Source of the DNA: a virus
IMG/VR virus record: IMGVR_UViG_3300025703_000003
Coordinates: 1-53,125 of that record
Direction: 5' to 3' (one strand)
Length of the DNA stretch: 53,125 nucleotides
Below the pieces are notes generated by a model, which saw only the letters and a list, made by a program, of their open reading frames with translations, did no database searches and was not told the DNA's origin. Below are positions 1 to 53,125 of this stretch, piece after piece. Numbering within the stretch: position 1 is the stretch's first letter; the number at the start of each line of letters is the position of its first letter. The translations under genes and the position numbers were made by a program.

Positions 1-99
1 GACGCCATCAGGTCGCGAAATGAAGCCGCTGCAATTCGCCGATCACGTTCTTCGTCTGAAACTCTCATCACGCCCCCGTCAACGTGTAGCCCGCGAACA
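1..99. repeat. Terminal overlap, left copy
   Basis: These 99 bases are identical to 53027-53125. They encode the start of the gene that runs from 53094 down to 52738 and the end of the gene at 68-253. An exact 99-base end overlap is what a k-mer assembler leaves on a circular contig, so the genuine genome length is about 53,026 bp. A true short terminal repeat is possible but less likely because it falls inside genes. Confidence 0.95.
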
Positions 100-253
100 C
101 CTGGACCAGATGCGGGGTTTCAAGTTGCAGCAGTTCCGCGATGAGCGAGGCGGTCTCGGGGTTTCGGATGAGTCCGTGGTTCCCGGCCTCTTCGAGACAG
201 TGGCCGTCTATGGCGATGAAGAATGCGTCGGGGTTCTTGCGGACGTGGATCAT
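68..253 (-). CDS. Hypothetical protein, 61 aa
   Basis: I do not recognise this protein. It starts MIHVRKNPDAFF and contains an acidic, His-containing middle part. The ATG at 253 overlaps the TGA of the upstream gene (ATGA), which decides the start. Its own stop abuts the start of the next gene at 53094 across the circular join. It belongs to the operon of tiny genes that begins at the promoter-like site 1112-1129. Confidence 0.75.
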   Translation of the reverse strand: MIHVRKNPDAFFIAIDGHCLEEAGNHGLIRNPETASLIAELLQLETPHLVQVFAGYTLTGA

Positions 254-423
254 GGGCACTCGCCGCACCGACTGCAAATGATCGCGTGAGCCAACGGAAT
301 CGGTTCGAGCCCGTCCGGTGTCGCGGCGATGGTCTTCATCTCGCGCTCTGTGACGCATTTTCGGCATAACAATGCGACAATGCCGGTGGCGGAGTATTTT
401 ACGTAGGCAGGCGCGTCAGGCAT
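250..423 (-). CDS. Small zinc-binding protein, 57 aa
   Basis: This short ORF starts MPDAPAYVKYS at 423. It has a CRKC pair at residues 20-23 and a CSRC pair at 50-53, with a further Cys at 56, consistent with one zinc ribbon. Its start overlaps the end of the upstream gene, and its TGA overlaps the ATG of the next gene as ATGA. The overlap at both ends and the paired cysteines support a real gene. The function is unknown. Confidence 0.7.
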   Translation of the reverse strand: MPDAPAYVKYSATGIVALLCRKCVTEREMKTIAATPDGLEPIPLAHAIICSRCGECP

Positions 424-544
424 CGACCTTCTCCTTCTTGACGAACACGATGAACTTGCACTTGGCTTCGGGGCAACGGTGGCCGGCTTCGGTTGCGAGA
501 GCTTCGGTGCGTGTATGACAGCGAGGGCATTCGAAGGTCGTCAT
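416..544 (-). CDS. Small zinc-ribbon protein, 42 aa
   Basis: It starts MTTFECPRCHTRTEA at 544 with CPRC at residues 6-9 and a second pair, C24 and C29, followed by a basic tail. This is a minimal zinc-ribbon pattern. The ATG at 544 overlaps the upstream TGA (ATGA). It sits in the chain of tiny zinc proteins downstream of the site at 1112-1129. Function unknown; DNA or RNA binding is only an inference from the fold type. Confidence 0.75.
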   Translation of the reverse strand: MTTFECPRCHTRTEALATEAGHRCPEAKCKFIVFVKKEKVDA

Positions 545-852
545 AGCGTGTCATCCGGAATTGACGCGAGTCCTAATACGTAGCCTGTATCGAACGCTTC
601 TTCAGCGCCGACGTCGGTACGAATTCCAAAAATCGGATGAGCGACTTTGAACATGCGTTGAACCTTCGCCATCGTGTCAGGCGAGCAGTAACCCGAGAGA
701 TAGCCGACGTTCTGGTCAGCACCTACGGGGTTATCGAGTCGATACGCCGCCATGAATCGGTCAGCAGCGTCTTGGTCGTCAGCGCGAGCAATGGCAAGAA
801 TCGCGTCACTCAGCTCGCCATAGGTATCTAACTCTTTGCCGTTCCAGTTCAT
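541..852 (-). CDS. Hypothetical protein, 103 aa
   Basis: It starts MNWNGKELDTYGELSD at 852, where ATGA overlaps the stop of the zinc-ribbon gene upstream. It is acidic and mostly helical in composition, with a central segment AILAIARADDQDAADRF. No family is recognised. It is translationally coupled on both sides within the operon of small genes. Confidence 0.8.
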   Translation of the reverse strand: MNWNGKELDTYGELSDAILAIARADDQDAADRFMAAYRLDNPVGADQNVGYLSGYCSPDTMAKVQRMFKVAHPIFGIRTDVGAEEAFDTGYVLGLASIPDDTL

Positions 853-989
853 AGCGTCACCTTCTCGTTGTAGTGGGACACGACACCCCGGGTCGTCGCG
901 AAGAACCATTTGAAGCCGCAGACTAAGCACTCTCGGTTGCCCTTGTCATCGGACTTGATGTGGGAGTCCGAGCAGTTGAGACACTTCAT
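849..989 (-). CDS. Small zinc-ribbon protein, 46 aa
   Basis: It starts MKCLNCSDSHIKSDD at 989. CLNC (residues 3-6) and CLVCGFKW form a two-knuckle zinc ribbon of the common CxxC-x(n)-CxxCG type. The start overlaps the stop of the 33-residue membrane peptide upstream (ATGA). A single ribbon with an aromatic residue after the second knuckle is typical of small phage nucleic-acid-associated proteins; the function is not known. Confidence 0.8.
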   Translation of the reverse strand: MKCLNCSDSHIKSDDKGNRECLVCGFKWFFATTRGVVSHYNEKVTL

Positions 990-1087
990 CGCGACTCCCT
1001 GACCGCAATCGTGAGCACGCCGACCGTCATGGGAATTGCGACGATGAAGAACGTGACCTCGATTGCCTTGATGATGATGTGGATCAT
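986..1087 (-). CDS. Tiny membrane protein, 33 aa
   Basis: It starts MIHIIIKAIEVTFFIVAIP at 1087 and is almost entirely one hydrophobic membrane span followed by a short polar end. A strong ribosome-binding sequence (GGAGAGGAAA) lies just upstream, and the palindromic promoter-like site 1112-1129 lies 24 bases further. It is therefore the first gene of its operon. Its TGA overlaps the next ATG. The role is unknown. Confidence 0.7.
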   Translation of the reverse strand: MIHIIIKAIEVTFFIVAIPMTVGVLTIAVRESR

Positions 1088-1111
1088 TTACTTTCCTCTC
1101 CAGTTGGTACT

Positions 1112-1129
1112 TGTATGATTCATCATACA
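1112..1129 (-). promoter_or_regulatory. Palindromic promoter/operator, site A
   Basis: The sequence is a perfect inverted repeat of 8-base arms around two bases (TGTATGAT-tc-ATCATACA). On the minus strand the first arm contains TATGAT, a good -10 hexamer, and TTGTGG lies 16 bases upstream as a weak -35. The second arm would cover the start of transcription. The same element recurs at 6219-6234, 29665-29682 and 49640-49657. Confidence 0.75.
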
Positions 1130-1350
1130 CTAATAAATCTGACCCACAAGCCACATTTCCACGAATTAAACGGGTGATTTTCAAAGGATTTCACCGAAGG
1201 GCTGATGTAGCGACGCTCGAAGGACGGCTCACGGACCTGGCGCGAGGTGCTGGAGAATCGCTTGTCACCCCAGTAAAGCCACTCTCCGGGGTGCTCGGCC
1301 ATCCATGCGAGGCTTGCTTTGATCCTCTCCGTCTTGGCGTCACTAGCCAC
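1123..1350 (-). CDS. Hypothetical protein, 75 aa
   Basis: It uses a GTG start at 1350 that overlaps the stop of the gene upstream by eight bases. It begins MASDAKTERIKASLAW and has a conserved-looking GEWLYWGDKRF segment. The reading frame ends inside the palindrome at 1112-1129, so the promoter of the next operon overlaps its 3' end. I do not recognise the family, and the C-terminal 20 residues may be poorly constrained. Confidence 0.6.
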   Translation of the reverse strand: MASDAKTERIKASLAWMAEHPGEWLYWGDKRFSSTSRQVREPSFERRYISPSVKSFENHPFNSWKCGLWVRFISV

Positions 1351-1777
1351 GAGCCAACTCCCGACACGCCTTGATGGACTTAGCGATCTGCCTGTCCAAG
1401 TCCTTCTGGAACTTCCGCAGGTTCATCTCGGTCATCACCAACGTCACGGTGATGGGTTCGACGTTCTGGGCTCGGAAGGCGAAGGTTATCGAAGGTGCGA
1501 TGGTCTCAGTCTCGGGGTTGTGGACGGTGCTCGAAACGACGATGGCGTCGAACCTCCACGGGGCTTGCGTCACCCAGTTCGCCGTGGCCTTCAGGTACGC
1601 CTTGTACGCAACGTCCGCGAGGTCCTGGGCCTTAGTGAGGTTATCCGTGAGCTCAGTGATGAGTTCCTCGTCCTCTCCGTTTCGGGCTTCGTCGAGCATG
1701 TCGCTGAGTTGGTTGGCGTCGGCTACGGCGGTGGACCATTCGAGCCGTAGGGATTCGGTCGATTTCTTTTCAGTCAT
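1343..1777 (-). CDS. Hypothetical protein, 144 aa
   Basis: It starts MTEKKSTESLRLEWSTAV at 1777 after an AGGAG ribosome-binding site. The N-terminal 70 residues look like a charged helical or coiled-coil segment; the rest contains beta-type stretches such as FDAIVVSSTVHN. It follows the methyltransferase gene by seven bases and is co-transcribed with the recombination and modification operon. No function is assigned. Confidence 0.8.
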   Translation of the reverse strand: MTEKKSTESLRLEWSTAVADANQLSDMLDEARNGEDEELITELTDNLTKAQDLADVAYKAYLKATANWVTQAPWRFDAIVVSSTVHNPETETIAPSITFAFRAQNVEPITVTLVMTEMNLRKFQKDLDRQIAKSIKACRELARG

Positions 1778-1783
1778 GGTCTC

Positions 1784-2773
1784 CTAGTCCTTCACGGTCA
1801 CTTCGTTGAACAGTGGAGCGTCGTCGCCGATTCGATTCGCGGCCATCAGTGCATATTTTGGATTCAGTTCTATCCCGACAAAGTTGCGCTGATGTTGCAA
1901 TGCCACGACACCCACCGTTCCCGACCCAGCGAAAGGATCGAGGACTAAATCATTCTCGCGACTGCCGGCGAGGACGCATGGCTCGACAAGGGCCCGAGGC
2001 ATGACTGCGAAGTGAGCTCCAGGGAATCCTTTAGTGGGGATAGTCCACACGTCACGCTTGTTCCTGGTTTCGTCCACGATTCTTTCGGCGTCGGCATTTC
2101 TCGGTTTGTTCATCCCGTGTGCAGTTTGCCCCGGCGCACCGTGGACAGACTTCATCGTTTCCGATGACCCGCGACGGGTCCGCGCGATACCTTCCTTAGA
2201 GCTTTCTTCCGCAATTGCGGCCGCGTCGTAGAAGTACCGCGCCGACTTGCTCAACAGGAACAGGTACTCATGGCTCTTGGTGCAACGATCCGTCACGCTC
2301 TCGGGCATCGGGTTGGGCTTGGCCCAGATGATGTCCTGCCTGAGATACCAGCCGTCCGCTTGGAGTGCGAAGGCCACGCGCCAGGGGATGCCGATGAGGT
2401 CTTTGGGCTTGATACCGGGCCCTGTGAAACCCTTTTGTATAGCACCGTCCATCGTTCCGCGTGAGGTCTGCTGTTTCGCGCCACCGACGATGGAACCGTC
2501 AGCCATCACACCCTTGTTGGAACCTGCGTAGGAGTCGCCCAGATTCAGCCACAGCGTCCCGTCGTCAGCCAGCACTCGCCAGACCTCGCGAAACAGGCCG
2601 ACCATCGACTTGACATACTCGTCGGGCGTGGATTCAAGCCCAATCTGCTCATCGTGTCCATAGTCACGTAGTCCAAAGTACGGAGGAGAAGTGACGCAAC
2701 AGCGGACCGACTTGTCGGAAATCTCTGACAACCGAAGCCGAGCATCGCCAACGAGAATCGTCGCGTCGCTCAC
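1784..2773 (-). CDS. DNA methyltransferase (SPPY type, N4-cytosine or N6-adenine)
   Basis: A 329-residue amino-methyltransferase of the beta-class arrangement: catalytic motif TSPPYFGLRDYG at residues 28-39 comes first and the AdoMet-binding DPFAGSGT motif comes near residue 279. SPPY is typical of N4-cytosine enzymes, although some adenine enzymes share it. A GGGGGA ribosome-binding site fits the GTG at 2773 better than the ATG at 2785, and that GTG forms a GTGA overlap with the reading frame of the displaced Dam C-terminus (2770-2880). It likely modifies phage DNA against host restriction or nucleases. Confidence 0.92.
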   Translation of the reverse strand: MSDATILVGDARLRLSEISDKSVRCCVTSPPYFGLRDYGHDEQIGLESTPDEYVKSMVGLFREVWRVLADDGTLWLNLGDSYAGSNKGVMADGSIVGGAKQQTSRGTMDGAIQKGFTGPGIKPKDLIGIPWRVAFALQADGWYLRQDIIWAKPNPMPESVTDRCTKSHEYLFLLSKSARYFYDAAAIAEESSKEGIARTRRGSSETMKSVHGAPGQTAHGMNKPRNADAERIVDETRNKRDVWTIPTKGFPGAHFAVMPRALVEPCVLAGSRENDLVLDPFAGSGTVGVVALQHQRNFVGIELNPKYALMAANRIGDDAPLFNEVTVKD

Positions 2774-2880
2774 GAATTCCCCCATATCACGAGGACGCTC
2801 CCGAATGGGACACGCCCGAATTTTCCATTTGCATCCTTGAAGTTAAGACGGCCATTGATGAAGCGCGTGACCACACGAGA
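2770..2880 (-). pseudogene. Second, out-of-frame Dam C-terminus
   Basis: In the -1 frame relative to the Dam gene this stretch encodes SRVVTRFINGRLNF...VPFGSVLVIWGNS and then TGA. It has the same GRxxF...(P/S)xFxSVL(V/I)W pattern as the C-terminus already present in the Dam gene (about 2874-2970). Its TGA overlaps the GTG of the next methyltransferase (GTGA), the junction style used throughout this genome. It therefore looks like the original Dam C-terminus, displaced by a duplication or recombination. An assembly merge of two strains is an alternative. Confidence 0.6.
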
Positions 2881-3371
2881 AGAACGCTCGCGAAGTTCGG
2901 GGATCCCATCGTCGACCCGTCCTTCGTGAACTTCGTTCGGCCTTTTAAATATTGCGTCACGAGTCTCCCCCCCCCATCACGGTATGGCTCAATGTACGTC
3001 TGCCAGAACGGTTGCTCGGTTCTGTTGGCAGGGATGAGCATGACAATCACTTCGGCGTCAACTTCTTGGTGAGCTTTGCGAACCCAGGACGGAAGGTCTG
3101 AGTACGGAGGATTGCACCAAACTCGTTCACCGCCCCAGTGCGCAGTGAGACCGCTTCGCTCCTTGTCGTAGTAGTAATCACACTTTGCATTCTCTCGGGA
3201 GGCGGCGACGTCAACGGTGAAGTGAAATTCGTCATCCAGTTCATCGAACAAGGCTTGCGGAGTCCCTCTGTCGTCAACCTCATCAGTCAGGTCCACGTCA
3301 CCAAAGAGCGTGGCTCGCTGTCGTCGCGCAACCTGTTGAGGGTGATTCTTCGCGGGATTTAATTTGCTCAC
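2787..3371 (-). CDS. Phage N6-adenine methyltransferase (Dam family)
   Basis: A 194-residue protein of the phage Dam family. It shows the order TPQALFDELDDEFHFTVDVAAS, then VWCNPPYSDLPSWVRKA with the NPPY catalytic motif, then VIVMLIPANRTEQPFW, then GRTKF...FASVLLVW. A GAGGGG ribosome-binding site places the start at the GTG at 3371. The last 27 or so residues after VLLVW are not family-like and read through a second C-terminal copy in the wrong frame (2770-2880). A nine-G tract (minus strand) lies before the first C-terminal motif. Likely role: adenine methylation of phage DNA. Confidence 0.9.
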   Translation of the reverse strand: MSKLNPAKNHPQQVARRQRATLFGDVDLTDEVDDRGTPQALFDELDDEFHFTVDVAASRENAKCDYYYDKERSGLTAHWGGERVWCNPPYSDLPSWVRKAHQEVDAEVIVMLIPANRTEQPFWQTYIEPYRDGGGRLVTQYLKGRTKFTKDGSTMGSPNFASVLLVWSRASSMAVLTSRMQMENSGVSHSGASS

Positions 3372-3402
3372 AAGTTCCCCCTCAGTTTCTTTCGTAGATC
3401 CT

Positions 3403-3558
3403 TCATGAAAAACGCTCTGAAAGAATGTCACCGAGTTTTGATGTTCCACGATCTCCGCAGGCCACCTTCCAGGTGCTCTTGTGATAACGAACCCCTTTGG
3501 CCGTTCTATGTTCGATGAGTTCTTCTTTGCAGGCGGGGCAGGTAAGTCTCTCAGCCAT
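3403..3558 (-). CDS. Small zinc-finger protein, 51 aa
   Basis: It starts MAERLTCPACKEELIEH at 3558 after GAGAGGA. CPAC at residues 7-10 forms one knuckle, with His and Cys ligands later in RYHKSTWKVACGD. An upstream GTG at 3624 is in frame but would run through the hairpin at 3581-3601, so the ATG is preferred. It sits between the GIY-YIG nuclease and the Dam gene; no function is known. Confidence 0.75.
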   Translation of the reverse strand: MAERLTCPACKEELIEHRTAKGVRYHKSTWKVACGDRGTSKLGDILSERFS

Positions 3559-3580
3559 CGGTCCTCTCTTTTCTGATAGC

Positions 3581-3601
3581 AAAATCGCCGCTTGCGGCGA
3601 T
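3581..3601 (-). terminator. Hairpin with T-run before the zinc-finger gene
   Basis: On the minus strand a GC-rich hairpin (ATCGCCG-CAAG-CGGCGAT) is followed by TTTTGC. It has the form of an intrinsic terminator and lies only 22 bases upstream of the ATG at 3558, in the same direction. It could end part of the recombination transcript and so lower methyltransferase expression, or act as an attenuator. Confidence 0.6.
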
Positions 3602-3711
3602 GCGCTAGGTCGTTTGTTGCTCACGCGCTTTTCTCGTTGAACGTAGTCGAAACTACAAATGTGTAACTAAATCGTCTGCTGAGAGGATTCATAGTTTCGA
3701 GTTCCTTTATG

Positions 3712-3746
3712 AGAACTATCTCAGTTTCCAATCCTGAGAGAGTTCT
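3712..3746 (-). terminator. Hairpin at the end of the GIY-YIG gene
   Basis: A 12-13 base-pair stem with one mismatch (AGAACTcTCTCAG / CTGAGAtAGTTCT) begins at the stop codon of the nuclease gene. No T-run follows, so it is a weak terminator or an mRNA-stabilising hairpin. Next to it is a direct repeat CAATCCTGAGA at 3729-3739 and 3760-3770. The remaining gap (3602-3711) shows nothing else I can identify. Confidence 0.45.
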
Positions 3747-4078
3747 TATTTTTCATTCTCAATCCTGAGAATTCTTTCAGGATGCTTAGTATTTCCGTTC
3801 CATAGTGGTGTTTTCTCACTAATAGCAAGTCGCTCCATGAGTAACATGCTCCCGTAATCGAAGAAGGCGTCCCAGGTGATCAGCGCCACATCCTCCCACC
3901 ACAACGAAGACGCCCGATGTGTCCACTGTCTTTTGGAGAACCGTTCCGTGGAACCGATATAGAGCAACCGGTCATCTTCCGCGAAGTGATAGTAGACGAT
4001 GCACAAACCGTCAGAGGGCGCATTGTGCCTGGTTAAATACCCGAGTTCTTTCAATAGTTCTGGGTCGGGGTATCTCAT
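3746..4078 (-). CDS. GIY-YIG nuclease domain protein
   Basis: A 110-residue single-domain protein. The GIY-YIG core is visible as CIVYYHF (residues 26-32) and LLYIGST, followed by an Arg and His segment (RFSKRQWTHRASS), a Glu in the MLLMERLAI helix and a terminal Asn (PLWNGN). These are the usual catalytic elements of the superfamily. It is ATGA-coupled to recT. It could be a homing-type or recombination-associated nuclease, and its place beside exonuclease and recombinase genes favours a DNA-processing role. Confidence 0.8.
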   Translation of the reverse strand: MRYPDPELLKELGYLTRHNAPSDGLCIVYYHFAEDDRLLYIGSTERFSKRQWTHRASSLWWEDVALITWDAFFDYGSMLLMERLAISEKTPLWNGNTKHPERILRIENEK

Positions 4079-5163
4079 TCAGCGTCAGAAGTCAGTTGAT
4101 CTATGACCTTTGAAGCCTCGGCCTTCGTGAGGTCTTTCAAGGACTCAATCTGACGCCCCAGAATGTCGCTGACGTGCGTATGAACATCCGCCTTGTCGAT
4201 GCCCTGGTTCCCGATCATCAGCCTGATCTTCCCTATTTGCGGCTGACTGATCTTCGGCGGTTCTATGGCGTCGGGATGAACGATTGCGGATTCAATTACC
4301 TCCCCGTTCTCATCGGCGACCGGCTCCGTGACAGCGTTGATAACGCCCCGTACCAATTCAATGGCCACTTCAATCTGCTCGGTGCTCAGAATCGACTTCA
4401 CCGGCAACTGATGTTCTACCCATAGGCGACTGACCTCAGGCAGATCCTCGTTTGCGAGCATTGACCAAACAGCATTGAGTTCTTCACGTTGTTCGGTCGT
4501 TGGCGCCTCACCCGATTCAATCTCAGGAGCGGACCTCAGTGTCGTCGTCGGGTTCGTCTTTCGCTTGGAGGTCTTGGGCGCCTCGGCCTTCTCGGGTGCG
4601 GGGTTCTCGGCCTGTCCCATCTCCTCGGCGCTGTAGAGCCCAGAGAGTTCCATCGGGAAGGCTTTGCGAAGCGCGAGCATCTCGGCACACTTACCAAGCA
4701 TCAGCGCCGGCATCTGCTTCCACATCCGGTTAGGATTCCCGTCCTTCACCGTCTGGACGTACTGGTCCCAGGTTGCGGTAGCCCAGAGAGGCTCGACAAA
4801 TCCCTGACGATAGACGCCGACCTTCGCGGCCTTGGGGTAACCATCTTCGGGCAGCCAGAGGTCTGTCCATTCACGATCGGCGCCGCAGTAATAAACCGGC
4901 GTCTGACCCGCGTATTCGCCGCTTCGTTGGGCTACGAGTCGAGCACCGTCAATCGAGACTTGCGTCTGCATGACGGGTCGACCGAGTTTCCCGTCGTAGC
5001 GGCTGACTGCGTAAATCTGTCGAGCGAAAGGATCTAACTGCGTGCGATTGCATTGCTCGATGAACAGAGCTAACTCGTCGTTGGTCACTCCCTTCGCGAT
5101 GGTGTTCTTGATCAACTCGACTTGATCGATGTCCAATGTGCGTACTGCTAATTCGTTACTCAT
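4075..5163 (-). CDS. recT: RecT/Bet-family single-strand annealing protein
   Basis: A 362-residue recombinase. The first 190 or so residues match the phage Bet/RecT pattern: LALFIEQCNRTQLDPFARQIY, then GRPVMQTQVSIDGARLVAQRSG, and WKQMPALMLGKCAEMLALRKAFP. A C-terminal extension of about 170 residues with charged linkers and a helical end follows. It is ATGA-coupled to the exonuclease upstream, the classic two-gene recombination pair. It would anneal complementary single strands during phage recombination or concatemer formation. Confidence 0.95.
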   Translation of the reverse strand: MSNELAVRTLDIDQVELIKNTIAKGVTNDELALFIEQCNRTQLDPFARQIYAVSRYDGKLGRPVMQTQVSIDGARLVAQRSGEYAGQTPVYYCGADREWTDLWLPEDGYPKAAKVGVYRQGFVEPLWATATWDQYVQTVKDGNPNRMWKQMPALMLGKCAEMLALRKAFPMELSGLYSAEEMGQAENPAPEKAEAPKTSKRKTNPTTTLRSAPEIESGEAPTTEQREELNAVWSMLANEDLPEVSRLWVEHQLPVKSILSTEQIEVAIELVRGVINAVTEPVADENGEVIESAIVHPDAIEPPKISQPQIGKIRLMIGNQGIDKADVHTHVSDILGRQIESLKDLTKAEASKVIDQLTSDAE

Positions 5164-6017
5164 GATTCCTCCAGGTTGTCTATGTAGTTGTTCATTTCTT
5201 TCACTGCGTTGAATAAATCAAGTGACGCTTCGAAGGCTCGCCATGCGACGTGACGCGGAACTATTGCGAACGGGTCTTTCACTGATACGGTTCCGTCGCC
5301 GCCCAGGTAGATCGCGCGCGCGCCGTCAAGTTGTGGAAGAAACTCGAACGATTCGAGTTGTCCCTTCGCGTCGTAACGAGGCAACTGACACTGCATGTAC
5401 GCCTCGAACTGTTGAGAGACAGAATCGACGTACTCGCCGCCAGTTTTCCAGTCGCCCATCATCAGACCTTCCGCGCCAGGGCCGTCAAGTTCCACGATGC
5501 AGTCGAACCGTCCGCCGTAACTGAACTCACGATTCAGCACCACGCACTCAACGTGCTTGAACTTCGGCTTGTAGATCTTGTGGAAAGTCTCGAGCGCGTC
5601 AACGTACTTCGAGTCCTCGTCAAGCACTTCCACCGCTTCACCGCGGCTCCACCGCTCGGCAACGTCGTGGACGCGATTACCGCGTGTCGCCTTCGCTCGC
5701 CATTGACGGTCGAACTCACCGCGACAGAAGTGAACGTAGATTTCATCGTCGGTTCCGTTCTCTGCGAGTGTTCGGTTCTTAATCGCGGAGTCCGTCTTTC
5801 CTTTCGACGCAGCCAACTTCGCGCGGTGCGCCGGAACGATTGTTCGCTTCTTGCGTGAATTGAGTACGGCTGTCTCAGCGGCGATCTTCGATGAAGCCCA
5901 CCTCAACCCAGGTTTGTCCGCTATGGAAATCACCGACGTGACGCCGGGAACGAACGCGCCGCCCGGCTCGACGCGGTACTTGTGACGAAGGGCCTGGTCG
6001 AAGTCAGAGAGCGTCAT
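5160..6017 (-). CDS. RecB/Cas4-like PD-(D/E)XK exonuclease
   Basis: A 285-residue nuclease beginning MTLSDFDQALRHK at 6017, where ATGA overlaps the upstream gene. Active-site elements of the RecB-type family are visible: H117 in GNRVHDVAERW, D172 in GGRFDCIVE, D189-x-K191 in GDWKTG, and the Q203-x3-Y207 motif in QQFEAY. It lies immediately before recT, so it should supply single-stranded ends for annealing, as exonuclease and Bet do in lambda-like systems. Confidence 0.92.
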   Translation of the reverse strand: MTLSDFDQALRHKYRVEPGGAFVPGVTSVISIADKPGLRWASSKIAAETAVLNSRKKRTIVPAHRAKLAASKGKTDSAIKNRTLAENGTDDEIYVHFCRGEFDRQWRAKATRGNRVHDVAERWSRGEAVEVLDEDSKYVDALETFHKIYKPKFKHVECVVLNREFSYGGRFDCIVELDGPGAEGLMMGDWKTGGEYVDSVSQQFEAYMQCQLPRYDAKGQLESFEFLPQLDGARAIYLGGDGTVSVKDPFAIVPRHVAWRAFEASLDLFNAVKEMNNYIDNLEES

Positions 6018-6187
6018 ACCTCCACCTCCGCACGCAACGCAGCGACGGTTACCCGACACTGGTCGATGATGGCGTTGAGTAGTGCACTTGACTCCGCGTG
6101 CAGTTGACGCTCGTTGCGCAGTTCGCGCCTCAGTTCGTAGATGTCGCGCTGACATCCGTTGAGGCTGTGGTCAATTTCTTTACTCAT
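6014..6187 (-). CDS. Small coiled-coil protein, 57 aa
   Basis: It starts MSKEIDHSLNGCQRD at 6187 after GGAGAGGAAA. Residues 12-40 form a heptad-like charged helix (YELRRELRNERQLHAE). It is the first gene of the recombination operon, 31 bases from the palindrome at 6219-6234. Its leader closely resembles that of the 986-1087 gene. Function unknown; it could be an accessory of the exonuclease. Confidence 0.75.
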   Translation of the reverse strand: MSKEIDHSLNGCQRDIYELRRELRNERQLHAESSALLNAIIDQCRVTVAALRAEVEV

Positions 6188-6218
6188 TATTTCCTCTCCA
6201 GGTACGGGCTGTTTGTCC

Positions 6219-6234
6219 GTATGATTCATCATAC
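6219..6234 (-). promoter_or_regulatory. Palindromic promoter/operator, site B
   Basis: GTATGAT-tc-ATCATAC has seven-base arms and is identical in its core to site A. On the minus strand TATGAT serves as a -10 box preceded by TAATG. A good -35 at 17 bases is not apparent, although TTGTCA from the 11-mer motif lies 21 bases upstream. It drives the recombination and modification operon. Confidence 0.75.
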
Positions 6235-6250
6235 ATTACCCTAGTTCGTG

Positions 6251-6261
6251 TGTGTGACAAA
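6251..6261. promoter_or_regulatory. TGTGTGACAAA motif, copy 1
   Basis: One of four exact copies of an 11-mer (TTTGTCACACA on the minus strand here). The others are at 28450-28460, 44282-44292 and 44314-44324. This copy lies 16 bases upstream of site B and overlaps the edge of the terminator at 6259-6300. All copies are intergenic, which suggests a binding site. Confidence 0.6.
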
Positions 6262-6300
6262 GCCCCGAAAGCCCAATGATTTAGCGGGTTTTCGGGCTTT
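6259..6300 (-). terminator. Terminator of the late operon
   Basis: A long imperfect hairpin pairs AAAGCCC-GAAAACCC with GGGCTTTCGGGGCTTTG around an 11-base loop, and reads into TTTGTC on the minus strand. It lies between the last late gene (stop at 6392) and the promoter of the recombination operon. It also has A/T flanks on the plus side, so it could work in both directions. Confidence 0.7.
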
Positions 6301-6311
6301 CAAATGACGAA

Positions 6312-6329
6312 GCGCACCCGAAGGTGCGC
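6312..6329 (-). terminator. Stable hairpin with UUCG loop
   Basis: GCGCACC-TTCG-GGTGCGC on the minus strand forms a seven-pair stem closed by the extra-stable cUUCGg tetraloop. It precedes the terminator at 6259-6300 and may act with it as a tandem terminator or protect the 3' end of the late mRNA. The rest of 6330-6391 shows nothing distinctive. Confidence 0.6.
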
Positions 6330-6391
6330 CCCATCGCTACCCTGGAGAGTAGTCCCAAATCGTTTCCAGATTGGTGATTACACCCTAGCAC

Positions 6392-6973
6392 CTACACATG
6401 CGCGGCTCCGAACCACAGGGCCATCCGAGCCGGTACGATCATGCTCGCCGGTCGATCTGGAAAGAGCCCGAGACCCATGAGGACCATCGTACAATGAGTG
6501 CTGCAGATTATTGCATTGCCCCACGTACACGCCAACTTCGCGCCAGTGAGTCCGTCAGTGATTAGCGCGGGATATTCAAACCAGCCGTAATCAAGTCCCT
6601 GACACGACACGTCATTCGAGACGGCATTGGCTCTCAGTTCGTCGCTGACGTTGAAGTGAACTTTGGCATACAGGTGATGTTTGTAGTCGTAGAGTTGCCG
6701 ACGCTCGAAGCCCGCAAAACCCATCTCTGAGACTGCCGTGAGTCCGTCGATCGTCCCTCGAACGACCGCGGTGTGAGCGCACCAAGTGAAGCCTTTCAAG
6801 TCGGGCTCAGTAATAGTTAAAGCCTCTTGACCGAGCTTGATCGCGTCATCGGCCCACGTCCCGTGATCGATGAGAAGCAGGTCAGCGTCAGTCGCATCGG
6901 TACAGTTCTGACCCGCTTCGTACCACTCAATGGTGAATGACGGCACGACCAGAGTCATGCGATCGTTGGTCAC
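6392..6973 (-). CDS. Permuted papain-fold hydrolase (C92/YiiX-like)
   Basis: A 193-residue protein with the NlpC/P60-superfamily layout in permuted order: an early DADLLLIDHG strand, WCAHTAVVRG with the likely catalytic His at 67, a Glu at 83 (VSEMGF), and a late AIICSTHCTMVL helix with the likely nucleophile Cys at 157, followed by a Pro-containing end. This matches the YaeF/YiiX (peptidase C92) pattern of lipid- or peptide-bond hydrolases. It is ATGA-coupled to the glycosidase gene and is the last late gene. Likely role: cell-wall or envelope attack, or tail-associated. Confidence 0.65.
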   Translation of the reverse strand: MTNDRMTLVVPSFTIEWYEAGQNCTDATDADLLLIDHGTWADDAIKLGQEALTITEPDLKGFTWCAHTAVVRGTIDGLTAVSEMGFAGFERRQLYDYKHHLYAKVHFNVSDELRANAVSNDVSCQGLDYGWFEYPALITDGLTGAKLACTWGNAIICSTHCTMVLMGLGLFPDRPASMIVPARMALWFGAAHV

Positions 6974-8379
6974 GCGAAGAGCGCCTGCACGGCCGCAAAT
7001 GCGGGCTTCGGGTTCGTGTCGCCCTCACTCTGCATGCTGTGAACGATGCCCCACCAGCCGTCACCGCCGACTTGACCTTTGTTGGCGTAGTCCGCGAAGC
7101 AGTAGACGAAGAACGCTTCGATGAGCGCGATGCCAACGGTCAGTTGAATCAACGCGACCAGTTGCGTCGCTTGCGATGCCTCAGTCATCTCAGGCAAACC
7201 GTTTCCGCTATTTGCTGTGTTCGATGGGAAGCCACCCTCGGTGACCCACGACGGCTTCGTGACTCCAGCCGCCGCCATGAACGTCTGCGTCTGACCGGCG
7301 AGCGTCACAGCAGGCTCATTGCTTGGATAGGTGTAGAAGTGCCAGCCGTCGTAGTCGATGGACTGAGCGAAGTTTGGTAGTGCCTTCAACAGAGCGGCGC
7401 GCCACGTGACGTTCGTTTGATTCACGCCCGACACCGGCGCGATGTGGACGAAGCACGTCGGGTCGGCGGCCTTGCACTGCGCGTAGACGAGAGGCATTGC
7501 AATCGCGTAGTCACTCGCCAAGAAGGGTACTGACCCGTTCCACTGGGCGTAACCATTCGGCTCGTTCGGCCCTTCGATGTGTGCGCCCTTGACCTGTGAG
7601 CAGAACCACGCGCACGCCTCAGCGTATGCCTCGGGCGAGTACGGCAGACCTGGTGTGTAATTCCCAACGCCCGTTGTCGGTGGCGTTGCGGACGAGATGA
7701 ATCCATCGATGAGAAAGAGAACCGTAATCCCATACGTCGCAGCCAGCGTCTTGATTGCATTCGCCTTCGTAGCGATCGCCGCGTTGAACGTCCCATCGGC
7801 GTTGTAGAACGGAATCCCGCCTTCGGCATCCCACTGGTCGTGATAGTTCCACGTGATTTGAGTGCGAACGTACTTCACGCCGAGAGTCTTCATCTGGGCG
7901 AGAGAGGCCGCGTCCGTCCCGCCATTCATACCGAGCGCGAGAGGCGTGAGCGGCGTTACAGGAATTGTGCACGTAGTCGTCAATGTCAAGCCTTCGCCAT
8001 AAGTGAGCGTCAACGTATAGATGTAACCAGGAATCATGTAATCAAACGCAAACGAGCCCGCAAGAGGTTGGTTGACCAGCGGCCCTGTATTCCACGGTCC
8101 AGAATTGCTCGTGTCGGTGCCATCACGTGCGAGTTCAACGGGCTCAACACCTGACCAACTAACCGTGATTTCGTTCGCGCCGGTCTGCTTCGCAGTGAAT
8201 GTTGTCACGGGAGGTGGCGGCGGCGGTGTGACTCGCGTCACGTAGACAGTCGTCGGTGGAAAGTCCTGGTGTCTGGCGTCCCATGAGCGAACAGGCTTAC
8301 CGTTCAGTTCGGTCAGTGCGACCAAGTTCGCCTTAGTCAGTTGTGTTTGGGTTGGGCCTACTGTGGCTTCGTCGCTCAT
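6970..8379 (-). CDS. Clan-A glycoside hydrolase with FN3-like domain
   Basis: A 469-residue modular protein. Residues 17-50 are a module shared with the neighbouring papain-like protein. A run of prolines (52-57) leads to a fibronectin-III-like domain (about 58-145). Residues 146-469 form a TIM-barrel of the GH-A type: LGVKYVRTQITWNYHDQW, HIEGPNEPN with acid/base E273, and PSWVTEGGFPS with nucleophile E381. The exact GH family is uncertain (GH39/GH5-like). No signal peptide is seen, so export would be as part of the virion or through lysis. Confidence 0.8.
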   Translation of the reverse strand: MSDEATVGPTQTQLTKANLVALTELNGKPVRSWDARHQDFPPTTVYVTRVTPPPPPPVTTFTAKQTGANEITVSWSGVEPVELARDGTDTSNSGPWNTGPLVNQPLAGSFAFDYMIPGYIYTLTLTYGEGLTLTTTCTIPVTPLTPLALGMNGGTDAASLAQMKTLGVKYVRTQITWNYHDQWDAEGGIPFYNADGTFNAAIATKANAIKTLAATYGITVLFLIDGFISSATPPTTGVGNYTPGLPYSPEAYAEACAWFCSQVKGAHIEGPNEPNGYAQWNGSVPFLASDYAIAMPLVYAQCKAADPTCFVHIAPVSGVNQTNVTWRAALLKALPNFAQSIDYDGWHFYTYPSNEPAVTLAGQTQTFMAAAGVTKPSWVTEGGFPSNTANSGNGLPEMTEASQATQLVALIQLTVGIALIEAFFVYCFADYANKGQVGGDGWWGIVHSMQSEGDTNPKPAFAAVQALFA

Positions 8380-9452
8380 ATTTTTATGTACGCCCTGACT
8401 ATCTGTTGCAAGACCTGAAGGATCAGCTGCTCAGATTCACGGCTCAGCGCAAGGCCCATCGCCTTGTGAAGACCCTGCTCAAGTTCCTTGGCGCGCTTCT
8501 CGGCGTCCTCGAAAGTCTTGGATTCCTCTAGGCCGTGGAACTCGGTGCGCACCTTGTTGAGTATCTCTTCGAGAAACGACTCGTGGGCGGGGTTAGAGGG
8601 GGTATGAAGCGTCGGTGTCGCGTAGACCGTCGTCGGCGGGAAGTTCTGGTGCTTCGCGTCCCACGCACGAACGGGCTTGCCATTCATCTCCGTGACCGCG
8701 ATGAGGTTCTTCTCTTCCAGTAGTGCGGCTGAGGGCACCGGTACGGGTTTGCTCAACGGCACCAGAGAGGTCACGTCGCCTTGGCTGGCGAGCAGTGCGG
8801 CAAAAGTCTCCGTCGAGTAGTAGAAGTGCCCCTCCACGCCGTAGGACGTGCCCCAGGAGTTGACGAGGTGCCAGAGGTCGCTTGGGAGGTCGTAGCCGGT
8901 GCATTCGTACTCGTGACCGCCTCGAACGGTGGCTTCGCGAGCAATCGCAACAAGTCCACTCGCGTCAGGCGTGTCGAAACTGGTGTACCAGTCCGAGCCG
9001 ACCATGAACGGCCCCGACTGGATGGCGGTATGTGCGGCAGCGACCGAAAGGGCATGCAGATAGCCCGAGCAGAGACCCTTGGCCTGAGCGGCCTTCGCCA
9101 CTGAGAGACCCGACGAGCCATTGTCATTGGGTGGGTAGGGACCATCGCCGTCGATAGTCTCAGCCGCCGAATACAACGCCAGTGCCTCGTTCTCGTCGAG
9201 CACCAACCCAGCGGCGATGAGAGCCGCGAGGTCGCCGTCGTCGGGGTTTGTCCCAAGGATTCCAGTACAGGCGTTGCCCGTGCAAGATCCCACGTCGCCC
9301 TGGTTGAGCACCGGGATAACGCGGTCCCACTGGACGGTGACGATGGTGTCGGCCTCGGGGAGCACATACGCCAGCGAGCGTTCGTCGTGGTTGACATGCC
9401 TGCCCAATCTCTTTCCCTCGACGATGATTTCGGGAATTAGGCGAGTGGTCAT
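8376..9452 (-). CDS. Papain-like (C1) cysteine peptidase
   Basis: A 358-residue protein with the full C1 triad: Q51 and C57 in NQGDVGSCTGNA, H180 in GGHEYECTGYD, and N198 in NSWGTSYGVEGHFYYS. Residues 248-280 are the module shared with the glycosidase (AVTEMNGKPVRAWDAKH), and the last 75 residues are a charged coiled coil. C1 peptidases are unusual in phages. Placement between glycosidase and membrane genes suggests a virion-associated or lytic enzyme. Confidence 0.85.
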   Translation of the reverse strand: MTTRLIPEIIVEGKRLGRHVNHDERSLAYVLPEADTIVTVQWDRVIPVLNQGDVGSCTGNACTGILGTNPDDGDLAALIAAGLVLDENEALALYSAAETIDGDGPYPPNDNGSSGLSVAKAAQAKGLCSGYLHALSVAAAHTAIQSGPFMVGSDWYTSFDTPDASGLVAIAREATVRGGHEYECTGYDLPSDLWHLVNSWGTSYGVEGHFYYSTETFAALLASQGDVTSLVPLSKPVPVPSAALLEEKNLIAVTEMNGKPVRAWDAKHQNFPPTTVYATPTLHTPSNPAHESFLEEILNKVRTEFHGLEESKTFEDAEKRAKELEQGLHKAMGLALSRESEQLILQVLQQIVRAYIKI

Positions 9453-9964
9453 TGCTTCACTCTCTTCGCTAGTTGCTTGGCCGCAACTTTCTTCACGGCC
9501 TTCTTGGCTGGTGCGGCTTTCTTGACGACCTTTTTGGTGGTCGACTTCGTTTTCGGTATCGACGTGGTGACGTTCACTGGTCGTTTCAGCGCGTCCATGT
9601 GCGCCAGATGCTGAGCGTCCATCTTGTCGTGAAGCGCAACGTTCGCCGCCGCCGTGTTTCGCGTGAGCGAATCAATCTTCGCGTGCAGGTCATTCATTTT
9701 CTTACTCATCAACTCTCCTTTGTCTTGTTGGGATTCCAGCAGAGGTTTCACAACCTCGCGATGATGGCGTTCGAGTTCCTCGTGATGAATCTTGGCGAGT
9801 CCAGCCTTGACCCACTTTTTGAGGAACCACTGCCAGCAGATATTGATGACGACGAACACGAATACGCCCGCGACGATATTTCCCCACCAGACAATGGGGT
9901 GAGCCTGCGAGAAGAGGAAGTGTCGAGTGGCGTCAAAGTCATGCGCTATGTGATGAAGGAACAT
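9449..9964 (-). CDS. Membrane/coiled-coil protein with Lys-Ala tail
   Basis: A 171-residue protein with one membrane span (about residues 24-47), then a charged coiled coil, then a lysine-alanine tail (KKAAPAKKAVKKVAAKQ) like those of histone H1-type proteins. A near-perfect AAGGAG ribosome-binding site precedes an in-frame ATG at 9709 (MSKKMNDLHAK), so a soluble 85-residue form may also be made. It lies in the lysis island and could be a holin-associated or DNA/wall-binding protein. Confidence 0.75.
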   Translation of the reverse strand: MFLHHIAHDFDATRHFLFSQAHPIVWWGNIVAGVFVFVVINICWQWFLKKWVKAGLAKIHHEELERHHREVVKPLLESQQDKGELMSKKMNDLHAKIDSLTRNTAAANVALHDKMDAQHLAHMDALKRPVNVTTSIPKTKSTTKKVVKKAAPAKKAVKKVAAKQLAKRVKQ

Positions 9965-10004
9965 TTCCCCTCATGGTAGGACGCAGCGAAGCGCCAAACG
10001 CGGA

Positions 10005-10340
10005 TTAGGCGTTCTGTGTCGGGGCCTGTGGCGAGAGAATCAACTGCGTCGGTGCGCTTGCGCCCACATCGAAGACCTCTGAGCCCGTCCATGCCACGCC
10101 AGCGACGGTGAAGTCCACCGTGACCGTGACAGCCGCGTCGAGCGGGCCATCGGCAGTCGCGACGAAGCCCGACTGGTCGGCGGCTGGGGTGCAGGTGATC
10201 GCGGCAGGGTCCGAGGACGTCACTGTGAGACTTCCAGCATCGATCGTCGGGGCCGTGGTCGGGTTGTTGGCGGCGTCTTCGAAGACGAAGATCACGTCAG
10301 AATTCTGGTTGTCGGCTAGGCCGAATGGTACGTTACTCAT
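10005..10340 (-). CDS. Ig-like virion protein, 111 aa
   Basis: It starts MSNVPFGLADNQNSDVIF at 10340. The composition is rich in Thr, Val, Ala and Asp with regular beta-strand-like blocks (AAVTVTVDFTVAGVAW), typical of a single Ig-like or decoration domain. It is ATGA-coupled to the 54-residue gene upstream. A role as a small virion surface protein is an inference. Confidence 0.7.
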   Translation of the reverse strand: MSNVPFGLADNQNSDVIFVFEDAANNPTTAPTIDAGSLTVTSSDPAAITCTPAADQSGFVATADGPLDAAVTVTVDFTVAGVAWTGSEVFDVGASAPTQLILSPQAPTQNA

Positions 10341-10501
10341 TGATTCTCCTTAGGTGTTTGAGGCTCGAGAATTACTTTTACTGCGGGGTTCGATTCGTTC
10401 ACTACATGGATCGTAACGCTGACTTCGATTCCTTCGTCCAGCCGTCGAAGTATCGCTTCGAGAAGTTCTCTGGTACGTCGACGACCTTCGAGTTCGTCCA
10501 C
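10337..10501 (-). CDS. Small helical/strand protein, 54 aa
   Basis: It uses a GTG start at 10501, directly after the holin-like gene stop. It begins MDELEGRRRTRELLEAILRRL, a charged amphipathic helix, followed by VSVTIHVVNESNPAVKVILEP, two likely strands. An AAGGAG site for the next gene lies within its last codons, and its TGA overlaps the next ATG. Not recognised. Confidence 0.7.
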   Translation of the reverse strand: MDELEGRRRTRELLEAILRRLDEGIEVSVTIHVVNESNPAVKVILEPQTPKENQ

Positions 10502-10690
10502 CTAGAGCTCCGTGGCGAACCACAGGTGCAGGCAGACCGCGATAAGCCCAGCGCCGAGCCACACGGCCCAGTTGGTGATGAAGACCGTTCCTGAGGCCAC
10601 GATGATGAGCAGCGCGAAACACACGATCGCCAAGATGAGCCACAGCGGTAGTCGCCGCCTGCGCGTTGGGGCTGGTGAAGGGTTAGTCAT
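10502..10690 (-). CDS. Two-span membrane protein, holin candidate
   Basis: A 62-residue protein: a short N-terminus with four consecutive arginines (TRRRRLP), then two hydrophobic segments (LWLILAIVCFALLIIVAS and WAVWLGAGLIAVCLHLWF). Small size, two spans, a basic N-terminus and nearness to the NlpC/P60 gene fit a holin. AAGGAAAG precedes the ATG at 10690. Holins lack sequence motifs, so this rests on topology and position. Confidence 0.6.
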   Translation of the reverse strand: MTNPSPAPTRRRRLPLWLILAIVCFALLIIVASGTVFITNWAVWLGAGLIAVCLHLWFATEL

Positions 10691-10706
10691 AACTTTCCTT
10701 TCCTTT

Positions 10707-10757
10707 CTAGAGCCGGGTAACCACGACAACGAGGACGATTAAAAGTAGACCGAGCAC
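10707..10757 (-). CDS. Hydrophobic micro-ORF, 16 aa
   Basis: A GTG at 10757, preceded by AAGGTG, opens a 16-codon frame encoding MLGLLLIVLVVVVTRL. Every residue but the last three or so is hydrophobic, consistent with a single membrane span. It lies between two membrane protein genes of the lysis island. It could be a lysis regulator or chance, so confidence is limited. Confidence 0.4.
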   Translation of the reverse strand: MLGLLLIVLVVVVTRL

Positions 10758-10766
10758 GTCTTCACC

Positions 10767-11393
10767 TTACGCCCCTTCGTCGTCTTTCAGGCGTTCTTGC
10801 TCTTGCACGACGCTTTCTAGCAAATCACGCGAACTACCTCCGCCATCGGTGTGCATGTCCTTCACGAGAGCGGTGGTGTCCTTTTGAATCGCCCCTAGGA
10901 GTTCGGCCTGACGCGCCTCGCCTGCCTCGTGCTCCTGAGCAACGGCATCTCTAACTTCTGCGACCGAAGCAGGAACGGGCTTGCCGGCGAGTTCGCTGAC
11001 GGCTAACTCGATGCTCGAGACCGAGTTGTGGAGGCTCGCGACGTCGTCTTGAATCTTCAGTACCGTGCCGTTCTGTTGCCCGAAGCGAGTTGACATCGCG
11101 AGTACGGCTTCGGAGTTTTCCTTTGTCTCAGCGGTAGCGGCTCTCGTCGCTTCGATTGCAGTAGCGGCGTTGGCGTTGGCGTCTTTGATCTGTTCCATGA
11201 ACCCGGGCGGCGGGTCCGGTTCGAGGTCTGACTTCGGGCGCCCGACGATGAACTCTCTCAGTTCGTGGACGGACTTGAACTGCTTCGATAGATAAATACC
11301 AAGTCCCGAGAGAATCGCAATGATGACGCCATCGGCGATTTCCGTGAATGACGAGGGGTGCGGCGCGGCCTGTTGGACGATAACAGACAGCAC
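10767..11393 (-). CDS. Membrane-anchored coiled-coil protein
   Basis: A 208-residue protein with a single N-terminal membrane span (VIIAILSGLGIYLS, about residues 23-37) and a long Ala/Glu-rich coiled coil (from about residue 66), ending in a charged tail. It directly follows the NlpC/P60 gene. It resembles class II-type holin or spanin-like accessory proteins only in topology; no family is recognised. Confidence 0.7.
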   Translation of the reverse strand: MLSVIVQQAAPHPSSFTEIADGVIIAILSGLGIYLSKQFKSVHELREFIVGRPKSDLEPDPPPGFMEQIKDANANAATAIEATRAATAETKENSEAVLAMSTRFGQQNGTVLKIQDDVASLHNSVSSIELAVSELAGKPVPASVAEVRDAVAQEHEAGEARQAELLGAIQKDTTALVKDMHTDGGGSSRDLLESVVQEQERLKDDEGA

Positions 11394-11395
11394 GT

Positions 11396-12016
11396 CTACT
11401 TCTTTGGTGGGAAGCGAACGGCCTTCGCTCTCGTGTTGACTCGTAGGAACGTCCGCGGGCGAGTGTCGAGTCGTAGTGGCTGAATGAACGGCCCACCAGG
11501 TTGCCCGTGACTCACGACCATCGGTACGGGCTTCACTGCGACGACGATTGAAATGTGCTCATCACCGTTCGGTCCGTAGGCGGCGTAGTCACCGGGACGT
11601 AGTTCAGCAATGTCGGTGAATCGCCTTATCGCACTTCGCCAGAACGAACCGGAGTTTCCTGCGCCGCTGGCCCACGGGTAACCAGATGGACTGATGTCCA
11701 AGCCCGCGAGCGCGGCTGAAATCTCGCTCGACCCTGAGCAGTCTGTGATGACGACGTGCCGATTGCCCCACAGTTTCGTGTTCAACCAGTTGCGAGCGAA
11801 GGGTATCGGTCGAATCTCGTCGTAGTCCGTCGGCATCGTCGAGTGCTTGTGTCGCGCCCAGTACATCGCCCACTGCGCTATTGCTGGCCCGGCGTTGTGG
11901 TTGACCTTCGACTTTGCGAGATCGATCGACCTGCGAATCACCCCTTGAACAGGCGCGTCGAAATCTATCTTGCTCGGATTACTCGGGTCGGTTATCCGTG
12001 CGGTCATGGTCGACAT
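11396..12016 (-). CDS. NlpC/P60-type peptidoglycan hydrolase
   Basis: A 206-residue protein with the NlpC/P60 layout: nucleophile C93 in VITDCSGSSEIS, H154 in RPGDYAAYGPNGDEHISIVV, and a third polar residue in VVSHG (about 170). The N-terminal 80 residues may be a pre-domain. It would cleave peptide bonds in peptidoglycan and is the best endolysin candidate, given the adjacent holin-like genes. The ATG at 12007 (MTARITD), better spaced from AGGA, is an alternative start. Confidence 0.82.
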   Translation of the reverse strand: MSTMTARITDPSNPSKIDFDAPVQGVIRRSIDLAKSKVNHNAGPAIAQWAMYWARHKHSTMPTDYDEIRPIPFARNWLNTKLWGNRHVVITDCSGSSEISAALAGLDISPSGYPWASGAGNSGSFWRSAIRRFTDIAELRPGDYAAYGPNGDEHISIVVAVKPVPMVVSHGQPGGPFIQPLRLDTRPRTFLRVNTRAKAVRFPPKK

Positions 12017-12047
12017 CCTAACTGTCGGATTGTTGCGTGGAGGGGCA

Positions 12048-12980
12048 TCACATCATCATGATTATCTGCACAGCGACCCCGTTAATCATGGTGTTCGTCG
12101 AAGCGTACGCAATCGCGACCCAGTGACCGAGGCCGTCCGTGGCGAGAGATTCCCAGTTCGCCGCTGACGGAGGAGCGCCGCCGAACGCCCACGTCACACC
12201 ATTGTCAGTGGAAATCATGGTGTAGGCCGAACCACCGTTAACCGCGACCCAGTTTCCTGCGCCGTCGGTGGTGAGTGATTGCCAATTATACGCCGCTGGA
12301 GGGGCGCCGCCCGCGCTCCACGTGACGCCGTTGTTGGAAGAAATCATGGTGTACGACGGGCCAATTCCAATCGAAACCGCGACCCAATGACCGGCACCGT
12401 CCGTGGCTAGTGAACGCCAGTAAGCCGATACCGGTGCGGCGCCGCCCGCCGACCAGGTGACGCCGTTGTCAGTGGAAATCATGGTGTTCGAAGAATTGGC
12501 AATCGCGACCCAATGACCGGCACCGTCCGTGGCGAGAGGGAACCAGGAATCCGATACCGGTGCGGCGCCGCCCGCCGACCAGGTGACGCCGTTGTCAGTG
12601 GAAATCATGGTGTTCGTCGAAGCGTACGCAATCGCGACCCAGTGACCGAGGCCGTCCGTGGCGAGAGATTCCCATTGATCTGCTGCCGGTGCAGCGCCGC
12701 CCGCCGACCAGGTGACGCCGTTGTTCGAGGAAATCATGGTGTTGGTCGAACTGTTCGCAATCGCGACCCAATGACCGGCACCGTCCGTGGCGAGAGATTG
12801 CCAGGAATCCGCTGACGGTGCCGCCCCTCCTGCACTCCACGTCACACCATTGTCAGTGGAAATCATGGTGTTCGTCGAAGAATTGGCAATCGCGACCCAG
12901 TTTCCTAGTCTATCGGTGGCGAGTGATTGCCAGTTATCCGATACCGGTGCTGCACCACCCGCTATCCACGAGATACTCAC
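12048..12980 (-). CDS. Seven-repeat propeller, putative receptor-binding protein
   Basis: A 310-residue protein of seven tandem repeats of about 42-44 residues with the core ISTDNGVTWSAGGAAP followed by W.SLATDGAGHWVAIA. The SxDxGxTW core is the Asp-box/BNR signature of sialidase-like propeller blades, and seven copies fit one closed seven-bladed propeller. The GTG start forms a GTGA overlap with the micro-ORF upstream. It lies at the end of the tail genes and likely binds a host surface sugar. Confidence 0.85.
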   Translation of the reverse strand: MSISWIAGGAAPVSDNWQSLATDRLGNWVAIANSSTNTMISTDNGVTWSAGGAAPSADSWQSLATDGAGHWVAIANSSTNTMISSNNGVTWSAGGAAPAADQWESLATDGLGHWVAIAYASTNTMISTDNGVTWSAGGAAPVSDSWFPLATDGAGHWVAIANSSNTMISTDNGVTWSAGGAAPVSAYWRSLATDGAGHWVAVSIGIGPSYTMISSNNGVTWSAGGAPPAAYNWQSLTTDGAGNWVAVNGGSAYTMISTDNGVTWAFGGAPPSAANWESLATDGLGHWVAIAYASTNTMINGVAVQIIMMM

Positions 12981-13033
12981 GGAGTCACCGAGAACACGTA
13001 GTCAACCACAATGTCACTGGTCAATGAATTCAT
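12977..13033 (-). CDS. Micro-ORF between tail genes, 18 aa
   Basis: A frame of 18 codons (MNSLTSDIVVDYVFSVTP) starts on the ATG that overlaps the TAA of the upstream gene and ends in a TGA overlapping the GTG of the propeller gene. It may be translated only to carry ribosomes to the next gene. No function is proposed. Confidence 0.4.
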   Translation of the reverse strand: MNSLTSDIVVDYVFSVTP

Positions 13034-13650
13034 TAGACCGTCGCGGTCAAGACGCTGAAGGACATATCAACCGCGCTGGAAGAACTAGACACGCCGTTCA
13101 CTTTTGTCAAATTCGGGACGCGATACGGCGTGCACGTCCACGCGGTCGGCGTCGTCGTGACACTGAGTCCCGTGAGTCCCGTGACATCAGACCCATTGAC
13201 CTGAACCTTCATCGTGACTGATCCAGTTCCGGTGTCGCCCTTCGCGCCGACGACGTAGGTGGCACCACCAGGAACGTATACGCCAGGCAGTGTCTGAGCG
13301 GGAACAGAACCGAGAATGGCATATCCGAGTACTGATTGCAGACCACCGCCAACAACCGCCATCGTGCCGAGAACGATTCGGTCGGTACCGTCGACCAAGA
13401 CGAGAACTGAATCGCCCACGGTCGGCGTGTACCAACTTTGATAACTAACGCCCGTCCACTGTGTCCCGCCGGTCACGCCGCCAGGGGCGACGTCGATACT
13501 TGGTGGCGTGTCATTGACCGTGACGACGACCGCCCATACGAGACGAGTGATGGTCTGTTTCGGAACCGCGACGTCGGCCTGAGATCGCACTGCGTCAGCG
13601 ACGTCGCGAATCCGAGCGTGGAGATCAGGAGACGGAGTGTCGTTACTCAC
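13033..13650 (-). CDS. Baseplate/tail protein with OB-like domain
   Basis: A 205-residue protein. Residues 30-100 include WYTPTVGDSVLVLVDGTDRIVLG, resembling the OB-type domain of gp45/gpV-like or siphovirus tail-tip proteins. The second half is Gly/Thr/Val-rich with beta repeats. It is ATGA-coupled to the hub-like protein upstream, so a tail-tip role is likely. Confidence 0.6.
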   Translation of the reverse strand: MSNDTPSPDLHARIRDVADAVRSQADVAVPKQTITRLVWAVVVTVNDTPPSIDVAPGGVTGGTQWTGVSYQSWYTPTVGDSVLVLVDGTDRIVLGTMAVVGGGLQSVLGYAILGSVPAQTLPGVYVPGGATYVVGAKGDTGTGSVTMKVQVNGSDVTGLTGLSVTTTPTAWTCTPYRVPNLTKVNGVSSSSSAVDMSFSVLTATV

Positions 13651-14954
13651 GGTTGCCAGACCAGTCGGCCAACGGCTTGCGCGCCAGCACCACCGGCGCT
13701 GAGGTCAATCATCACCTGGTCGAGAATGTAATTGAAGCCCGCGAGACTTAGGGCCGTATCCGCAGGGATTCCGGCTTTCGGGTTGTAGACGGTGATCACA
13801 TCATCGATATCGTGCGCTGGTTGGTCACGCAACGTGAAGGTCGATTTCTCAAGTGAACCAATTGAAGTCAGCCCGATCGCGAGCGCCATCGCTTGGGCTG
13901 CGTTCGGGTCGCCTTGTTGGATGTTCGTCGTGAACTTCTGCAAGAGCACTGAGTACGTTCCGGTGAGTGGCGGAAGTGTGTACTGCGGCACCGTCCAGTC
14001 AGCAGGCGCGTCGGCAAAGAACGTCGGGGAACCAGGATAAGAATCCCACCAAAACACGGTGACTGGTGGGTTCGCCTTCGTGCCACTCGACTCGACGCAG
14101 ATGACGTTAGGAACCTGCTGGTTACTAATAGCTCTCGAAATTTGATACGGAGAAGTAGACGTGTTCGCTAAGTATTCGACGCACGATGTAATGCTCGACG
14201 GGTCAGGAACGACAACGAGACAGAGCGCACCGGTGCAGTTGAAGTAGAGGGCGGCTCCGTAGGCCGAGGCCAGGTCCGTCGCGGCTTTCGCGGGATCATC
14301 ACCAATCGCGTAATGCGCCAGAGGCGCGTCTGCACTAATGATGTCCGTCTCTCCGACGGGGAACGGAATCGAGAAGTAACCTGCGTAACTGCTTGCCCTA
14401 GCGATTATCTCGTAAATCGCGTCAGTAATAGTCTCGACATCACCCGGACCGCCGCCAGACCAAGGATAATTGAACGAGAGCCTCGACAACCACTCCATGC
14501 GGTCGCTCATCGTCCCCTTGAAGATCATTCCATTTGAATCTCGGTTGATGTCCACTTCATCGATGAGGAACACGCCGAGTTGCGCGTAGGTCGCGACACC
14601 GCTGACATACGTGCCCTTGAAAATCCTCATCTCGTTTCCGTAAGGGGAGAACCACCCGTCATTAGTACCGGCTATCGGTAGAAGGTCTCCGCCTGGGTCA
14701 TTGGCGAGGTCATTGAGAATAACGATGTTCGTTGCAGTACGTCGGATGATGTTCGACCGGTCGATCTTCACCGTGCCCGAGACGTATTTGAACGTTCCGA
14801 GAAGCGTCTGCGATGTGTAGCCTGCGTTGATGCTCGTCCAGATTTCGACGTAGCCGAGTGGTCGGAGTATCGGCACGGTGTACGCCGCGAGCCAGTCCGC
14901 TATTGAAATAGGCGTTGGAACGCCGATTGTAGAACCGTATAACTGACCGGCCAT
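13647..14954 (-). CDS. Tail hub/minor tail protein
   Basis: A 435-residue protein with an N-terminal domain containing YVEIWTSINAGYTSQTLLGTF and IDRSNIIRRTATNIVI, followed by FLIDEVDINRDSNGMIFKGTMSDRMEWL, then a long beta-rich region. This order is typical of siphovirus tail-hub proteins of actinophages that follow the distal tail protein. It is encoded downstream of the tape measure and the 124-residue tail protein. Confidence 0.65.
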   Translation of the reverse strand: MAGQLYGSTIGVPTPISIADWLAAYTVPILRPLGYVEIWTSINAGYTSQTLLGTFKYVSGTVKIDRSNIIRRTATNIVILNDLANDPGGDLLPIAGTNDGWFSPYGNEMRIFKGTYVSGVATYAQLGVFLIDEVDINRDSNGMIFKGTMSDRMEWLSRLSFNYPWSGGGPGDVETITDAIYEIIARASSYAGYFSIPFPVGETDIISADAPLAHYAIGDDPAKAATDLASAYGAALYFNCTGALCLVVVPDPSSITSCVEYLANTSTSPYQISRAISNQQVPNVICVESSGTKANPPVTVFWWDSYPGSPTFFADAPADWTVPQYTLPPLTGTYSVLLQKFTTNIQQGDPNAAQAMALAIGLTSIGSLEKSTFTLRDQPAHDIDDVITVYNPKAGIPADTALSLAGFNYILDQVMIDLSAGGAGAQAVGRLVWQP

Positions 14955-15328
14955 TACGCAGATACCTCGAAGAATTTCACCGTCCAGGTGTCGACGTAAT
15001 CATTGAGCCACGTCGAGTACTGAACTGCACCGAGTGGGTCAGTCGCGGGGTCTATTCCAACGACCATCGTCGAAGTATCAGGGAAAGTGATCGTGAGTGG
15101 GACGCCCTCCATGAGCATTGCTTCTAGTGCCGCGTCGTTGGCGACAGAATTAGGAATCGCGATCATCGTCCACGTTCCACCACGTCGTATGACGTCGACC
15201 GAGAGAACCGTATACGGATAGTCGAGTGGGTAGTACGCCGCGCCGTTGGAGTGAAGAAGTGGCTTGTAGTCGGGGTTACCGATGAAGGTAATCGTCGTCG
15301 TGCCGTCAGTGATCGTGGCATCGCTCAT
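14954..15328 (-). CDS. Small tail protein (distal-tail-like), 124 aa
   Basis: It starts MSDATITDGTTTITFIGNP at 15328, ATGA-coupled to the tape measure gene. It is beta-rich with VDVIRRGGTWTMIAIPN and DTWTVKFFEVSA. By position immediately after the tape measure it is the probable distal tail-type protein, although it is shorter than most. Confidence 0.6.
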   Translation of the reverse strand: MSDATITDGTTTITFIGNPDYKPLLHSNGAAYYPLDYPYTVLSVDVIRRGGTWTMIAIPNSVANDAALEAMLMEGVPLTITFPDTSTMVVGIDPATDPLGAVQYSTWLNDYVDTWTVKFFEVSA

Positions 15329-18045
15329 CGAACCACCGCCAGTCCTGAAGTGCCACCACGGAGTTCGGCGGCGAGTTGACGGAGCGCCTGGTCGATGTAG
15401 GTCTTGGTTGCATTAAGTGACGCTGCGTCATTGCCGGGCGCGGGATGAATGTTGATAGCCCCCGAGGCGATATTGAGCACTACTCCCCTGCTGAGAGACC
15501 GTGTCGGTGTGGGTGCGACTGGGGCTGACATAAAACCAATAGGAGTGCTCGCATTGGTCCCATTGAGATTCGCACCCGTCTGAGTCTTATACGCTGCGCC
15601 GATCGCCGCGCGATAGACCGAACCGGATACCGCGATGCCGTTTACCATGAGGGCCGTCAGAGACCCCGTGGTGGCAGTTGTCGCGGCCTTGACGGCGGCT
15701 TTGGCCTTCGCGGCGGCGGCTTTGGCTTCTTTTTGAAGTTCCGCTTGACCGGCGTCGGCGATCTTCACTGATTCGGCGGCGGTGAACCCGGCCTTCTCCA
15801 AGGCTTTCACGGAGTCAGTGAATGGCTTCACGGCGTCGTGAAGGGCCTGGGTCGCTTTGTTCGCCGGTACACCCAGGGCTTTGAGTTGTTCGACGCCTTT
15901 CGCGAAGGGCATCTTGATAGCGGTGACGACTTCACTAGTCAAAGTCGTCTGAGCCTTTACTGCATCTGCGGCTGATTTCTTGGCGGCGGCTGTCGCAGCA
16001 CTCGTGGCCTTCTTCGCGGCAGCGGCAGCGGCTTTGATTGCGACTGTGTTCGGCGGTGCGATGTAAGCGTCGACCTGTCGTTGATACTGCGCTGTGCCGT
16101 GCGTCGCCACGCTGTGCTTGTAGGCAGCAGCGTATGAAGCGCTCAGCGCACTCACCGCTTTCGTGTTCGTGTCGAGAGATGTCTTGCTGTCGGGTGTGAA
16201 TGAAAACCCGAAGAGTTTCGCGGCCTTCGTGTCGAATTTGTTCAACGCAGAGAGTTTCGAAGGACTGTTCTTGTCTAGCGCCGCCTGAGCATCATATTTC
16301 TGTTGAAATTGTGCAGAATTGTTCACCGTCCCGAACACTGAATTAGAGATGTCGTTGATAGCGCCGACAATCTGTTTACGACCGAGAATCGCTGCGGCGA
16401 CCGCGATACTTATCGGGTTGAGAAGTGAGAGAAACGATGCACCCATCGCCTTCGTCTCAGTTCCAACGACTCCCGCTGTTTCGGCGGTGGTAGTTCCAAT
16501 AGTCGCGATGGATGTATCAGCCAAACCCGTTTGAACCGCAACCTTATCCGCCATCGTCGTCGCACCACCTGACATCGTGACGAAGGCGATGACTGACCTC
16601 GCTGCTTGAGCAACGGCGGTAGCGCCCATCTTGATAAGCGCGGGAGCGAGAATGGTGGCAATAACAGCCTCGACCGCGTGCGCCTCCGTCGAACCCTTCG
16701 CGAACCACCCAACGACATCCACCAGTCCATTGATGACCGGAAGAATTGCCCCCGCGACTTTCGTCAATGCGGGAACGAGAACGCTGCCGAGTTTCGTCCC
16801 ATCGTCGCTGACGGCCGCGCCGAGAATTGCCATCTTGCCTTGAAGGGTCTGCTGTTCAATGGCCGAAGCCTTCGTTACGGTGTTGTTCTGATTCACTGCC
16901 GTTGTTGCTTTGTTGTACGAGTTCGTTCCAGCATCGAGAACCGCCGTCATCTGCTTCGCGGCCGAGGCACCGAAGATAAGTGTCGCCGTCGCCAACTGCT
17001 GTTGCTGAGTCATGGTCTTAAACTTCGGCCCGAGTTTTTCGATGATCGTTGACATCGGGGTTATTTGACCCTTCGCGTTCACGACTTGGATCCCGTATTC
17101 CTTGAGCGTGTCCCTTGCGGTGATGTTCGTCTTGGTCGTTCCAGTTGCCGCACCAGCCAACGCTGTGTACGAACCTTGCAAGGCTGTAAGAGCACCGCGA
17201 CCCGTAATCCCGTTATGAGTCAGGTCCACCATCAAGGCGCTGAGGTCTTTCAAGGGCGGGGCCAACGTACCGAGACGGCCCTTCACCCGCTCGACGCTCG
17301 CCGCCAAGGTATCGATACCTATCCCGGTGGCACGGCTCGCGTTGAAGAGCGTCTGCGCGGCACCCGCGGCCTGTGATACAGGTACCTGAAATGCCTGCAT
17401 GACACCGGCGAGCGTCTGCGTCGACGTGGTTAAATCGTTCCCACTCGCCGCTGCTAGGTCCATTGCGTTATTCATGAACGTCGTCGATTGAGCGGTCGTT
17501 AGCGCTTGACCCTGAATTGATTTGAGTTCGCCCGCTACCTGGGAGAACGCCTGGGCCTGCTTGATACCCGAGTACTCCGCTTTACCAGCCGTGTTCAAAA
17601 ACGCGTTACCGACGTTGGTCGCGGCTTTCACAGTGATGTTTTCACTGGTGGCAATCGAGGCGTTCGCCGTCTGCATGTCGATGGCGAGTTTGACCGACGC
17701 AGCACCGATTGCCGCTATTCCCAATGCCGCGACCTTGGGTCCGCTCAACAACGAAGCCGGGACACCGAGACTTGAGAGGGAACCAGAGGCTTTCTGCCCG
17801 ATGTCATTCCAGAGGCCCTTGATCTTGCCCGTCTCTGTTTCAGCGGACTTGACCGCATCTTTTCCGATGTCTTTCGCGCCTTTACCGAACCCACTTGAGA
17901 GCGCAGCGCCAGCGTCCGCACCGGCCGTATCGGCCTTGGACGCTAACGCGCCACCAGCGCTGAGGTCGGTTTCGGCAATGTCAGCTTTGACCGCTGAGGT
18001 ATTCGCTCGTACGACAATCTGGGCTTCGCCGACAGTGGTGATCAT
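15325..18045 (-). CDS. Tail tape measure protein
   Basis: A 906-residue, Ala/Lys-rich protein. The first 350 or so residues match the TP901-type tape measure core (DMQTANASIATSENITVKA, FNASRATGIGIDTLAASVERVKGRLG split by normal spacing, TATLIFGASAAKQMTAVL), then hydrophobic segments (GAILPVINGLVDVVGWFAKG) and a long helical tail. By the usual rule of about 1.5 angstrom per residue it predicts a tail near 135 nm. It directly follows the frameshifted tail chaperone genes. Confidence 0.93.
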   Translation of the reverse strand: MITTVGEAQIVVRANTSAVKADIAETDLSAGGALASKADTAGADAGAALSSGFGKGAKDIGKDAVKSAETETGKIKGLWNDIGQKASGSLSSLGVPASLLSGPKVAALGIAAIGAASVKLAIDMQTANASIATSENITVKAATNVGNAFLNTAGKAEYSGIKQAQAFSQVAGELKSIQGQALTTAQSTTFMNNAMDLAAASGNDLTTSTQTLAGVMQAFQVPVSQAAGAAQTLFNASRATGIGIDTLAASVERVKGRLGTLAPPLKDLSALMVDLTHNGITGRGALTALQGSYTALAGAATGTTKTNITARDTLKEYGIQVVNAKGQITPMSTIIEKLGPKFKTMTQQQQLATATLIFGASAAKQMTAVLDAGTNSYNKATTAVNQNNTVTKASAIEQQTLQGKMAILGAAVSDDGTKLGSVLVPALTKVAGAILPVINGLVDVVGWFAKGSTEAHAVEAVIATILAPALIKMGATAVAQAARSVIAFVTMSGGATTMADKVAVQTGLADTSIATIGTTTAETAGVVGTETKAMGASFLSLLNPISIAVAAAILGRKQIVGAINDISNSVFGTVNNSAQFQQKYDAQAALDKNSPSKLSALNKFDTKAAKLFGFSFTPDSKTSLDTNTKAVSALSASYAAAYKHSVATHGTAQYQRQVDAYIAPPNTVAIKAAAAAAKKATSAATAAAKKSAADAVKAQTTLTSEVVTAIKMPFAKGVEQLKALGVPANKATQALHDAVKPFTDSVKALEKAGFTAAESVKIADAGQAELQKEAKAAAAKAKAAVKAATTATTGSLTALMVNGIAVSGSVYRAAIGAAYKTQTGANLNGTNASTPIGFMSAPVAPTPTRSLSRGVVLNIASGAINIHPAPGNDAASLNATKTYIDQALRQLAAELRGGTSGLAVVR

Positions 18046-18730
18046 TATTTCTTACGCCACTTACTCTGTATCTCTTCGTCACGGCCCTGTGCGAGGATGG
18101 CGGCTTCTTTGGCCTTGCGGTCTTGCTCTTTCGTGATGGCCCCGGGAACAATGTCGTCGTCGTTGCTCACGATGAAGGGCGCGTTCAACTGGCCGTTGAG
18201 ATCACCGCGTACCTCTGAGCGCGTGTTGAATCCACCGCTCAACTCATCCAAGAGAAAGACGTACACGAGATCGAGCCACTCCTTTAGTTCGAGTCCGTTG
18301 GGGTCGACTTGGGCGAGCGTGCAGCGGGCCGAGAGGTCGGCTTCGTAGAAGACGGACCAGTGCGCGAGCCGGACCGCCGCTTGGTAAAACGGCCCGCGTA
18401 GAACTCTCCGAGTCTCGCGTAGACATCAATGACTGTTACTTGGTCGATGATGACGTCAGTGTCGTGGACTAACTTGTCCCACTTCTCGCGGTCGTCGTCT
18501 AAGACACAGCCGTCGACGTACTTCAGGGCCTCGTTGTAGTCGATGTTCCCGTTGATATCAGTGACCTTGATCATGTCCAAGGCAACGCCTGCGGGCAACT
18601 TGCCCGCGAAGCGGATTATCGTTTCGACTTCAAGACCCTTCTTCGAGTAGCCGACGATCGGCACGGAGGCCGGTTCAGCCTTTCGCAACTTAACGTCGGT
18701 CACCTTCCCTACTGGTTCGAGTGTTGGCAT
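18045..18730 (-). CDS. Tail assembly chaperone, frameshift fusion
   Basis: A -1 frameshift near the four-T run (minus strand; plus 18386-18389) would join the first chaperone reading frame to a second open frame reading QAAVRLAHWSVFYEADLSA, ending at 18045 with IQSKWRKK. That second frame lacks its own good start until a GTG near 18266. The arrangement just before the tape measure gene is the standard G/GT tail chaperone pair of siphoviruses. The precise slip codon is inferred, not proven. Confidence 0.75.
18284..18730 (-). CDS. Tail assembly chaperone (short form)
   Basis: A 148-residue protein starting MPTLEPVGKVTDVKLRK at 18730 after AAGGAA. The C-terminal 35 residues (after FYAGRFTK) are basic and low complexity, as expected for out-of-frame readthrough before termination. 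Family position (between tail completion genes and the tape measure) and the overlapping -1 frame identify it as the unshifted tail chaperone. Confidence 0.75.
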   Translation of the reverse strand: MPTLEPVGKVTDVKLRKAEPASVPIVGYSKKGLEVETIIRFAGKLPAGVALDMIKVTDINGNIDYNEALKYVDGCVLDDDREKWDKLVHDTDVIIDQVTVIDVYARLGEFYAGRFTKRRSGSRTGPSSTKPTSRPAARSPKSTPTDSN

Positions 18731-18765
18731 TCGATTCCTTTCATAGCGTGGGTTTGAAATACAGA

Positions 18766-19170
18766 TTAGGACGGGAACGGCTGATAGAAGAGGTACATCT
18801 GATCCGTGAGAAATCTCCGCGCCGGCGTGCCGGGGTGGTGAGAGACCTTCGCAAAGATTGCTGCCCCGTCGGCGCCGTACCATCGAAGCGCTTTTGCCTT
18901 AACCGGGTAGATGTCGTGAGGCTTCGTACCCTCATGGACGTACAAGGCGTAGGGCTGCAGGGCTGCAATGACTACAGTGAAACCTTCTGGCGAGTCGTAG
19001 AAACGCTTCACGATGGACTGAGAGAGTCTGCCTGTTCTCTTAGGACACGCGACGATGGCTGCGTTCTGGACGACTTGGGATTTGCCGATCATGTAACGAC
19101 CAACAATCCCGTCAGGACCGTGGAGCATGTTCTCGACGACCGCTCCGTCGATTATCAACTTGTACGCCAT
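18766..19170 (-). CDS. HK97 gp10-like tail completion protein
   Basis: A 134-residue protein with PKRTGRLSQSI, YALYVHEGTKPHDIYP, KAKALRWYG and HHPGTPARRFL. This succession (TGxLxxS, VHxGTxPHxI, HPGTxxxxFL) is the hallmark of the HK97 gp10 family that completes the head-tail joint. It lies between the tail terminator-like gene and the chaperones. Confidence 0.85.
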   Translation of the reverse strand: MAYKLIIDGAVVENMLHGPDGIVGRYMIGKSQVVQNAAIVACPKRTGRLSQSIVKRFYDSPEGFTVVIAALQPYALYVHEGTKPHDIYPVKAKALRWYGADGAAIFAKVSHHPGTPARRFLTDQMYLFYQPFPS

Positions 19171-19680
19171 CTACGGCTCATCAATTGAGACGTCGAGTTG
19201 CAGCCTCATCGCCGCCATGCCGCCCTGCGGACCCAAGGGTAGGACCTGACCAATGACAAAACCTGCGGACTGACTCTTAACGGCCAAGTCCTGTTTCTTG
19301 ATTTTCGCCGCGCACGAGAGTAACGCCCCGGCGTCTCGGACGGCTTGGGTTCCGTTGGCGTTCAGGATGTTGTCGGGCGCAGGGTTAACACCCCCGTCAT
19401 TCCAGTAGCCGTAGGTCGCGACGGTTCTAAGGATCATGACGAAGAAACTTACTGAGAAAACGAGACCTTGGGCACTTTGGATGTTCTGGCCCTGTGGAGC
19501 GCCAGGTTGTCCAGTGTTGCCCGCTCCGACGTAGAGATAGAGCCCGGGCTTGTCCCAAGGCACCTCACCCGCTGCCACGTAACGATTGCCCTCGAGCGTG
19601 AAGCCCGGGATCAGCGCGAGTTGCTCCGCGAAGGAATCCAGCAGGTCATTGGCCGACGAACCCAGGTCGCTTAACTTCAT
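19171..19680 (-). CDS. Tail terminator-like protein
   Basis: A 169-residue protein starting MKLSDLGSSANDLLDSFAE. The alpha/beta pattern (AEQLALIPGF, GLYLYVGAGNTG, GLVFSVSFFVMILRTV, LQLDVSIDEP) and its position between connectors and the chaperones fit a tail terminator. The assignment rests mainly on synteny. Confidence 0.6.
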   Translation of the reverse strand: MKLSDLGSSANDLLDSFAEQLALIPGFTLEGNRYVAAGEVPWDKPGLYLYVGAGNTGQPGAPQGQNIQSAQGLVFSVSFFVMILRTVATYGYWNDGGVNPAPDNILNANGTQAVRDAGALLSCAAKIKKQDLAVKSQSAGFVIGQVLPLGPQGGMAAMRLQLDVSIDEP

Positions 19681-19682
19681 GT

Positions 19683-20009
19683 CTACTCAGTGACGGCGGA
19701 TGGCTCAGTCTCGTCCGATTCAGGGGGTAGCGAGGACTTTCTGGCCTTCGTCGGAACGTCGTCGCCCACAAGATCAAAGTCGCCAGAATCGCCTTCTGGG
19801 GCCTCCTCAACGGCATCCATGAAATGACCCCCAGAACGCAGGTTTTCGAGGTACTCACGGATGCCCGAGGTTGACTGGCTCTTGAAGTGCTCGATCATGC
19901 CCTGTTGGACGCCCAAGTCACTTCGTTCGAACTCACGCTTGAGTTGGTCCTTCTCCGCCTTGGTCGCTCCGGCTGTCGTGAAGCGTTTCACGGGAAACAA
20001 TTCAGCCAT
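19683..20009 (-). CDS. Hypothetical head-tail region protein, 108 aa
   Basis: It starts MAELFPVKRFTTAGATKAEKD. The first 60 residues are charged and helical (KREFERSDLGVQQGMIEHFKSQ); the C-terminus is an acidic, disordered tail. It overlaps the preceding small gene by eight bases and sits among head-tail joining genes. Function unknown. Confidence 0.75.
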   Translation of the reverse strand: MAELFPVKRFTTAGATKAEKDQLKREFERSDLGVQQGMIEHFKSQSTSGIREYLENLRSGGHFMDAVEEAPEGDSGDFDLVGDDVPTKARKSSLPPESDETEPSAVTE

Positions 20010-20136
20010 TGGTGACTCCCCTCAAGAACGCTGGTGCCGTGCTTACCACCGGCGCTTTGTTCGCAGTATCGGCCACCACCTTCGGCGCTTCGGTTTTGAC
20101 TTCTTCGGGGGCTGCAAAGGGATCTGTGTCACTCAT
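20002..20136 (-). CDS. Small acidic protein, 44 aa
   Basis: It starts MSDTDPFAAPEEVKTEAPK at 20136 after GAAGGAA and overlaps the upstream gene by eight bases. It is Ala/Pro/Glu-rich and probably disordered. Its start resembles that of the upstream gene (MSDTPEVVP), which hints at a local duplication. Confidence 0.65.
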   Translation of the reverse strand: MSDTDPFAAPEEVKTEAPKVVADTANKAPVVSTAPAFLRGVTNG

Positions 20137-20389
20137 CGGTTTCCTTCTCATACTCGTACGTTCCGGGACCGTCCGCGACCTCAATAACGTCGACTTCGTC
20201 GTTACCAACGCGCGCGTACTGGTCATCGGCATTGCCAGGCGCACCCGAAACCTGAACCTTCTCGCCGTCGACTTCCTTCTCGACGATTACAGGGTCACGC
20301 GGCTCTTGCTGCTTGATTTCCTTCGGGTCGACACCATCGAACTCTGTGACGCTCTCAGATGCGGGAACGACTTCGGGTGTATCGCTCAT
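20129..20389 (-). CDS. Acidic hypothetical protein, 86 aa
   Basis: It starts MSDTPEVVPASESVTEFD at 20389 after AAGGAG. About a third of the residues are Asp or Glu, and the central part contains PVIVEKEVDGEKVQVSG, which looks beta-like. Not recognised. It lies between the head-tail connector and the tail terminator genes. Confidence 0.7.
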   Translation of the reverse strand: MSDTPEVVPASESVTEFDGVDPKEIKQQEPRDPVIVEKEVDGEKVQVSGAPGNADDQYARVGNDEVDVIEVADGPGTYEYEKETDE

Positions 20390-20398
20390 GATTCTCCT

Positions 20399-20605
20399 TT
20401 ATCGGTTAAAAACATTGGGGCCAACGGTGGCACGATTAAACGAATTACATTCCAAATTCCGAATTGAGTCGGTAAGAATCTTGGGCCCGTGAACAGTGAG
20501 GCGTTGCAAACGGTGAAGAACGACGGTCGTTGCGGCCCACGGACGACTTCGAACCTTCATTGCCCAGTGGTCAAACTTCAGTCGCCTAACGCTGTATCGG
20601 TTCAT
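20399..20605 (-). CDS. Basic hypothetical protein, 68 aa
   Basis: It starts MNRYSVRRLKFDHWAMKVR at 20605 after AAGGAG, nine bases after the connector gene. It is rich in Arg, His and aromatic residues (DHWAMKVRSRPWAATTVVL). Not recognised. Its strong ribosome-binding site and tight spacing support a real gene. Confidence 0.65.
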   Translation of the reverse strand: MNRYSVRRLKFDHWAMKVRSRPWAATTVVLHRLQRLTVHGPKILTDSIRNLECNSFNRATVGPNVFNR

Positions 20606-20614
20606 GATTCTCCT

Positions 20615-21523
20615 TTATGTCGGTGATGGGAATTGCTGACGCTGATTTCTAGCGGTATCTGGTGAAAAGACTAGAGGTTTCTTCATCAGACCATTGGGAT
20701 TCACGCTACGAAGCCACATATCGACCGTTCGAAGACCCGTAGGGCCACCCTTGGACATGACGTCGACGACTGAAGCGATCTGGGCGGTTACTCCCTGGCG
20801 GGTGATCGTCGTCACTCGGTCGGGGTAGGCGTTCATGTCGCCCAAGAACGGGATCGCGAGGTTCTCGGCGAGAGACTTACAGGCCATCCGTCCGCCCGAG
20901 CCGCAGTCCTGACCGAACATGTACGTGACCGAGAACGTACCCTCTTGGGTGTCAGGGAAGTATTGAGTCTGGGACACGGGCCATCCCCATCTGGCTGTGG
21001 CCTTGGCGCCTTGGTAGGGCAGCATCCGAATCAGCCACTTGTTCTCGCGCAGTTCGTATTCATCCGCAGGAATGACAGTCCCGTCGATCTTGACTTCGAC
21101 TATCTCCGTGACGGGGTAGTCGTAGAGTTCGATGTAGGGCGCGGTGTCCTCGGCGTAGAGCGACATGACCGGAGGCTCGCCGAGGTTATTGACCAACGAA
21201 GCTCCCCAGCCATAGCCCCACGACCCCCAACCCGCCGAAGTCCAGGCTCGCACATCGGCATTGACCGGCCTCGAAACGGGACGAATCGTTACAGGCCCAC
21301 AGTTGCCCGTGAACCTGTGGGCCGTTCGCTCGTAGAGGATTTCGGTTGCTGACTGCGCGGCCTCGGCGCAGATCACCGCGACGATCTCGTCGCTGATTGG
21401 TGAGAGCGGGGGTATCGCCTGCGTGAGTGTCGCGTTAATCGACGCAACCGCGCTTTGAATCGCCAACGAGGATAGGACGTCGTCACCGGTGATCCACGGA
21501 CTGCAACTCGATGATCTGGGCAA
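20615..21523 (-). CDS. Head-tail connector protein
   Basis: A 302-residue protein. I place the start at a TTG (21523) six bases after AGAGGG, because no ATG or GTG in the frame has a plausible site. The alpha-helical N-terminal part (AVICAEAAQSATEILYERTAHRFTG) followed by a beta-rich middle (YDYPVTEIVEVKIDGTVIPADEYEL split normally) is the classic order of siphovirus connector/adaptor proteins of actinophages. It follows the tail-tube-like gene. Confidence 0.75.
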   Translation of the reverse strand: MPRSSSCSPWITGDDVLSSLAIQSAVASINATLTQAIPPLSPISDEIVAVICAEAAQSATEILYERTAHRFTGNCGPVTIRPVSRPVNADVRAWTSAGWGSWGYGWGASLVNNLGEPPVMSLYAEDTAPYIELYDYPVTEIVEVKIDGTVIPADEYELRENKWLIRMLPYQGAKATARWGWPVSQTQYFPDTQEGTFSVTYMFGQDCGSGGRMACKSLAENLAIPFLGDMNAYPDRVTTITRQGVTAQIASVVDVMSKGGPTGLRTVDMWLRSVNPNGLMKKPLVFSPDTARNQRQQFPSPT

Positions 21524-21537
21524 TTTTCGCCCTCTGC

Positions 21538-22761
21538 TTAACCGGCAGCTTGCGCCACGTAGGACGGAACAGGCACGACGTCTGCGCCGCACGCGGTCCA
21601 CTGAAGGATCTCGCTCGAGTCGAACGGGAACTGACCCGAAGGTCCACCGCCCCAGTTCGGGTTCGGGAAGGCCACGCCGTTGTAGAGCGCCTGCAACTCA
21701 GAGTTGCTAACGTCCCTCACTCCAACCACGAAGTACGTGCACAGCGGCAGCGCGAACCAGGTGTACGGAGTAACGGGGTCTTGGTGACCTTCGGTGAATC
21801 GCTCCATGAAGAACTCGAGTGAAACACCGTTCGGGTTACCCACAATGCCAGGGGTCGGGGTTTGCTGACCGACTCCGATTCCAGGCCCGGCCGAGAGGTC
21901 GGTCTCGTTCGGTACGCCGGCGGGCTTGACCGAACCAGTGTCGACGAAGACGGGAATCAGTGCAGCGGCGGCGATCGTCGTGGTGATCGATGGAGCGGAG
22001 ACCGCGAGGCTGACTGCACCGATGGCTCCCGTCTCAGTGACCGTGAAGACGATCTTGGCGGTGTTGGTGTCGCCAGTGATCTGGAAGGTCGTTCCCGCCG
22101 GCACCAACTTCGTCAAGGCCGTGACCGTGAGTGAAGTGACCGTTCCAGTCCCCGATGCAGCAGAGGTGGCCTGTGAACCGATGGCTGGGACCGTGCCGAT
22201 CTTCTGCAAGGTGCCGAGGTAGCGACCGTAGACGACGACTCCGAGTCCGCCAGCAGCGAAGGTGAATCCCGACACGACGTTCTGGTTCGTGGTCCCCGAA
22301 GCAACGACAACAGTCTGGTCGGGGCCGATTGGCGTACGGCCATAGACCGAGTAGTTCGCGTAGGCGTAGTCGTAGGTCCCTGCGGGCAGTGTCCCACCAG
22401 TTGCTTCGAGCGTGACCGTGGGCGCGCCTGACGGCGCACCCAAAGCAACGGCAGCGTCGGAGAACAACGTGCCACCCGTGAGCAAGGCTTCGATCTGCGG
22501 GTCCGGATAGACCATCTCGATATCGACGGTGTACCACTTCTGGATGTCTCCACGTAAGTACCAGACTCCGAGGTTTCCAGCGGCGTTCTTGATAGCTCCG
22601 GTATCACCTGCCTCGTTGACCTGCGTCAAGGTGGCCTTCATCATCTGGTCTGTCACGAACACTGAAGTGCCGGGGATGATGTTGCCGGACCCGTCGAGTT
22701 GCGTGATGCGCGTGCACTTGGCGAAAACGATGCCGCCGGGTGGAAGGGTGGATTCGGTCAT
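21538..22761 (-). CDS. Tail tube-like structural protein
   Basis: A 407-residue protein. Residues 1-110 (FVTDQMMKATLTQVNEAGD, LGVWYLRGDIQKWYTVDIE, DPQIEALLTGGTLFSD) read like a tail-tube fold. Residues 115-275 are Ala/Thr/Gly-rich and resemble one or two Ig-like inserts, and the C-terminus returns to a structured region with Trp and Cys. Its place before the connectors is unusual for a major tail protein, so a neck or inner-tail role is possible. Confidence 0.6.
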   Translation of the reverse strand: MTESTLPPGGIVFAKCTRITQLDGSGNIIPGTSVFVTDQMMKATLTQVNEAGDTGAIKNAAGNLGVWYLRGDIQKWYTVDIEMVYPDPQIEALLTGGTLFSDAAVALGAPSGAPTVTLEATGGTLPAGTYDYAYANYSVYGRTPIGPDQTVVVASGTTNQNVVSGFTFAAGGLGVVVYGRYLGTLQKIGTVPAIGSQATSAASGTGTVTSLTVTALTKLVPAGTTFQITGDTNTAKIVFTVTETGAIGAVSLAVSAPSITTTIAAAALIPVFVDTGSVKPAGVPNETDLSAGPGIGVGQQTPTPGIVGNPNGVSLEFFMERFTEGHQDPVTPYTWFALPLCTYFVVGVRDVSNSELQALYNGVAFPNPNWGGGPSGQFPFDSSEILQWTACGADVVPVPSYVAQAAG

Positions 22762-22772
22762 TTCATTTCTCC

Positions 22773-24239
22773 TTAGGGAAATCCGGGTAGATAAACGAGG
22801 ACGGCGAACTGGCGGAGTCCATCGAAATACGCAGCGGCGAAGCGGGTCGCGCGCATTGTGATCAGGTTGGGATTCCCGCCCTCACCGCGATCGAGCGCCT
22901 GCGAGAGAAGTTTCGGGAAGACGGTCGGATTCTTTTGAAGACGAGTCGCCACGAGGTCGGTACCGTAAATCCACGACGTACCGGTCGCGGGCTCTTCGGT
23001 CGAAGGTCCAGTGCCGGGGTAGCCAACGCCGGGAACGATGATGTTGTCGAACTGGTCAAGCAGGAACGTTCCAACGCGACGTGAGTTCAAGAGGTTCGGC
23101 GCGGCTTCGGGTACGAGGTGAATCATGCCCTGACCACCAAAGCCGGTGTTCGAGAGGTACGACTGGATTATCCCTAGACCTTCGAGCATTGAGACCGCGA
23201 CGGCTTGGGTTCCCGAAGCGAAGGTGTCAGGGTTCCCGCTGAATCCAATGGCCGCGCCGCCGCCGTTTCCTTCGGTGATTGTGTCAGAGTTCCCGCTCGT
23301 GCCACGGATGACGTCAGTGAAGACGAGTTTGGTGGATGCAACGGTGACGTTGACGTACTTCGAGAATGGAAGGTGCGGGGACACTGTTGACTCAGCGGCA
23401 GATACAGCAGCGGCGAGTTCTCCGATGGTCGTGTAGACCCCCGGCGCGATCGTGAAGGTGTCGGGTGAGTTGACGTCGTAGCCACTGGTCAGAATGAACG
23501 TGTCATTGGTCGCAAGCGTGATTGTCAGCGGCAGCGTCGGGGCGGAATCTGCCGTTACGTGCGCGGGAGCCGAAGGCGTTGGCGAGACGTCCTGTGTCCT
23601 CGGTCCGGCCAAGTAGTTGTTCGGCCAGCCATTGGCTTGCGCAAGTTCACCGGTCCAGAACTCGTACTCAATCCTACCCGGCGCCGCAGAGTCGCTCTGT
23701 CGCTGCACACGTCCCAAATAGTCGATCTGCTCTTCACCGTTCAGGCTTGAGGCCGACATCTTGACGCCGACGTCCCACGGCTGTACTTCGACCTTGAGCA
23801 GATTCGGAGGTTGTGTGGGGTCGTCGACCGTCGTGACATCACCCGGCGCGCGGTTGATCGCGGCACTTCCATTTTCTGGAAGATACGCAAATCCCCGGAC
23901 CCACTTCTCGTTCTGGTCGAGGTCCAGTTCCTCACGAAGTTCAACGGGCAAAAGTCCGAGTTGCTTCGCGAGGTTCGCTTGGCTCATCGCAACCGCATCC
24001 AGAACGCCTTGATAGGCAACCTCGACGTTATCGGTCGCATACTGCTTGTCCTCTAGGGAGTCGGCTTTGGCGAACTGATCGTTGGCGTTCTTGAGTTGAA
24101 TCTTGGCCGCGACTACGTTGTCGTCGTTCTCGATGACGTCGTTACTCGGTGGCGAAATCGACGAGCCGAGCAGGGTGACCTGCGGCGGCTTCGGCGGTAT
24201 CGGTGGTACCGGGTAATACATCCCTGGTTCGTTCGGCAT
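22773..24239 (-). CDS. Capsid-region structural protein, 488 aa
   Basis: It follows the capsid gene by six bases. A proline-rich start (YYPVPPIPPKPP), a helical segment, then VEVQPWDVGVKMSAS and FWTGELAQANGWPNNYLAGP are followed by a Thr/Ser-rich beta domain (about 225-345) like those inserted in flagellar hook or virion proteins. The end carries GMIHLVPEAAPNLL and GNPNLITMRATRFAAAYFD. Similar proteins sit beside the capsid gene in some actinophages; I infer a minor capsid role. Confidence 0.65.
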   Translation of the reverse strand: MPNEPGMYYPVPPIPPKPPQVTLLGSSISPPSNDVIENDDNVVAAKIQLKNANDQFAKADSLEDKQYATDNVEVAYQGVLDAVAMSQANLAKQLGLLPVELREELDLDQNEKWVRGFAYLPENGSAAINRAPGDVTTVDDPTQPPNLLKVEVQPWDVGVKMSASSLNGEEQIDYLGRVQRQSDSAAPGRIEYEFWTGELAQANGWPNNYLAGPRTQDVSPTPSAPAHVTADSAPTLPLTITLATNDTFILTSGYDVNSPDTFTIAPGVYTTIGELAAAVSAAESTVSPHLPFSKYVNVTVASTKLVFTDVIRGTSGNSDTITEGNGGGAAIGFSGNPDTFASGTQAVAVSMLEGLGIIQSYLSNTGFGGQGMIHLVPEAAPNLLNSRRVGTFLLDQFDNIIVPGVGYPGTGPSTEEPATGTSWIYGTDLVATRLQKNPTVFPKLLSQALDRGEGGNPNLITMRATRFAAAYFDGLRQFAVLVYLPGFP

Positions 24240-24245
24240 GGCGCC

Positions 24246-25979
24246 TTAGGCAATCGCGACCGTAGCGGACGATCCACCACGGGGGTGCGTCGTCGAGACG
24301 ATCTGAAGGACACCACCGGAGAAGCTCCGGTTCGCAGCACCCTCGAAGGTTTCCACGAAGGTCTCGTAATCGTTGGTCGAGTCCAATGTGGCGTCTCGGA
24401 CAACTCCGAGGTCAAGGCGACCACCGTCGAGGAACTGGATCGAACCCTCGATGAAGAGGTTCCACATGACCTCGGTCGGGTAGGCCGGGACCGCAGACGA
24501 GGCCGTGAATGCACCGAAGTTCTGGGTGACGTACGTTCCCGCACCGGCGTTGGCCGTCAAACCGTCCAATGACCAGATGACCTTCACGTTGTAACCCGCG
24601 AACCAGTCGTCAATCATGGCATCGGTGATCGAGAAGACGTCGTACGGACCATCAGACGAGTGAGCAAGTTCCAAGACTCGGTCCTGCTTGATGATGTCAC
24701 GACCCCAGATGGGGAAGATGCACGTCAGGGTCTGGTCACGGTTGAGGCGGTTCGTGAAGCGGTAGTTGGCCGACGTCTGGATGATGGTCGTGAACAAGTC
24801 ACGAGAGGCACCCAACTGCGAAGCCGACGTGATCGTGTTCGTCGCGAAGCCCTGAATCGCCGTCCACAGCGCCAGGTCCGCCGCTCGCGCGGTGTAGGCC
24901 ATAGCGAGGTCGGTGTTGGAGGCAATCGTCTCGGGGTCGAACTGACCCATGAGGTTACCGAACTGCAGGCGTGTGACCATCGCGTTCACGTAGGTCGTGA
25001 CCGGGCTTTCGCAGGTGATGGTCTGAACGTTCTTGACGCTCGCACCGGGGTCGGCATCGGTCGCTTCGGTCCATTCGGTGAAAGAACCCGACAGCGCACC
25101 GATGGTGTTCGGCTGACGGTAGATAAGCCCACCGCGATTGACTTGGAATGCAGCCAAACCGTCTCGGATTGGTCGCTCCTGACTCGCCCAGACGTCGAGC
25201 GAGTAGTCGACGTTGGTCGGCAGGCACACGCCACCAGAAGCGGCGATTGCTGTCGGAGTGGTTATTGCGTCGAGCTTCTTGAAGTCCTCGGCCGTCGAGT
25301 TGCCCGAGAGTCGTCGAGACTCGGGGTACTGGTCGGCCCAGCGTGCGCGAGCGATCTTCATCTTTCCGTTCGCGGCGGTCGGGTCGAGTCCTTCAAGGGC
25401 ATAGGACATCTCTTCGGCGAGGTCGTAGCGACCTTCGTTGCCGGTGGCGAACTCGTCACCGTTCGAGTGACGCTCGAGTTGACCAACTGCGACCAGGGAC
25501 GTGCGTCCCTTCGCCTCGGTCCTCAACTCAGGGGAGAGTGTGGCTCCGCGCGAGACGCTCTTCATCTTCGCGGGGCTCGAACGCAGTGCGGAGGCGGTGA
25601 CGGCGACCTTCTCGCCTTCGGTAGCGCCTTCGGTCTCTTCGGCGACGACCTCAGTCGTCTCGTCGCCCTCTTCGGGCTCTTCGTCCTCGGGTCCACCGGT
25701 CGCGGCCTTGATGCGGGCGCGCGCGGCGTTGCGGGCTTCGGCGGCAGCGGCCTTCTCTGTCTCGAGGGAGGTCTTACGTGCCGTCACGGAATCGGCGATG
25801 TCCGCCAACTCGACGATGGTTTCCAGTGTGGCGACCGAGTCGTCGTTGTCGTCGATGTTCGAATCGACTTCGAGGATCTCGGCCTGAAGGGTCGCGAGTT
25901 CGTCGGACGTGAGTTCGTTGATGAGAGTCGCGCGTGCGGACTCATCCTTTTCGGCCCTGATGGTTGAAAGAAGGCTCAT
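24246..25979 (-). CDS. Major capsid protein
   Basis: A 577-residue protein with a long charged coiled-coil N-terminus (about 1-140, scaffold/delta-domain type), an acidic linker, and then an HK97-fold body that ends FLDGGRLDLGVVRDATLDS and ETFEGAANRSFSGGVLQI. The end motif is characteristic of large actinophage capsid proteins. It directly follows the maturation protease, which would remove the N-terminal domain. Confidence 0.9.
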   Translation of the reverse strand: MSLLSTIRAEKDESARATLINELTSDELATLQAEILEVDSNIDDNDDSVATLETIVELADIADSVTARKTSLETEKAAAAEARNAARARIKAATGGPEDEEPEEGDETTEVVAEETEGATEGEKVAVTASALRSSPAKMKSVSRGATLSPELRTEAKGRTSLVAVGQLERHSNGDEFATGNEGRYDLAEEMSYALEGLDPTAANGKMKIARARWADQYPESRRLSGNSTAEDFKKLDAITTPTAIAASGGVCLPTNVDYSLDVWASQERPIRDGLAAFQVNRGGLIYRQPNTIGALSGSFTEWTEATDADPGASVKNVQTITCESPVTTYVNAMVTRLQFGNLMGQFDPETIASNTDLAMAYTARAADLALWTAIQGFATNTITSASQLGASRDLFTTIIQTSANYRFTNRLNRDQTLTCIFPIWGRDIIKQDRVLELAHSSDGPYDVFSITDAMIDDWFAGYNVKVIWSLDGLTANAGAGTYVTQNFGAFTASSAVPAYPTEVMWNLFIEGSIQFLDGGRLDLGVVRDATLDSTNDYETFVETFEGAANRSFSGGVLQIVSTTHPRGGSSATVAIA

Positions 25980-26136
25980 AGTAAATCCGGCTCCTGTAAG
26001 TCGTGCGACACATTGTTGTGTCTAGGAACTGGATTTACCAGCAGGGCTTCGTCTTCGAATTCATCGAGATTTTGCCTTCAGTGAGATTTATAGTACACAC
26101 CGCAAAGCGTAAGACAGAGCATTTCCGAAAAGTTTT
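25980..26136 (-). promoter_or_regulatory. Leader of the capsid gene
   Basis: This 157-base gap holds an inverted repeat GACACA-ttgt-TGTGTC at 26007-26022 and, further upstream on the minus strand, ACTATAAATC as a possible -10 element around 26083-26092. A convincing -35 is not seen. The run of six T at 26133-26138 is too short and stem-less to call a terminator. A separate capsid promoter is plausible but unproven. Confidence 0.4.
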
Positions 26137-28386
26137 TTACGCCACGCCCGAAAGAGACTTGATTCGTTCGCGCGCATCCTTCGCCGCGTCTTTGCGCAAC
26201 TTCGCGAGTCGTGCGTTCGCGTCGCTCTTGACGAGTCGGATCATCGGGCCACGAGCGAGCTTTGCCAGCGTTGCCCCGTCCTCTTCGGTGAGGTCTGAGA
26301 CTTCGGGGTGACCGAGTACGAACATCTGCCACGACCCTGCGGCGGTAAGGGACCTAACGGCACCGTGAGCGGTGATCGCCATTGGGAAACCCGGCTGATT
26401 GACAGCAAGCGCAGCAACCAATTCGAGGTTCCCGCCAATCTCGCGCCAGTCGCCTGAGAGGGCAGAGGCGCGGAGCATCCTGACTTGGGCTTCGGTGGCG
26501 TCGGGTCGTAAAGCGCCGTGATACCAGATGCCGAACTCGTCTTCACCGATTACGACGTCAGCGGCTTGGAAGGCCGTGTTGTCGTAGTGCGCCATTGAGG
26601 CATTGGCATTCAAGTGAAGATCCGCGTGACCCGTGTTCGCAGTTAAAACTCCGACTCGAACGGACTCACCTTCGGCTGTGATGACGTGCTGACCGCGCTT
26701 GAAGTGCGCGTAGTCCACGGCGGAGTGCGGAGCAGTCACACACTTCCCACGTTGCCCGATGTGACACACACCCCACGGTGCGAGATAGCCGAAGACTTCA
26801 CCTTCTTCGGTGACAGTCGGAGGACAGGCGTGACCGGAGATCATCTTGCCCTTGTCGCCTTGGGCGATGAAGGGCATCATGCGACCATCGTCAATCGCGA
26901 ACTTCGGGTCTTCGAACCACGCCTTGGGCGGTTTGTTCGGTCCACCAGAAGCAAGCATGACGTCAAGTCCCTGGTCACAGGGCACGCAGTCTGACGAGGC
27001 GATCCAGTGCACGATCTGACCACCAGCGGCGAGAGCGGGCGGCATTTGCGGTACGTCGGATTCAGGCGAGGTCACGGGGATGGCTTGGGTCTCTCCGCCA
27101 TCACCTAAGACGATGTACGCGCCTTCGAAGGCGGGACCGAACGGGAGGATTGTGACTGCGGCCAAAGTTCCTTTGGTCAGCGTCTCGGTCATGTCCATCG
27201 GCCAGCCCATTTCGTCGACCTCACCAACGGTGACTTCGGACTCATCGACCGTGACATCTCCCGAAACCGGAAGCCGCCCCATCTGCTCCAAGAGGTCCGC
27301 GAAGTACATCCCGTCATCGTTGGCGAGGAAATACCCCTTGCCGATGATGATGTTCGTACTGCCTTCGCCGGGCCCGCGTTCGAAGGAATCGATTCGACCA
27401 CACAACACGGCCGGATCGTTCGGGTCGAAGCCCATCGGGTCATGTGTGGAGGTCGCCATGCCCATCAAGGCGTAGGGCGCTGGACCCCATGAGAGGGCAT
27501 CCAAAGCGATGTCTCGTCCGTCGCCGGTCGGCTGACCTTCGATTATCGCCACGGGGATCGTGAAGGCCGGGCCCATGTTCATGCCACCAGCGGAAGCCGG
27601 CGGCAGGTTGAGTTCGTCATCTACCACAACAGCATCCGGCGCTGAGTCGTCACCCGGCACCGAATCGCTGACGGCATCGGCGAATGCCTCCCCACGCGAA
27701 GTCATGTCGCCTTCACCGTCTCCGCCCTGGTTGTCAGGTCCGCCCCCAGTGCTGGTCCCGTCCTCAGTATTAGACGCGAACGTCAACTCTTGGCACTCAC
27801 ACTCAGGCGCAGTGCAAGCCCCGGTGTTCTCGCCCGTGTCGGTGTCGTTGTGCACGCTTCCAAGGTGACCACAGCCGTCCGTCGCGCAGATGGCGTCGGG
27901 GTCGACGTTGCCCATCTCGTCTACGGGGTTCACAACAGGCGTCGTCGTGTCCTCGGGCGCGAGAGCGAGCTTTGAGTTCTTCGAAGGCGTCTCATTCTGT
28001 TCGGTCGGCGGCACGACGGCGTCAGTCTTGGTATCAGCGTCACCCTTGGCGTCGGCGTCCTGGGCGCTCTTTAGGGTCGCGAGGTCCGTCTCAAGAGCCG
28101 TAATCGCGTCGTCGACCTTGGCGTCGTTGGGGTCGGTGTTGTCGTCGGGGTCTTTGGCCTGCGTTGCCTTGACGTCAGCCAACGCCGCTTCAAGCGCGGT
28201 GATCTTGGTGTTGAGTTCGGTGTCGACCTCATCGGAGGTCGGCGCGGTCGCGTCAACTGGCGCAGTATCAGTCGTGGGCTTCGCCGGCGCGGTGTCAGCC
28301 GGTGCTACAGGCGCAGCGAACTTCATTGAAGCGAACGACGAAATGATTTCACCACGGGATTTAGGTTCCGACAATTTACGCGACAT
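26137..28386 (-). CDS. Capsid maturation protease
   Basis: A 749-residue actinophage-type protease. The first 270 or so residues are acidic and disordered, with a short cysteine cluster (CATDGCGH...CTAPECEC, about 140-175). The folded part contains GRDIALDALSWGPAPYALMG, HDPMGFDPNDPAVLCGRIDS and YFADLLEQMGRLPVSGDV, then GVCHIGQRGKCVTAP, GHADLHLNANASMAHYD and LSGDWREIGGNLELVAALA. The ATG at 28386 follows AAGGAGTCC. It lies just before the capsid gene, which it should process. Confidence 0.88.
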   Translation of the reverse strand: MSRKLSEPKSRGEIISSFASMKFAAPVAPADTAPAKPTTDTAPVDATAPTSDEVDTELNTKITALEAALADVKATQAKDPDDNTDPNDAKVDDAITALETDLATLKSAQDADAKGDADTKTDAVVPPTEQNETPSKNSKLALAPEDTTTPVVNPVDEMGNVDPDAICATDGCGHLGSVHNDTDTGENTGACTAPECECQELTFASNTEDGTSTGGGPDNQGGDGEGDMTSRGEAFADAVSDSVPGDDSAPDAVVVDDELNLPPASAGGMNMGPAFTIPVAIIEGQPTGDGRDIALDALSWGPAPYALMGMATSTHDPMGFDPNDPAVLCGRIDSFERGPGEGSTNIIIGKGYFLANDDGMYFADLLEQMGRLPVSGDVTVDESEVTVGEVDEMGWPMDMTETLTKGTLAAVTILPFGPAFEGAYIVLGDGGETQAIPVTSPESDVPQMPPALAAGGQIVHWIASSDCVPCDQGLDVMLASGGPNKPPKAWFEDPKFAIDDGRMMPFIAQGDKGKMISGHACPPTVTEEGEVFGYLAPWGVCHIGQRGKCVTAPHSAVDYAHFKRGQHVITAEGESVRVGVLTANTGHADLHLNANASMAHYDNTAFQAADVVIGEDEFGIWYHGALRPDATEAQVRMLRASALSGDWREIGGNLELVAALAVNQPGFPMAITAHGAVRSLTAAGSWQMFVLGHPEVSDLTEEDGATLAKLARGPMIRLVKSDANARLAKLRKDAAKDARERIKSLSGVA

Positions 28387-28449
28387 TGGACTCCTTGAGC
28401 ACTTGCTCGGAATGTTACAGCGCGCGAGTCGTGAAATGTCGGAACTAGT

Positions 28450-28460
28450 TTTGTCACACA
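28450..28460. promoter_or_regulatory. TTTGTCACACA motif, copy 2
   Basis: An exact copy of the 11-mer, 63 bases upstream of the protease start. On the minus strand it reads TGTGTGACAAA, the same orientation as the copy that touches the start codon of the gene at 43722-44282. It lies between the palindrome at 28477-28495 and the gene. Confidence 0.55.
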
Positions 28461-28476
28461 AAAACGAATGATGGAT

Positions 28477-28495
28477 ATACAGTTAGCAACTGTAT
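28477..28495 (-). promoter_or_regulatory. Perfect palindrome upstream of the protease gene
   Basis: ATACAGTT-agc-AACTGTAT is an inverted repeat with perfect eight-base arms, lying eight bases after the stop of the small zinc gene at 28503. It has no T-run, so it is more likely an operator or processing hairpin than a terminator. It occurs once in the window. Confidence 0.5.
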
Positions 28496-28502
28496 CGAAG
28501 GC

Positions 28503-28652
28503 TTAATGATTTCTATGACAGCCAAGGATGTGGTGCGCGTCACGATCGACCACCGCGCTGGCGACCGAGTAGTGAGGCAGCCCCTCTGCCTTGCAGACGC
28601 GGCATCGGAACCACACATGGCCCAGGCGATCACGGCGTATCTCAAATCGCAT
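28503..28652 (-). CDS. Small zinc-finger-like protein, 49 aa
   Basis: It starts MRFEIRRDRLGHVWFRCRVC at 28652, on an ATG that shares a base with the upstream TGA. CRVC (17-20) together with H and C residues in HHILGCHRNH could bind one zinc ion. It is the last gene of the small cluster driven by site C at 29665-29682. The function is unknown. Confidence 0.7.
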   Translation of the reverse strand: MRFEIRRDRLGHVWFRCRVCKAEGLPHYSVASAVVDRDAHHILGCHRNH

Positions 28653-28798
28653 CAGTGGTTCCTCCATAGTCGGCGACGCTGTAAGACCGTCACCGGTACG
28701 CGTGAACGATCGACGAGTTTCTCGGCGAGTGCGGGCGTCATCTTGGCGTGACCCACGTAGTCGAGGAAGATCGCGACGGTCTGGTGTTCTCTAGCCAT
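28652..28798 (-). CDS. Hypothetical protein, 48 aa
   Basis: It starts MAREHQTVAIFLDYVGHAK at 28798, where the ATG shares its A with the TGA of the transglycosylase gene. It continues MTPALAEKLVDRSRVPVTVL and ends with a basic stretch. Not recognised. The one-base overlaps on both sides indicate coupled translation. Confidence 0.7.
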   Translation of the reverse strand: MAREHQTVAIFLDYVGHAKMTPALAEKLVDRSRVPVTVLQRRRLWRNH

Positions 28799-29211
28799 CA
28801 GAAGCACCCGTCGCCTTTCCACGGTCCGAAGCCGTTGAGCCCATCGTCATGATCTGCCCAGCGGATATTCATAGCAGCGATTGCTTGCTGTCGCGGTGTG
28901 GCCTGCCATACGTGCAGAGTCTTGACCCCAAAATGAGCGTGAAAGGTGGGGTCCTGTATTTGGAAGATGCCAGAGTTCGGCCCCATTGCCGGAGTGCGAT
29001 TGTCACCGAGATTCGGGTGCGTCCACGTCGAACGCGATTCGGCTCGGATAACACACGTCCACGTTGCCCACTCAGCCCGGTCATTACGCAGGAGCGGTTC
29101 GTACCACGGGATTCGATGAACCCTGGGGGTGGCGGCAGACGCCGTGACAGCGCCAAACGCCAGCGATGAAGCGACAATAAGGACGATCAAGATTCGGTTG
29201 ATTCGATTCAT
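28798..29211 (-). CDS. Secreted transglycosylase-like protein
   Basis: A 137-residue protein with a clear signal peptide (MNRINRILIVLIVASSLAFG, cleavage probably after ASA around residue 26). The rest has a lysozyme-like core: WTCVIRAESRSTW with likely catalytic Glu 58, NSGIFQIQDPTFHAHFG, and NIRWADHDDGLNGFGPW. This resembles the transglycosylase or Rpf-like fold found in Actinobacteria. AAAGG lies upstream of the ATG. It could cleave peptidoglycan from outside the membrane. Confidence 0.75.
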   Translation of the reverse strand: MNRINRILIVLIVASSLAFGAVTASAATPRVHRIPWYEPLLRNDRAEWATWTCVIRAESRSTWTHPNLGDNRTPAMGPNSGIFQIQDPTFHAHFGVKTLHVWQATPRQQAIAAMNIRWADHDDGLNGFGPWKGDGCF

Positions 29212-29257
29212 GTGAGACCTTTGAACGAGGGCTAGGCACTTTCGTTAAGCGTGTTGG

Positions 29258-29650
29258 TCACTTAGCCTCACCCCCGATCGTGCCATGCTTGCCCTTCTCA
29301 CCAGGCTTGAGCGCGAAGAATGAACCCGTCTGACGATATTCGCGGTCTATCCGTGCTATGTCCTTGCGAAAGTTTCGTGAAGATTCGGATTCATCGTCTA
29401 GAACTCTCGACCCGAGGTATCCGTCGCTCATCCCAGTAGCGCCGAAAGGCAGGTCCACATCGCCACAGTTGCAAGGGACACTGGTGACTTCCTCGTCAAT
29501 CACGCTTGCTGCCAGGAGCATGTCGAACACGTCAGACTGCCAATTCTCGCGTTGTCGCGTCTGTCGTTCATCGATAACTCGGAATCCTCGCAACGGATAC
29601 CTCGGGTCGAGCGGCTCAGGCGCTAACCGGTGATTGCGACGTAGTTTCAT
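29258..29650 (-). CDS. Hypothetical protein, 130 aa
   Basis: It starts MKLRRNHRLAPEPLDPRYPL at 29650 after GGAGGG and 14 bases from palindromic site C. The central part has DMLLAASVIDEEVTSVPCNCGD; the end is basic and Gly-rich. Not recognised. It is the first gene of the transglycosylase cluster. Confidence 0.75.
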   Translation of the reverse strand: MKLRRNHRLAPEPLDPRYPLRGFRVIDERQTRQRENWQSDVFDMLLAASVIDEEVTSVPCNCGDVDLPFGATGMSDGYLGSRVLDDESESSRNFRKDIARIDREYRQTGSFFALKPGEKGKHGTIGGEAK

Positions 29651-29664
29651 TTACCCTCCAAGTT

Positions 29665-29682
29665 TGTATGAGCAATCATACA
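29665..29682 (-). promoter_or_regulatory. Palindromic promoter/operator, site C
   Basis: TGTATGA-gcaa-TCATACA matches the consensus TGTATGANNNATCATACA on the plus strand. On the minus strand TATGAT is again a -10-like box. It lies 11 bases downstream of the portal stop, so it restarts transcription between the portal and the transglycosylase cluster. No clear -35 is seen. Confidence 0.7.
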
Positions 29683-29693
29683 CAGAGACGAGA

Positions 29694-32378
29694 CTACTCG
29701 CTGGTATCCGCTGAATTTGCAGGGCCTACCCAGTTCGCCTGTTCATCGCAAATGCAGCCAAAATGGTCTCCGGCCAGGTAAAATGCTACCGGTGGCCAGT
29801 CATTTGGGTTGGCTAAAACGGGGTCTGTGAATGAATCGAACTCGACTCCATCGAGCGCTTCGTGAGGTTCAAAGGGCTTAGTCGAAGGTCCGTGGATCCA
29901 GGTAAACGACGAGGTTGAACAGCCTGCGCTCGTCAAGAGATTCGAGATTGTGGCACCTGACGCCACGCCACCAACACCGATTGTGTTCGGCAATGCTGGC
30001 ACCGTAGCTCCAGTATCGAGAACAACGTTCAGGAAGTCTTCCTTAGTCGCACCGCCCGCAACTCCCACCGCGCAACGAATCACGCCAGTTGGAACCAGTG
30101 TGTCAGGGTTCAACGCCTCGAGCGCCGCGTCGTCGGTCATGTTCGGGTCAGGGTTGTAGGCGAGGTGTTGTGCTATCTCGTCCATTGAATCCTTCAAGAC
30201 TCGCCAGCCCTTGTCGACGCCTTCGCTCATTGCGATGACTGCCGATGCAGACGACCCGAGTTCGTCGTCACCGCTGAGTTGTCGTGCGGCGGCTATGGCT
30301 TGGCGTTGGGCAAGTCCCGTCCATGACTTGAACTGCTCTTCGAGTGACGTCCAGTCGTTGGTGACGTAACTGGCGGCAACGATTGGGTCGATGTCGCCAG
30401 AGAGCCTGAGTGCAACGAATTCGTTTCGAGTCCTCGCGATCTTGGTCTTGAGTTCCTTATCCCGTGAGACGCTTTGGCGTACGCGGTGTGAAGCCTTTTC
30501 GAGTTGACGGCGCATCTCGGCGTTCGCGGCGACTTGGAGTTTCATGCGCAGGTCTGAGTCGATCTGGGTCAACTTGCGAGAAAGTCGAAGTTCCTTGTCG
30601 GTCGGTCCGACCTTCGCTGCTGCCGTCAACTGCAACATTGGCTGAGAGAAAACGTCGATTCCACGTCGAGCGAGTTCCATCTTGAGCACGCGAACCATCA
30701 TCTCTCGGTCGGCGTCGTCGTAGTAACCACTGGCGAGGATGCTGCCGTTCTCGTTGCTCGGCAGTGGGTTGGTGACTGTGCCGGTCGTGGGCTCGGGAAC
30801 GGTCGTCGCCGGCGTCGTGATGGGCGTTGAACCAATCGCTGCTGGCGTGGTTTGAGCAGGAACGTCGAGACCGCCGGGGTCGGTCGCAGTCTCTGCCTTG
30901 AGTCCGGGGATGATGCCGGGCCCGGGGATGGCGGGGAAAGCCAGTTCGGGGTCCAACTTGTGCAGCAGGGCGATGAGTGCGTTGACCGGCCACGTACGGG
31001 TGTCGCTGATGAGACGCACTTCGATCTCTTCGCCGCTCGGAGCATCAGAGTCCTTGAAGCCGAGGTACTTGCGAAGCGCGGCGGCAGAGATGACTCGCGC
31101 GTTGTAGGCGGTGATCGCAGAGGCTGAGAGGTCTGGGGGAGTTACTAACTCAGTCGGGTCGTACCAGAAGACCAGACGTGAAATCCATGCATCGACGACT
31201 GACTTATCGAGTCCACACGTAGCGAAGTACGGACGAAGGAACGCACCGGTCAGGGCTTCGACGAGCTTGATGACGTGTATCTCAACGTGATAACGAAAGG
31301 TGTTTGAATCTATTTGAAAGATTCCCCAATGGTTGATGTCGGCGAGATTGAAAATCTCCTTCGGAAGGTCCAAGCCCGTAGCGACAACACCGACGAGTTC
31401 GTCACGAATCTTTCCGGCCTGCTCGTCGAAGACCGACGCGAATTCAATCCACTTGATCTTGCTGATCTGATCGCCGGGGGCTTGGACGACTAACGGAACA
31501 ACGCCCGAAGCATCGCCCTCGTTGCGAATAGGCGTCATCATGGCCGTGGTCAATGTCGAAAGGAACTCGTCGGAGTCGATATTCCCGTTGTCGTCATTGA
31601 GATTCGGGACGGACATCTCAGAGGGCAGGAACAGGATTCCCCTGCCCGCAAGACGTGAGCGACCCGTCGCGCGAATCAATCGGCGCATGATTTGCAGGTC
31701 TTCGCAGGTATTGATCAGTGCCCGCATCGGCGACTGAGCGAGAAGTCTGAACTGGGGGTGCGGCTGCCACATCCTCTCTACGAGAGCGTCTTCGGGCAAG
31801 TCAATCAATCCAAGAACACCCGTGTTGGTCATCGGCCCTTCGCGCAGTTTCACGTAGTCGTCGTAAATTACTATTTCGGAGACTGAACGAATTGAGTAGA
31901 CGTTCTGCAAGGTCTCGGGGTCCGTCAGTCCTAGAAGGAACGCTTCTCCGGTAACGGAGAAGTTCAGCGAGAGTTGCTCCAAGATGTTTGATATTGCCAG
32001 ACGTCCGTTACCAAGGTCCGTCATGGCGTTCGTGCAGGCTGCAATGACCTCGGGCGGCGTTTCGAGCAACGGGTCAGTGATGTCGAGCGGCTTGTCAGTC
32101 TCCCCAATCAATGGATACGCGGCCGGAAACAGCCGCATCCTTGATGCGCAGTGCGCGAGGAATCCGTGACCGTAGGACAACTCGGGCAGAGAATTGTGCA
32201 TGCTCCATGCCTGCAACTGCCAGTTCTGACGAAGCATCCTCTGTCGTTGAGCCTCGACCTTGTTGCCGACCTCAATCTCACTCGATGCCGCAGTAAGCGC
32301 GCGGAACGGTCGGTTCTTCTTCTTGTTCTCAGTGGCGCGCTGGTGTCGGTCTTCCCACTTCGTTGTCTTGGTCGCCAT
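29694..32378 (-). CDS. Portal protein fused to a MuF-like domain
   Basis: An 894-residue protein. Residues 1-490 have the portal pattern of actinophages (LSYGHGFLAHCASRMRLFP, LSLNFSVTGEAFLLGL, SVFDEQAGKIRDELVGV, NLADINHWGIFQID). A Pro/Thr-rich linker follows near 500-560, then a helical region. The last 130 residues (FEPHEALDGVEFDSFTD, AFYLAGDHFGCICDEQ) match the C-terminus of MuF head morphogenesis proteins. The ATG shares a base with the stop of the gene upstream. Confidence 0.85.
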   Translation of the reverse strand: MATKTTKWEDRHQRATENKKKNRPFRALTAASSEIEVGNKVEAQRQRMLRQNWQLQAWSMHNSLPELSYGHGFLAHCASRMRLFPAAYPLIGETDKPLDITDPLLETPPEVIAACTNAMTDLGNGRLAISNILEQLSLNFSVTGEAFLLGLTDPETLQNVYSIRSVSEIVIYDDYVKLREGPMTNTGVLGLIDLPEDALVERMWQPHPQFRLLAQSPMRALINTCEDLQIMRRLIRATGRSRLAGRGILFLPSEMSVPNLNDDNGNIDSDEFLSTLTTAMMTPIRNEGDASGVVPLVVQAPGDQISKIKWIEFASVFDEQAGKIRDELVGVVATGLDLPKEIFNLADINHWGIFQIDSNTFRYHVEIHVIKLVEALTGAFLRPYFATCGLDKSVVDAWISRLVFWYDPTELVTPPDLSASAITAYNARVISAAALRKYLGFKDSDAPSGEEIEVRLISDTRTWPVNALIALLHKLDPELAFPAIPGPGIIPGLKAETATDPGGLDVPAQTTPAAIGSTPITTPATTVPEPTTGTVTNPLPSNENGSILASGYYDDADREMMVRVLKMELARRGIDVFSQPMLQLTAAAKVGPTDKELRLSRKLTQIDSDLRMKLQVAANAEMRRQLEKASHRVRQSVSRDKELKTKIARTRNEFVALRLSGDIDPIVAASYVTNDWTSLEEQFKSWTGLAQRQAIAAARQLSGDDELGSSASAVIAMSEGVDKGWRVLKDSMDEIAQHLAYNPDPNMTDDAALEALNPDTLVPTGVIRCAVGVAGGATKEDFLNVVLDTGATVPALPNTIGVGGVASGATISNLLTSAGCSTSSFTWIHGPSTKPFEPHEALDGVEFDSFTDPVLANPNDWPPVAFYLAGDHFGCICDEQANWVGPANSADTSE

Positions 32379-32734
32379 CAGGTCTTCTCAGAGATGAGTG
32401 CGGCGATAGACGAGAACGCGAGAACCAGCGCGACGTATTTGAACCATGAGCCTTGAAAGTACGCCAAGGTCACTACACCCGCTGCCATGTACATGCTCAG
32501 GCACCACGGGCAGGTTGTCAGTTTCCAGAGCCACGACCACAGTGACTTCGGCTTCGGCGACGGCGTTCGACTAATGACGTTGCCCGTGATGTTGTCGCGC
32601 TCCACTAATTCGCCGAATGACTTACCTTTCAGCCAATCACGAATCGGCTCAGTGATCGTGTCCTCAGTGCCGAGAATCGTCAGTCGATGAACCGCCAAGG
32701 CGTAGATCACGAAGAGCAGGAATGAATGCGTCAT
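32378..32734 (-). CDS. DUF1360-like membrane protein
   Basis: A 118-residue protein. It has an N-terminal hydrophobic segment (FLLFVIYALAVHRLTILG), a polar middle with EDTITEPIRDWL, then TTCPWCLSMYMAAGVVTLAYF and a final membrane span. The CPWCLS motif with flanking spans is the DUF1360 signature, a family seen in actinophages and Actinobacteria with no proven function. Confidence 0.8.
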   Translation of the reverse strand: MTHSFLLFVIYALAVHRLTILGTEDTITEPIRDWLKGKSFGELVERDNITGNVISRTPSPKPKSLWSWLWKLTTCPWCLSMYMAAGVVTLAYFQGSWFKYVALVLAFSSIAALISEKT

Positions 32735-33075
32735 ACGGCGTTGTCCTGTAGTTGAACGAAGGTGATCGGGTTATTCGCATTGAGTACTGGCGCGTTGAAC
32801 TCCACGACTGACTGGCCGTCGAGATTCAGCGTGAATATGTAGAAGTACCCCTGCGGGATTGTGCCTGCATCATCAGTCGCGCAGAGCGTAAACGGCTTTC
32901 CGTTCTGAGCGATCAGGGATCCAGTGGGATCGAGCAGACCACACACCGGCTCTTGCGATTGTTCTATCCCATCATTAGATAGCGAAGCACTGAGTGTCGC
33001 GCACAAAGTCCCCGAGGCCGGGGAGTCGTCGCTGTTCACGAATGCACCCGTGATCGTTACGAGAGTAAAACTCAC
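32731..33075 (-). CDS. Small beta-rich virion protein, 114 aa
   Basis: It uses a GTG start at 33075 with a GTGA overlap. FTLVTITGAFVNSDDSPASG and GYFYIFTLNLDGQSVVEFN indicate a short Ig- or carbohydrate-binding-like beta domain common next to phage fibre genes. Probably a fibre-tip or accessory structural protein. Confidence 0.65.
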   Translation of the reverse strand: MSFTLVTITGAFVNSDDSPASGTLCATLSASLSNDGIEQSQEPVCGLLDPTGSLIAQNGKPFTLCATDDAGTIPQGYFYIFTLNLDGQSVVEFNAPVLNANNPITFVQLQDNAV

Positions 33076-33386
33076 GAGAACCCCGTTGGGATGACGATGA
33101 ACTGCTTCTGGCCCGGCGCTTGACCAACGCCTACGCCATTCCAGAACTCGCTAGTGGTGCCAGCGAATGAAGTGGTATCGATCCACGTTTGATACCAGCC
33201 AACGCCCATTCTCGCGATGACGCCAACAGATGGGACGGTCGCGTCAACGTAGGTGATAGTTGTACTTGGTCCTTGCCCGTTGATCTGGTAGTAGAACTCG
33301 ACCGTCGTGGGGTCAATGGCGGCTCGTGTCACCTCGTCACGGAAACGCACATTACTGATGACGATGCTCCCTTGAAGGTAACTCAT
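33072..33386 (-). CDS. Small beta-rich virion protein, 104 aa
   Basis: It starts MSYLQGSIVISNVRFRDEV at 33386, ATGA-coupled to the repeat-fibre gene. It contains VEFYYQINGQGPSTTITYVD and GVGWYQTWIDTTSFAGTT, an all-beta pattern. It is likely a fibre-associated or head-decoration protein, by context only. Confidence 0.65.
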   Translation of the reverse strand: MSYLQGSIVISNVRFRDEVTRAAIDPTTVEFYYQINGQGPSTTITYVDATVPSVGVIARMGVGWYQTWIDTTSFAGTTSEFWNGVGVGQAPGQKQFIVIPTGFS

Positions 33387-35281
33387 CTAACTTTGGCCTC
33401 TATTAACAATGCGTCACTCACCGTTGCGCTTGATTTCGCTATATCCCTTACCGTCGCGCTGGTTAGAAGTGTATCTGTGACACTCGCGGTGGCTGGTGAC
33501 CTTGGAAAGCCAGCAGACAGCGTTGAGTAGACGATGGTGAGGATGGTGACAAAGGCGCTCAGTGACGCAGTGGCGCTCAATGAAGCCGTTACGCCAGTCA
33601 TGACGTTGACAACGGCGCCCAACGAAGCAGGGGCGCTCAGTGCGCTGATGACGCTCGTGACGATGGCTGGGTTGGCCGTCATCTGACTCGCCGCCGTGAG
33701 CGAGGTATCCACTGAAGTTGCCACTGGGATACTGGCCGTGAGGCTCGCTGGAACCGTCAACTTGGCCACAACTGACGTGGTGATCGTCACGAATGCCGCT
33801 GCTTCACCGGCTGCCGTGAGTTTCGCCGTCACCCCAAAGATGATTGGAACAGTGGTATTCAGGAACGTCTTTGCTACCAGCGAGGCGACGACACTCGTGT
33901 TGATGGCCACTTGAACGCTCAATGAGGCTGGCGTTGTCAGTGCCGCCGAGACCGTCGAGGTAATTGGTACGTCAACACTCAGGAGTGGCCTAGAGGCCAG
34001 ATTGGCAACGACGGTCGTGGTAATGGGGATAATCGCATTTAGTTCAGGGACAGTCCCAGCAGTCAAGTTCGCTAAGACGGTGAAGTTGATTGGAACCGCG
34101 GCCGAGAGTGGGGCCGTGGTGGTGACCGTCGAAACCACTGAGGTCGTTATTGGCACAGTGGTCGTAAGGGACGTCGGCGCCGTGAGTCCAGCAGCAACAC
34201 TGACGGTCACTGGGACGGTGGCGCTCACAAGCGCCGGGGAAGCCAATGCAGCGGTCACCGAGGTTGATATTGGGACCAAGGCTGTCAGGAACGTCTTAGC
34301 CGAAAGTGACGTGACCACAGTTGTCGTAATTGGGATCGTGGCTGTTAAAGGTTGTGGGACCGTCAGATTGGCAGAGACGGTCGTGACGATGTTGACGATT
34401 GGGGCCAGGTCAGCCGATGCAGTGAGCGTGGCGGCAACTGAGGTGGTAATCGGGACCGTAGCAGTCAGGAGTGTCGTAGCGCTGAGACTCGATACCACCG
34501 TGACATTGATGGGGATGAGAGCGGTGAGCGGTGCCGTGGTCGTGACAATTGCGACAACTGAGGTAGTCACTGGAACGGTCGCGCTCAGGAGTGCTGGCAC
34601 GGTCAGTGCAGTTGAAACGGTCGTGATTGCTGGGATCGTGACTGTGAGCGCGACAGGAGCCCCAACTGAAGCCACGACTGTCGTGATGATCGGGACTGTG
34701 ACGCTGAGCAGTGCTGGGGCGGTGAGTTGAGTCGCCACGCTGGTCGTAATTGGTATCAGCGTCGTGGACAGTGAAGTGGCTGAGAGTTCGACAATGACGC
34801 TCGTGGTTACTGGAATTGTCGTCGCAAGGAACGTCTTAGCTGAGAGCGCGGTGGTGACAGTGGTGGTGATTGGAATAACACACGTCAAAGATTGAGGCAC
34901 CGTCGTCTGAGCAACTACCGTCGTCGTAATCGGAATGATGCACGTCATCAACGCGGGCGCTGAAAGATTCGCTGTGATCGTCGTAGAGACCGGAACCGTT
35001 GCAGCAAGCAGCGATGGCGCGGTAATGTTCGCGGTGACAGTTGACGTTGAGTTTATGGTCACGCTCAACGGGGCACCCGCGGCCACGAGCCACGCTACGG
35101 TAGCCCCCATGCCGTACGCCTGAGTGCCGTAGGCACCGTCTCCGTAGCCGTTACCGGATGACGAGGGGTAGAGGAACGCGAAGGGCTGTGTTGCTTGGGT
35201 TATCGCGGTGCCGAGTGAACCGTCTGTTTCTTGGCGACCGGCGAGTCGGGACCGAGCCGCGAGGCCGTCACCGTTCTGCAT
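33383..35281 (-). CDS. Repeat fibre protein, 26 x 20 residues
   Basis: A 632-residue protein. After an N-terminal, Gly/Tyr-rich region (1-68), residues 69-590 consist of about 26 tandem units, 25 of exactly 20 residues and one of 22. The unit is roughly PxxLxxxVPITTxVxAxLxA. Val, Thr, Ala, Leu, Ser and Ile make up nearly all positions. A C-terminal 42-residue end lacks the repeat. The regular period suggests a beta-solenoid or intertwined beta-fibre. Its place among virion genes suggests a tail or head fibre. Confidence 0.75.
   Translation of the reverse strand: MQNGDGLAARSRLAGRQETDGSLGTAITQATQPFAFLYPSSSGNGYGDGAYGTQAYGMGATVAWLVAAGAPLSVTINSTSTVTANITAPSLLAATVPVSTTITANLSAPALMTCIIPITTTVVAQTTVPQSLTCVIPITTTVTTALSAKTFLATTIPVTTSVIVELSATSLSTTLIPITTSVATQLTAPALLSVTVPIITTVVASVGAPVALTVTIPAITTVSTALTVPALLSATVPVTTSVVAIVTTTAPLTALIPINVTVVSSLSATTLLTATVPITTSVAATLTASADLAPIVNIVTTVSANLTVPQPLTATIPITTTVVTSLSAKTFLTALVPISTSVTAALASPALVSATVPVTVSVAAGLTAPTSLTTTVPITTSVVSTVTTTAPLSAAVPINFTVLANLTAGTVPELNAIIPITTTVVANLASRPLLSVDVPITSTVSAALTTPASLSVQVAINTSVVASLVAKTFLNTTVPIIFGVTAKLTAAGEAAAFVTITTSVVAKLTVPASLTASIPVATSVDTSLTAASQMTANPAIVTSVISALSAPASLGAVVNVMTGVTASLSATASLSAFVTILTIVYSTLSAGFPRSPATASVTDTLLTSATVRDIAKSSATVSDALLIEAKVR
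33512..35077 (-). repeat. 60-bp tandem repeat array in the fibre gene
   Basis: This is the DNA encoding the 26 units of 20 residues. The copies are diverged at the nucleotide level but keep the 60-base period; one unit (about 34050) has two extra codons. Higher-order similarity exists: the KTFL unit recurs at units 5, 14 and 21, and TAPL at units 10 and 17, which suggests block duplications. Confidence 0.8.
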
Positions 35282-35284
35282 CGG

Positions 35285-36082
35285 TTACCCCTGCGCGAGC
35301 GCGAATTGAGCGAGGATGATTCCCGTCGAGGTGGTCGAGCACAGGACGCGCAGCGCCAGACAGGCGTTCGTCTCAATGACCGGAAGGCCGAGCGCGGCGT
35401 AATCCAGCGGGGGCGCGGCGACGTTGGCAATCTGAATCGGAGCGAGCGCGAAGTCGTAGCCGAGCGTTATGCCCCAGTTTCCTGCGGTGCCCGTCGTGGT
35501 TCCGAACTGCACCGACTGGACCGACTGCACGCCCTCGTCGCCAGCCGCGAGCGTCATGGGAAGCATCTGGCCCGCGACCGGAGACGCTGGAAACGCAATG
35601 GTCCCTGAACGGCTACCGACCGAAGCGGAGTTCGTGTAGGTGATCGTGCAATTCTCGGGCGTCGCCCCGGTTGGCGTGTAAATCTCCGCCCAACACATGA
35701 CGCCCGCGCCGGTGGTTTGGCGCGTCAGAGCGGTGGAACTGACCGTCTGGGAGGTGATGATGTTCGCGACGAGGCCCGAAGTGTGGACGAGCCGGTCGTA
35801 CAGTGTCACCGACCCAATCGTGGCTCCGGTCACCCCGAGGCGAGCGAGGTAGAGGGTGTTCGAGCCGGAAGGGTTGGTCAGCGGTAGGGCTCCAGCGGTC
35901 GAATTGGTCGGCGCGGCTCCTGCTCCGGTCGCGGGGGTTGACCCCGAACCGGGAAAGCCTCCGGCCTCCCACAGTGACGAGAATGTCCCTGCGGCCTTGG
36001 CAGTGAGTGACGCATCGTAGGTTTGAACAATCTGCGCGTTCGCGAGTGCTGCTACCAGTTGGTCCATTGTCGTGATAGCCAT
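35285..36082 (-). CDS. Structural protein, 265 aa
   Basis: It starts MAITTMDQLVAALANAQIV at 36082 after AAGGAG. It is Ala/Thr/Gly-rich with YLARLGVTGATIGSVTLYD and GVMCWAEIYTPTGATP. This resembles virion proteins of actinophages that precede fibre genes. A specific role cannot be given. Confidence 0.6.
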   Translation of the reverse strand: MAITTMDQLVAALANAQIVQTYDASLTAKAAGTFSSLWEAGGFPGSGSTPATGAGAAPTNSTAGALPLTNPSGSNTLYLARLGVTGATIGSVTLYDRLVHTSGLVANIITSQTVSSTALTRQTTGAGVMCWAEIYTPTGATPENCTITYTNSASVGSRSGTIAFPASPVAGQMLPMTLAAGDEGVQSVQSVQFGTTTGTAGNWGITLGYDFALAPIQIANVAAPPLDYAALGLPVIETNACLALRVLCSTTSTGIILAQFALAQG

Positions 36083-36091
36083 GAGTTCTCC

Positions 36092-36943
36092 TTACGCCGG
36101 GGTTGCCGTGACCAAGTACAGCACTGCCGAACCTTGGGTTGCCCCGGTCGCTGAGCCGTTGTTGAGGCCGTTCTGTGTAACCCAGAACTGCACCGGGTTC
36201 GTCGATGAGAACTTGAACGGCAGGAATCGGCTACCAGACGACACCGCGTTTGCAATCCACTCCACATCGTTCCCTAGGGCAGGCACGGTGAACAACGCAG
36301 AGGTTGTTGTCGTGGCATTCGAAAGGGTCAGCGCCGCCACCAGCGCCCCGAGGTTATTGCCCGTTGGAAAACCCAGGCCAAAGTCGGCATCCGCGTTAGA
36401 CATAGACAACTTGGAGCCGACAGCAATACCATACAGACCTAGGTGCGTCAGCGGCGTGATTGCGAGGTCGCCTAACGGCGTTGTTCCGTTCCACGCCGTG
36501 TCAATCTCTACCCACGCATCCAAGAGAATGTCACCGACGCTCGGGGTGTACAAGGACGCCCCCGTTGCGATGCTGGCGGTGTTGTAGGCAAAGGGGAACT
36601 TGCGAACAATCGGCAGACCCGCAAAGTCCGAAATCGTTGGCGCGACAGACCAGACTGCCGTCCCACCACCGGGACCAGAGGTTGAGTTGTGAGCGACTGC
36701 GGGCCAGTTCGCTGAATCCTCGGCTGCGCGGGTGATCGTGCCACTTGTTCCACCTGATGTGTAGGCAGTCAGGTAGACGACCTCGAAGTTCGCGGTCCCG
36801 TAGTCGAGCGTGAGCGCGATGTAGTCGGGGCTCGTGATGGTCGCGAAGTCGGGCGCAGCGGAGAAGTTGATCGTCGTGCCCCCCGAAGTCAGGGGTAGTG
36901 ACGCGAGAGTCCCGGCTTGGTTATTGTACCGGAGGCGAGCCAC
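36092..36943 (-). CDS. Structural (fibre-like) protein, 283 aa
   Basis: It uses a GTG start at 36943, six bases after the upstream stop. It is beta-rich: FATITSPDYIALTLDYG, FEVVYLTAYTSGGTSGTIT, then DILLDAWVEIDTAWNGTTP. The N-terminal 90 residues resemble the short adaptor domain often found in tail fibre proteins. Likely virion surface. Confidence 0.6.
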   Translation of the reverse strand: MARLRYNNQAGTLASLPLTSGGTTINFSAAPDFATITSPDYIALTLDYGTANFEVVYLTAYTSGGTSGTITRAAEDSANWPAVAHNSTSGPGGGTAVWSVAPTISDFAGLPIVRKFPFAYNTASIATGASLYTPSVGDILLDAWVEIDTAWNGTTPLGDLAITPLTHLGLYGIAVGSKLSMSNADADFGLGFPTGNNLGALVAALTLSNATTTTSALFTVPALGNDVEWIANAVSSGSRFLPFKFSSTNPVQFWVTQNGLNNGSATGATQGSAVLYLVTATPA

Positions 36944-36949
36944 GGGGAA

Positions 36950-37366
36950 TCAGGTGCAGGTTAGTTCAAAGGCATTTATGGCGAACGTGGCTGGCGTCTG
37001 TGACGCTGAGATGACCGTGGACGCCGTGGAACCCCACGCCAGCATGTTGCCCGCGCCGATGGTGATGGAGTCCAGCAACGCGGCTCCAACGATGGTGGAG
37101 GTCGAAGCGGTACAGGCCGCGAACGTCATGGCTGACGAGTTGAAGATCGTGGACGGTGCGCCCAGTGTCGGTGAACCCCAGTCACCAGACGTCGCGAGCC
37201 TCAGGTAGCCGGTGTAGGTGGCTTCAACGATGGTGGCGCCAGTGGACGCTGACGTTGGGACGGTGGTCGTCAGGGCGAGATAGGTAGTTGGAAGAGTGAA
37301 ACTCGTCTTGCCAACCACATGGGCCAGCACTGCGCCTTCGCAGTACTCACTAAGGGAACCTGACAT
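36950..37366 (-). CDS. Structural protein, 138 aa
   Basis: It starts MSGSLSEYCEGAVLAHVVG at 37366 after GAGAGG. It contains YLALTTTVPTSASTGATIVE, YTGYLRLATSGDW and LLDSITIGAGNMLAWG, a pattern I associate with a common small phage tail-fibre or decoration family (LxLxTxxP ... GYxRxxxxxxxW ... wG). The 62-base leader has no clear promoter. Confidence 0.65.
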   Translation of the reverse strand: MSGSLSEYCEGAVLAHVVGKTSFTLPTTYLALTTTVPTSASTGATIVEATYTGYLRLATSGDWGSPTLGAPSTIFNSSAMTFAACTASTSTIVGAALLDSITIGAGNMLAWGSTASTVISASQTPATFAINAFELTCT

Positions 37367-37428
37367 TGACTAACCTCTCAGTCGATTGATGAGCGAATCG
37401 TAGCATCGCTCTTTAGCAAAAACGTGCA

Positions 37429-37653
37429 TCACACGGAATCGCAGTCTGCATTGAGAATCAAACTCAACTTGAACTTGTCGGCGGTGGTGATCGTCTCGCT
37501 GTCCTGCACGTAGCCACGCACCGTGTCAATGACCTCAGCACGTTTGGCGTTCTGGTTGCCCTTGCGAATCAGGCGCTCGTGGACCACTTCAATTGGGTCG
37601 GTGTCGATTGACAGCGTTGCCTTCACTGAACTTCCCATTCCTACATCGCTCAC
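37429..37653 (-). CDS. Hypothetical protein, 74 aa
   Basis: It uses a GTG start at 37653 in a GTGA overlap. It includes VKATLSIDTDPIEVVHERL and ADKFKLSLILNADCDSV. Not recognised. It is part of a block of three coupled small genes (37429-38227). Confidence 0.7.
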   Translation of the reverse strand: MSDVGMGSSVKATLSIDTDPIEVVHERLIRKGNQNAKRAEVIDTVRGYVQDSETITTADKFKLSLILNADCDSV

Positions 37654-37895
37654 GGCTCCCAGCCTTTCAGTTTCATCATGCCATCGGCTTCATGCTCCGC
37701 TACCTTTCCAGGTGCGAGCCCCAAGTCTCTGGCGTCTTTGTTCACACTATCCTCGTCAATGCCATAGATCGTAGTCCCGACGTTTCCGTTGATCTGACGG
37801 AGTGAGACTGCTAGGAGCCAACGTTCTTCTTTCCGCGCCAGGAGCGCACTGCCATCCTTGAACTCGTATTCCTTAAGAATGACGGTATCAATCAC
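37650..37895 (-). CDS. Hypothetical protein, 81 aa
   Basis: The GTG at 37895 overlaps the upstream TGA as GTGA and is preferred over an in-frame GTG at 37916. It contains ALLARKEERWLLAVSLRQ and a charged C-terminus. Not recognised. Confidence 0.7.
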   Translation of the reverse strand: MIDTVILKEYEFKDGSALLARKEERWLLAVSLRQINGNVGTTIYGIDEDSVNKDARDLGLAPGKVAEHEADGMMKLKGWEP

Positions 37896-38227
37896 ACTTT
37901 CACCTTGTGCTTCCACTCAGCAGGACGAGGTAGTGCTTTCAAGATTGAACCACACATGCAGCCGTGACCCTGATTGATGATGTAACCCTTGGTCAGCGTT
38001 GACACTTCGATTCTCTCTCCGTGACCTAACTTCGCTTCCTGAGATGAGACGCTTCCTGGTTCGGCCAACTTCACTTCTAGGCAGATACCGGGAACCTTCG
38101 CCGCGTCCGTTCGCCACACGATCATCCGATGCGTGGTGATGAACACGCGAACCTTCGTCATCAATGCGCCGCCGACTTCTAATACCTCGGCAGGGAACAC
38201 GTCACGAACGAGCAGTTCGCCGTCCAC
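37892..38227 (-). CDS. Hypothetical protein, 111 aa
   Basis: It uses a GTG start at 38227 and begins MDGELLVRDVFPAEVLEVG. It has strands KVRVFITTHRMIVWR, and a Cys-containing segment INQGHGCMCGSIL that might bind metal. Not recognised. Confidence 0.7.
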   Translation of the reverse strand: MDGELLVRDVFPAEVLEVGGALMTKVRVFITTHRMIVWRTDAAKVPGICLEVKLAEPGSVSSQEAKLGHGERIEVSTLTKGYIINQGHGCMCGSILKALPRPAEWKHKVKV

Positions 38228-38231
38228 CGTG

Positions 38232-38576
38232 TTACAAACCGGTGGCGACGACCGAGGATGCGACGATGGTAGCCGTGGCGACCGTGACCTTGATGTACCA
38301 ACCGGCCGGGACGTCGATGACCAGAGTCTGACTGGCAGCGGCGTTCGCCGCAGTAGCAGGGATCAGGTTGTCAGCGACTGCGTTCGTCGGGCCGATGTCG
38401 ACCTTCACTGTTCCAGCCGAACCACCAGTGATGCCGATGAAGTACTTGGCCGAAACCGCCGCGGCGTTCGCCTGAGCGGTGCCTGAGACCAGCGTGGCCG
38501 TGGTGAAGGTGGGCGCAGCGACATTGGCGAGGTAGTTGTCCCACACCAATTCCCAGTTGTCGAGATTACCGGACAT
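38232..38576 (-). CDS. Small Ala/Thr-rich structural protein, 114 aa
   Basis: It starts MSGNLDNWELVWDNYLANV at 38576 after AAGGAG. After 25 residues it becomes Ala/Thr/Val-rich with alternating beta patterns (VKVDIGPTNAVADNLIP, WYIKVTVATATIVASSVV). It is probably a virion decoration or fibre piece. Confidence 0.6.
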   Translation of the reverse strand: MSGNLDNWELVWDNYLANVAAPTFTTATLVSGTAQANAAAVSAKYFIGITGGSAGTVKVDIGPTNAVADNLIPATAANAAASQTLVIDVPAGWYIKVTVATATIVASSVVATGL

Positions 38577-38642
38577 TGATTTCTCCTTGTTAGAACTCGT
38601 CGTCATAGTAGTTGGCGAGAAGGCTAAGAACGTGAATGTGTC

Positions 38643-38771
38643 TTACAAGGTCTTTCGGAAGGTCGGCTTGACCTCGCGCAGGTCGGCGCCGCACATTCCG
38701 CAGAACCGCGGGCGACCGAGCAAGCCAATCCACAGCGGCCACGCTTTGTAGCAGTACGGGCAGACGATCAC
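38643..38771 (-). CDS. Zinc-ribbon protein, 42 aa
   Basis: It uses a GTG start at 38771 that overlaps the terminase stop as GTGA. CPYC at residues 4-7 and CGMC at 24-27 give a clear CxxC-x16-CxxC ribbon. It may act with the terminase by position, but this is an inference. The following gap (38577-38642) shows only the next ribosome-binding site. Confidence 0.75.
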   Translation of the reverse strand: MIVCPYCYKAWPLWIGLLGRPRFCGMCGADLREVKPTFRKTL

Positions 38772-41701
38772 GCGCTGCGCTTCTCGCGGATCCGTCTCGC
38801 GATTTCGCTCTCTTCGGCGGGTGGTGTCACACGAGGCTTGGGTCCGGTTCCTACTGGTGAAGAGATCGTCGTTGGTCCGGTTCCGTAGACCTCGTTGATG
38901 TAGTACGTCAATGCGTCAACGATGTCGTCATGTGCCCCGTGGTTGAAGGCCGTGCAATTATGAACCGTTCCTCCGGTAGTTACATAACTCTCATCTTCGT
39001 CAACGTGAAAGTTAATCACCTCGCATGGCCCTGTATCGGCCACGCTTCGAACCCAGAAACCGAGTAACTTGTCGCCGTCGTCATCAGCCCACACCTCCGT
39101 GGTGCGAGATTTTGCATTCATATCGACGGTGAATGTCGTGTGCCGACCTTGAATACGACGCTCGGGGTGAAATCGTGGAGTTGCTCGCGTCAATTTGGGC
39201 CACACTCCCATACGGGTGGCGATCAATCGCATCCCCCATGCAAGATGAGGCGAGACCGTAGTACCACGCCCATCGTGACCGTCTCCATCAAGCCATCCGT
39301 CAATAAGACCCTGATGAAATACAAGAGGTGCAGCCCATGCCCACTCAGGGATTCTCTTACCAAATGCCTTATGCCCAAAGGATTTAAACCAGCGCTCGAG
39401 ACGCGGAAGGCTCGCACTAACCACGGTGCAGTTTGGTGATCGAACTGCGGTGAATGTCGCTGATCGAATGCCAAATCTATCTAAGAGCAATGACTGAATC
39501 TCGTCGATAAAGGAAATCTCCGCTGCATTGAATGACCACTGGGCTCTTCCTGACGAATAACTGCCCTCAGCAAGCCACAGGCCACAGAATCGACCGAAAT
39601 CGTAATCAAGCTTCTGTGCATATTTCAACGATTGAGCGCGAACACTGTTGACGCTGATGTATTCACCGTCATCGGTCACAGTGAGACTTCGAGTTCCGGA
39701 TTTTGGCTCTCCTGGGTAGTCGTACCATTCACGAAGATCGATTGACTCCACCTCATAGTCCTCGTCGAGCACAGGAAAAGTAAGCGCGTCACTCATTTTT
39801 GGAGACGGCTGAAGCGTTCCATTCGATACTCTGCGAAACGCACGAGGTGAAAGTTCGCCAGCCGCTTTCCACGCAATCGCTTGGGCGAACTTGCCATTCG
39901 GTTCACTAGCGTTGCTCATCACCATAGAGAGGACTGGATGTTCCGGAGTAAGGCGCAAAGGATCAAGCGTCTTAGCAGTCAACTCGATAGTCGCAGGGGC
40001 TTGACGACGGCTGACTTCCAGAACTTCGCGGAATCGTCCCAGATGGGTTAAAACCCAGTCTCCCACTACAACTTCGCTTGCTTCGATTACACCTCGTCGT
40101 GTGAATATCATGGTATTTATACTAACGCACTCATCAATGAACTGTTCGACGTCAAAGGTCAACTCTGGTATGGCTTTTGATACCGCGACTGACGGGAGAT
40201 AGATGTTGCCGGAACGAATGATCGGGCTCGCGGCTTCCGCGCGGGCTTCCTTCGATGAGGTTGGGTTGACGGGTATCAATCCTGCAATTTCGTGACGTAG
40301 GGCTTTGTGAACCTCGGGACCGTTCGCCCTGTTCTCGAAGTACTTTCGCTTTGCCTGAGGGAACAGCATTGAGACTCGCCTCATGGCGTCAATCGTCCTC
40401 GGCAGGCTGAGTCTGTCGCGCACCTGATAGATGAGAAATGAGTCCGCGCCCTTCTTCGCCCAGACCTGACCGACAACGAAGTCGCTCGTCTTGGTCTCCT
40501 TGAAAGCGAAGTCCCAGGATTGGACGAGTTCATAGCCTCCTTCGACGTGGAACGCGCCGCCGTGCTGAACCCACATCACTCGCTCGTAGCGTTGCCACCA
40601 TTCACGCAGAAGGATCGCTCCGGTGCCCGGTGTCGGATTCCCCTGATACAGCGCGGACCAGTATCTTGCTGACGTCGCGTTCTTCGTCGCCTCCCAGTCA
40701 GCGTTCGTTCGACCACGAGCTGAGACCATGTACTCGCCTACTTCACGCCCAAGGATGTCACTCTCACCCTTGGCAGCGTTGAAGTCAGCCTGGGCGGGGA
40801 TGTTGACCACCGTCCAGTCGTCGTAGTCCTTCACCCCGCTCATGATGTCCTCATCACGCTTACGGATCAACTGCCCTGCAAGATCGTTGTCTGACCATCT
40901 CGTCATCGTCAACATTACGGGCGCCCACGGTGCCAAGCGAGGTCTGGCGGTCGTCTCCCACCACTCCATGTGCTGGCGCGATTGCAACGTTGAGTCTGCG
41001 GCTCGGATGTCCTTCACCGGGTCGTCGATGTTCATCAGGTCTGACGGGTGGCCGGTAAGACCACCGCCAATGCCGATCGCGTACACTCCACCACCGGTCT
41101 CGAGCATCCACCGGCCCATTGCCTTCTGGTCCCTCATCAGACGAAGCCCGATGTCGACGTTGTTCGAGGTGCCGTCAAAGAGTTCGATGTCGCTTCGCAC
41201 CTGATAACTGAACTGACCGGCGTTCACCCCGTCGTAGGAAACCAGCGTGATTCGAAGCGCCGGGTACTGACGTAGTAACCATTCAAGCCCGTAGCGACTT
41301 ACGCGGCTCGACTTCCCTTCTTGTGGGCTCATGCTCAGAATCAGGCGAGTGATGCCACGGCTCGGGATCTCTTCGGTCGCTCTCTCAATGGCGATCTTGT
41401 CGTTGACTCCTTGCGCTAGTAGTTCCTGCAACCGTCGACGTCGTGCGTACATGACCTCGATGGCCTGACTGATCTGCACGAGTTTCGAGTCGATTATCGT
41501 CAACGCAGGGGTTTGGACGGTGGCCGGGTCTAAAGAAACTGCCAGGTCACCGGGCGTCGGATACTCCATGATCCGCTGAATCCTGCGTGTCTCTACACGC
41601 ACTAATTCCTGTTCGTCGGGTCTCAGCGCGTTCCACTTGGCTCGACGTTCGGCCTCGGGGAGTTTGATGAACTCTCTCGCTGAGGGTGAGAGTAGTTTCA
41701 C
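38768..41701 (-). CDS. terL: Large terminase with intein
   Basis: A 977-residue precursor. The ATPase domain has a P-loop variant SPQEGKSS (about 124-131) and a Walker B-like LMNIDDP (about 222-228). The nuclease domain starts with VQSWDFAF (Asp 397) and ends with HDDIVDAL (about 924-931). An intein of 391 residues (525-915) splits the nuclease domain just before the last acidic motif. Removing it joins FDVEQFIDE to CTAFNHGAHDD and leaves a 586-residue terminase. The GTG start overlaps the upstream stop (GTGA). It packages DNA into the capsid. Confidence 0.93.
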   Translation of the reverse strand: MKLLSPSAREFIKLPEAERRAKWNALRPDEQELVRVETRRIQRIMEYPTPGDLAVSLDPATVQTPALTIIDSKLVQISQAIEVMYARRRRLQELLAQGVNDKIAIERATEEIPSRGITRLILSMSPQEGKSSRVSRYGLEWLLRQYPALRITLVSYDGVNAGQFSYQVRSDIELFDGTSNNVDIGLRLMRDQKAMGRWMLETGGGVYAIGIGGGLTGHPSDLMNIDDPVKDIRAADSTLQSRQHMEWWETTARPRLAPWAPVMLTMTRWSDNDLAGQLIRKRDEDIMSGVKDYDDWTVVNIPAQADFNAAKGESDILGREVGEYMVSARGRTNADWEATKNATSARYWSALYQGNPTPGTGAILLREWWQRYERVMWVQHGGAFHVEGGYELVQSWDFAFKETKTSDFVVGQVWAKKGADSFLIYQVRDRLSLPRTIDAMRRVSMLFPQAKRKYFENRANGPEVHKALRHEIAGLIPVNPTSSKEARAEAASPIIRSGNIYLPSVAVSKAIPELTFDVEQFIDECVSINTMIFTRRGVIEASEVVVGDWVLTHLGRFREVLEVSRRQAPATIELTAKTLDPLRLTPEHPVLSMVMSNASEPNGKFAQAIAWKAAGELSPRAFRRVSNGTLQPSPKMSDALTFPVLDEDYEVESIDLREWYDYPGEPKSGTRSLTVTDDGEYISVNSVRAQSLKYAQKLDYDFGRFCGLWLAEGSYSSGRAQWSFNAAEISFIDEIQSLLLDRFGIRSATFTAVRSPNCTVVSASLPRLERWFKSFGHKAFGKRIPEWAWAAPLVFHQGLIDGWLDGDGHDGRGTTVSPHLAWGMRLIATRMGVWPKLTRATPRFHPERRIQGRHTTFTVDMNAKSRTTEVWADDDGDKLLGFWVRSVADTGPCEVINFHVDEDESYVTTGGTVHNCTAFNHGAHDDIVDALTYYINEVYGTGPTTISSPVGTGPKPRVTPPAEESEIARRIREKRSA
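38957..40129 (-). mobile_element. Intein with LAGLIDADG homing endonuclease
   Basis: The intein starts with Cys 525 (CVSINTMIFTRRG), has a B-block-like DPLRLTPEHPVLS, and ends TGGTVHN before extein Cys 916. A dodecapeptide endonuclease region lies between, with FCGLWLAEGS and the second motif GLIDGWLDGDGH. All splicing residues expected (Cys 1, TxxH-like EHPV, terminal HN, +1 Cys) are present, so it should splice. Its base composition is lower in GC at the borders than the host gene. The site is a conserved nuclease motif, a typical intein target. Confidence 0.93.
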
Positions 41702-41850
41702 TTACTTCGCATGAAGTGTTCAGCCAGGACTTTCCTCACGAACGCAGAGGGTGCGATGTTGAGCGTCGAGGCTTCGTGTTCGATTCTCGCTCGCAGTTCG
41801 GGTTTGACTCTGACGTGCAGGAGTTCGGTTCGGTTCTGGCGCTCAGTCAT
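41698..41850 (-). CDS. Ribbon-helix-helix protein, 50 aa
   Basis: It starts MTERQNRTELLHVRVKPELR at 41850, ATGA-coupled on one side and GTGA-coupled to the terminase. A strand (ELLHVRV), a helix (PELRARIEHEAST) and a second helix (APSAFVRKVLAEHF) form the RHH/CopG fold. It is likely a small DNA-binding regulator or terminase partner. Confidence 0.75.
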   Translation of the reverse strand: MTERQNRTELLHVRVKPELRARIEHEASTLNIAPSAFVRKVLAEHFMRSK

Positions 41851-42041
41851 CGTGGGTCGAATCTCGCGCAGCAATTGAACCCCGAATCCCAGTTGTGGAA
41901 TCGCCGCTGAATTCCGCATCGCGCGCACTTCTTTTCACCTGCCAACGCGTCTTCGTGTTTCTTCTGCCATTTACGGTCAGCGCGAGCCTGACGACGTTCC
42001 TCACGACTCCACCTGGTTAATTCATCCCAGATGTCAGCCAT
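41847..42041 (-). CDS. Small zinc-binding protein, 64 aa
   Basis: It starts MADIWDELTRWSREERRQA at 42041. It has a basic helix, then CARCGIQRRFH and NCCARF, which can bind one zinc ion. It overlaps the upstream RHH gene by eight bases. Unknown function. Confidence 0.75.
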   Translation of the reverse strand: MADIWDELTRWSREERRQARADRKWQKKHEDALAGEKKCARCGIQRRFHNWDSGFNCCARFDPR

Positions 42042-42279
42042 TCGGCCACCGATCGAAGACCACGCCATCGGGCATCGTTACTGCACCGTTCGGCGCTCGA
42101 ACTGGCATGGCCTTTAAGACCACGGCCGGCGTGTGCTTGGCGTCACGCTCACCCTTGTCAATCGCCATCTCGATTGCGACGAGGACGAACTCGGTCTTCG
42201 TGCAGTTGAGTTTGGCGACCTGCTTCAAGAGTCTCTCGTTGAGGTCGTCGGAGATTCGACAGGAGACGGTGTTAGCCAC
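42034..42279 (-). CDS. Ribbon-helix-helix-like protein, 81 aa
   Basis: It uses a GTG start at 42279 overlapping the upstream stop by eight bases. The N-terminal half (ANTVSCRISDDLNERLLKQ, then NCTKTEFVLVAIEMAID) has the RHH strand-helix-helix pattern. The C-terminal half is a short beta-type extension. It is a probable DNA-binding regulator. Confidence 0.7.
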   Translation of the reverse strand: MANTVSCRISDDLNERLLKQVAKLNCTKTEFVLVAIEMAIDKGERDAKHTPAVVLKAMPVRAPNGAVTMPDGVVFDRWPNG

Positions 42280-42427
42280 GATCTTCTTTCTCGAACGTCC
42301 GACACGGACAGCGGCCCCATAGCGTGGTTTCGTGGTTCCCGTTGCATCCTGTGTAGAGCGGTCGCTTGCCGAAACCAAAGGCAAGAGTTCCGTGGTCACC
42401 GATTGAGTGGCCGCATTTGCAGATCAT
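42272..42427 (-). CDS. Small zinc-binding protein, 51 aa
   Basis: It starts MICKCGHSIGDHGTLAFG at 42427 in an ATGA overlap. Metal ligands are likely C3, C5, H7 and then C28, C40, C42 in TGCNGNH and GRCPCR. Unknown function. Overlaps with genes on both sides support it. Confidence 0.7.
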   Translation of the reverse strand: MICKCGHSIGDHGTLAFGFGKRPLYTGCNGNHETTLWGRCPCRTFEKEDRG

Positions 42428-42636
42428 TGGAAGCAACTCGTGTTCGGCTCGTCAAGGTCGAGCGGCACCATCATCGCCGCGGTCAATTCGGCCATGAACT
42501 CGTCCTGGGCTTTGCGTCGTTTGAAATACCACCAGCGAATCTTCATTGATCGCGGAATCATGATGAACGCCTTATTGGGATCGCGGTTACGCCTCGCGAC
42601 CGATACTCGCGATTCAGAGATTCCTATTTCACTCAT
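42424..42636 (-). CDS. Basic hypothetical protein, 70 aa
   Basis: It starts MSEIGISESRVSVARRNRD at 42636, overlapping the upstream gene by eight bases. It contains PRSMKIRWWYFKRRKAQDE, a strongly basic aromatic stretch, then an acidic end. Not recognised. Confidence 0.7.
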   Translation of the reverse strand: MSEIGISESRVSVARRNRDPNKAFIMIPRSMKIRWWYFKRRKAQDEFMAELTAAMMVPLDLDEPNTSCFQ

Positions 42637-42964
42637 CGTTACTGACTCCGTGAACTTCGAGCATGTGCCTATTGAAGTCAGCGCGAACTCCCGCCATCAT
42701 TTCTTTCGAATCCTCGTCGGGTTCACAACTGTCCATTGCGTTGTAGCCGCAATATATGCAGATGATTCCGAGGCTCAACGTTCCTGGCATCAGGTAGATG
42801 ACGTCACCGTTCTCATCAGTCAATGGGTGAGTTCCGACGACCGTTATGTTTCCGTGTTCGCCCGGAGCCCAGTCAGCACTTGAAACGATCTGCACCCCTT
42901 TGAATGGCCTGAACTGAACGTTGTCGAACACCTCCACGAACGCGTCGTCAGACTCTTTACTCAC
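42629..42964 (-). CDS. Hypothetical zinc-finger protein, 111 aa
   Basis: It uses a GTG start at 42964. The C-terminal part has CIYCGYNAMDSCE and FNRHMLEVHG, a C2H2-like finger; the N-terminal part is beta-rich and acidic. It sits in the chain between the terminase-type genes. Confidence 0.7.
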   Translation of the reverse strand: MSKESDDAFVEVFDNVQFRPFKGVQIVSSADWAPGEHGNITVVGTHPLTDENGDVIYLMPGTLSLGIICIYCGYNAMDSCEPDEDSKEMMAGVRADFNRHMLEVHGVSNDE

Positions 42965-43238
42965 GATTGTCCTTCAGCGTCGGTGAGTCAGGGAGTTCGA
43001 AGATCGTCCCGCACTCGCAACAGCCGTGCAGGGTCACGAGGTTCACCACTGGGTCGCATTCGTAGGATTCCACGCCCTGGCGCTTCATCAGCACCGCGAC
43101 GTCGACGATTTCAGCACTCGGCAGGTTGCAGGTCGAGCACCAGACTTGGGTCGACTCTCCTATTCGCTGGCCGGAGAGTTCGACCATGATCGGCTCAAAA
43201 GAGATGATGGGCGGGTACTTGGGGAGCCAGTCAGTCAT
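42957..43238 (-). CDS. Hypothetical zinc-ribbon protein, 93 aa
   Basis: It starts MTDWLPKYPPIISFEPIMV at 43238 in an ATGA overlap. CSTC (about residues 34-37) and HGCCECGTIF make a zinc ribbon around a central segment. Unknown function. Confidence 0.75.
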   Translation of the reverse strand: MTDWLPKYPPIISFEPIMVELSGQRIGESTQVWCSTCNLPSAEIVDVAVLMKRQGVESYECDPVVNLVTLHGCCECGTIFELPDSPTLKDNRE

Positions 43239-43729
43239 GGCAGATTCTTCAGTCTGTACTCGGCTCGCCAAATGGCGTTCTTGTCATCCCATCCGAGAAG
43301 TTCTCGTGATTCCTTCGTGTCATCTGAACCGAACGTGACGTACTTCGTGAGATCATCGAGGTTCATCCTTGCCTGCAGAAGATTCATGCATGGATAGTGA
43401 AGAACGTCGTCGCTCGACATGTAGCCAGTCTGCCCCTGCTTCCACAGGAATCGGTGACCGCACTCAGCGCAACGGTTGAACAACCATCGCTTCACGCGAT
43501 CGTACGGTCGTATCTGAATTCGGAGGTGGCGAACGTGACGCGCAGCGAACTTCAGCGTCGTCCACGAAAGCCCTGACGAGAATCGGCCCTTACAGATTTC
43601 TCCGCTGTCGTGACCATTGGGCTCGACGTGCCAGACGGTCACGAATGACTTGTGGTACCGGCGCTTCCACGATGTCTTCTCCCACCACGGATACCGGATA
43701 TCGAACAGAACAACCATCGGGTCATGCAT
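43235..43729 (-). CDS. Conserved-looking hypothetical protein, 164 aa
   Basis: It starts MHDPMVVLFDIRYPWWEKT at 43729, overlapping the small terminase-like gene by eight bases; MVVLF at 43717 is an alternative. It contains WKRRYHKSFVTVWHVEP, FNRCAECGHRF and SSDDVLHYPC, so a zinc-binding site is likely. It resembles actinophage proteins next to terminase or HNH genes, with no known function. Confidence 0.7.
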   Translation of the reverse strand: MHDPMVVLFDIRYPWWEKTSWKRRYHKSFVTVWHVEPNGHDSGEICKGRFSSGLSWTTLKFAARHVRHLRIQIRPYDRVKRWLFNRCAECGHRFLWKQGQTGYMSSDDVLHYPCMNLLQARMNLDDLTKYVTFGSDDTKESRELLGWDDKNAIWRAEYRLKNLP

Positions 43730-44282
43730 CCTCGCTCGCCTCCTCAACTGCCTGGGCTTCCAAGAGAACCTTGAACACGTCCTCACCAGAGAGTGCGATG
43801 TCGATTGAACCTCCATTGGGGCCAGAGACTTCGGTCGCTGATTTCGTTGAGTATTCGTCACTCGCCTGATGTGTGAGCTTGAACTTCGCTGTTGAAGTAG
43901 CAAGGGCTCGATCGGCATCAGAAGCGTTATTCCATCGCTCTTTACCTGATCCTGATTCCAGCGCGAATGCCAAGACTGTTTCGCACCTTCGGAGCCATTC
44001 GTCTTCGACTACGGCACTTGCTGCAAGAAAAGCGATGCACTTGTTATCAAAGGCGTTTCGCTTAGTAGGGGTCTTTTCCAAGGCTGCTTCGCCACGGGCC
44101 TTCCAGTTCTTTACGGTCACGATGCTGACGCCGGAAAGTCTGGCTGATCGTTCCCAGGATATTCCGAGCCTGCGATTGGTGAAAATCTGCTCTTGCACCT
44201 CGTCGGTCAGTGACGGTGGTCTGCCCCCTCCGTGAGGTAGGACCTTGCGACGTCCGTCGACTTTCTTTCGGGGAGTGACCAT
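43722..44282 (-). CDS. Small terminase-like HTH protein
   Basis: A 186-residue protein. After a basic N-terminus, residues 27-62 (EVQEQIFTNRRLGISWERSA, then RLSGVSIVTVKNWKARGEA) form a helix-turn-helix of the kind at the front of small terminase subunits; the rest is helical with an acidic end. The ATG at 44282 has no ribosome-binding site and touches a TGTGTGACAAA motif, so translation may be leaderless or regulated. It likely recognises phage DNA for packaging by the large terminase. Confidence 0.65.
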   Translation of the reverse strand: MVTPRKKVDGRRKVLPHGGGRPPSLTDEVQEQIFTNRRLGISWERSARLSGVSIVTVKNWKARGEAALEKTPTKRNAFDNKCIAFLAASAVVEDEWLRRCETVLAFALESGSGKERWNNASDADRALATSTAKFKLTHQASDEYSTKSATEVSGPNGGSIDIALSGEDVFKVLLEAQAVEEASEDA

Positions 44283-44324
44283 TTGTCACACATTAACAAA
44301 ATTCGAATGCGTTTGTGTGACAAA
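44282..44324 (-). promoter_or_regulatory. Inverted pair of TTTGTCACACA motifs at the terminase start
   Basis: TTTGTCACACA at 44282-44292 and TGTGTGACAAA at 44314-44324 are an 11-base perfect inverted repeat separated by 21 bases. On the minus strand TTGTCA of the first half could be a -35 and TTAATG before the ATG could lie near -10, though the spacing is long. One arm touches the start codon, so a bound protein would block both transcription and leaderless translation. Confidence 0.6.
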
Positions 44325-44388
44325 CTCTAAATGTCTGGCGCTGCTCGCTCGCTTCTTTGAGGTCCAGAAATGGGGGTTGCGCTATGAC

Positions 44389-44423
44389 GTGGAGATCCCA
44401 TGATTTCGAATGGGACTCTCCAC
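44389..44423. other. Bulged hairpin in the terminase leader region
   Basis: GTGGAGA-TCCCAT pairs with ATGGGA-c-TCTCCAC around an eight-base loop: 13 pairs with a single bulged base. No T-run is present, so it is not a terminator. Its place just upstream of the small terminase-like gene makes it a candidate packaging or regulatory structure. I see no convincing gene in 44325-44484. Confidence 0.5.
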
Positions 44424-44484
44424 AGGTCGTCAGCGTGACTCGGGCTCGACGCCTTAAGGGAAACTGCGTTCTCATCCTACAGCG

Positions 44485-44516
44485 AAAGACCCCCGGGAAA
44501 CGATCCGAGGGCCTTT
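44485..44516 (-). terminator. Terminator of the early operon
   Basis: AAAGGCCCTCGG pairs with CCGGGGGTCTTT (two G-T pairs) around a short loop. A-rich and T-rich flanks allow function in either direction, but the T-run is short. It lies 31 bases after the stop of the gene ending at 44547. A near-copy of the 11-mer, TGTGTTACAAA, lies at 44535-44545. Confidence 0.65.
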
Positions 44517-44546
44517 CTGAGTGTCTCCTTTCCGTGTGTTACAAAG

Positions 44547-44906
44547 TCATGTCTCGTCCAGCAGTCTCTGAATAGAAGAAGCCACGAATTGTGCTTTTTC
44601 GAGTGTGTCGCGTCGAGTTAATTCATACCCGTGTCGAGTGATGGACCACTCCGCTATCACGTCCGAATCGCGGGTTGGCGAATACTTGCGCAGCGGCCTC
44701 AGAAGCCAGTCACCAGCAACGAATATCTCGCCAAGAAATCCAGTTCCCTCCCACTCCAACACTGGTGCTAAGGGGGGTGAAAGACGAGATTCGTGAACGT
44801 TCACGGCATACTCGCGGCACATGCGCGACAAATCCGCCAGGTCGCTATCGTCCAGTATCGGCGCGAAACGCTCCAAGATTTCGTAAAGTTCTGTTGGTTC
44901 GCTCAT
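44547..44906 (-). CDS. Hypothetical protein, 119 aa
   Basis: It starts MSEPTELYEILERFAPILDD at 44906 after AAGGAGCC. It is a mix of helices and strands (FLGEIFVAGDWLLRPLRKY, AEWSITRHGYELTRRD). The leader is a copy of the sequence before the gene at 46000-46227. It is the last gene of the early operon. Confidence 0.75.
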   Translation of the reverse strand: MSEPTELYEILERFAPILDDSDLADLSRMCREYAVNVHESRLSPPLAPVLEWEGTGFLGEIFVAGDWLLRPLRKYSPTRDSDVIAEWSITRHGYELTRRDTLEKAQFVASSIQRLLDET

Positions 44907-44971
44907 TTACGGCTCCTTAGGGGCCGACAGTGGGAGTTTTCGGCGTTGTGTGCGCTGACAAAAGGGGTCAT
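44903..44971 (-). CDS. Micro-ORF, 22 aa
   Basis: MTPFVSAHNAENSHC... starts on an ATG overlapping the upstream TGA and ends on a TGA overlapping the next ATG. Its last codons are the repeated junction sequence (CGGCCCCTAAGGAGCCGTAAATGA type). It may exist mainly to couple translation. Confidence 0.4.
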   Translation of the reverse strand: MTPFVSAHNAENSHCRPLRSRK

Positions 44972-45048
44972 TTTGTTTTTTCCTTTTCGACGAAGACTTG
45001 ACCCGGCGCGAGTTTCTTGAGAATTGACATGAGGAGGCTCATTCTCAT
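44968..45048 (-). CDS. Micro-ORF, 26 aa
   Basis: MRMSLLMSILKKLAPGQVF... starts in an ATGA overlap with the upstream membrane-like gene and ends in an ATGA overlap. It has a hydrophobic N-terminus and a basic end. Coupling at both ends supports translation; function unknown. Confidence 0.45.
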   Translation of the reverse strand: MRMSLLMSILKKLAPGQVFVEKEKTK

Positions 45049-45218
45049 CGTGATCTCTTGGGTTGACCACGGCATACTGTCATTTCGCGCAATTTCCCCC
45101 GAGAATTGGTCTCGATATTTCGGCCACTGTTCGAGTGCTGCCGTGGAGTTAAGTCGGTCACAATGGCCGTCCAGATGCCTCCAGCGAAGCCTGAGACGAC
45201 GCCGCTGGCAAGTCGCAT
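45045..45218 (-). CDS. Small membrane-like protein, 57 aa
   Basis: It starts MRLASGVVSGFAGGIWTAIV at 45218, a Gly-rich hydrophobic segment that could span a membrane, followed by a polar basic tail. GCGAGG lies upstream. Another frame over the same bases is also open but lacks a start codon. The TGA overlaps the next ATG. Confidence 0.5.
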   Translation of the reverse strand: MRLASGVVSGFAGGIWTAIVTDLTPRQHSNSGRNIETNSRGKLREMTVCRGQPKRSR

Positions 45219-45265
45219 GGCAGACCTCGCAACGCGCGTTGCTGGTCGCCTGACCTACAAGGCGA

Positions 45266-45406
45266 TTACTCGCTAATTCCTTCGGCTTCAGCGCGGTCCA
45301 ATTCTTCGTCCGCGCCAGACTCCACGAGGGCTTGCGCGACCTCTTCAGGGTCGTTGCCGACAAGGGTGAATCGCTCGTCCAAATCGGGTTTGAATTTGCG
45401 TTCCAT
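45266..45406 (-). CDS. Small acidic protein, 46 aa
   Basis: It starts MERKFKPDLDERFTLVGND at 45406, four bases after the upstream TGA. It is very acidic (DPEEVAQALVESGADEELDR). Codon choice favours this frame over a longer overlapping one starting at 45414. Possibly a DNA-mimic or inhibitor, which is only a guess from charge. Confidence 0.65.
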   Translation of the reverse strand: MERKFKPDLDERFTLVGNDPEEVAQALVESGADEELDRAEAEGISE

Positions 45407-45410
45407 GACA

Positions 45411-46010
45411 TCATTCTACGCCCGAGCGCCAGTGATTTAGACGGTGTAGCGTCCGACTTAGTAGCCCATCAGAGGAGATGAAATGGCGAAGTACTACTGG
45501 ACGATCAATAAAGAAGAAGACCCGAGATACCACACGAACACCGGATGCTTTGAGGGATTGAAGATCAAGAAGGAGAACCGACGAGAGGGTGACTCCATCC
45601 CCGCTGACCGGACTCTCTGCGAAGAGTGCTGAGTCCCTAGTCTCGCGCCACTCGGCTTGAGCCTGGTCCCATTGGTGCCAGTGCCCATCAGTTCCAATGA
45701 AACTCGCGTACCACTGGCGCATGAGTTCCCGCGGTTCACCCGTGTAGTAGTGGTAGGTGGGTACAACACGACCCTCTAGGGGCATTCGAGCGCCGAATCC
45801 TTTGGGGATGGGAACGAGTTCCCAGTTCACGTCCGTAAGTCCTTTGTCCCATGCTCTGCGCACAAAACACAGTGGGCACCTAACGCCACCGGTTGAGCCG
45901 TCCAAGCCACAGTCCATGATCGAATCCCAGATTTCAAAGGGCGCGTGCCACCGGATATTCAGCCCTCCGCAGTCCGCACATGGTCCATCGCCGAGCCAAT
46001 TACCGGCCAT
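45411..46010 (-). CDS. Hypothetical zinc-ribbon protein, 199 aa
   Basis: It starts MAGNWLGDGPCADCGGLNIR at 46010. CADC (11-14) and CPLC around residues 45-48 form a zinc ribbon; the following segment has WELVPIPKGFGARMPLEGR and YHYYTGEPRELMRQW. The last 75 or so residues are encoded opposite the plus-strand gene at 45483-45632 and lack zinc or family features, so the 3' end may be a readthrough extension created by that gene. Confidence 0.6.
   Translation of the reverse strand: MAGNWLGDGPCADCGGLNIRWHAPFEIWDSIMDCGLDGSTGGVRCPLCFVRRAWDKGLTDVNWELVPIPKGFGARMPLEGRVVPTYHYYTGEPRELMRQWYASFIGTDGHWHQWDQAQAEWRETRDSALFAESPVSGDGVTLSSVLLLDLQSLKASGVRVVSRVFFFIDRPVVLRHFISSDGLLSRTLHRLNHWRSGVE
45483..45632 (+). 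CDS. Small Cys-containing protein on the plus strand, 49 aa
   Basis: The only plus-strand gene I can support. A strong AGAGGAG ribosome-binding site precedes MAKYYWTINKEEDPRYHTN. Its C-terminal half has TGCFEGLKIKKENRREGD and ends RTLCEEC. The Y-H, C, ENR-x-GD and LCxxC order resembles a widespread family of tiny phage and bacterial proteins of unknown function. It lies opposite the end of the 45411-46010 gene. No clear promoter is visible upstream. Confidence 0.7.
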   Translation: MAKYYWTINKEEDPRYHTNTGCFEGLKIKKENRREGDSIPADRTLCEEC

Positions 46011-46227
46011 GAGTGGCCTGATTTATGAGTTCATTTCGACCCTTTTTGTCAGCGCACTCGTCGCCGAGTTTTCGGTAGCGCGTCGTTATCCAAATCTTGC
46101 GCCTACCCGCATCGACAATCGTGTAGCACTGATGAGCAGAGCAGCGCGTACAGTCACGACACTGGCCCGGCGCTCTACCTCCATCCGGCTCAACGCCTTC
46201 GGTGGTCCATTTATGACGATGAATCAT
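46000..46227 (-). CDS. Hypothetical zinc-binding protein, 75 aa
   Basis: It starts MIHRHKWTTEGVEPDGGRA at 46227 after AAGGAGCC. It contains CRDCTRCSAHQC, a dense Cys/His cluster, then a strand-rich basic end. This pattern (H-x-W ... CRxC) is common in small actinophage proteins. Unknown function. Confidence 0.75.
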   Translation of the reverse strand: MIHRHKWTTEGVEPDGGRAPGQCRDCTRCSAHQCYTIVDAGRRKIWITTRYRKLGDECADKKGRNELINQATHGR

Positions 46228-46228
46228 T

Positions 46229-46591
46229 TTACGGCTCCTTAGGGGCGCTGGAAGATGGGGAACACTTCATGCGCTTCTTCCATTTTCGCGGTGACTCCAC
46301 GACCCAATCTCGCCAGCACGGAAGAACACGGACGCTCCCTCGCTCAATGATTCCGCTGTTTCGCGGTTGGTCGTTAGGCCACTGCAACGTCCAGCGACGG
46401 TGACAGGAATCGCACTCCCACACGTCGCCGTCACGGTAGTTCATTGAGTCATCGTGAACCAGATTGCGCCCGATCATCTCGCTCGGCAATCCGAAGCGAC
46501 CCGTCGTCATTGCTTCGGTGATGAGTTCGAGTAGTTGCGCGACTCGACAAGTGTGGGCCGCCGGACGCCTGCTAATTACAGTTCCGCTCAT
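46229..46591 (-). CDS. Hypothetical zinc-ribbon protein, 120 aa
   Basis: It starts MSGTVISRRPAAHTCRVAQ at 46591 in an ATGA overlap. CDSC with a following CWRDW could bind metal. It ends PSSSAPKEP, a variant of the C-terminal tag shared by genes upstream, because its end lies in the repeated junction DNA. Confidence 0.75.
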   Translation of the reverse strand: MSGTVISRRPAAHTCRVAQLLELITEAMTTGRFGLPSEMIGRNLVHDDSMNYRDGDVWECDSCHRRWTLQWPNDQPRNSGIIERGSVRVLPCWRDWVVESPRKWKKRMKCSPSSSAPKEP

Positions 46592-46902
46592 AGTTCCCCC
46601 GTCACTGGATGCCGCTCAATACTTTGAGGACACGTCTCGGCAGTGTGACCGTTCCGTCCGCACCAATCGCATTTCTCTCCCATTCGCTCGGCTACAATCA
46701 CAACTTCCCAGATAGCAACGCGAATTGCGTCTTGGGCTATCTCTCTCGCGTCCGCCATCGACACGTCCTCGGGCTTGAACCATTCCTTGGTCAAGGCAGC
46801 GTCAGCCATCGCGTAAAGAGCTTTGGCAATTGACTGGCGCTCTTGACTGCGCCCCGCTTCTCGCGCCGCCTCAACGACATCATCTAAAGTCGCTTCACTC
46901 AT
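46588..46902 (-). CDS. Zinc-knuckle protein, 104 aa
   Basis: It starts MSEATLDDVVEAAREAGRS at 46902. A helical N-terminal part is followed by CDWCGRNGHTAETC (about residues 81-94), a CCHC zinc knuckle as in single-strand nucleic-acid-binding proteins. Its leader contains the repeated junction element at 46911-46940. Confidence 0.8.
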   Translation of the reverse strand: MSEATLDDVVEAAREAGRSQERQSIAKALYAMADAALTKEWFKPEDVSMADAREIAQDAIRVAIWEVVIVAERMGEKCDWCGRNGHTAETCPQSIERHPVTGEL

Positions 46903-46903
46903 T

Positions 46904-47245
46904 TCACCCCTCCGTTTCAGGTGTAGGGGCGTTGGAAGATGGGGTGGCCTCGTCAATTTCGGTTGGGCACCCTTGGTCCAACAGTGCCAGAACTGAAGTG
47001 GTCCCGTGGCCGCTGTCACGCTGTTCCTTAACCCAATTGCGCGCCACTTCAATTATCCCCTGAAGGCGCGCAATCTCGGTGACCTTGGCGTCGATAAAGT
47101 CGCACTGATGCTTACATACGGCAGCGTCGCACACAACGCACGAATCCCAGGTTGATTCGCTCACAGGTTTCCTTTTTGGGGGGGCCGTGGGTATGGGGGC
47201 GAAGCCTCGAACTGAACCTTTCGCCTGACGATGATTTTCACTCAT
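46904..47245 (-). CDS. Hypothetical Cys-rich protein, 113 aa
   Basis: It starts MSENHRQAKGSVRGFAP at 47245. CVVCDAAVCKHQC is a zinc-binding cluster, followed by a helical region (RLQGIIEVARNWVKEQ). It ends SSNAPTPETEG, the shared C-terminal tag. The leader contains the junction repeat at 47254-47283. Confidence 0.75.
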   Translation of the reverse strand: MSENHRQAKGSVRGFAPIPTAPPKRKPVSESTWDSCVVCDAAVCKHQCDFIDAKVTEIARLQGIIEVARNWVKEQRDSGHGTTSVLALLDQGCPTEIDEATPSSNAPTPETEG

Positions 47246-47542
47246 TTCACTCCTCCGTTTCAGGTGTAGGGGCGCTCGAAGATGGGAAACGTGCTTTGTC
47301 AACTTCGGCTCTGAGGTCAGCGGCCAAGAGTGGCAGTTCGCGCTCGCACAGGTCGGCGTAGGCGTTCAGTGCCTCGCGGGCGAAGGTGTCGTGAGTCACG
47401 TCCAGCACGAAGTAGAAACAGCCGTCATGCTTTCGGCCCTTCCCATCGTTGCCGTCAACTCGCGAAATGTGATACTTCCCTTCGGGGTAAAGACCGTCCT
47501 TCATTTCATTTCTCCGTTTCAGGTGTAGGGGCGCTGGAAGAT
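46911..47542 (-). repeat. Junction repeat family 1 (three 30-bp copies)
   Basis: Copies at 46911-46940, 47254-47283 and 47513-47542 share the plus-strand form tccgtttcaggtgtagg followed by ggcgctggaagat with at most two changes. Each encodes the end of one gene (SSSAPTPETE) and the ribosome-binding site of the next. A shorter relative (taggggcgctggaagat) is at 46240-46256. The repeats would allow recombination that adds or removes whole genes. Confidence 0.85.
47247..47504 (-). CDS. Hypothetical protein, 85 aa
   Basis: It starts MKDGLYPEGKYHISRVDGN at 47504. It contains GCFYFVLDVTHDTFAREAL and a helical end, then the tag SSSAPTPETEE. The family resembles proteins of unknown function in other actinophages only in general pattern. 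Confidence 0.75.
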   Translation of the reverse strand: MKDGLYPEGKYHISRVDGNDGKGRKHDGCFYFVLDVTHDTFAREALNAYADLCERELPLLAADLRAEVDKARFPSSSAPTPETEE

Positions 47543-48153
47543 TCAAGAATGCGCCATTGAAAATCTTCGCCGTCCCAGAATGCGTCAACGGGGCCGTCGT
47601 ACAACTTCGATTCATAGCCGGTCGATTCGTGGCATTCGAGCCAGTCGTAGCACTCAAACGATTCTTGGCTCTGGCATTTCCCAGCGTCAACCAACGTGTG
47701 GTCGCCAAGTTCGTCCCACAGTTCACAGTCGTCGTCCGTACAACGCATCCGACAGAACGAACCCTCGGGAGCCGTGCAAGTGAACTTCGTTCGCACCCAA
47801 TCGTTCTCGACCCAAACACGCAAATTGTGAAAGTTCCTCTCCGTTAGCCCTGTAGGGGCGCTCGCGGCGAGAATGAAATCGTGCTTTGGAAGTGCCTTTC
47901 GGCCACTGTCGTTGGCGAACCATAGAGCGCAGAAGTAGCAGCCGTCCTCGCCAGCCAACAGACGTGCAGCCTGAACTTGGTCGTGCGGTAATCGCGGCGG
48001 TTCAGGGGCGAGGGTTTTTAATTTGTCGGCGGCGAAGCATAATCCCATGCTGAACTCATGAATTTCATTGGTTTCGGCAGCCGCTTTGTAGAGCAGGTCA
48101 ATCGCCGCTTCACGCGAAATCACGTCGCCCCTCAGTTCACTTGGCTCAGTCAC
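47506..48153 (-). CDS. Hypothetical Cys-rich protein, 215 aa
   Basis: It starts MTEPSELRGDVISREAAID at 48153 after AGAGGAG. It has a helical N-terminus, a middle with GEDGCYFCALWF, and a Cys-rich C-terminal half (GSFCRMRCTDDDCELWDE, GKCQ, FECYDWLEC). It ends SSSAPTPETEK. The two Cys regions suggest metal binding. Function unknown. Confidence 0.75.
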   Translation of the reverse strand: MTEPSELRGDVISREAAIDLLYKAAAETNEIHEFSMGLCFAADKLKTLAPEPPRLPHDQVQAARLLAGEDGCYFCALWFANDSGRKALPKHDFILAASAPTGLTERNFHNLRVWVENDWVRTKFTCTAPEGSFCRMRCTDDDCELWDELGDHTLVDAGKCQSQESFECYDWLECHESTGYESKLYDGPVDAFWDGEDFQWRILESSSAPTPETEK

Positions 48154-48349
48154 TGGTCTCCTCTGAAATTAGGGCGTCGATAGCAAATTGAAGTCCTTCC
48201 ATCCGAGCGTCGTGACAGATTCCGCGAGGCTTGAATGAGTTGTCGCAGCACTTCTCGTCGCACTTGAAATACATCTCTCGCTCCTTCGTCAACTCGGTAA
48301 CCAACACTCCAAGAGTGTCGTTCCTCTTTCGTTCACTTGGCTCAGTCAT
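48146..48349 (-). CDS. Hypothetical Cys-containing protein, 67 aa
   Basis: It starts MTEPSERKRNDTLGVLV at 48349. It has FKCDEKCCDN and GICHDARMEGLQFAID, a likely small metal site. It shares its first residues and DNA with the next gene (48153). It overlaps the upstream gene by eight bases. Confidence 0.75.
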   Translation of the reverse strand: MTEPSERKRNDTLGVLVTELTKEREMYFKCDEKCCDNSFKPRGICHDARMEGLQFAIDALISEETSD

Positions 48350-48524
48350 AGAGTTTCCCTTTCGGCTTGCGATGGTGCAGGTAGGCGTCGGAGTTTTCCT
48401 CGACGTAGGGCGCGAGTGTCGCTCGCAAGTCTCGGGCGACATCTGTGTCAATGCGGCCCAATTGCCACCATCTGTCGATGTGCGCCTTGCAAACCTCGTA
48501 TGGCTCTGGCTGGACGAGACTCAT
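48342..48524 (-). CDS. Hypothetical protein, 60 aa
   Basis: It starts MSLVQPEPYEVCKAHIDRW at 48524 after AAAGGAAAAG. It is mostly helical with RWWQLGRIDTDVARDLRAT. Not recognised. It is ATGA-coupled to the 14-residue micro-ORF. Confidence 0.7.
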   Translation of the reverse strand: MSLVQPEPYEVCKAHIDRWWQLGRIDTDVARDLRATLAPYVEENSDAYLHHRKPKGKLYD

Positions 48525-48565
48525 TTCTTTTCCTTTCGTTCACTTGGCTCAGGGGGGCGAGTCAT
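48521..48565 (-). CDS. Micro-ORF, 14 aa
   Basis: MTRPPEPSERKEKK bridges two genes with ATGA overlaps on both sides. Its middle (PEPSERK) copies the start of the neighbouring gene (MTEPSERKRN), so it is probably a degenerate leftover maintained as a translational bridge. Confidence 0.4.
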   Translation of the reverse strand: MTRPPEPSERKEKK

Positions 48566-48888
48566 GCGTTTTCTTTCGCAGCGGCACGTTCAAAACGACG
48601 ACGGGCGATTTCTGCATCAGCGAGGTCGAGTCCTTCCGCTATGCCCGAGGCGCGACCGAGAAAATGCGGCATAACGGGCTTCTGGTCGATGAAGAACATC
48701 ATCCGATCATTCCTTGCGTACTCCACGAGGAACCACTGACGTTTCGTTTCGTCGGTCTGGCCTTCGTAGATTGCGAAGTAACGGTCCTCTTGCAGTGTCC
48801 AGACTCCGGTGTCGGCCTTCTTCCACACACCGACCGCCGAGAAATGGAACTTGGGCTTCGCGGACTTCTTCTTGGCTTTCTTGCTCAT
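48562..48888 (-). CDS. Hypothetical protein, 108 aa
   Basis: It starts MSKKAKKKSAKPKFHFSAV at 48888, with a Lys-rich N-terminus. Strands such as YFAIYEGQTD and QWFLVEYARN precede a helical C-terminus (IAEGLDLADAEIARRRFERA). Not recognised. Confidence 0.75.
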   Translation of the reverse strand: MSKKAKKKSAKPKFHFSAVGVWKKADTGVWTLQEDRYFAIYEGQTDETKRQWFLVEYARNDRMMFFIDQKPVMPHFLGRASGIAEGLDLADAEIARRRFERAAAKENA

Positions 48889-48935
48889 TTCATCCTCATT
48901 TTCCTTGGCTCAGGGGCAAGATTTTCGTTTTTCAT
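48885..48935 (-). CDS. Micro-ORF, 16 aa
   Basis: MKNENLAPEPRKMRMK lies between the RHH gene (stop at 48939) and the next gene, whose ATG overlaps its TGA. It resembles the other bridging micro-ORFs. Evidence for translation is only its position. Confidence 0.35.
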   Translation of the reverse strand: MKNENLAPEPRKMRMK

Positions 48936-48938
48936 GGT

Positions 48939-49112
48939 TCAGCTTTCTGATCGTGTCGCTCGGTACGTCTCGTCGTTAATTCCTAGAACCTCGTCGGCCG
49001 CTTGCATGGCCGCTTTGTGCACGAACTCAGCGAAGGTTATGCCGAGGATACGGCAGACCTCCGCGAGACGCTTACGCTCTTCGGCGCTGAAGGTGACGAT
49101 CTTGCGCGTCAT
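48939..49112 (-). CDS. Ribbon-helix-helix protein, 57 aa
   Basis: It starts MTRKIVTFSAEERKRLAEV at 49112 in an ATGA overlap. The strand RKIVTF, helix EERKRLAEVCRILG and helix TFAEFVHKAAMQAADEV give a standard RHH DNA-binding fold. It is a candidate regulator of the palindromic promoters. Confidence 0.75.
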   Translation of the reverse strand: MTRKIVTFSAEERKRLAEVCRILGITFAEFVHKAAMQAADEVLGINDETYRATRSES

Positions 49113-49294
49113 AACGGCAGGCTGTGACGCGTGATGACCATGTGCTGGCCGTCCTTGTCGTGGAAGGTCAGGCCGTCCTTGAATGCCTCGACGTACCTCG
49201 GGTAGGTGGCTACTGGGACGCGAGTCGTCTTGGCGTCGTTCTCTCGCTCGAGGGTGTACAGAACCTCGTGGCGGCGGACGTTGGTCTCAGACAT
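49109..49294 (-). CDS. Hypothetical protein, 61 aa
   Basis: It starts MSETNVRRHEVLYTLEREN at 49294, overlapping the first gene of the operon by eight bases. Beta-type segments (RVPVATYPRYVEAF, FHDKDGQHMVITRH) make up most of it. Not recognised. Confidence 0.75.
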   Translation of the reverse strand: MSETNVRRHEVLYTLERENDAKTTRVPVATYPRYVEAFKDGLTFHDKDGQHMVITRHSLPL

Positions 49295-49613
49295 TCGATT
49301 CCTTAGCAATCTCCCTAGGCAGTCCGTACCATTCGCGCTCGGCACGGTGATTGGGCATCGCGAGTCGTGCGGCTAATGCTTTGCGGTAACTGTCGATCAT
49401 GCGCTGCGCGAACGCGACCGCTTCTTCACGAGTTGCGAACGCTTTGCGGAGAGCAGGATTCTTGGTGTAACCGCGACTGCCGTCCTTGGTCTTGGTGCAG
49501 TTGATAACTGGCACGTAGGGCCACTCAGGACTGCGCCCGCGCTTCACGGCCGACGCCGTTCCGAAGTCGACTCCCGCGACTACCTTTTCAATGGCTTCGG
49601 TCAGTTCACTCAT
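49287..49613 (-). CDS. Hypothetical protein, 108 aa
   Basis: It starts MSELTEAIEKVVAGVDFGT at 49613 after GGAGGG, 26 bases from palindromic site D. The middle (NPALRKAFATREEAVAFAQRM split normally) is helical. It is the first gene of the early operon. Not recognised. Confidence 0.75.
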   Translation of the reverse strand: MSELTEAIEKVVAGVDFGTASAVKRGRSPEWPYVPVINCTKTKDGSRGYTKNPALRKAFATREEAVAFAQRMIDSYRKALAARLAMPNHRAEREWYGLPREIAKESNV

Positions 49614-49639
49614 TTAACCCTCCAGGTTAGTTACTGCCT

Positions 49640-49657
49640 TGTATGACCAATCATACA
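49640..49657 (-). promoter_or_regulatory. Palindromic promoter/operator, site D
   Basis: TGTATGA-ccaa-TCATACA fits the consensus. On the minus strand TTGCAA lies 16 bases before TATGAT, a reasonable -35/-10 pair, making this the best promoter of the family. It lies between the HTH gene and the first gene of the early operon. Confidence 0.78.
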
Positions 49658-49683
49658 TGGTTCGGAGGCAATTGCAAGTCAAT

Positions 49684-49899
49684 TTAGGGTATTTCTGGCT
49701 TCTCACCGTGCTTTACCCCGCGAATGATGTCCGCCCTCATCACTCCCGAGGCCCGAGCGAGTTCGGCCTGGGAATCTCCGGCTTCGAGTCGACGTCGCCA
49801 GATACTGCGTCTCCGGGCGTAGATGCCGTTCTTCTTGTCGGTCAGGCCCGCTATCTCGCGGAGTTCTTCGTAGTCGCGCTCTTTAGAGATTCGGGGCAT
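49684..49899 (-). CDS. Small HTH protein, candidate regulator
   Basis: A 71-residue protein starting MPRISKERDYEELREIAGL at 49899 after GGAGAAGG. A basic stretch (YARRRSIWRRRLEAGDS) leads into AELARASGVMRADIIRGV, a plausible helix-turn-helix. It is encoded immediately upstream of site D, the usual place for an autoregulating repressor, and overlaps the gene upstream by 17 bases. Confidence 0.65.
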   Translation of the reverse strand: MPRISKERDYEELREIAGLTDKKNGIYARRRSIWRRRLEAGDSQAELARASGVMRADIIRGVKHGEKPEIP

Positions 49900-50173
49900 T
49901 GATGACCTTCTCCATGTCGTCTCGTAGTCGTTCTTCATCTAAATCTGCGGGCGTAAGATTCGATAGCCGACGATGTATCGAGCCAGTGTTGTATTCGTGC
50001 GCTAACTCACCCCTTGACCAAAGAATCGTAATCTTCTCAATGCCGTTGCCAACGGCGAGTTTCAGTAATTCTTCTTCGACCGCGACTCGATCAGTGAAGG
50101 TAAACACGATCTTGTCACCTTCGATGACGCCACCACAATGCGCGACCATTTCTTCGAGCGACATCCCACTCAT
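49883..50173 (-). CDS. Hypothetical protein, 96 aa
   Basis: It starts MSGMSLEEMVAHCGGVIEG at 50173 in an ATGA overlap; MSLEEM is an alternative. It contains DKIVFTFTDRVAVEEELLK and ITILWSRGELAHEYN. Not recognised. Confidence 0.75.
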   Translation of the reverse strand: MSGMSLEEMVAHCGGVIEGDKIVFTFTDRVAVEEELLKLAVGNGIEKITILWSRGELAHEYNTGSIHRRLSNLTPADLDEERLRDDMEKVINAPNL

Positions 50174-50538
50174 TCCTCATCCTCTCCGAGGTCCATCGTC
50201 AACTGTCCGCGCTTCAATGCTTCGGCTTCGACGAAGAGGTCGACGGCCTTTTGCAGCACTGAACCCAAGAGTTCGTCCTTGTCGCCCTCGTCGAAGAACA
50301 CTGCGGAGCGAGCTTCGAATATTTGGATTTGCTCGACACCGATTGGGGATCCATCGACGCTCTCGTAGTCGAAGCGGTCCTTTGCTTTCACTAAGCGCAC
50401 GATTGCGAACACCGTCTCGTTGGGTTCGTACAACTGGGGCTTGATCTCCAATGTCTCACTGAGTCGGGTGTTCAACTTCGACACCGTGGCTGAGGTTGAG
50501 AGGATGGGGAGTTTCTTGAACTTGCCGAGATCGGTCAC
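50170..50538 (-). CDS. Hypothetical protein, 122 aa
   Basis: It uses a GTG start at 50538 in a GTGA overlap. Beta segments (TVFAIVRLVKAKDRFDYE, IQIFEARSAVFFDE) are followed by a helix and an acidic C-terminus (MDLGEDEE). Not recognised. Confidence 0.75.
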   Translation of the reverse strand: MTDLGKFKKLPILSTSATVSKLNTRLSETLEIKPQLYEPNETVFAIVRLVKAKDRFDYESVDGSPIGVEQIQIFEARSAVFFDEGDKDELLGSVLQKAVDLFVEAEALKRGQLTMDLGEDEE

Positions 50539-50861
50539 AGATCAATCCTCTCTTGGATATCGCGTAGACGTCGCGTGAGTTTACGAACCTTGACGGCGTG
50601 CATTAAAAACCATGACTGAACGTTGCTCCCGTCGACCGCCTCTGCGATTTCGTCAACGAGCGACATCTTCTCGTTCGATGGTCGAAGTAGGTCTGACGTC
50701 TTGTCCTCAAGCGCCGAAACAGTCAAATCGAGAGATTCGAGAGCATCCGTTAACTCCTTCTCGGCGTCCCGGATTGTCATTCGGTCTCGGCTCTGTCCGG
50801 GTTCTGCGCGCCCGTTGTATTCCTGCTTGCCTACTACTTCGGTTGCCTCTTCATACGCCAT
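50535..50861 (-). CDS. Coiled-coil hypothetical protein, 108 aa
   Basis: It starts MAYEEATEVVGKQEYNGRA at 50861 after GAAAGG. Most of the protein is helical with heptad-like spacing (EKELTDALESLDLTVSALE). It is the first gene after the half-palindrome at 50899-50907. Confidence 0.72.
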   Translation of the reverse strand: MAYEEATEVVGKQEYNGRAEPGQSRDRMTIRDAEKELTDALESLDLTVSALEDKTSDLLRPSNEKMSLVDEIAEAVDGSNVQSWFLMHAVKVRKLTRRLRDIQERIDL

Positions 50862-50898
50862 TGGAATACCTTTCGTGGGTGGGTTTGGTAAGTGGTTC

Positions 50899-50907
50899 AA
50901 TCATACA
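50899..50907 (-). promoter_or_regulatory. Half-palindrome promoter, site E
   Basis: Only one arm of the palindrome is present: minus-strand TGTATGATT. TATGAT preceded by GATG is an extended -10-like element, 37 bases before the next ATG. Lack of the second arm implies that this promoter escapes the proposed repressor. Confidence 0.55.
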
Positions 50908-51258
50908 TCAGGAGGCTTTACGCCTCACGAGTATCGCCGGTGATTCGTGGACTTCGCGGAGTTGGAACAAGCCGTCCCAGTCTGGATGATTCTTCAAGAG
51001 CAGCCTTGCGTAATAAGCCGAATAGGAATTGTTGAGGCGATATTCGCTGGACGGGTCTGTGGTCTGCAAGTAATAATTCCACCTAAGGACTTCGACGCAC
51101 ATTTTGATAGAGATCCGCTTGCGGCCCCGTGCCACCATCATCGCAGCCATGCCCTCTAACGCTTCATACACGCGAGGGTTGCGGGCGTGGAACGTCTCGA
51201 AGCGGTCACGGAGCGTCGCGGTCTTTGGCAGGTCGTCAACGTCGAAAAGTGTGTTCAT
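50908..51258 (-). CDS. Hypothetical protein, 116 aa
   Basis: It starts MNTLFDVDDLPKTATLRDR at 51258. RFETFHARNPRVYEALEGM, then KRISIKMCVEVLRWNYYLQ and SYSAYYARLLLKNHPDW form a pattern common in small phage proteins of unknown function. ATGA-coupled. Confidence 0.8.
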   Translation of the reverse strand: MNTLFDVDDLPKTATLRDRFETFHARNPRVYEALEGMAAMMVARGRKRISIKMCVEVLRWNYYLQTTDPSSEYRLNNSYSAYYARLLLKNHPDWDGLFQLREVHESPAILVRRKAS

Positions 51259-51509
51259 AGGTTCTTCATGTCCTCGCTCAATAGATACGCAAACCTGTCT
51301 CGCCACTTCTCGTCATCCCTACGATCGCGCCAGTCGACAATCATGCCGAATGCGTACATCACCGTCACGGGGAGCGCGAGCGCCAACATCCAATGATTCT
51401 GAGTCATCACGAGGAGCGCCGTCCACGTAGCCATAACTGGAACCGACATAATCACACACGTAACCGCAAACGAGAACGGGTGACGCTTTTCCCATAGCGA
51501 GGTGTTCAC
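51255..51509 (-). CDS. Two-span membrane protein, 84 aa
   Basis: It starts MNTSLWEKRHPFSFAVTCV at 51509. Two hydrophobic segments (FSFAVTCVIMSVPVMATW, HWMLALALPVTVMYAFGMIV) precede a charged cytoplasmic tail. Early location makes superinfection exclusion a possibility, but nothing proves it. Confidence 0.75.
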   Translation of the reverse strand: MNTSLWEKRHPFSFAVTCVIMSVPVMATWTALLVMTQNHWMLALALPVTVMYAFGMIVDWRDRRDDEKWRDRFAYLLSEDMKNL

Positions 51510-51709
51510 TGGAACGCCCCCTTCCCGTAGAGCGCGGTGATCGTGGCGTCGAGCAGGTCTTCCACCGCATGAAAGTCGCCGTTGAATCTCACGTCCTGTG
51601 GCTGCTCGGGATCGAAGACGACGCCGGTCGGGTTGCCGTAGCGCATGACCATTTCGTAGCGGAAACGCTTCTCTTCGAGTTCACTGAGGCCGCCGAGGAT
51701 GATTGCCAT
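51506..51709 (-). CDS. Hypothetical protein, 67 aa
   Basis: It starts MAIILGGLSELEEKRFRYE at 51709 on an ATG sharing a base with the upstream stop. It contains GVVFDPEQPQDVRFNGDFH and a helical C-terminus. Not recognised. Confidence 0.72.
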   Translation of the reverse strand: MAIILGGLSELEEKRFRYEMVMRYGNPTGVVFDPEQPQDVRFNGDFHAVEDLLDATITALYGKGAFQ

Positions 51710-52221
51710 CAGTCGACCTCCACGAACACGCAGTCCTCGTGAACTACTGTCTTCGACCCGTTTGGCAATGTTCGCTCAACGAGGTCCGACGATCCGAATA
51801 CAGCGGGCTTGTGGCATACCCAGCACTGAGCGTTGTCGCGCCAGTCGTCATATTCCTTCGGGATATCTTTGATGACGTCGTTGTCCGAGCCTTCGACGAG
51901 AGCGACGCTGTGCGGCAGTTGCCAGACCCTTCCACATTCCGCGCAACGCAGGGCGTATGCGAAGTCGCCGTCGTAGTGTCCTTGCGTTCCACAGTCGCAG
52001 TAGAAGTCGAGACAGACTTCAGTTCCTTTCCACTGAATGAAAACGCTCGTACCCTCGATAGGCGTGTAGTCCGGCGCGTAACGCGCTGGTCGTTCGCGCC
52101 CAGCCAACTCTTCTCGGAGCGCAGCATTCGTGGCGAGGAGTCGCTGTCGACAGGTGTGAGCCGAGTACGGCCACGTATCCATGTCGTCGTAACGCTGTTC
52201 GTCTGAATTGTCGACAGTCAT
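51709..52221 (-). CDS. Multi-zinc-ribbon hypothetical protein, 170 aa
   Basis: It starts MTVDNSDEQRYDDMDTWPY at 52221. Residues 68-100 hold CLDFYCDCG and LRCAECGRVW, and near residue 132 there is CWVCHKP with a later C. Two zinc-binding sites are likely. ATGA-coupled to the HNH gene. Unknown function. Confidence 0.78.
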   Translation of the reverse strand: MTVDNSDEQRYDDMDTWPYSAHTCRQRLLATNAALREELAGRERPARYAPDYTPIEGTSVFIQWKGTEVCLDFYCDCGTQGHYDGDFAYALRCAECGRVWQLPHSVALVEGSDNDVIKDIPKEYDDWRDNAQCWVCHKPAVFGSSDLVERTLPNGSKTVVHEDCVFVEVD

Positions 52222-52583
52222 AGTTCCTCACTCTCGCCGGCACTGAGCGCCAGCCCTAGAATGTTCGCCGGTTCCCCGAAGCCTCCATGTGCATGCGTCC
52301 AAGAATGCGCTTCGTTACAAAGCGCGATCAGATTCGATTCCGAGTTGGTCCCGCCTCGCGAGCGGTACTTACGGTGGTGGACGTGAACGGCGGCGTGCCA
52401 GTTGTAGCCATCGCCGCATACCGTCCATAGTTGCCCCGTTGCCATGCGTGTAGCAAGGGTAAAATTCGCGGCCTCGCACAGAACGTGAGCGCGTTCCATG
52501 ATGATCGGTTTCATTCGATTGAACTCGGCGTCGTACTCGCTGAGTCGCTTGGTCTTCTTCTTGGTGGGTGCGGAACGCTTCAC
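52218..52583 (-). CDS. HNH endonuclease
   Basis: A 121-residue protein with a GTG start at 52583 (GTGA overlap). After a basic N-terminus it has RAHVLCEAA, then VHVHHRKYRSRGGTNSESN and LIALCNEAHSWTH, the HNH/bba-metal core. HNH nucleases of this size often assist terminase in packaging, but this one lies about 8 kb from the terminase genes in an operon of small proteins. Confidence 0.88.
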   Translation of the reverse strand: MKRSAPTKKKTKRLSEYDAEFNRMKPIIMERAHVLCEAANFTLATRMATGQLWTVCGDGYNWHAAVHVHHRKYRSRGGTNSESNLIALCNEAHSWTHAHGGFGEPANILGLALSAGESEEL

Positions 52584-52741
52584 TTGCGCACCCCGCTCAT
52601 GATCCTCACGTCGGCCTTGGGGTCCTTGCTCAAGATGAATCCCCTCATGGACCAGGCTTCGAAGAGCGTCATCATCTTTCGGTTGTCGGTTCCGCGTACT
52701 GCGGTTACTCCGTAGACCGTGACATAGAAGCGGCGCTTCAT
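52580..52741 (-). CDS. Hypothetical protein, 53 aa
   Basis: It starts MKRRFYVTVYGVTAVRGTD at 52741 (ATGA) and ends in a GTGA overlap with the HNH gene. A strand-helix-strand pattern (FYVTVYGV, MMTLFEAWSMRGF, DVRIMSGVRK) suggests a small folded domain. Not recognised. Confidence 0.75.
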   Translation of the reverse strand: MKRRFYVTVYGVTAVRGTDNRKMMTLFEAWSMRGFILSKDPKADVRIMSGVRK

Positions 52742-53094
52742 ACGTGCGCCTCATCGCACTCTTGCTGAGACTTCAACAGAACGCCGATGCGCTCGGGTTT
52801 GAACTCTTCACGCGCAAAGGGCCCGTACATCGCAACCTGACCGCCAGGATTGCACCCGAGACGGTGCGCCGCCGCTACCGCGCTGGCCGCGTCCATCGCG
52901 GGAACGATGCAAGCCCCTAGCCATGACGGACCGCCAGGGCGCTGTTCTTCCAAAGGAATCGAGTTAGATATCTCGGTGTCCACAAACGACAGATACCAGA
53001 CCGACATGTCGCCCTCGTCGAGCGACGACGCCATCAGGTCGCGAAATGAAGCCGCTGCAATTCGCCGATCACGTTCTTCGTCTGAAACTCTCAT
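52738..53094 (-). CDS. Hypothetical protein, 118 aa
   Basis: It starts MRVSDEERDRRIAAASFRD at 53094, five bases after GGGGG; a GTG three bases upstream is an alternative. It contains WYLSFVDTEISN, SWLGACIVPAMDAASAVAA and HRLGCNPGGQVAMYG, a pattern of a common actinophage family of unknown function. The first 22 codons are repeated at 1-68 because of the circular overlap. Confidence 0.82.
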   Translation of the reverse strand: MRVSDEERDRRIAAASFRDLMASSLDEGDMSVWYLSFVDTEISNSIPLEEQRPGGPSWLGACIVPAMDAASAVAAAHRLGCNPGGQVAMYGPFAREEFKPERIGVLLKSQQECDEAHV

Positions 53095-53125
53095 CACGCC
53101 CCCGTCAACGTGTAGCCCGCGAACA
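53027..53125. repeat. Terminal overlap, right copy
   Basis: Identical to bases 1-99. See the left copy; the two should be merged when the genome is circularised. Confidence 0.95.

What the first reader, a model, noticed from the sequence alone, without database searches (positions are those of the whole stretch)
6392..12016. Hydrolase island with three unrelated papain-fold enzymes and a glycosidase
Seen: within 5.6 kb there are an NlpC/P60 enzyme (C93/H154), a C1 papain-like peptidase (C57/H180/N198), a clan-A glycosidase (E273/E381) and a C92-like permuted papain-fold protein (H67/C157), mixed with at least three membrane proteins. A fifth wall enzyme is at 28798-29211. Such a set is excessive for simple lysis. 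C1 peptidases are rare in phages. Inference: the host has a complex, protein- and glycan-covered envelope that must be breached from inside or at entry.
Basis: partly seen in the sequence, partly recalled or inferred. Interest (0 to 1): 0.7.

Follow-up and report, generated by a model that had tools for sequence, protein, structure and literature searches.

The report
Enlarged phage lysis cassette (candidate)
A virus, probably of actinobacteria, carries right after its tail genes what looks like an enlarged cell-lysis cassette: a common phage protease, a probable wall peptidase, two enzymes of unnamed families and small membrane proteins, with a short tag shared by two of the enzymes.

Summary
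Only the C1 peptidase passes a family cut-off. The others rest on motif order and profile comparison: C92-like (good), NlpC/P60 (fair), clan-A glycosidase (motifs only, family unknown).

C1 peptidases are not rare in phages: at least 484 relatives in viral contigs, and 46 of 49 annotated records are actinophages. In Gordonia and Arthrobacter phages they sit inside annotated lysis cassettes. Four hydrolases in one block is ordinary for actinophages. A lysis cassette is the best reading.

New here: (1) the last four genes (membrane protein, C1, glycosidase, C92-like) overlap by 4 bases each; (2) the C92-like family was found only in viral contigs (seven with the window), and in five of six relatives it follows a diverged C1-like gene, once with a small membrane gene between; (3) C1 and glycosidase share a 34-residue module kept in protein while silent codons changed. 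Lytic role, substrates and host are not shown.

The parts
11396..12016 (-). NlpC/P60-like endopeptidase candidate (C93, H154), 206 aa, no signal peptide seen
   Evidence: motifs DCSG / GD / H in register with an NlpC/P60 profile, 31.4 vs shuffle maximum 27.1; RipA/RipB best PDB matches E 0.18; no PF00877 match; positional equivalent in L005 is PF00877 E 2e-19
10767..11393 (-). holin-like or coiled-coil membrane protein, 1 N-terminal TM segment, 208 aa
   Evidence: hydropathy
10502..10729 (-). small membrane protein, 2 TM segments, holin-like
   Evidence: hydropathy; relatives in L005 6649-6849 and L016 6623-6841 in the same kind of block
10005..10340 (-). Ig-like small protein, 111 aa, not a membrane protein
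   Evidence: relatives directly after the C92-like gene in L016 and L017, and in L006
9449..9964 (-). membrane protein with 1 TM segment and charged tail; overlaps the C1 gene by ATGA
   Evidence: relative L005 6852-7202 E 4e-29
8376..9452 (-). C1 (papain-family) peptidase, Q51/C57/H180/N198, 358 aa
   Evidence: PF00112 24.8 bits, PHROG_16701 3e-38; catalytic residues invariant in 10 aligned proteins
8607..8726 (-). C-terminal copy of the shared 34-40 aa module (C1 aa 243-282)
6970..8379 (-). clan GH-A-like glycosidase candidate: shared module, Pro-rich linker, Fn3-like stretch (by eye), catalytic region with E273 and E381
   Evidence: motif order; no family match
8227..8346 (-). N-terminal copy of the shared module (glycosidase aa 12-51)
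6392..6973 (-). C92-like permuted papain-fold protein (H67 before C157), 193 aa
   Evidence: no family match
28798..29211 (-). SLT/Rpf-like small lysozyme candidate with secretion-signal-like N terminus, away from the cassette
   Evidence: translation; relative in L005 E 1.7e-4; SLT_3 E 0.07
12048..12980 (-). Asp-box (BNR) repeat protein, last tail-side gene before the cassette
   Evidence: PF02012 E 1e-20

Best explanation
This is the phage's lysis cassette. The NlpC/P60-like enzyme acts as the lysin A type endolysin on the peptidoglycan stem peptide. The small membrane proteins act as holins or release partners. C1, the glycosidase and the C92-like enzyme are accessory release enzymes made together from an overlapping gene run and freed to the envelope when the membrane opens. 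The shared 34-residue module probably brings C1 and the glycosidase to the same target. Shown: genes, residues, gene overlaps, conserved neighbourhoods. Inferred: lytic function, order of action, substrates, role of the module.
For: Position between tail genes and the exonuclease/RecT genes. C1 relatives lie inside annotated lysis cassettes of Gordonia phages Forza, GMA2, Aleemily and Lilbeanie (two lysin A genes, a gene of about 123 aa, C1, holin, and lysin B in the last two) and next to a gene annotated as holin in Arthrobacter phage Mufasa8. Neighbours of C1 in viral contigs include endolysin PHROGs, GH25, transglycosylase, NLPC_P60 and Amidase_2. 4-base overlaps chain 9449-9964, C1, glycosidase and C92-like. 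In L005 the order NlpC/P60, membrane genes, relative of 9449-9964, C1-like, C92-like is repeated. C1-like enzymes are fused to hydrophobic two-segment domains in L003 and L016, and paired with such a gene in L018 and L042. No secretion signal is seen on the four cassette enzymes, as expected for holin-dependent release (inference).
Against: In Streptomyces phages and a mycobacterial phage the C1 gene lies away from the lysis genes. Membrane genes are not enriched beside C1 across 62 dereplicated relatives (18% at the adjacent positions, about 7-22% further away). No relative has been tested for lysis. The NlpC-like gene is below family thresholds. The neighbour counts have no matched background.
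Confidence: 0.62

Rival explanations
1. The enzymes are virion-borne and open the envelope at entry (tail-tip peptidase, glycosidase and permuted papain enzyme), and the shared module anchors C1 and the glycosidase to the tail.
For: The block follows the tail and Asp-box genes directly; a YiiX-like amidase is listed among the tail genes of Bacillus phage Izhevsk (PMC7685451); the glycosidase has an Fn3-like stretch and Pro-rich linker like some tail depolymerases (inference).
Against: The closest annotated neighbourhoods of C1 are lysis cassettes; in L016, L017 and L006 the C92-like block lies beside the terminase, not inside tail genes.
Confidence: 0.22
2. C1 and C92-like act inside the cell on phage or host proteins (for example trimming the membrane partner or a holin), with no wall target.
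For: 4-base overlap of C1 with the membrane-protein gene; fusions of C1-like domains to membrane segments; some C1 genes are far from lysis genes.
Against: The adjacent glycosidase sharing a module with C1 points to a target outside the cytoplasm; endolysin neighbours.
Confidence: 0.1
3. One reading: the set exists because the host has an unusual protein- and glycan-covered envelope that needs each enzyme. This is compatible with a lysis cassette and adds a claim about the host.
For: Several different hydrolase types in one block; no lysin B-like gene found in the window by similarity to two Gordonia lysin B proteins.
Against: Host unknown; similar enzyme numbers occur in phages of ordinary Gordonia hosts; no substrate evidence.
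Confidence: 0.15

Closest known systems
Gordonia/Arthrobacter phage lysis cassettes with C1 cysteine protease (Forza, GMA2, Aleemily, Lilbeanie, Mufasa8)
   Same: C1 peptidase at 36-47% identity, placed with endolysin(s) and holin after the minor tail genes
   Different: No glycosidase with the module and no C92-like gene beside C1; two of them have lysin B; their C1 proteins lack the module
Mycobacteriophage lysin A with N4 (RipA-like) or N5 (C39-like, papain family) peptidase domains (PMC3314691)
   Same: Papain-fold peptidases as endolysin activities; the NlpC-like protein's best PDB matches are RipA/RipB
   Different: Here each activity is a separate gene, and the NlpC-like match is weak
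YiiX/YebB, peptidase family C92 (PF05708)
   Same: Permuted order, His first and then Cys in a CS motif, with colinear motifs
   Different: No Pfam match; found only in viral contigs, 193 aa, own conserved motifs (DHG, TWC.H, ERR, YGW)
Phage clan-A glycosidase-like proteins with EGPNEPN and TETGW-like motifs (L105, L107, L111, L112, L114-L120)
   Same: Acid/base and nucleophile motif pair in the same order
   Different: No significant phmmer similarity to the window protein; the two tested have no Pfam family either

Membership tests
Peptidase C1 (PF00112) | Score above Pfam gathering cut-off | tested here: met
   24.8 vs 20.7 bits
Peptidase C1 (PF00112) | Catalytic Gln-Cys-His-Asn | tested here: met
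   Q51, C57, H180, N198 invariant in 10 aligned proteins
Peptidase C1 (PF00112) | Proteolytic activity | not testable with these tools
   needs enzyme assay
Peptidase C92 (PF05708) | Score above Pfam gathering cut-off | tested here: not met
   no match in hmmscan or in the search of the record
Peptidase C92 (PF05708) | Permuted His-then-Cys order and colinear motifs with YiiX | tested here: met
   profile alignment 22.2 vs shuffle maximum 7.9, H67 and C157 on the YiiX H and C; so 'C92-like', not filed as a member
Peptidase C92 (PF05708) | Papain-like fold | tested here: inconclusive
   AlphaFold model pLDDT 42.5
NlpC/P60 (PF00877) | Score above Pfam gathering cut-off | tested here: not met
NlpC/P60 (PF00877) | DCSG, GD and His motifs in order | tested here: met
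   in-register alignment, 31.4 vs shuffle maximum 27.1
Glycosidase clan GH-A | Assigned GH family | tested here: not met
   no Pfam, NCBIfam, PHROG or PDB sequence match
Glycosidase clan GH-A | Acid/base N-E motif and nucleophile E motif in order | tested here: met
   E273 in GPNEPN, E381 in VTEGG, 108 residues apart
Glycosidase clan GH-A | TIM-barrel fold | tested here: inconclusive
   model pLDDT 40.1
Phage lysis cassette | Endolysin candidate with holin-like membrane genes in one run after tail genes | tested here: met
Phage lysis cassette | Loss of function blocks lysis | not testable with these tools
   needs phage genetics

The most novel reading that the evidence does not exclude
A phage-only permuted papain enzyme and a C1-type peptidase form a conserved membrane-coupled release pair in actinophages, a lysis step different from lysin A, lysin B and spanins, to which this phage has added a glycosidase that carries the C1 enzyme's targeting module.
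Probability: 0.2. Interest if true: 0.65.

Novelty: new variant of a known kind. Interest (0 to 1): 0.42.

Why it matters
If right, it adds two unnamed enzyme families and a C1-like plus C92-like gene pair to the parts list of actinophage lysis, and points to a role for the many unstudied phage C1 peptidases. The shared module suggests a new envelope- or virion-targeting tag that can be tested by fusing it to a reporter.

Tried and rejected
AlphaFold models of the C92-like protein (3 sequences, pLDDT 42.5) and of the glycosidase (1 sequence, pLDDT 40.1) were too poor for fold search, so none was run. Relatives of the glycosidase were not found in phages, viral contigs or genome contigs; a scan for its EGPNEPN motif found other phage glycosidase-like proteins without similarity to it beyond the motifs. 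Relatives of the NlpC-like protein and of 9449-9964 were not found in viral contigs by peptide patterns (the L005 relative of 9449-9964 came). A C92-like search in genome contigs found nothing. The idea that membrane genes generally flank C1 was rejected. Homology between the two-segment membrane tails of L003 and L016 was tested and not found; the L016/L018/L042 tail family is near C1 in only 1 of 62 dereplicated loci. The L005 NlpC tail resembles the shared module only loosely (29% identity) and was not counted as a copy. A profile test of the SLT candidate aligned only 11 columns and was not used. Family searches in kin genomes could not be run because the record is viral.

Full report
What is there. 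The window is a 53,125-base virus record with its main genes on the minus strand: terminase, portal, capsid, tail tape measure and tail genes, then the reported block, then exonuclease and RecT-type genes. In gene order the block is: Asp-box protein 12048-12980; NlpC/P60-like 11396-12016; membrane protein 10767-11393; membrane protein 10502-10729; Ig-like 10005-10340; membrane protein 9449-9964; C1 peptidase 8376-9452; glycosidase-like 6970-8379; C92-like 6392-6973. The last four overlap by ATGA, ATGA and GTGA.

How good each assignment is. C1: PF00112 at 24.8 bits against a cut-off of 20.7, PHROG_16701 at 3e-38, a solved-structure match to a bacterial cysteine protease (3ois, E 5e-6), and Gln, Cys, His and Asn invariant across ten aligned proteins. 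C92-like: no convincing library match, but a six-sequence profile aligns to six bacterial YiiX/YebB proteins with His and Cys in register at 22.2, against at most 7.9 in 40 column shuffles and 4.3 reversed; HHalign's own probability is only 17%, so I call it C92-like, not C92. NlpC/P60-like: no library match, best PDB matches are RipA and RipB at E 0.18, alignment to three NlpC/P60 proteins 31.4 against a shuffle maximum of 27.1; the gene at the same place in L005 is a clear NlpC/P60. Glycosidase: no family by any library or PDB sequence search; the motif string NEP, TE and KPAF occurs in one of 8581 open frames, and comparison with phage proteins carrying EGPNEPN scores above shuffles over short stretches (33.2 vs 20.9; 29.2 vs 21.9; one set had been picked by that motif), so clan GH-A is likely and the family unknown. 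28798-29211 begins with a signal-like segment and has E58 and GIFQI as in SLT/Rpf enzymes.

Is the set unusual? Of 49 annotated phage records, 46 infect actinobacteria. In four Gordonia phages C1 lies between two endolysin genes and a holin, with lysin B further on in two; in Arthrobacter phage Mufasa8 it follows a gene annotated as holin. The BetterKatz paper describes a cysteine protease-like endolysin and a glycoside hydrolase in that Gordonia phage's lysis cassette (PMC4982276), and mycobacteriophage lysin A proteins contain RipA-like and C39-like domains (PMC3314691). Several papain-fold enzymes in one cassette are therefore expected. Against a universal lysis role, the C1 genes of Streptomyces phages Shaeky and Sycamore and of mycobacteriophage Indlovu lie elsewhere.

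What is new. The C92-like family was found in six other viral contigs (L015 and L016 carry near-identical copies), and not among about 85,000 bacterial and archaeal genomes nor in 50,697 phage records, within the sensitivity of those scans. In L005, L015/L016 and L017 the gene directly before it, and in L018 the gene before an intervening 110-residue membrane gene, belongs to one diverged family. That family aligns to the C1 profile over the catalytic Cys, the His and the following tryptophan motif, 42.8 against a shuffle maximum of 25.6, HHalign probability 66%. L006 is the exception. In L016, L017 and L006 this block lies beside the terminase. So a C1-like enzyme plus a C92-like enzyme is a recurring pair; in the window the glycosidase lies between them. 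L016's C1-like protein has a two-segment membrane tail that is a separate gene in L018 (E about 1e-28) and has a weak relative after C1 in L042; L003's C1 protein has an unrelated hydrophobic tail.

The shared module. C1 residues 243-282 and glycosidase residues 12-51 are alike. In the 34-residue core 24 residues are identical, and 13 of those 24 use different codons. The protein sequence has thus been kept while silent positions changed, which argues for function and against a very recent copy. No other protein in the fetched loci carries it. I infer a targeting or anchoring module; nothing tests this. Other C1 relatives often have instead a Pro-rich linker and a short C-terminal part ending in W..KGL (27 of 62), so a variable C-terminal targeting part may be the rule.

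Verdict. An enlarged lysis cassette of an actinophage type is the most likely reading (0.62), with virion-borne entry enzymes as the main rival. The finding is a new variant of a known kind.

Noticed in passing
window 38957-40129 (minus strand, inside terminase gene 38768-41701): The terminase large subunit appears to hold an intein of 391 residues (aa 525-915) that begins with Cys and ends with His-Asn before Cys, with LAGLIDADG-like motifs, next to the nuclease motif FNHGAHDD.
   Followed up: partly
L016 8001-8699, L017 5912-6553 and the Ig-like proteins next to them: The C-terminal tails of the C92-like and Ig-like proteins share a short PT-x-I-x-[VI]TPG-x-P-x-x-N-like motif, twice in the L016 C92-like protein.
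   Followed up: no
L025 7974-8720 and 8666-8893: The C-terminal part of this C1 peptidase is encoded in an overlapping downstream frame, suggesting a frameshift (programmed or a sequence error).
   Followed up: no
L105, L107, L111, L112, L114-L120: Phage contigs encode large clan-A glycosidase-like proteins with EGPNEPN and TETGW-like motifs; the two tested have no Pfam family.
   Followed up: partly
62 dereplicated C1 loci, for example L060, L083, L035: Many phage C1 peptidases end in a Pro-rich linker and a short part ending W..KGL, not found on other proteins of these loci except the split L025 case.
   Followed up: partly

What the first reader, a model, noticed from the sequence alone, without database searches (positions are those of the whole stretch)
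44903..48565. Gene-junction DNA repeats that carry ribosome-binding sites and a shared C-terminal tag
Seen: three 30-bp repeats (46911, 47254, 47513) place the same peptide SSSAPTPETE at the ends of three unrelated proteins and supply the next ribosome-binding site. Another 19-mer (tttacggctccttaggggc) recurs at 44906-44924 and 46228-46246, and gttcacttggctcag recurs at three gene starts. Inference: these junctions are recombination joints that let small early genes be swapped, lost or gained as cassettes. The recT system of the same phage could drive it.
Basis: partly seen in the sequence, partly recalled or inferred. Interest (0 to 1): 0.7.

Follow-up and report, generated by a model that had tools for sequence, protein, structure and literature searches.

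The report
Shared gene-end joints in phages
A soil phage, and two other phages that share almost no other DNA with it, carry the same short DNA joints at the ends, starts and even the middles of different genes, which looks like the worn connectors through which phages swap small genes; this would allow a decades-old idea about how phage genomes become mosaics to be tested.

Summary
Eleven of the 13 exact repeats of 13 nt or more in 43-53 kb sit on gene junctions; shuffled sequence gives about one such repeat. The window is a closed phage genome (99-nt identical ends).

These share only a few proteins with the window, at about 29-63% identity. Every exact match of 19 nt or more between the three genomes is a joint. 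The genes around the joints differ. Half-joints recombine: one left arm is followed by three different right arms in G004, and in the window one right arm follows two different left sides. Some copies lie in frame inside proteins. Codon-level DNA identity in joints is about 90% against 32-46% in shared genes. The peptide itself is not conserved.

Best reading: protein-coding boundary sequences (tail + stop + Shine-Dalgarno) at which small gene cassettes are joined by short-homology recombination. Exchange was not observed directly. The window's RecT fits, but RecT is not detected in the other two phages.

This is a new variant of the known 'boundary sequence' kind; SAS/ESAS and PeSL definitions are not met.

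The parts
46894..46943 (-). End joint 1: tail SSNAPTPETEG, stop TGA, Shine-Dalgarno GGAGG, start of gene 46588-46902
   Evidence: contig L002 ends at 46944
47237..47286 (-). End joint 2: tail SSSAPTPETEE, stop, Shine-Dalgarno, start of gene 46904-47245
47496..47545 (-). End joint 3: tail (ILE)SSSAPTPETEK, stop, Shine-Dalgarno, start of gene 47247-47504; identical over 32 nt to G004 and over 29 nt to G001
46228..46257 (-). Hybrid joint: left arm CATCTTCCAGCGCCCCTA (SSSAP) with right arm AAGGAGCCGTAAAATG (KEP, stop, start of gene 46000-46227)
44906..44924 (-). Same right arm (GCCCCTAAGGAGCCGTAA) behind an unrelated left side, before gene 44547-44906
47839..47864 (-). Internal in-frame joint AASAPTGLTE inside the 215-aa ORF; counterparts in G004 and G001
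48098..48150 (-). Second joint family at the N-terminus of the 215-aa ORF (VTEPSELRGDVISREAAI); 92% identical over 53 nt to G004
48326..48349 (-). Second joint family at the N-terminus of gene 48146-48349 (MTEPSERK)
48526..48567 (-). Second joint family (48538-48552) in a 14-codon mini-ORF (MTRPPEPSERKEKK) that provides the start region of gene 48342-48524
48889..48913 (-). Half copy (CCCCTGAGCCAAG) with another right arm, before gene 48562-48888
4075..5163 (-). RecT single-strand annealing protein (possible driver)
   Evidence: PF03837 E 6e-33; phrog_2780 E 3e-63
5160..6155 (-). Exonuclease partner of RecT (phrog_298)

Best explanation
The repeats are protein-coding boundary sequences between small gene cassettes. 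A joint consists of an in-frame tail (core SSxAP, DNA TTCCAGCGCCCCTA), a stop codon, and the Shine-Dalgarno sequence and start of the next gene. Variants of the core lie at the N-terminus of genes or in frame inside proteins. Joints with 20-35 nt of identity serve as short homologies at which single-strand annealing (RecT and exonuclease in this phage) or host recombination joins cassettes, within one genome or between co-infecting phages. Every product keeps stop, Shine-Dalgarno and start correctly spaced, so a crossover between two end joints removes or adds whole genes without damaging the operon. Internal joints are explained as cassettes fused in frame through the same core. Shown: the joints, their sharing among three divergent phages, reassorted arms, and DNA-level rather than peptide-level conservation. 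Inferred: recombination as the cause, its enzyme, and that it still goes on.
For: Repeats concentrated on gene junctions. All exact matches of 19 nt or more among window, G001 and G004 are joints although their shared proteins are only about 29-63% identical. Left and right arms assort independently: G004 left arm GGTCAACCACTTTCCAGC with three right arms, one of them the window's; window right arm AAGGAGCCGTAA with two left sides. Different genes flank the same joints. In the one homologous pair, joints keep 33/36 codons, bodies 10/19. L002 is identical to the window up to 46944 and stops at a joint edge. The window has RecT plus exonuclease; joint identity of 22-35 nt is at the pairing minimum reported for Red-beta, 23-27 bp (PMC3945230). 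Predicted crossovers between end joints leave an intact joint. L002 and G003 samples come from one Arctic site (PMC9387269).
Against: No strain pair with a gene gained or lost at a joint was found and no reads could be examined. RecT and Erf were not detected in G001 or G004. DNA-level identity could also be kept by selection on an unknown site. Within-window identity (22-24 nt) is at or just below the pairing minimum. The end of L002 could be a coverage gap. Cross-phage copies were found by DNA similarity, so codon-test p-values are optimistic.
Confidence: 0.66

Rival explanations
1. Translation-initiation elements like the Start-Associated Sequences of cluster K mycobacteriophages, kept by selection for Shine-Dalgarno context and spread by duplication; the shared tail is a by-product of overlap with the upstream gene.
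For: End joints and the AAGGAG arm place GGAG at normal spacing before ATG. SAS are conserved before genes of different families (PMC3203893). In G001 one copy is intergenic, read only as a mini-ORF.
Against: Three G001 copies, one G004 copy and one window copy lie in frame inside proteins, and the second family lies after start codons. Identity extends up to 30 nt upstream of the Shine-Dalgarno. No common RNA structure or promoter excess. Arms are hybrid.
Confidence: 0.18
2. A small mobile repeat element that inserts in coding sequence in frame, in the manner of Rickettsia palindromic elements.
For: Near-identical copies in different genes and in different phages, some in frame inside proteins.
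Against: Copies have no fixed ends: left and right arms vary separately around a core. They are at gene borders far more often than inside genes. No stable fold. No empty site was found. The comparison with Rickettsia elements is from memory.
Confidence: 0.08
3. Remnants of gene duplication: genes that share joints are diverged paralogues, and G001 and G004 inherited the same genes vertically.
For: The 215-aa ORF and G004's 153-aa ORF look homologous in the N-terminal part, and two window genes share weak similarity just upstream of the tail.
Against: Most genes at the joints show no similarity beyond the joint. The body of the one homologous pair has fallen to background codon identity while its joints have not.
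Confidence: 0.05
4. A functional C-terminal peptide tag (for targeting, stability or modification) shared by several phage proteins.
For: Same peptide on three proteins in the window and on others in G004.
Against: Codons are conserved better than residues: differences between copies are mostly amino-acid changes. The G001 junction copy is not on a protein of normal size. Internal copies are not C-terminal.
Confidence: 0.03

Closest known systems
Short conserved boundary (linker) sequences of mosaic phages; Island3 genes 67/68 in mycobacteriophages (PMC3029335)
   Same: Two unrelated neighbouring genes share their last 18 codons at DNA level, explained by recombination between about 50-bp sequences.
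   Different: Here there are many joints with several interchangeable arms, shared by three divergent phage lineages, and also in frame inside proteins.
Start-Associated Sequences (SAS/ESAS) of cluster K mycobacteriophages (PMC3203893)
   Same: Repeated sequence with a Shine-Dalgarno-like core just upstream of many different genes.
   Different: SAS is a 13-bp start-bound motif (GGGATAGGAGCCC) and ESAS adds 17-bp inverted repeats; here the sequence differs, extends into the upstream protein, occurs inside genes and has no inverted repeat.
PeSL elements (promoter early stem-loop) of T4-type phages (Arbiol 2010, Comeau 2014; original papers not held, cited through PMC4503421)
   Same: Repeated boundary elements proposed to mediate shuffling of small early genes.
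   Different: PeSLs carry an early promoter and a stem-loop; none found here. These joints are protein-coding.
Relaxed homologous recombination by Rad52-like phage recombinases (PMC3945230)
   Same: A phage annealing protein that recombines short or diverged homologies; RecT is in the window.
   Different: There the homologies are chance similarities between related phages; here they are repeated joints. RecT not detected in the other two phages.

Membership tests
Boundary-sequence (linker) mosaicism | Short conserved sequence at the border between non-homologous genes | tested here: met
Boundary-sequence (linker) mosaicism | Same boundary next to different genes in different phages | tested here: met
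   window, G001 and G004
Boundary-sequence (linker) mosaicism | Observed gene exchange at the boundary between close strains | not testable with these tools
   no near strain covers both sides; no reads; L002 stops at a joint edge
SAS/ESAS | Motif GGGATAGGAGCCC directly upstream of starts | tested here: not met
   read by eye in the junction sequences: the repeats are a different sequence and extend into coding DNA
SAS/ESAS | 17-bp inverted repeats (ESAS) | tested here: not met
   no stem better than shuffles in the folded joints
PeSL | Early promoter in the element | tested here: not met
   2 promoter-like sites against 1.9 expected, neither at a joint; only sigma-70-type consensus tested
PeSL | Stem-loop in the element | tested here: not met
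   z-scores -0.2 to +2.5
Integron-like or site-specific cassette exchange | A tyrosine or serine recombinase in the element | tested here: not met
   no PF00589 or PF00239 match in window, G001 or G004
RecT-driven exchange | A phage annealing protein in each phage with joints | tested here: inconclusive
   RecT in the window only; exonuclease in window and G004; none of these models in G001

The most novel reading that the evidence does not exclude
A community-wide joint standard: otherwise unrelated phages of one habitat maintain the same coding connectors, so that genes, and even protein segments through the in-frame internal joints, can be exchanged between phage lineages by very short homology, giving both gene-cassette and protein-segment shuffling.
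Probability: 0.25. Interest if true: 0.8.

Novelty: new variant of a known kind. Interest (0 to 1): 0.56.

Why it matters
Whether phage mosaicism arises by homologous recombination at short boundary sequences or by illegitimate recombination is a long-standing question. [quoted passage not shown] Here one sees many such boundaries at once, shared by three divergent phages (two of them placed at one Arctic soil site), with hybrid joints preserved. Raw reads of those samples are public (SRX1987693, SRX2900831; PMC9387269), so alternative junctions can be counted directly. The in-frame internal copies also suggest a route to new multi-segment proteins.

Tried and rejected
Relatives: protein searches with the 215-aa ORF in IMG/VR and phage records found nothing, and G001's 156-aa protein had no relative in phage records. 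A 15-mer scan returned mostly chance hits; only L040 and L053 held up. Bacterial-genome hits and L116 were checked and look like chance matches. L146 matched one left arm but is chance: the match is mid-gene and there is no other similarity. The terminase relative L144 stops before the region, so it says nothing about the joints.

Rejected: peptide tag (codon comparison); site-specific recombination; RNA structure or promoter element. No Pfam family was found for the ten region proteins tested. G004's neighbour of the exonuclease resembles no solved protein, so I could not call it an annealing protein. The T4 PeSL papers are not held.

Full report
WHAT WAS CHECKED. In 43,001-53,125 there are 13 exact direct repeats of 13 nt or more, against a mean of 1.1 in 200 dinucleotide-preserving shuffles; 11 of the 13 are on gene junctions. 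Two corrections. The first tail is SSNAPTPETEG, not SSSAPTPETE. Of the three GTTCACTTGGCTCAG copies, two lie inside genes directly after the start codon and the third lies upstream of a start.

ANATOMY. The genes run on the minus strand. A full end joint reads, on the coding strand, (ATTCTTGAA)TCTTCCAGCGCCCCTACACCTGAAACGGAGNNNTGAAATGA. It is the last codons of one protein, its stop, and a GGAG with the next ATG. The core TTCCAGCGCCCCTA is followed by other right arms: AAGGAGCCGTAAAATG at 46228, and CAGGGCTAACGGAG inside the 215-aa ORF at 47839. The right arm of 46228 occurs again at 44906 behind an unrelated left side, so 46228-46257 is a hybrid. A second family, CTGAGCCAAGTGAAC, sits at the start of two genes and before a third; a half copy lies at 48899.

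OTHER PHAGES. Pattern scans of IMG/VR found the joints in four further records. L002 (8,527 nt, sample 3300001408) is 100% identical to window 38418-46944 and ends there, one base beyond the outer edge of the joint at 46894-46943. G001 (75,028 nt) has four copies: three are in frame inside one 156-aa protein (SSAPTGLTE, YSSAPTGLTRER, ESSSAPTPTGGE), and one lies between genes, where only a mini-ORF MSAPTPETES reads it. G004 and G003 are the same genome (100% identical; G004 has 127-nt identical ends). They carry two end joints, one internal joint and the N-terminal joint.

The window shares only a few proteins with G001 and G004, at about 29-63% identity. Yet every exact match of 19 nt or more between the three genomes is a joint. 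The families were defined inside the window before the other genomes were compared. The genomes themselves were found through the joints, so it is no surprise that they have joints; what is informative is that they share no other near-identical DNA.

RECOMBINED ARMS. In G004 the left arm GGTCAACCACTTTCCAGC (GQPLSS) occurs three times, followed by CCACAAGAAGAGGGCCGATG, by the window's own right arm in the form GCCTCTACACCTGAAATGGAGAGTTGAAATG, and by CCAGTGAAGGAGGACCTGTG. G004 has yet another shared end, CGTCAGTAGGGGGYGGGGAATGA, on two neighbouring genes, and a sequence resembling the second family near 3103. So left and right halves assort separately around a short core.

DNA, NOT PEPTIDE. Between window and G004, 33 of 36 identical joint residues (one stop counted) use the same codon, against 10 of 19 in the body of the same gene and 57 of 123 in the shared exonuclease (p = 0.002 and 4e-7). 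Between window and G001 it is 16 of 18 against 37 of 114 (p = 7e-6). A caution: cross-phage copies were found by DNA similarity, so these p-values are optimistic. Differences between copies are mostly amino-acid changes, so the peptide is not what is being kept.

MECHANISM. The most economical account is exchange at short homologies. Crossing over between end joints removes or adds whole genes and leaves every stop, Shine-Dalgarno and start in place. The three predicted deletions in the window remove 343, 259 or 602 nt and restore an intact joint each time. The window encodes RecT and an exonuclease. The minimal pairing length is 23-27 bp for Red-beta and 31-34 bp for RecA (PMC3945230); the end joints share 22-24 nt exactly within the window and up to 32-35 nt between phages. 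G004 has the exonuclease but no recognised annealing protein, and G001 has neither by the models tried, so the enzyme is open; host or co-infecting phage enzymes could act. No integrase or resolvase was found in any of the three. Two of the samples, those of L002 and G003, are from the Barrow Environmental Observatory soils (PMC9387269). L002's end at a joint is what an assembler produces when two versions diverge there, but a coverage gap cannot be excluded.

ALTERNATIVES. A pure translation-start element explains the Shine-Dalgarno in end joints but not the in-frame internal copies, the copies after start codons, or the conserved DNA upstream. No RNA structure or promoter excess is seen. An inserting mini-element would have fixed ends; these do not. 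A tag would conserve the peptide.

KNOWN KINDS. The nearest published case I found is Island3 genes 67/68 in mycobacteriophages, where two neighbouring genes share their last 18 codons at DNA level and recombination between ~50-bp sequences was inferred (PMC3029335). [quoted passage not shown] SAS/ESAS (PMC3203893) and PeSL (cited in PMC4503421) are analogues that fail on defining features. I therefore file this as a new variant of boundary-sequence mosaicism: coding joints, several arms, shared among lineages, also inside proteins.

LIMITS. Recombination is inferred from anatomy.

Noticed in passing
window 1-99 and 53027-53125: Identical 99-nt ends, so the record is an assembled circle (complete genome of about 53.0 kb); G004 likewise has 127-nt identical ends.
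   Followed up: partly
window 38957-40126: The terminase large subunit carries an apparent intein (Hint and LAGLIDADG-like domains); the relative L144, about 80% identical in DNA, lacks this segment.
   Followed up: partly
L131 1657-2400 (G004): An HNH-like gene seems inserted at the start of a cytosine methyltransferase gene, with the 5' end of that gene (PRLLDLFCGxG) present on both sides.
   Followed up: no
L039 8544, 8547, 9538 and 9915: An unrelated viral contig has repeats that read AGGGAGACAAGACATG on the other strand (Shine-Dalgarno plus start), so gene-start repeats occur elsewhere too.
   Followed up: no
window 1113-1129 and 6219-6235: The near-palindrome GTATGATTCATCATACA occurs twice, flanking the region that holds RecT and the exonuclease; possibly repressor or operator sites.
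   Followed up: no
window 45411-46010 and 45483-45632: A short plus-strand ORF with its own start region lies opposite the 3' part of a minus-strand ORF; at most one reading is likely to be real there.
   Followed up: no
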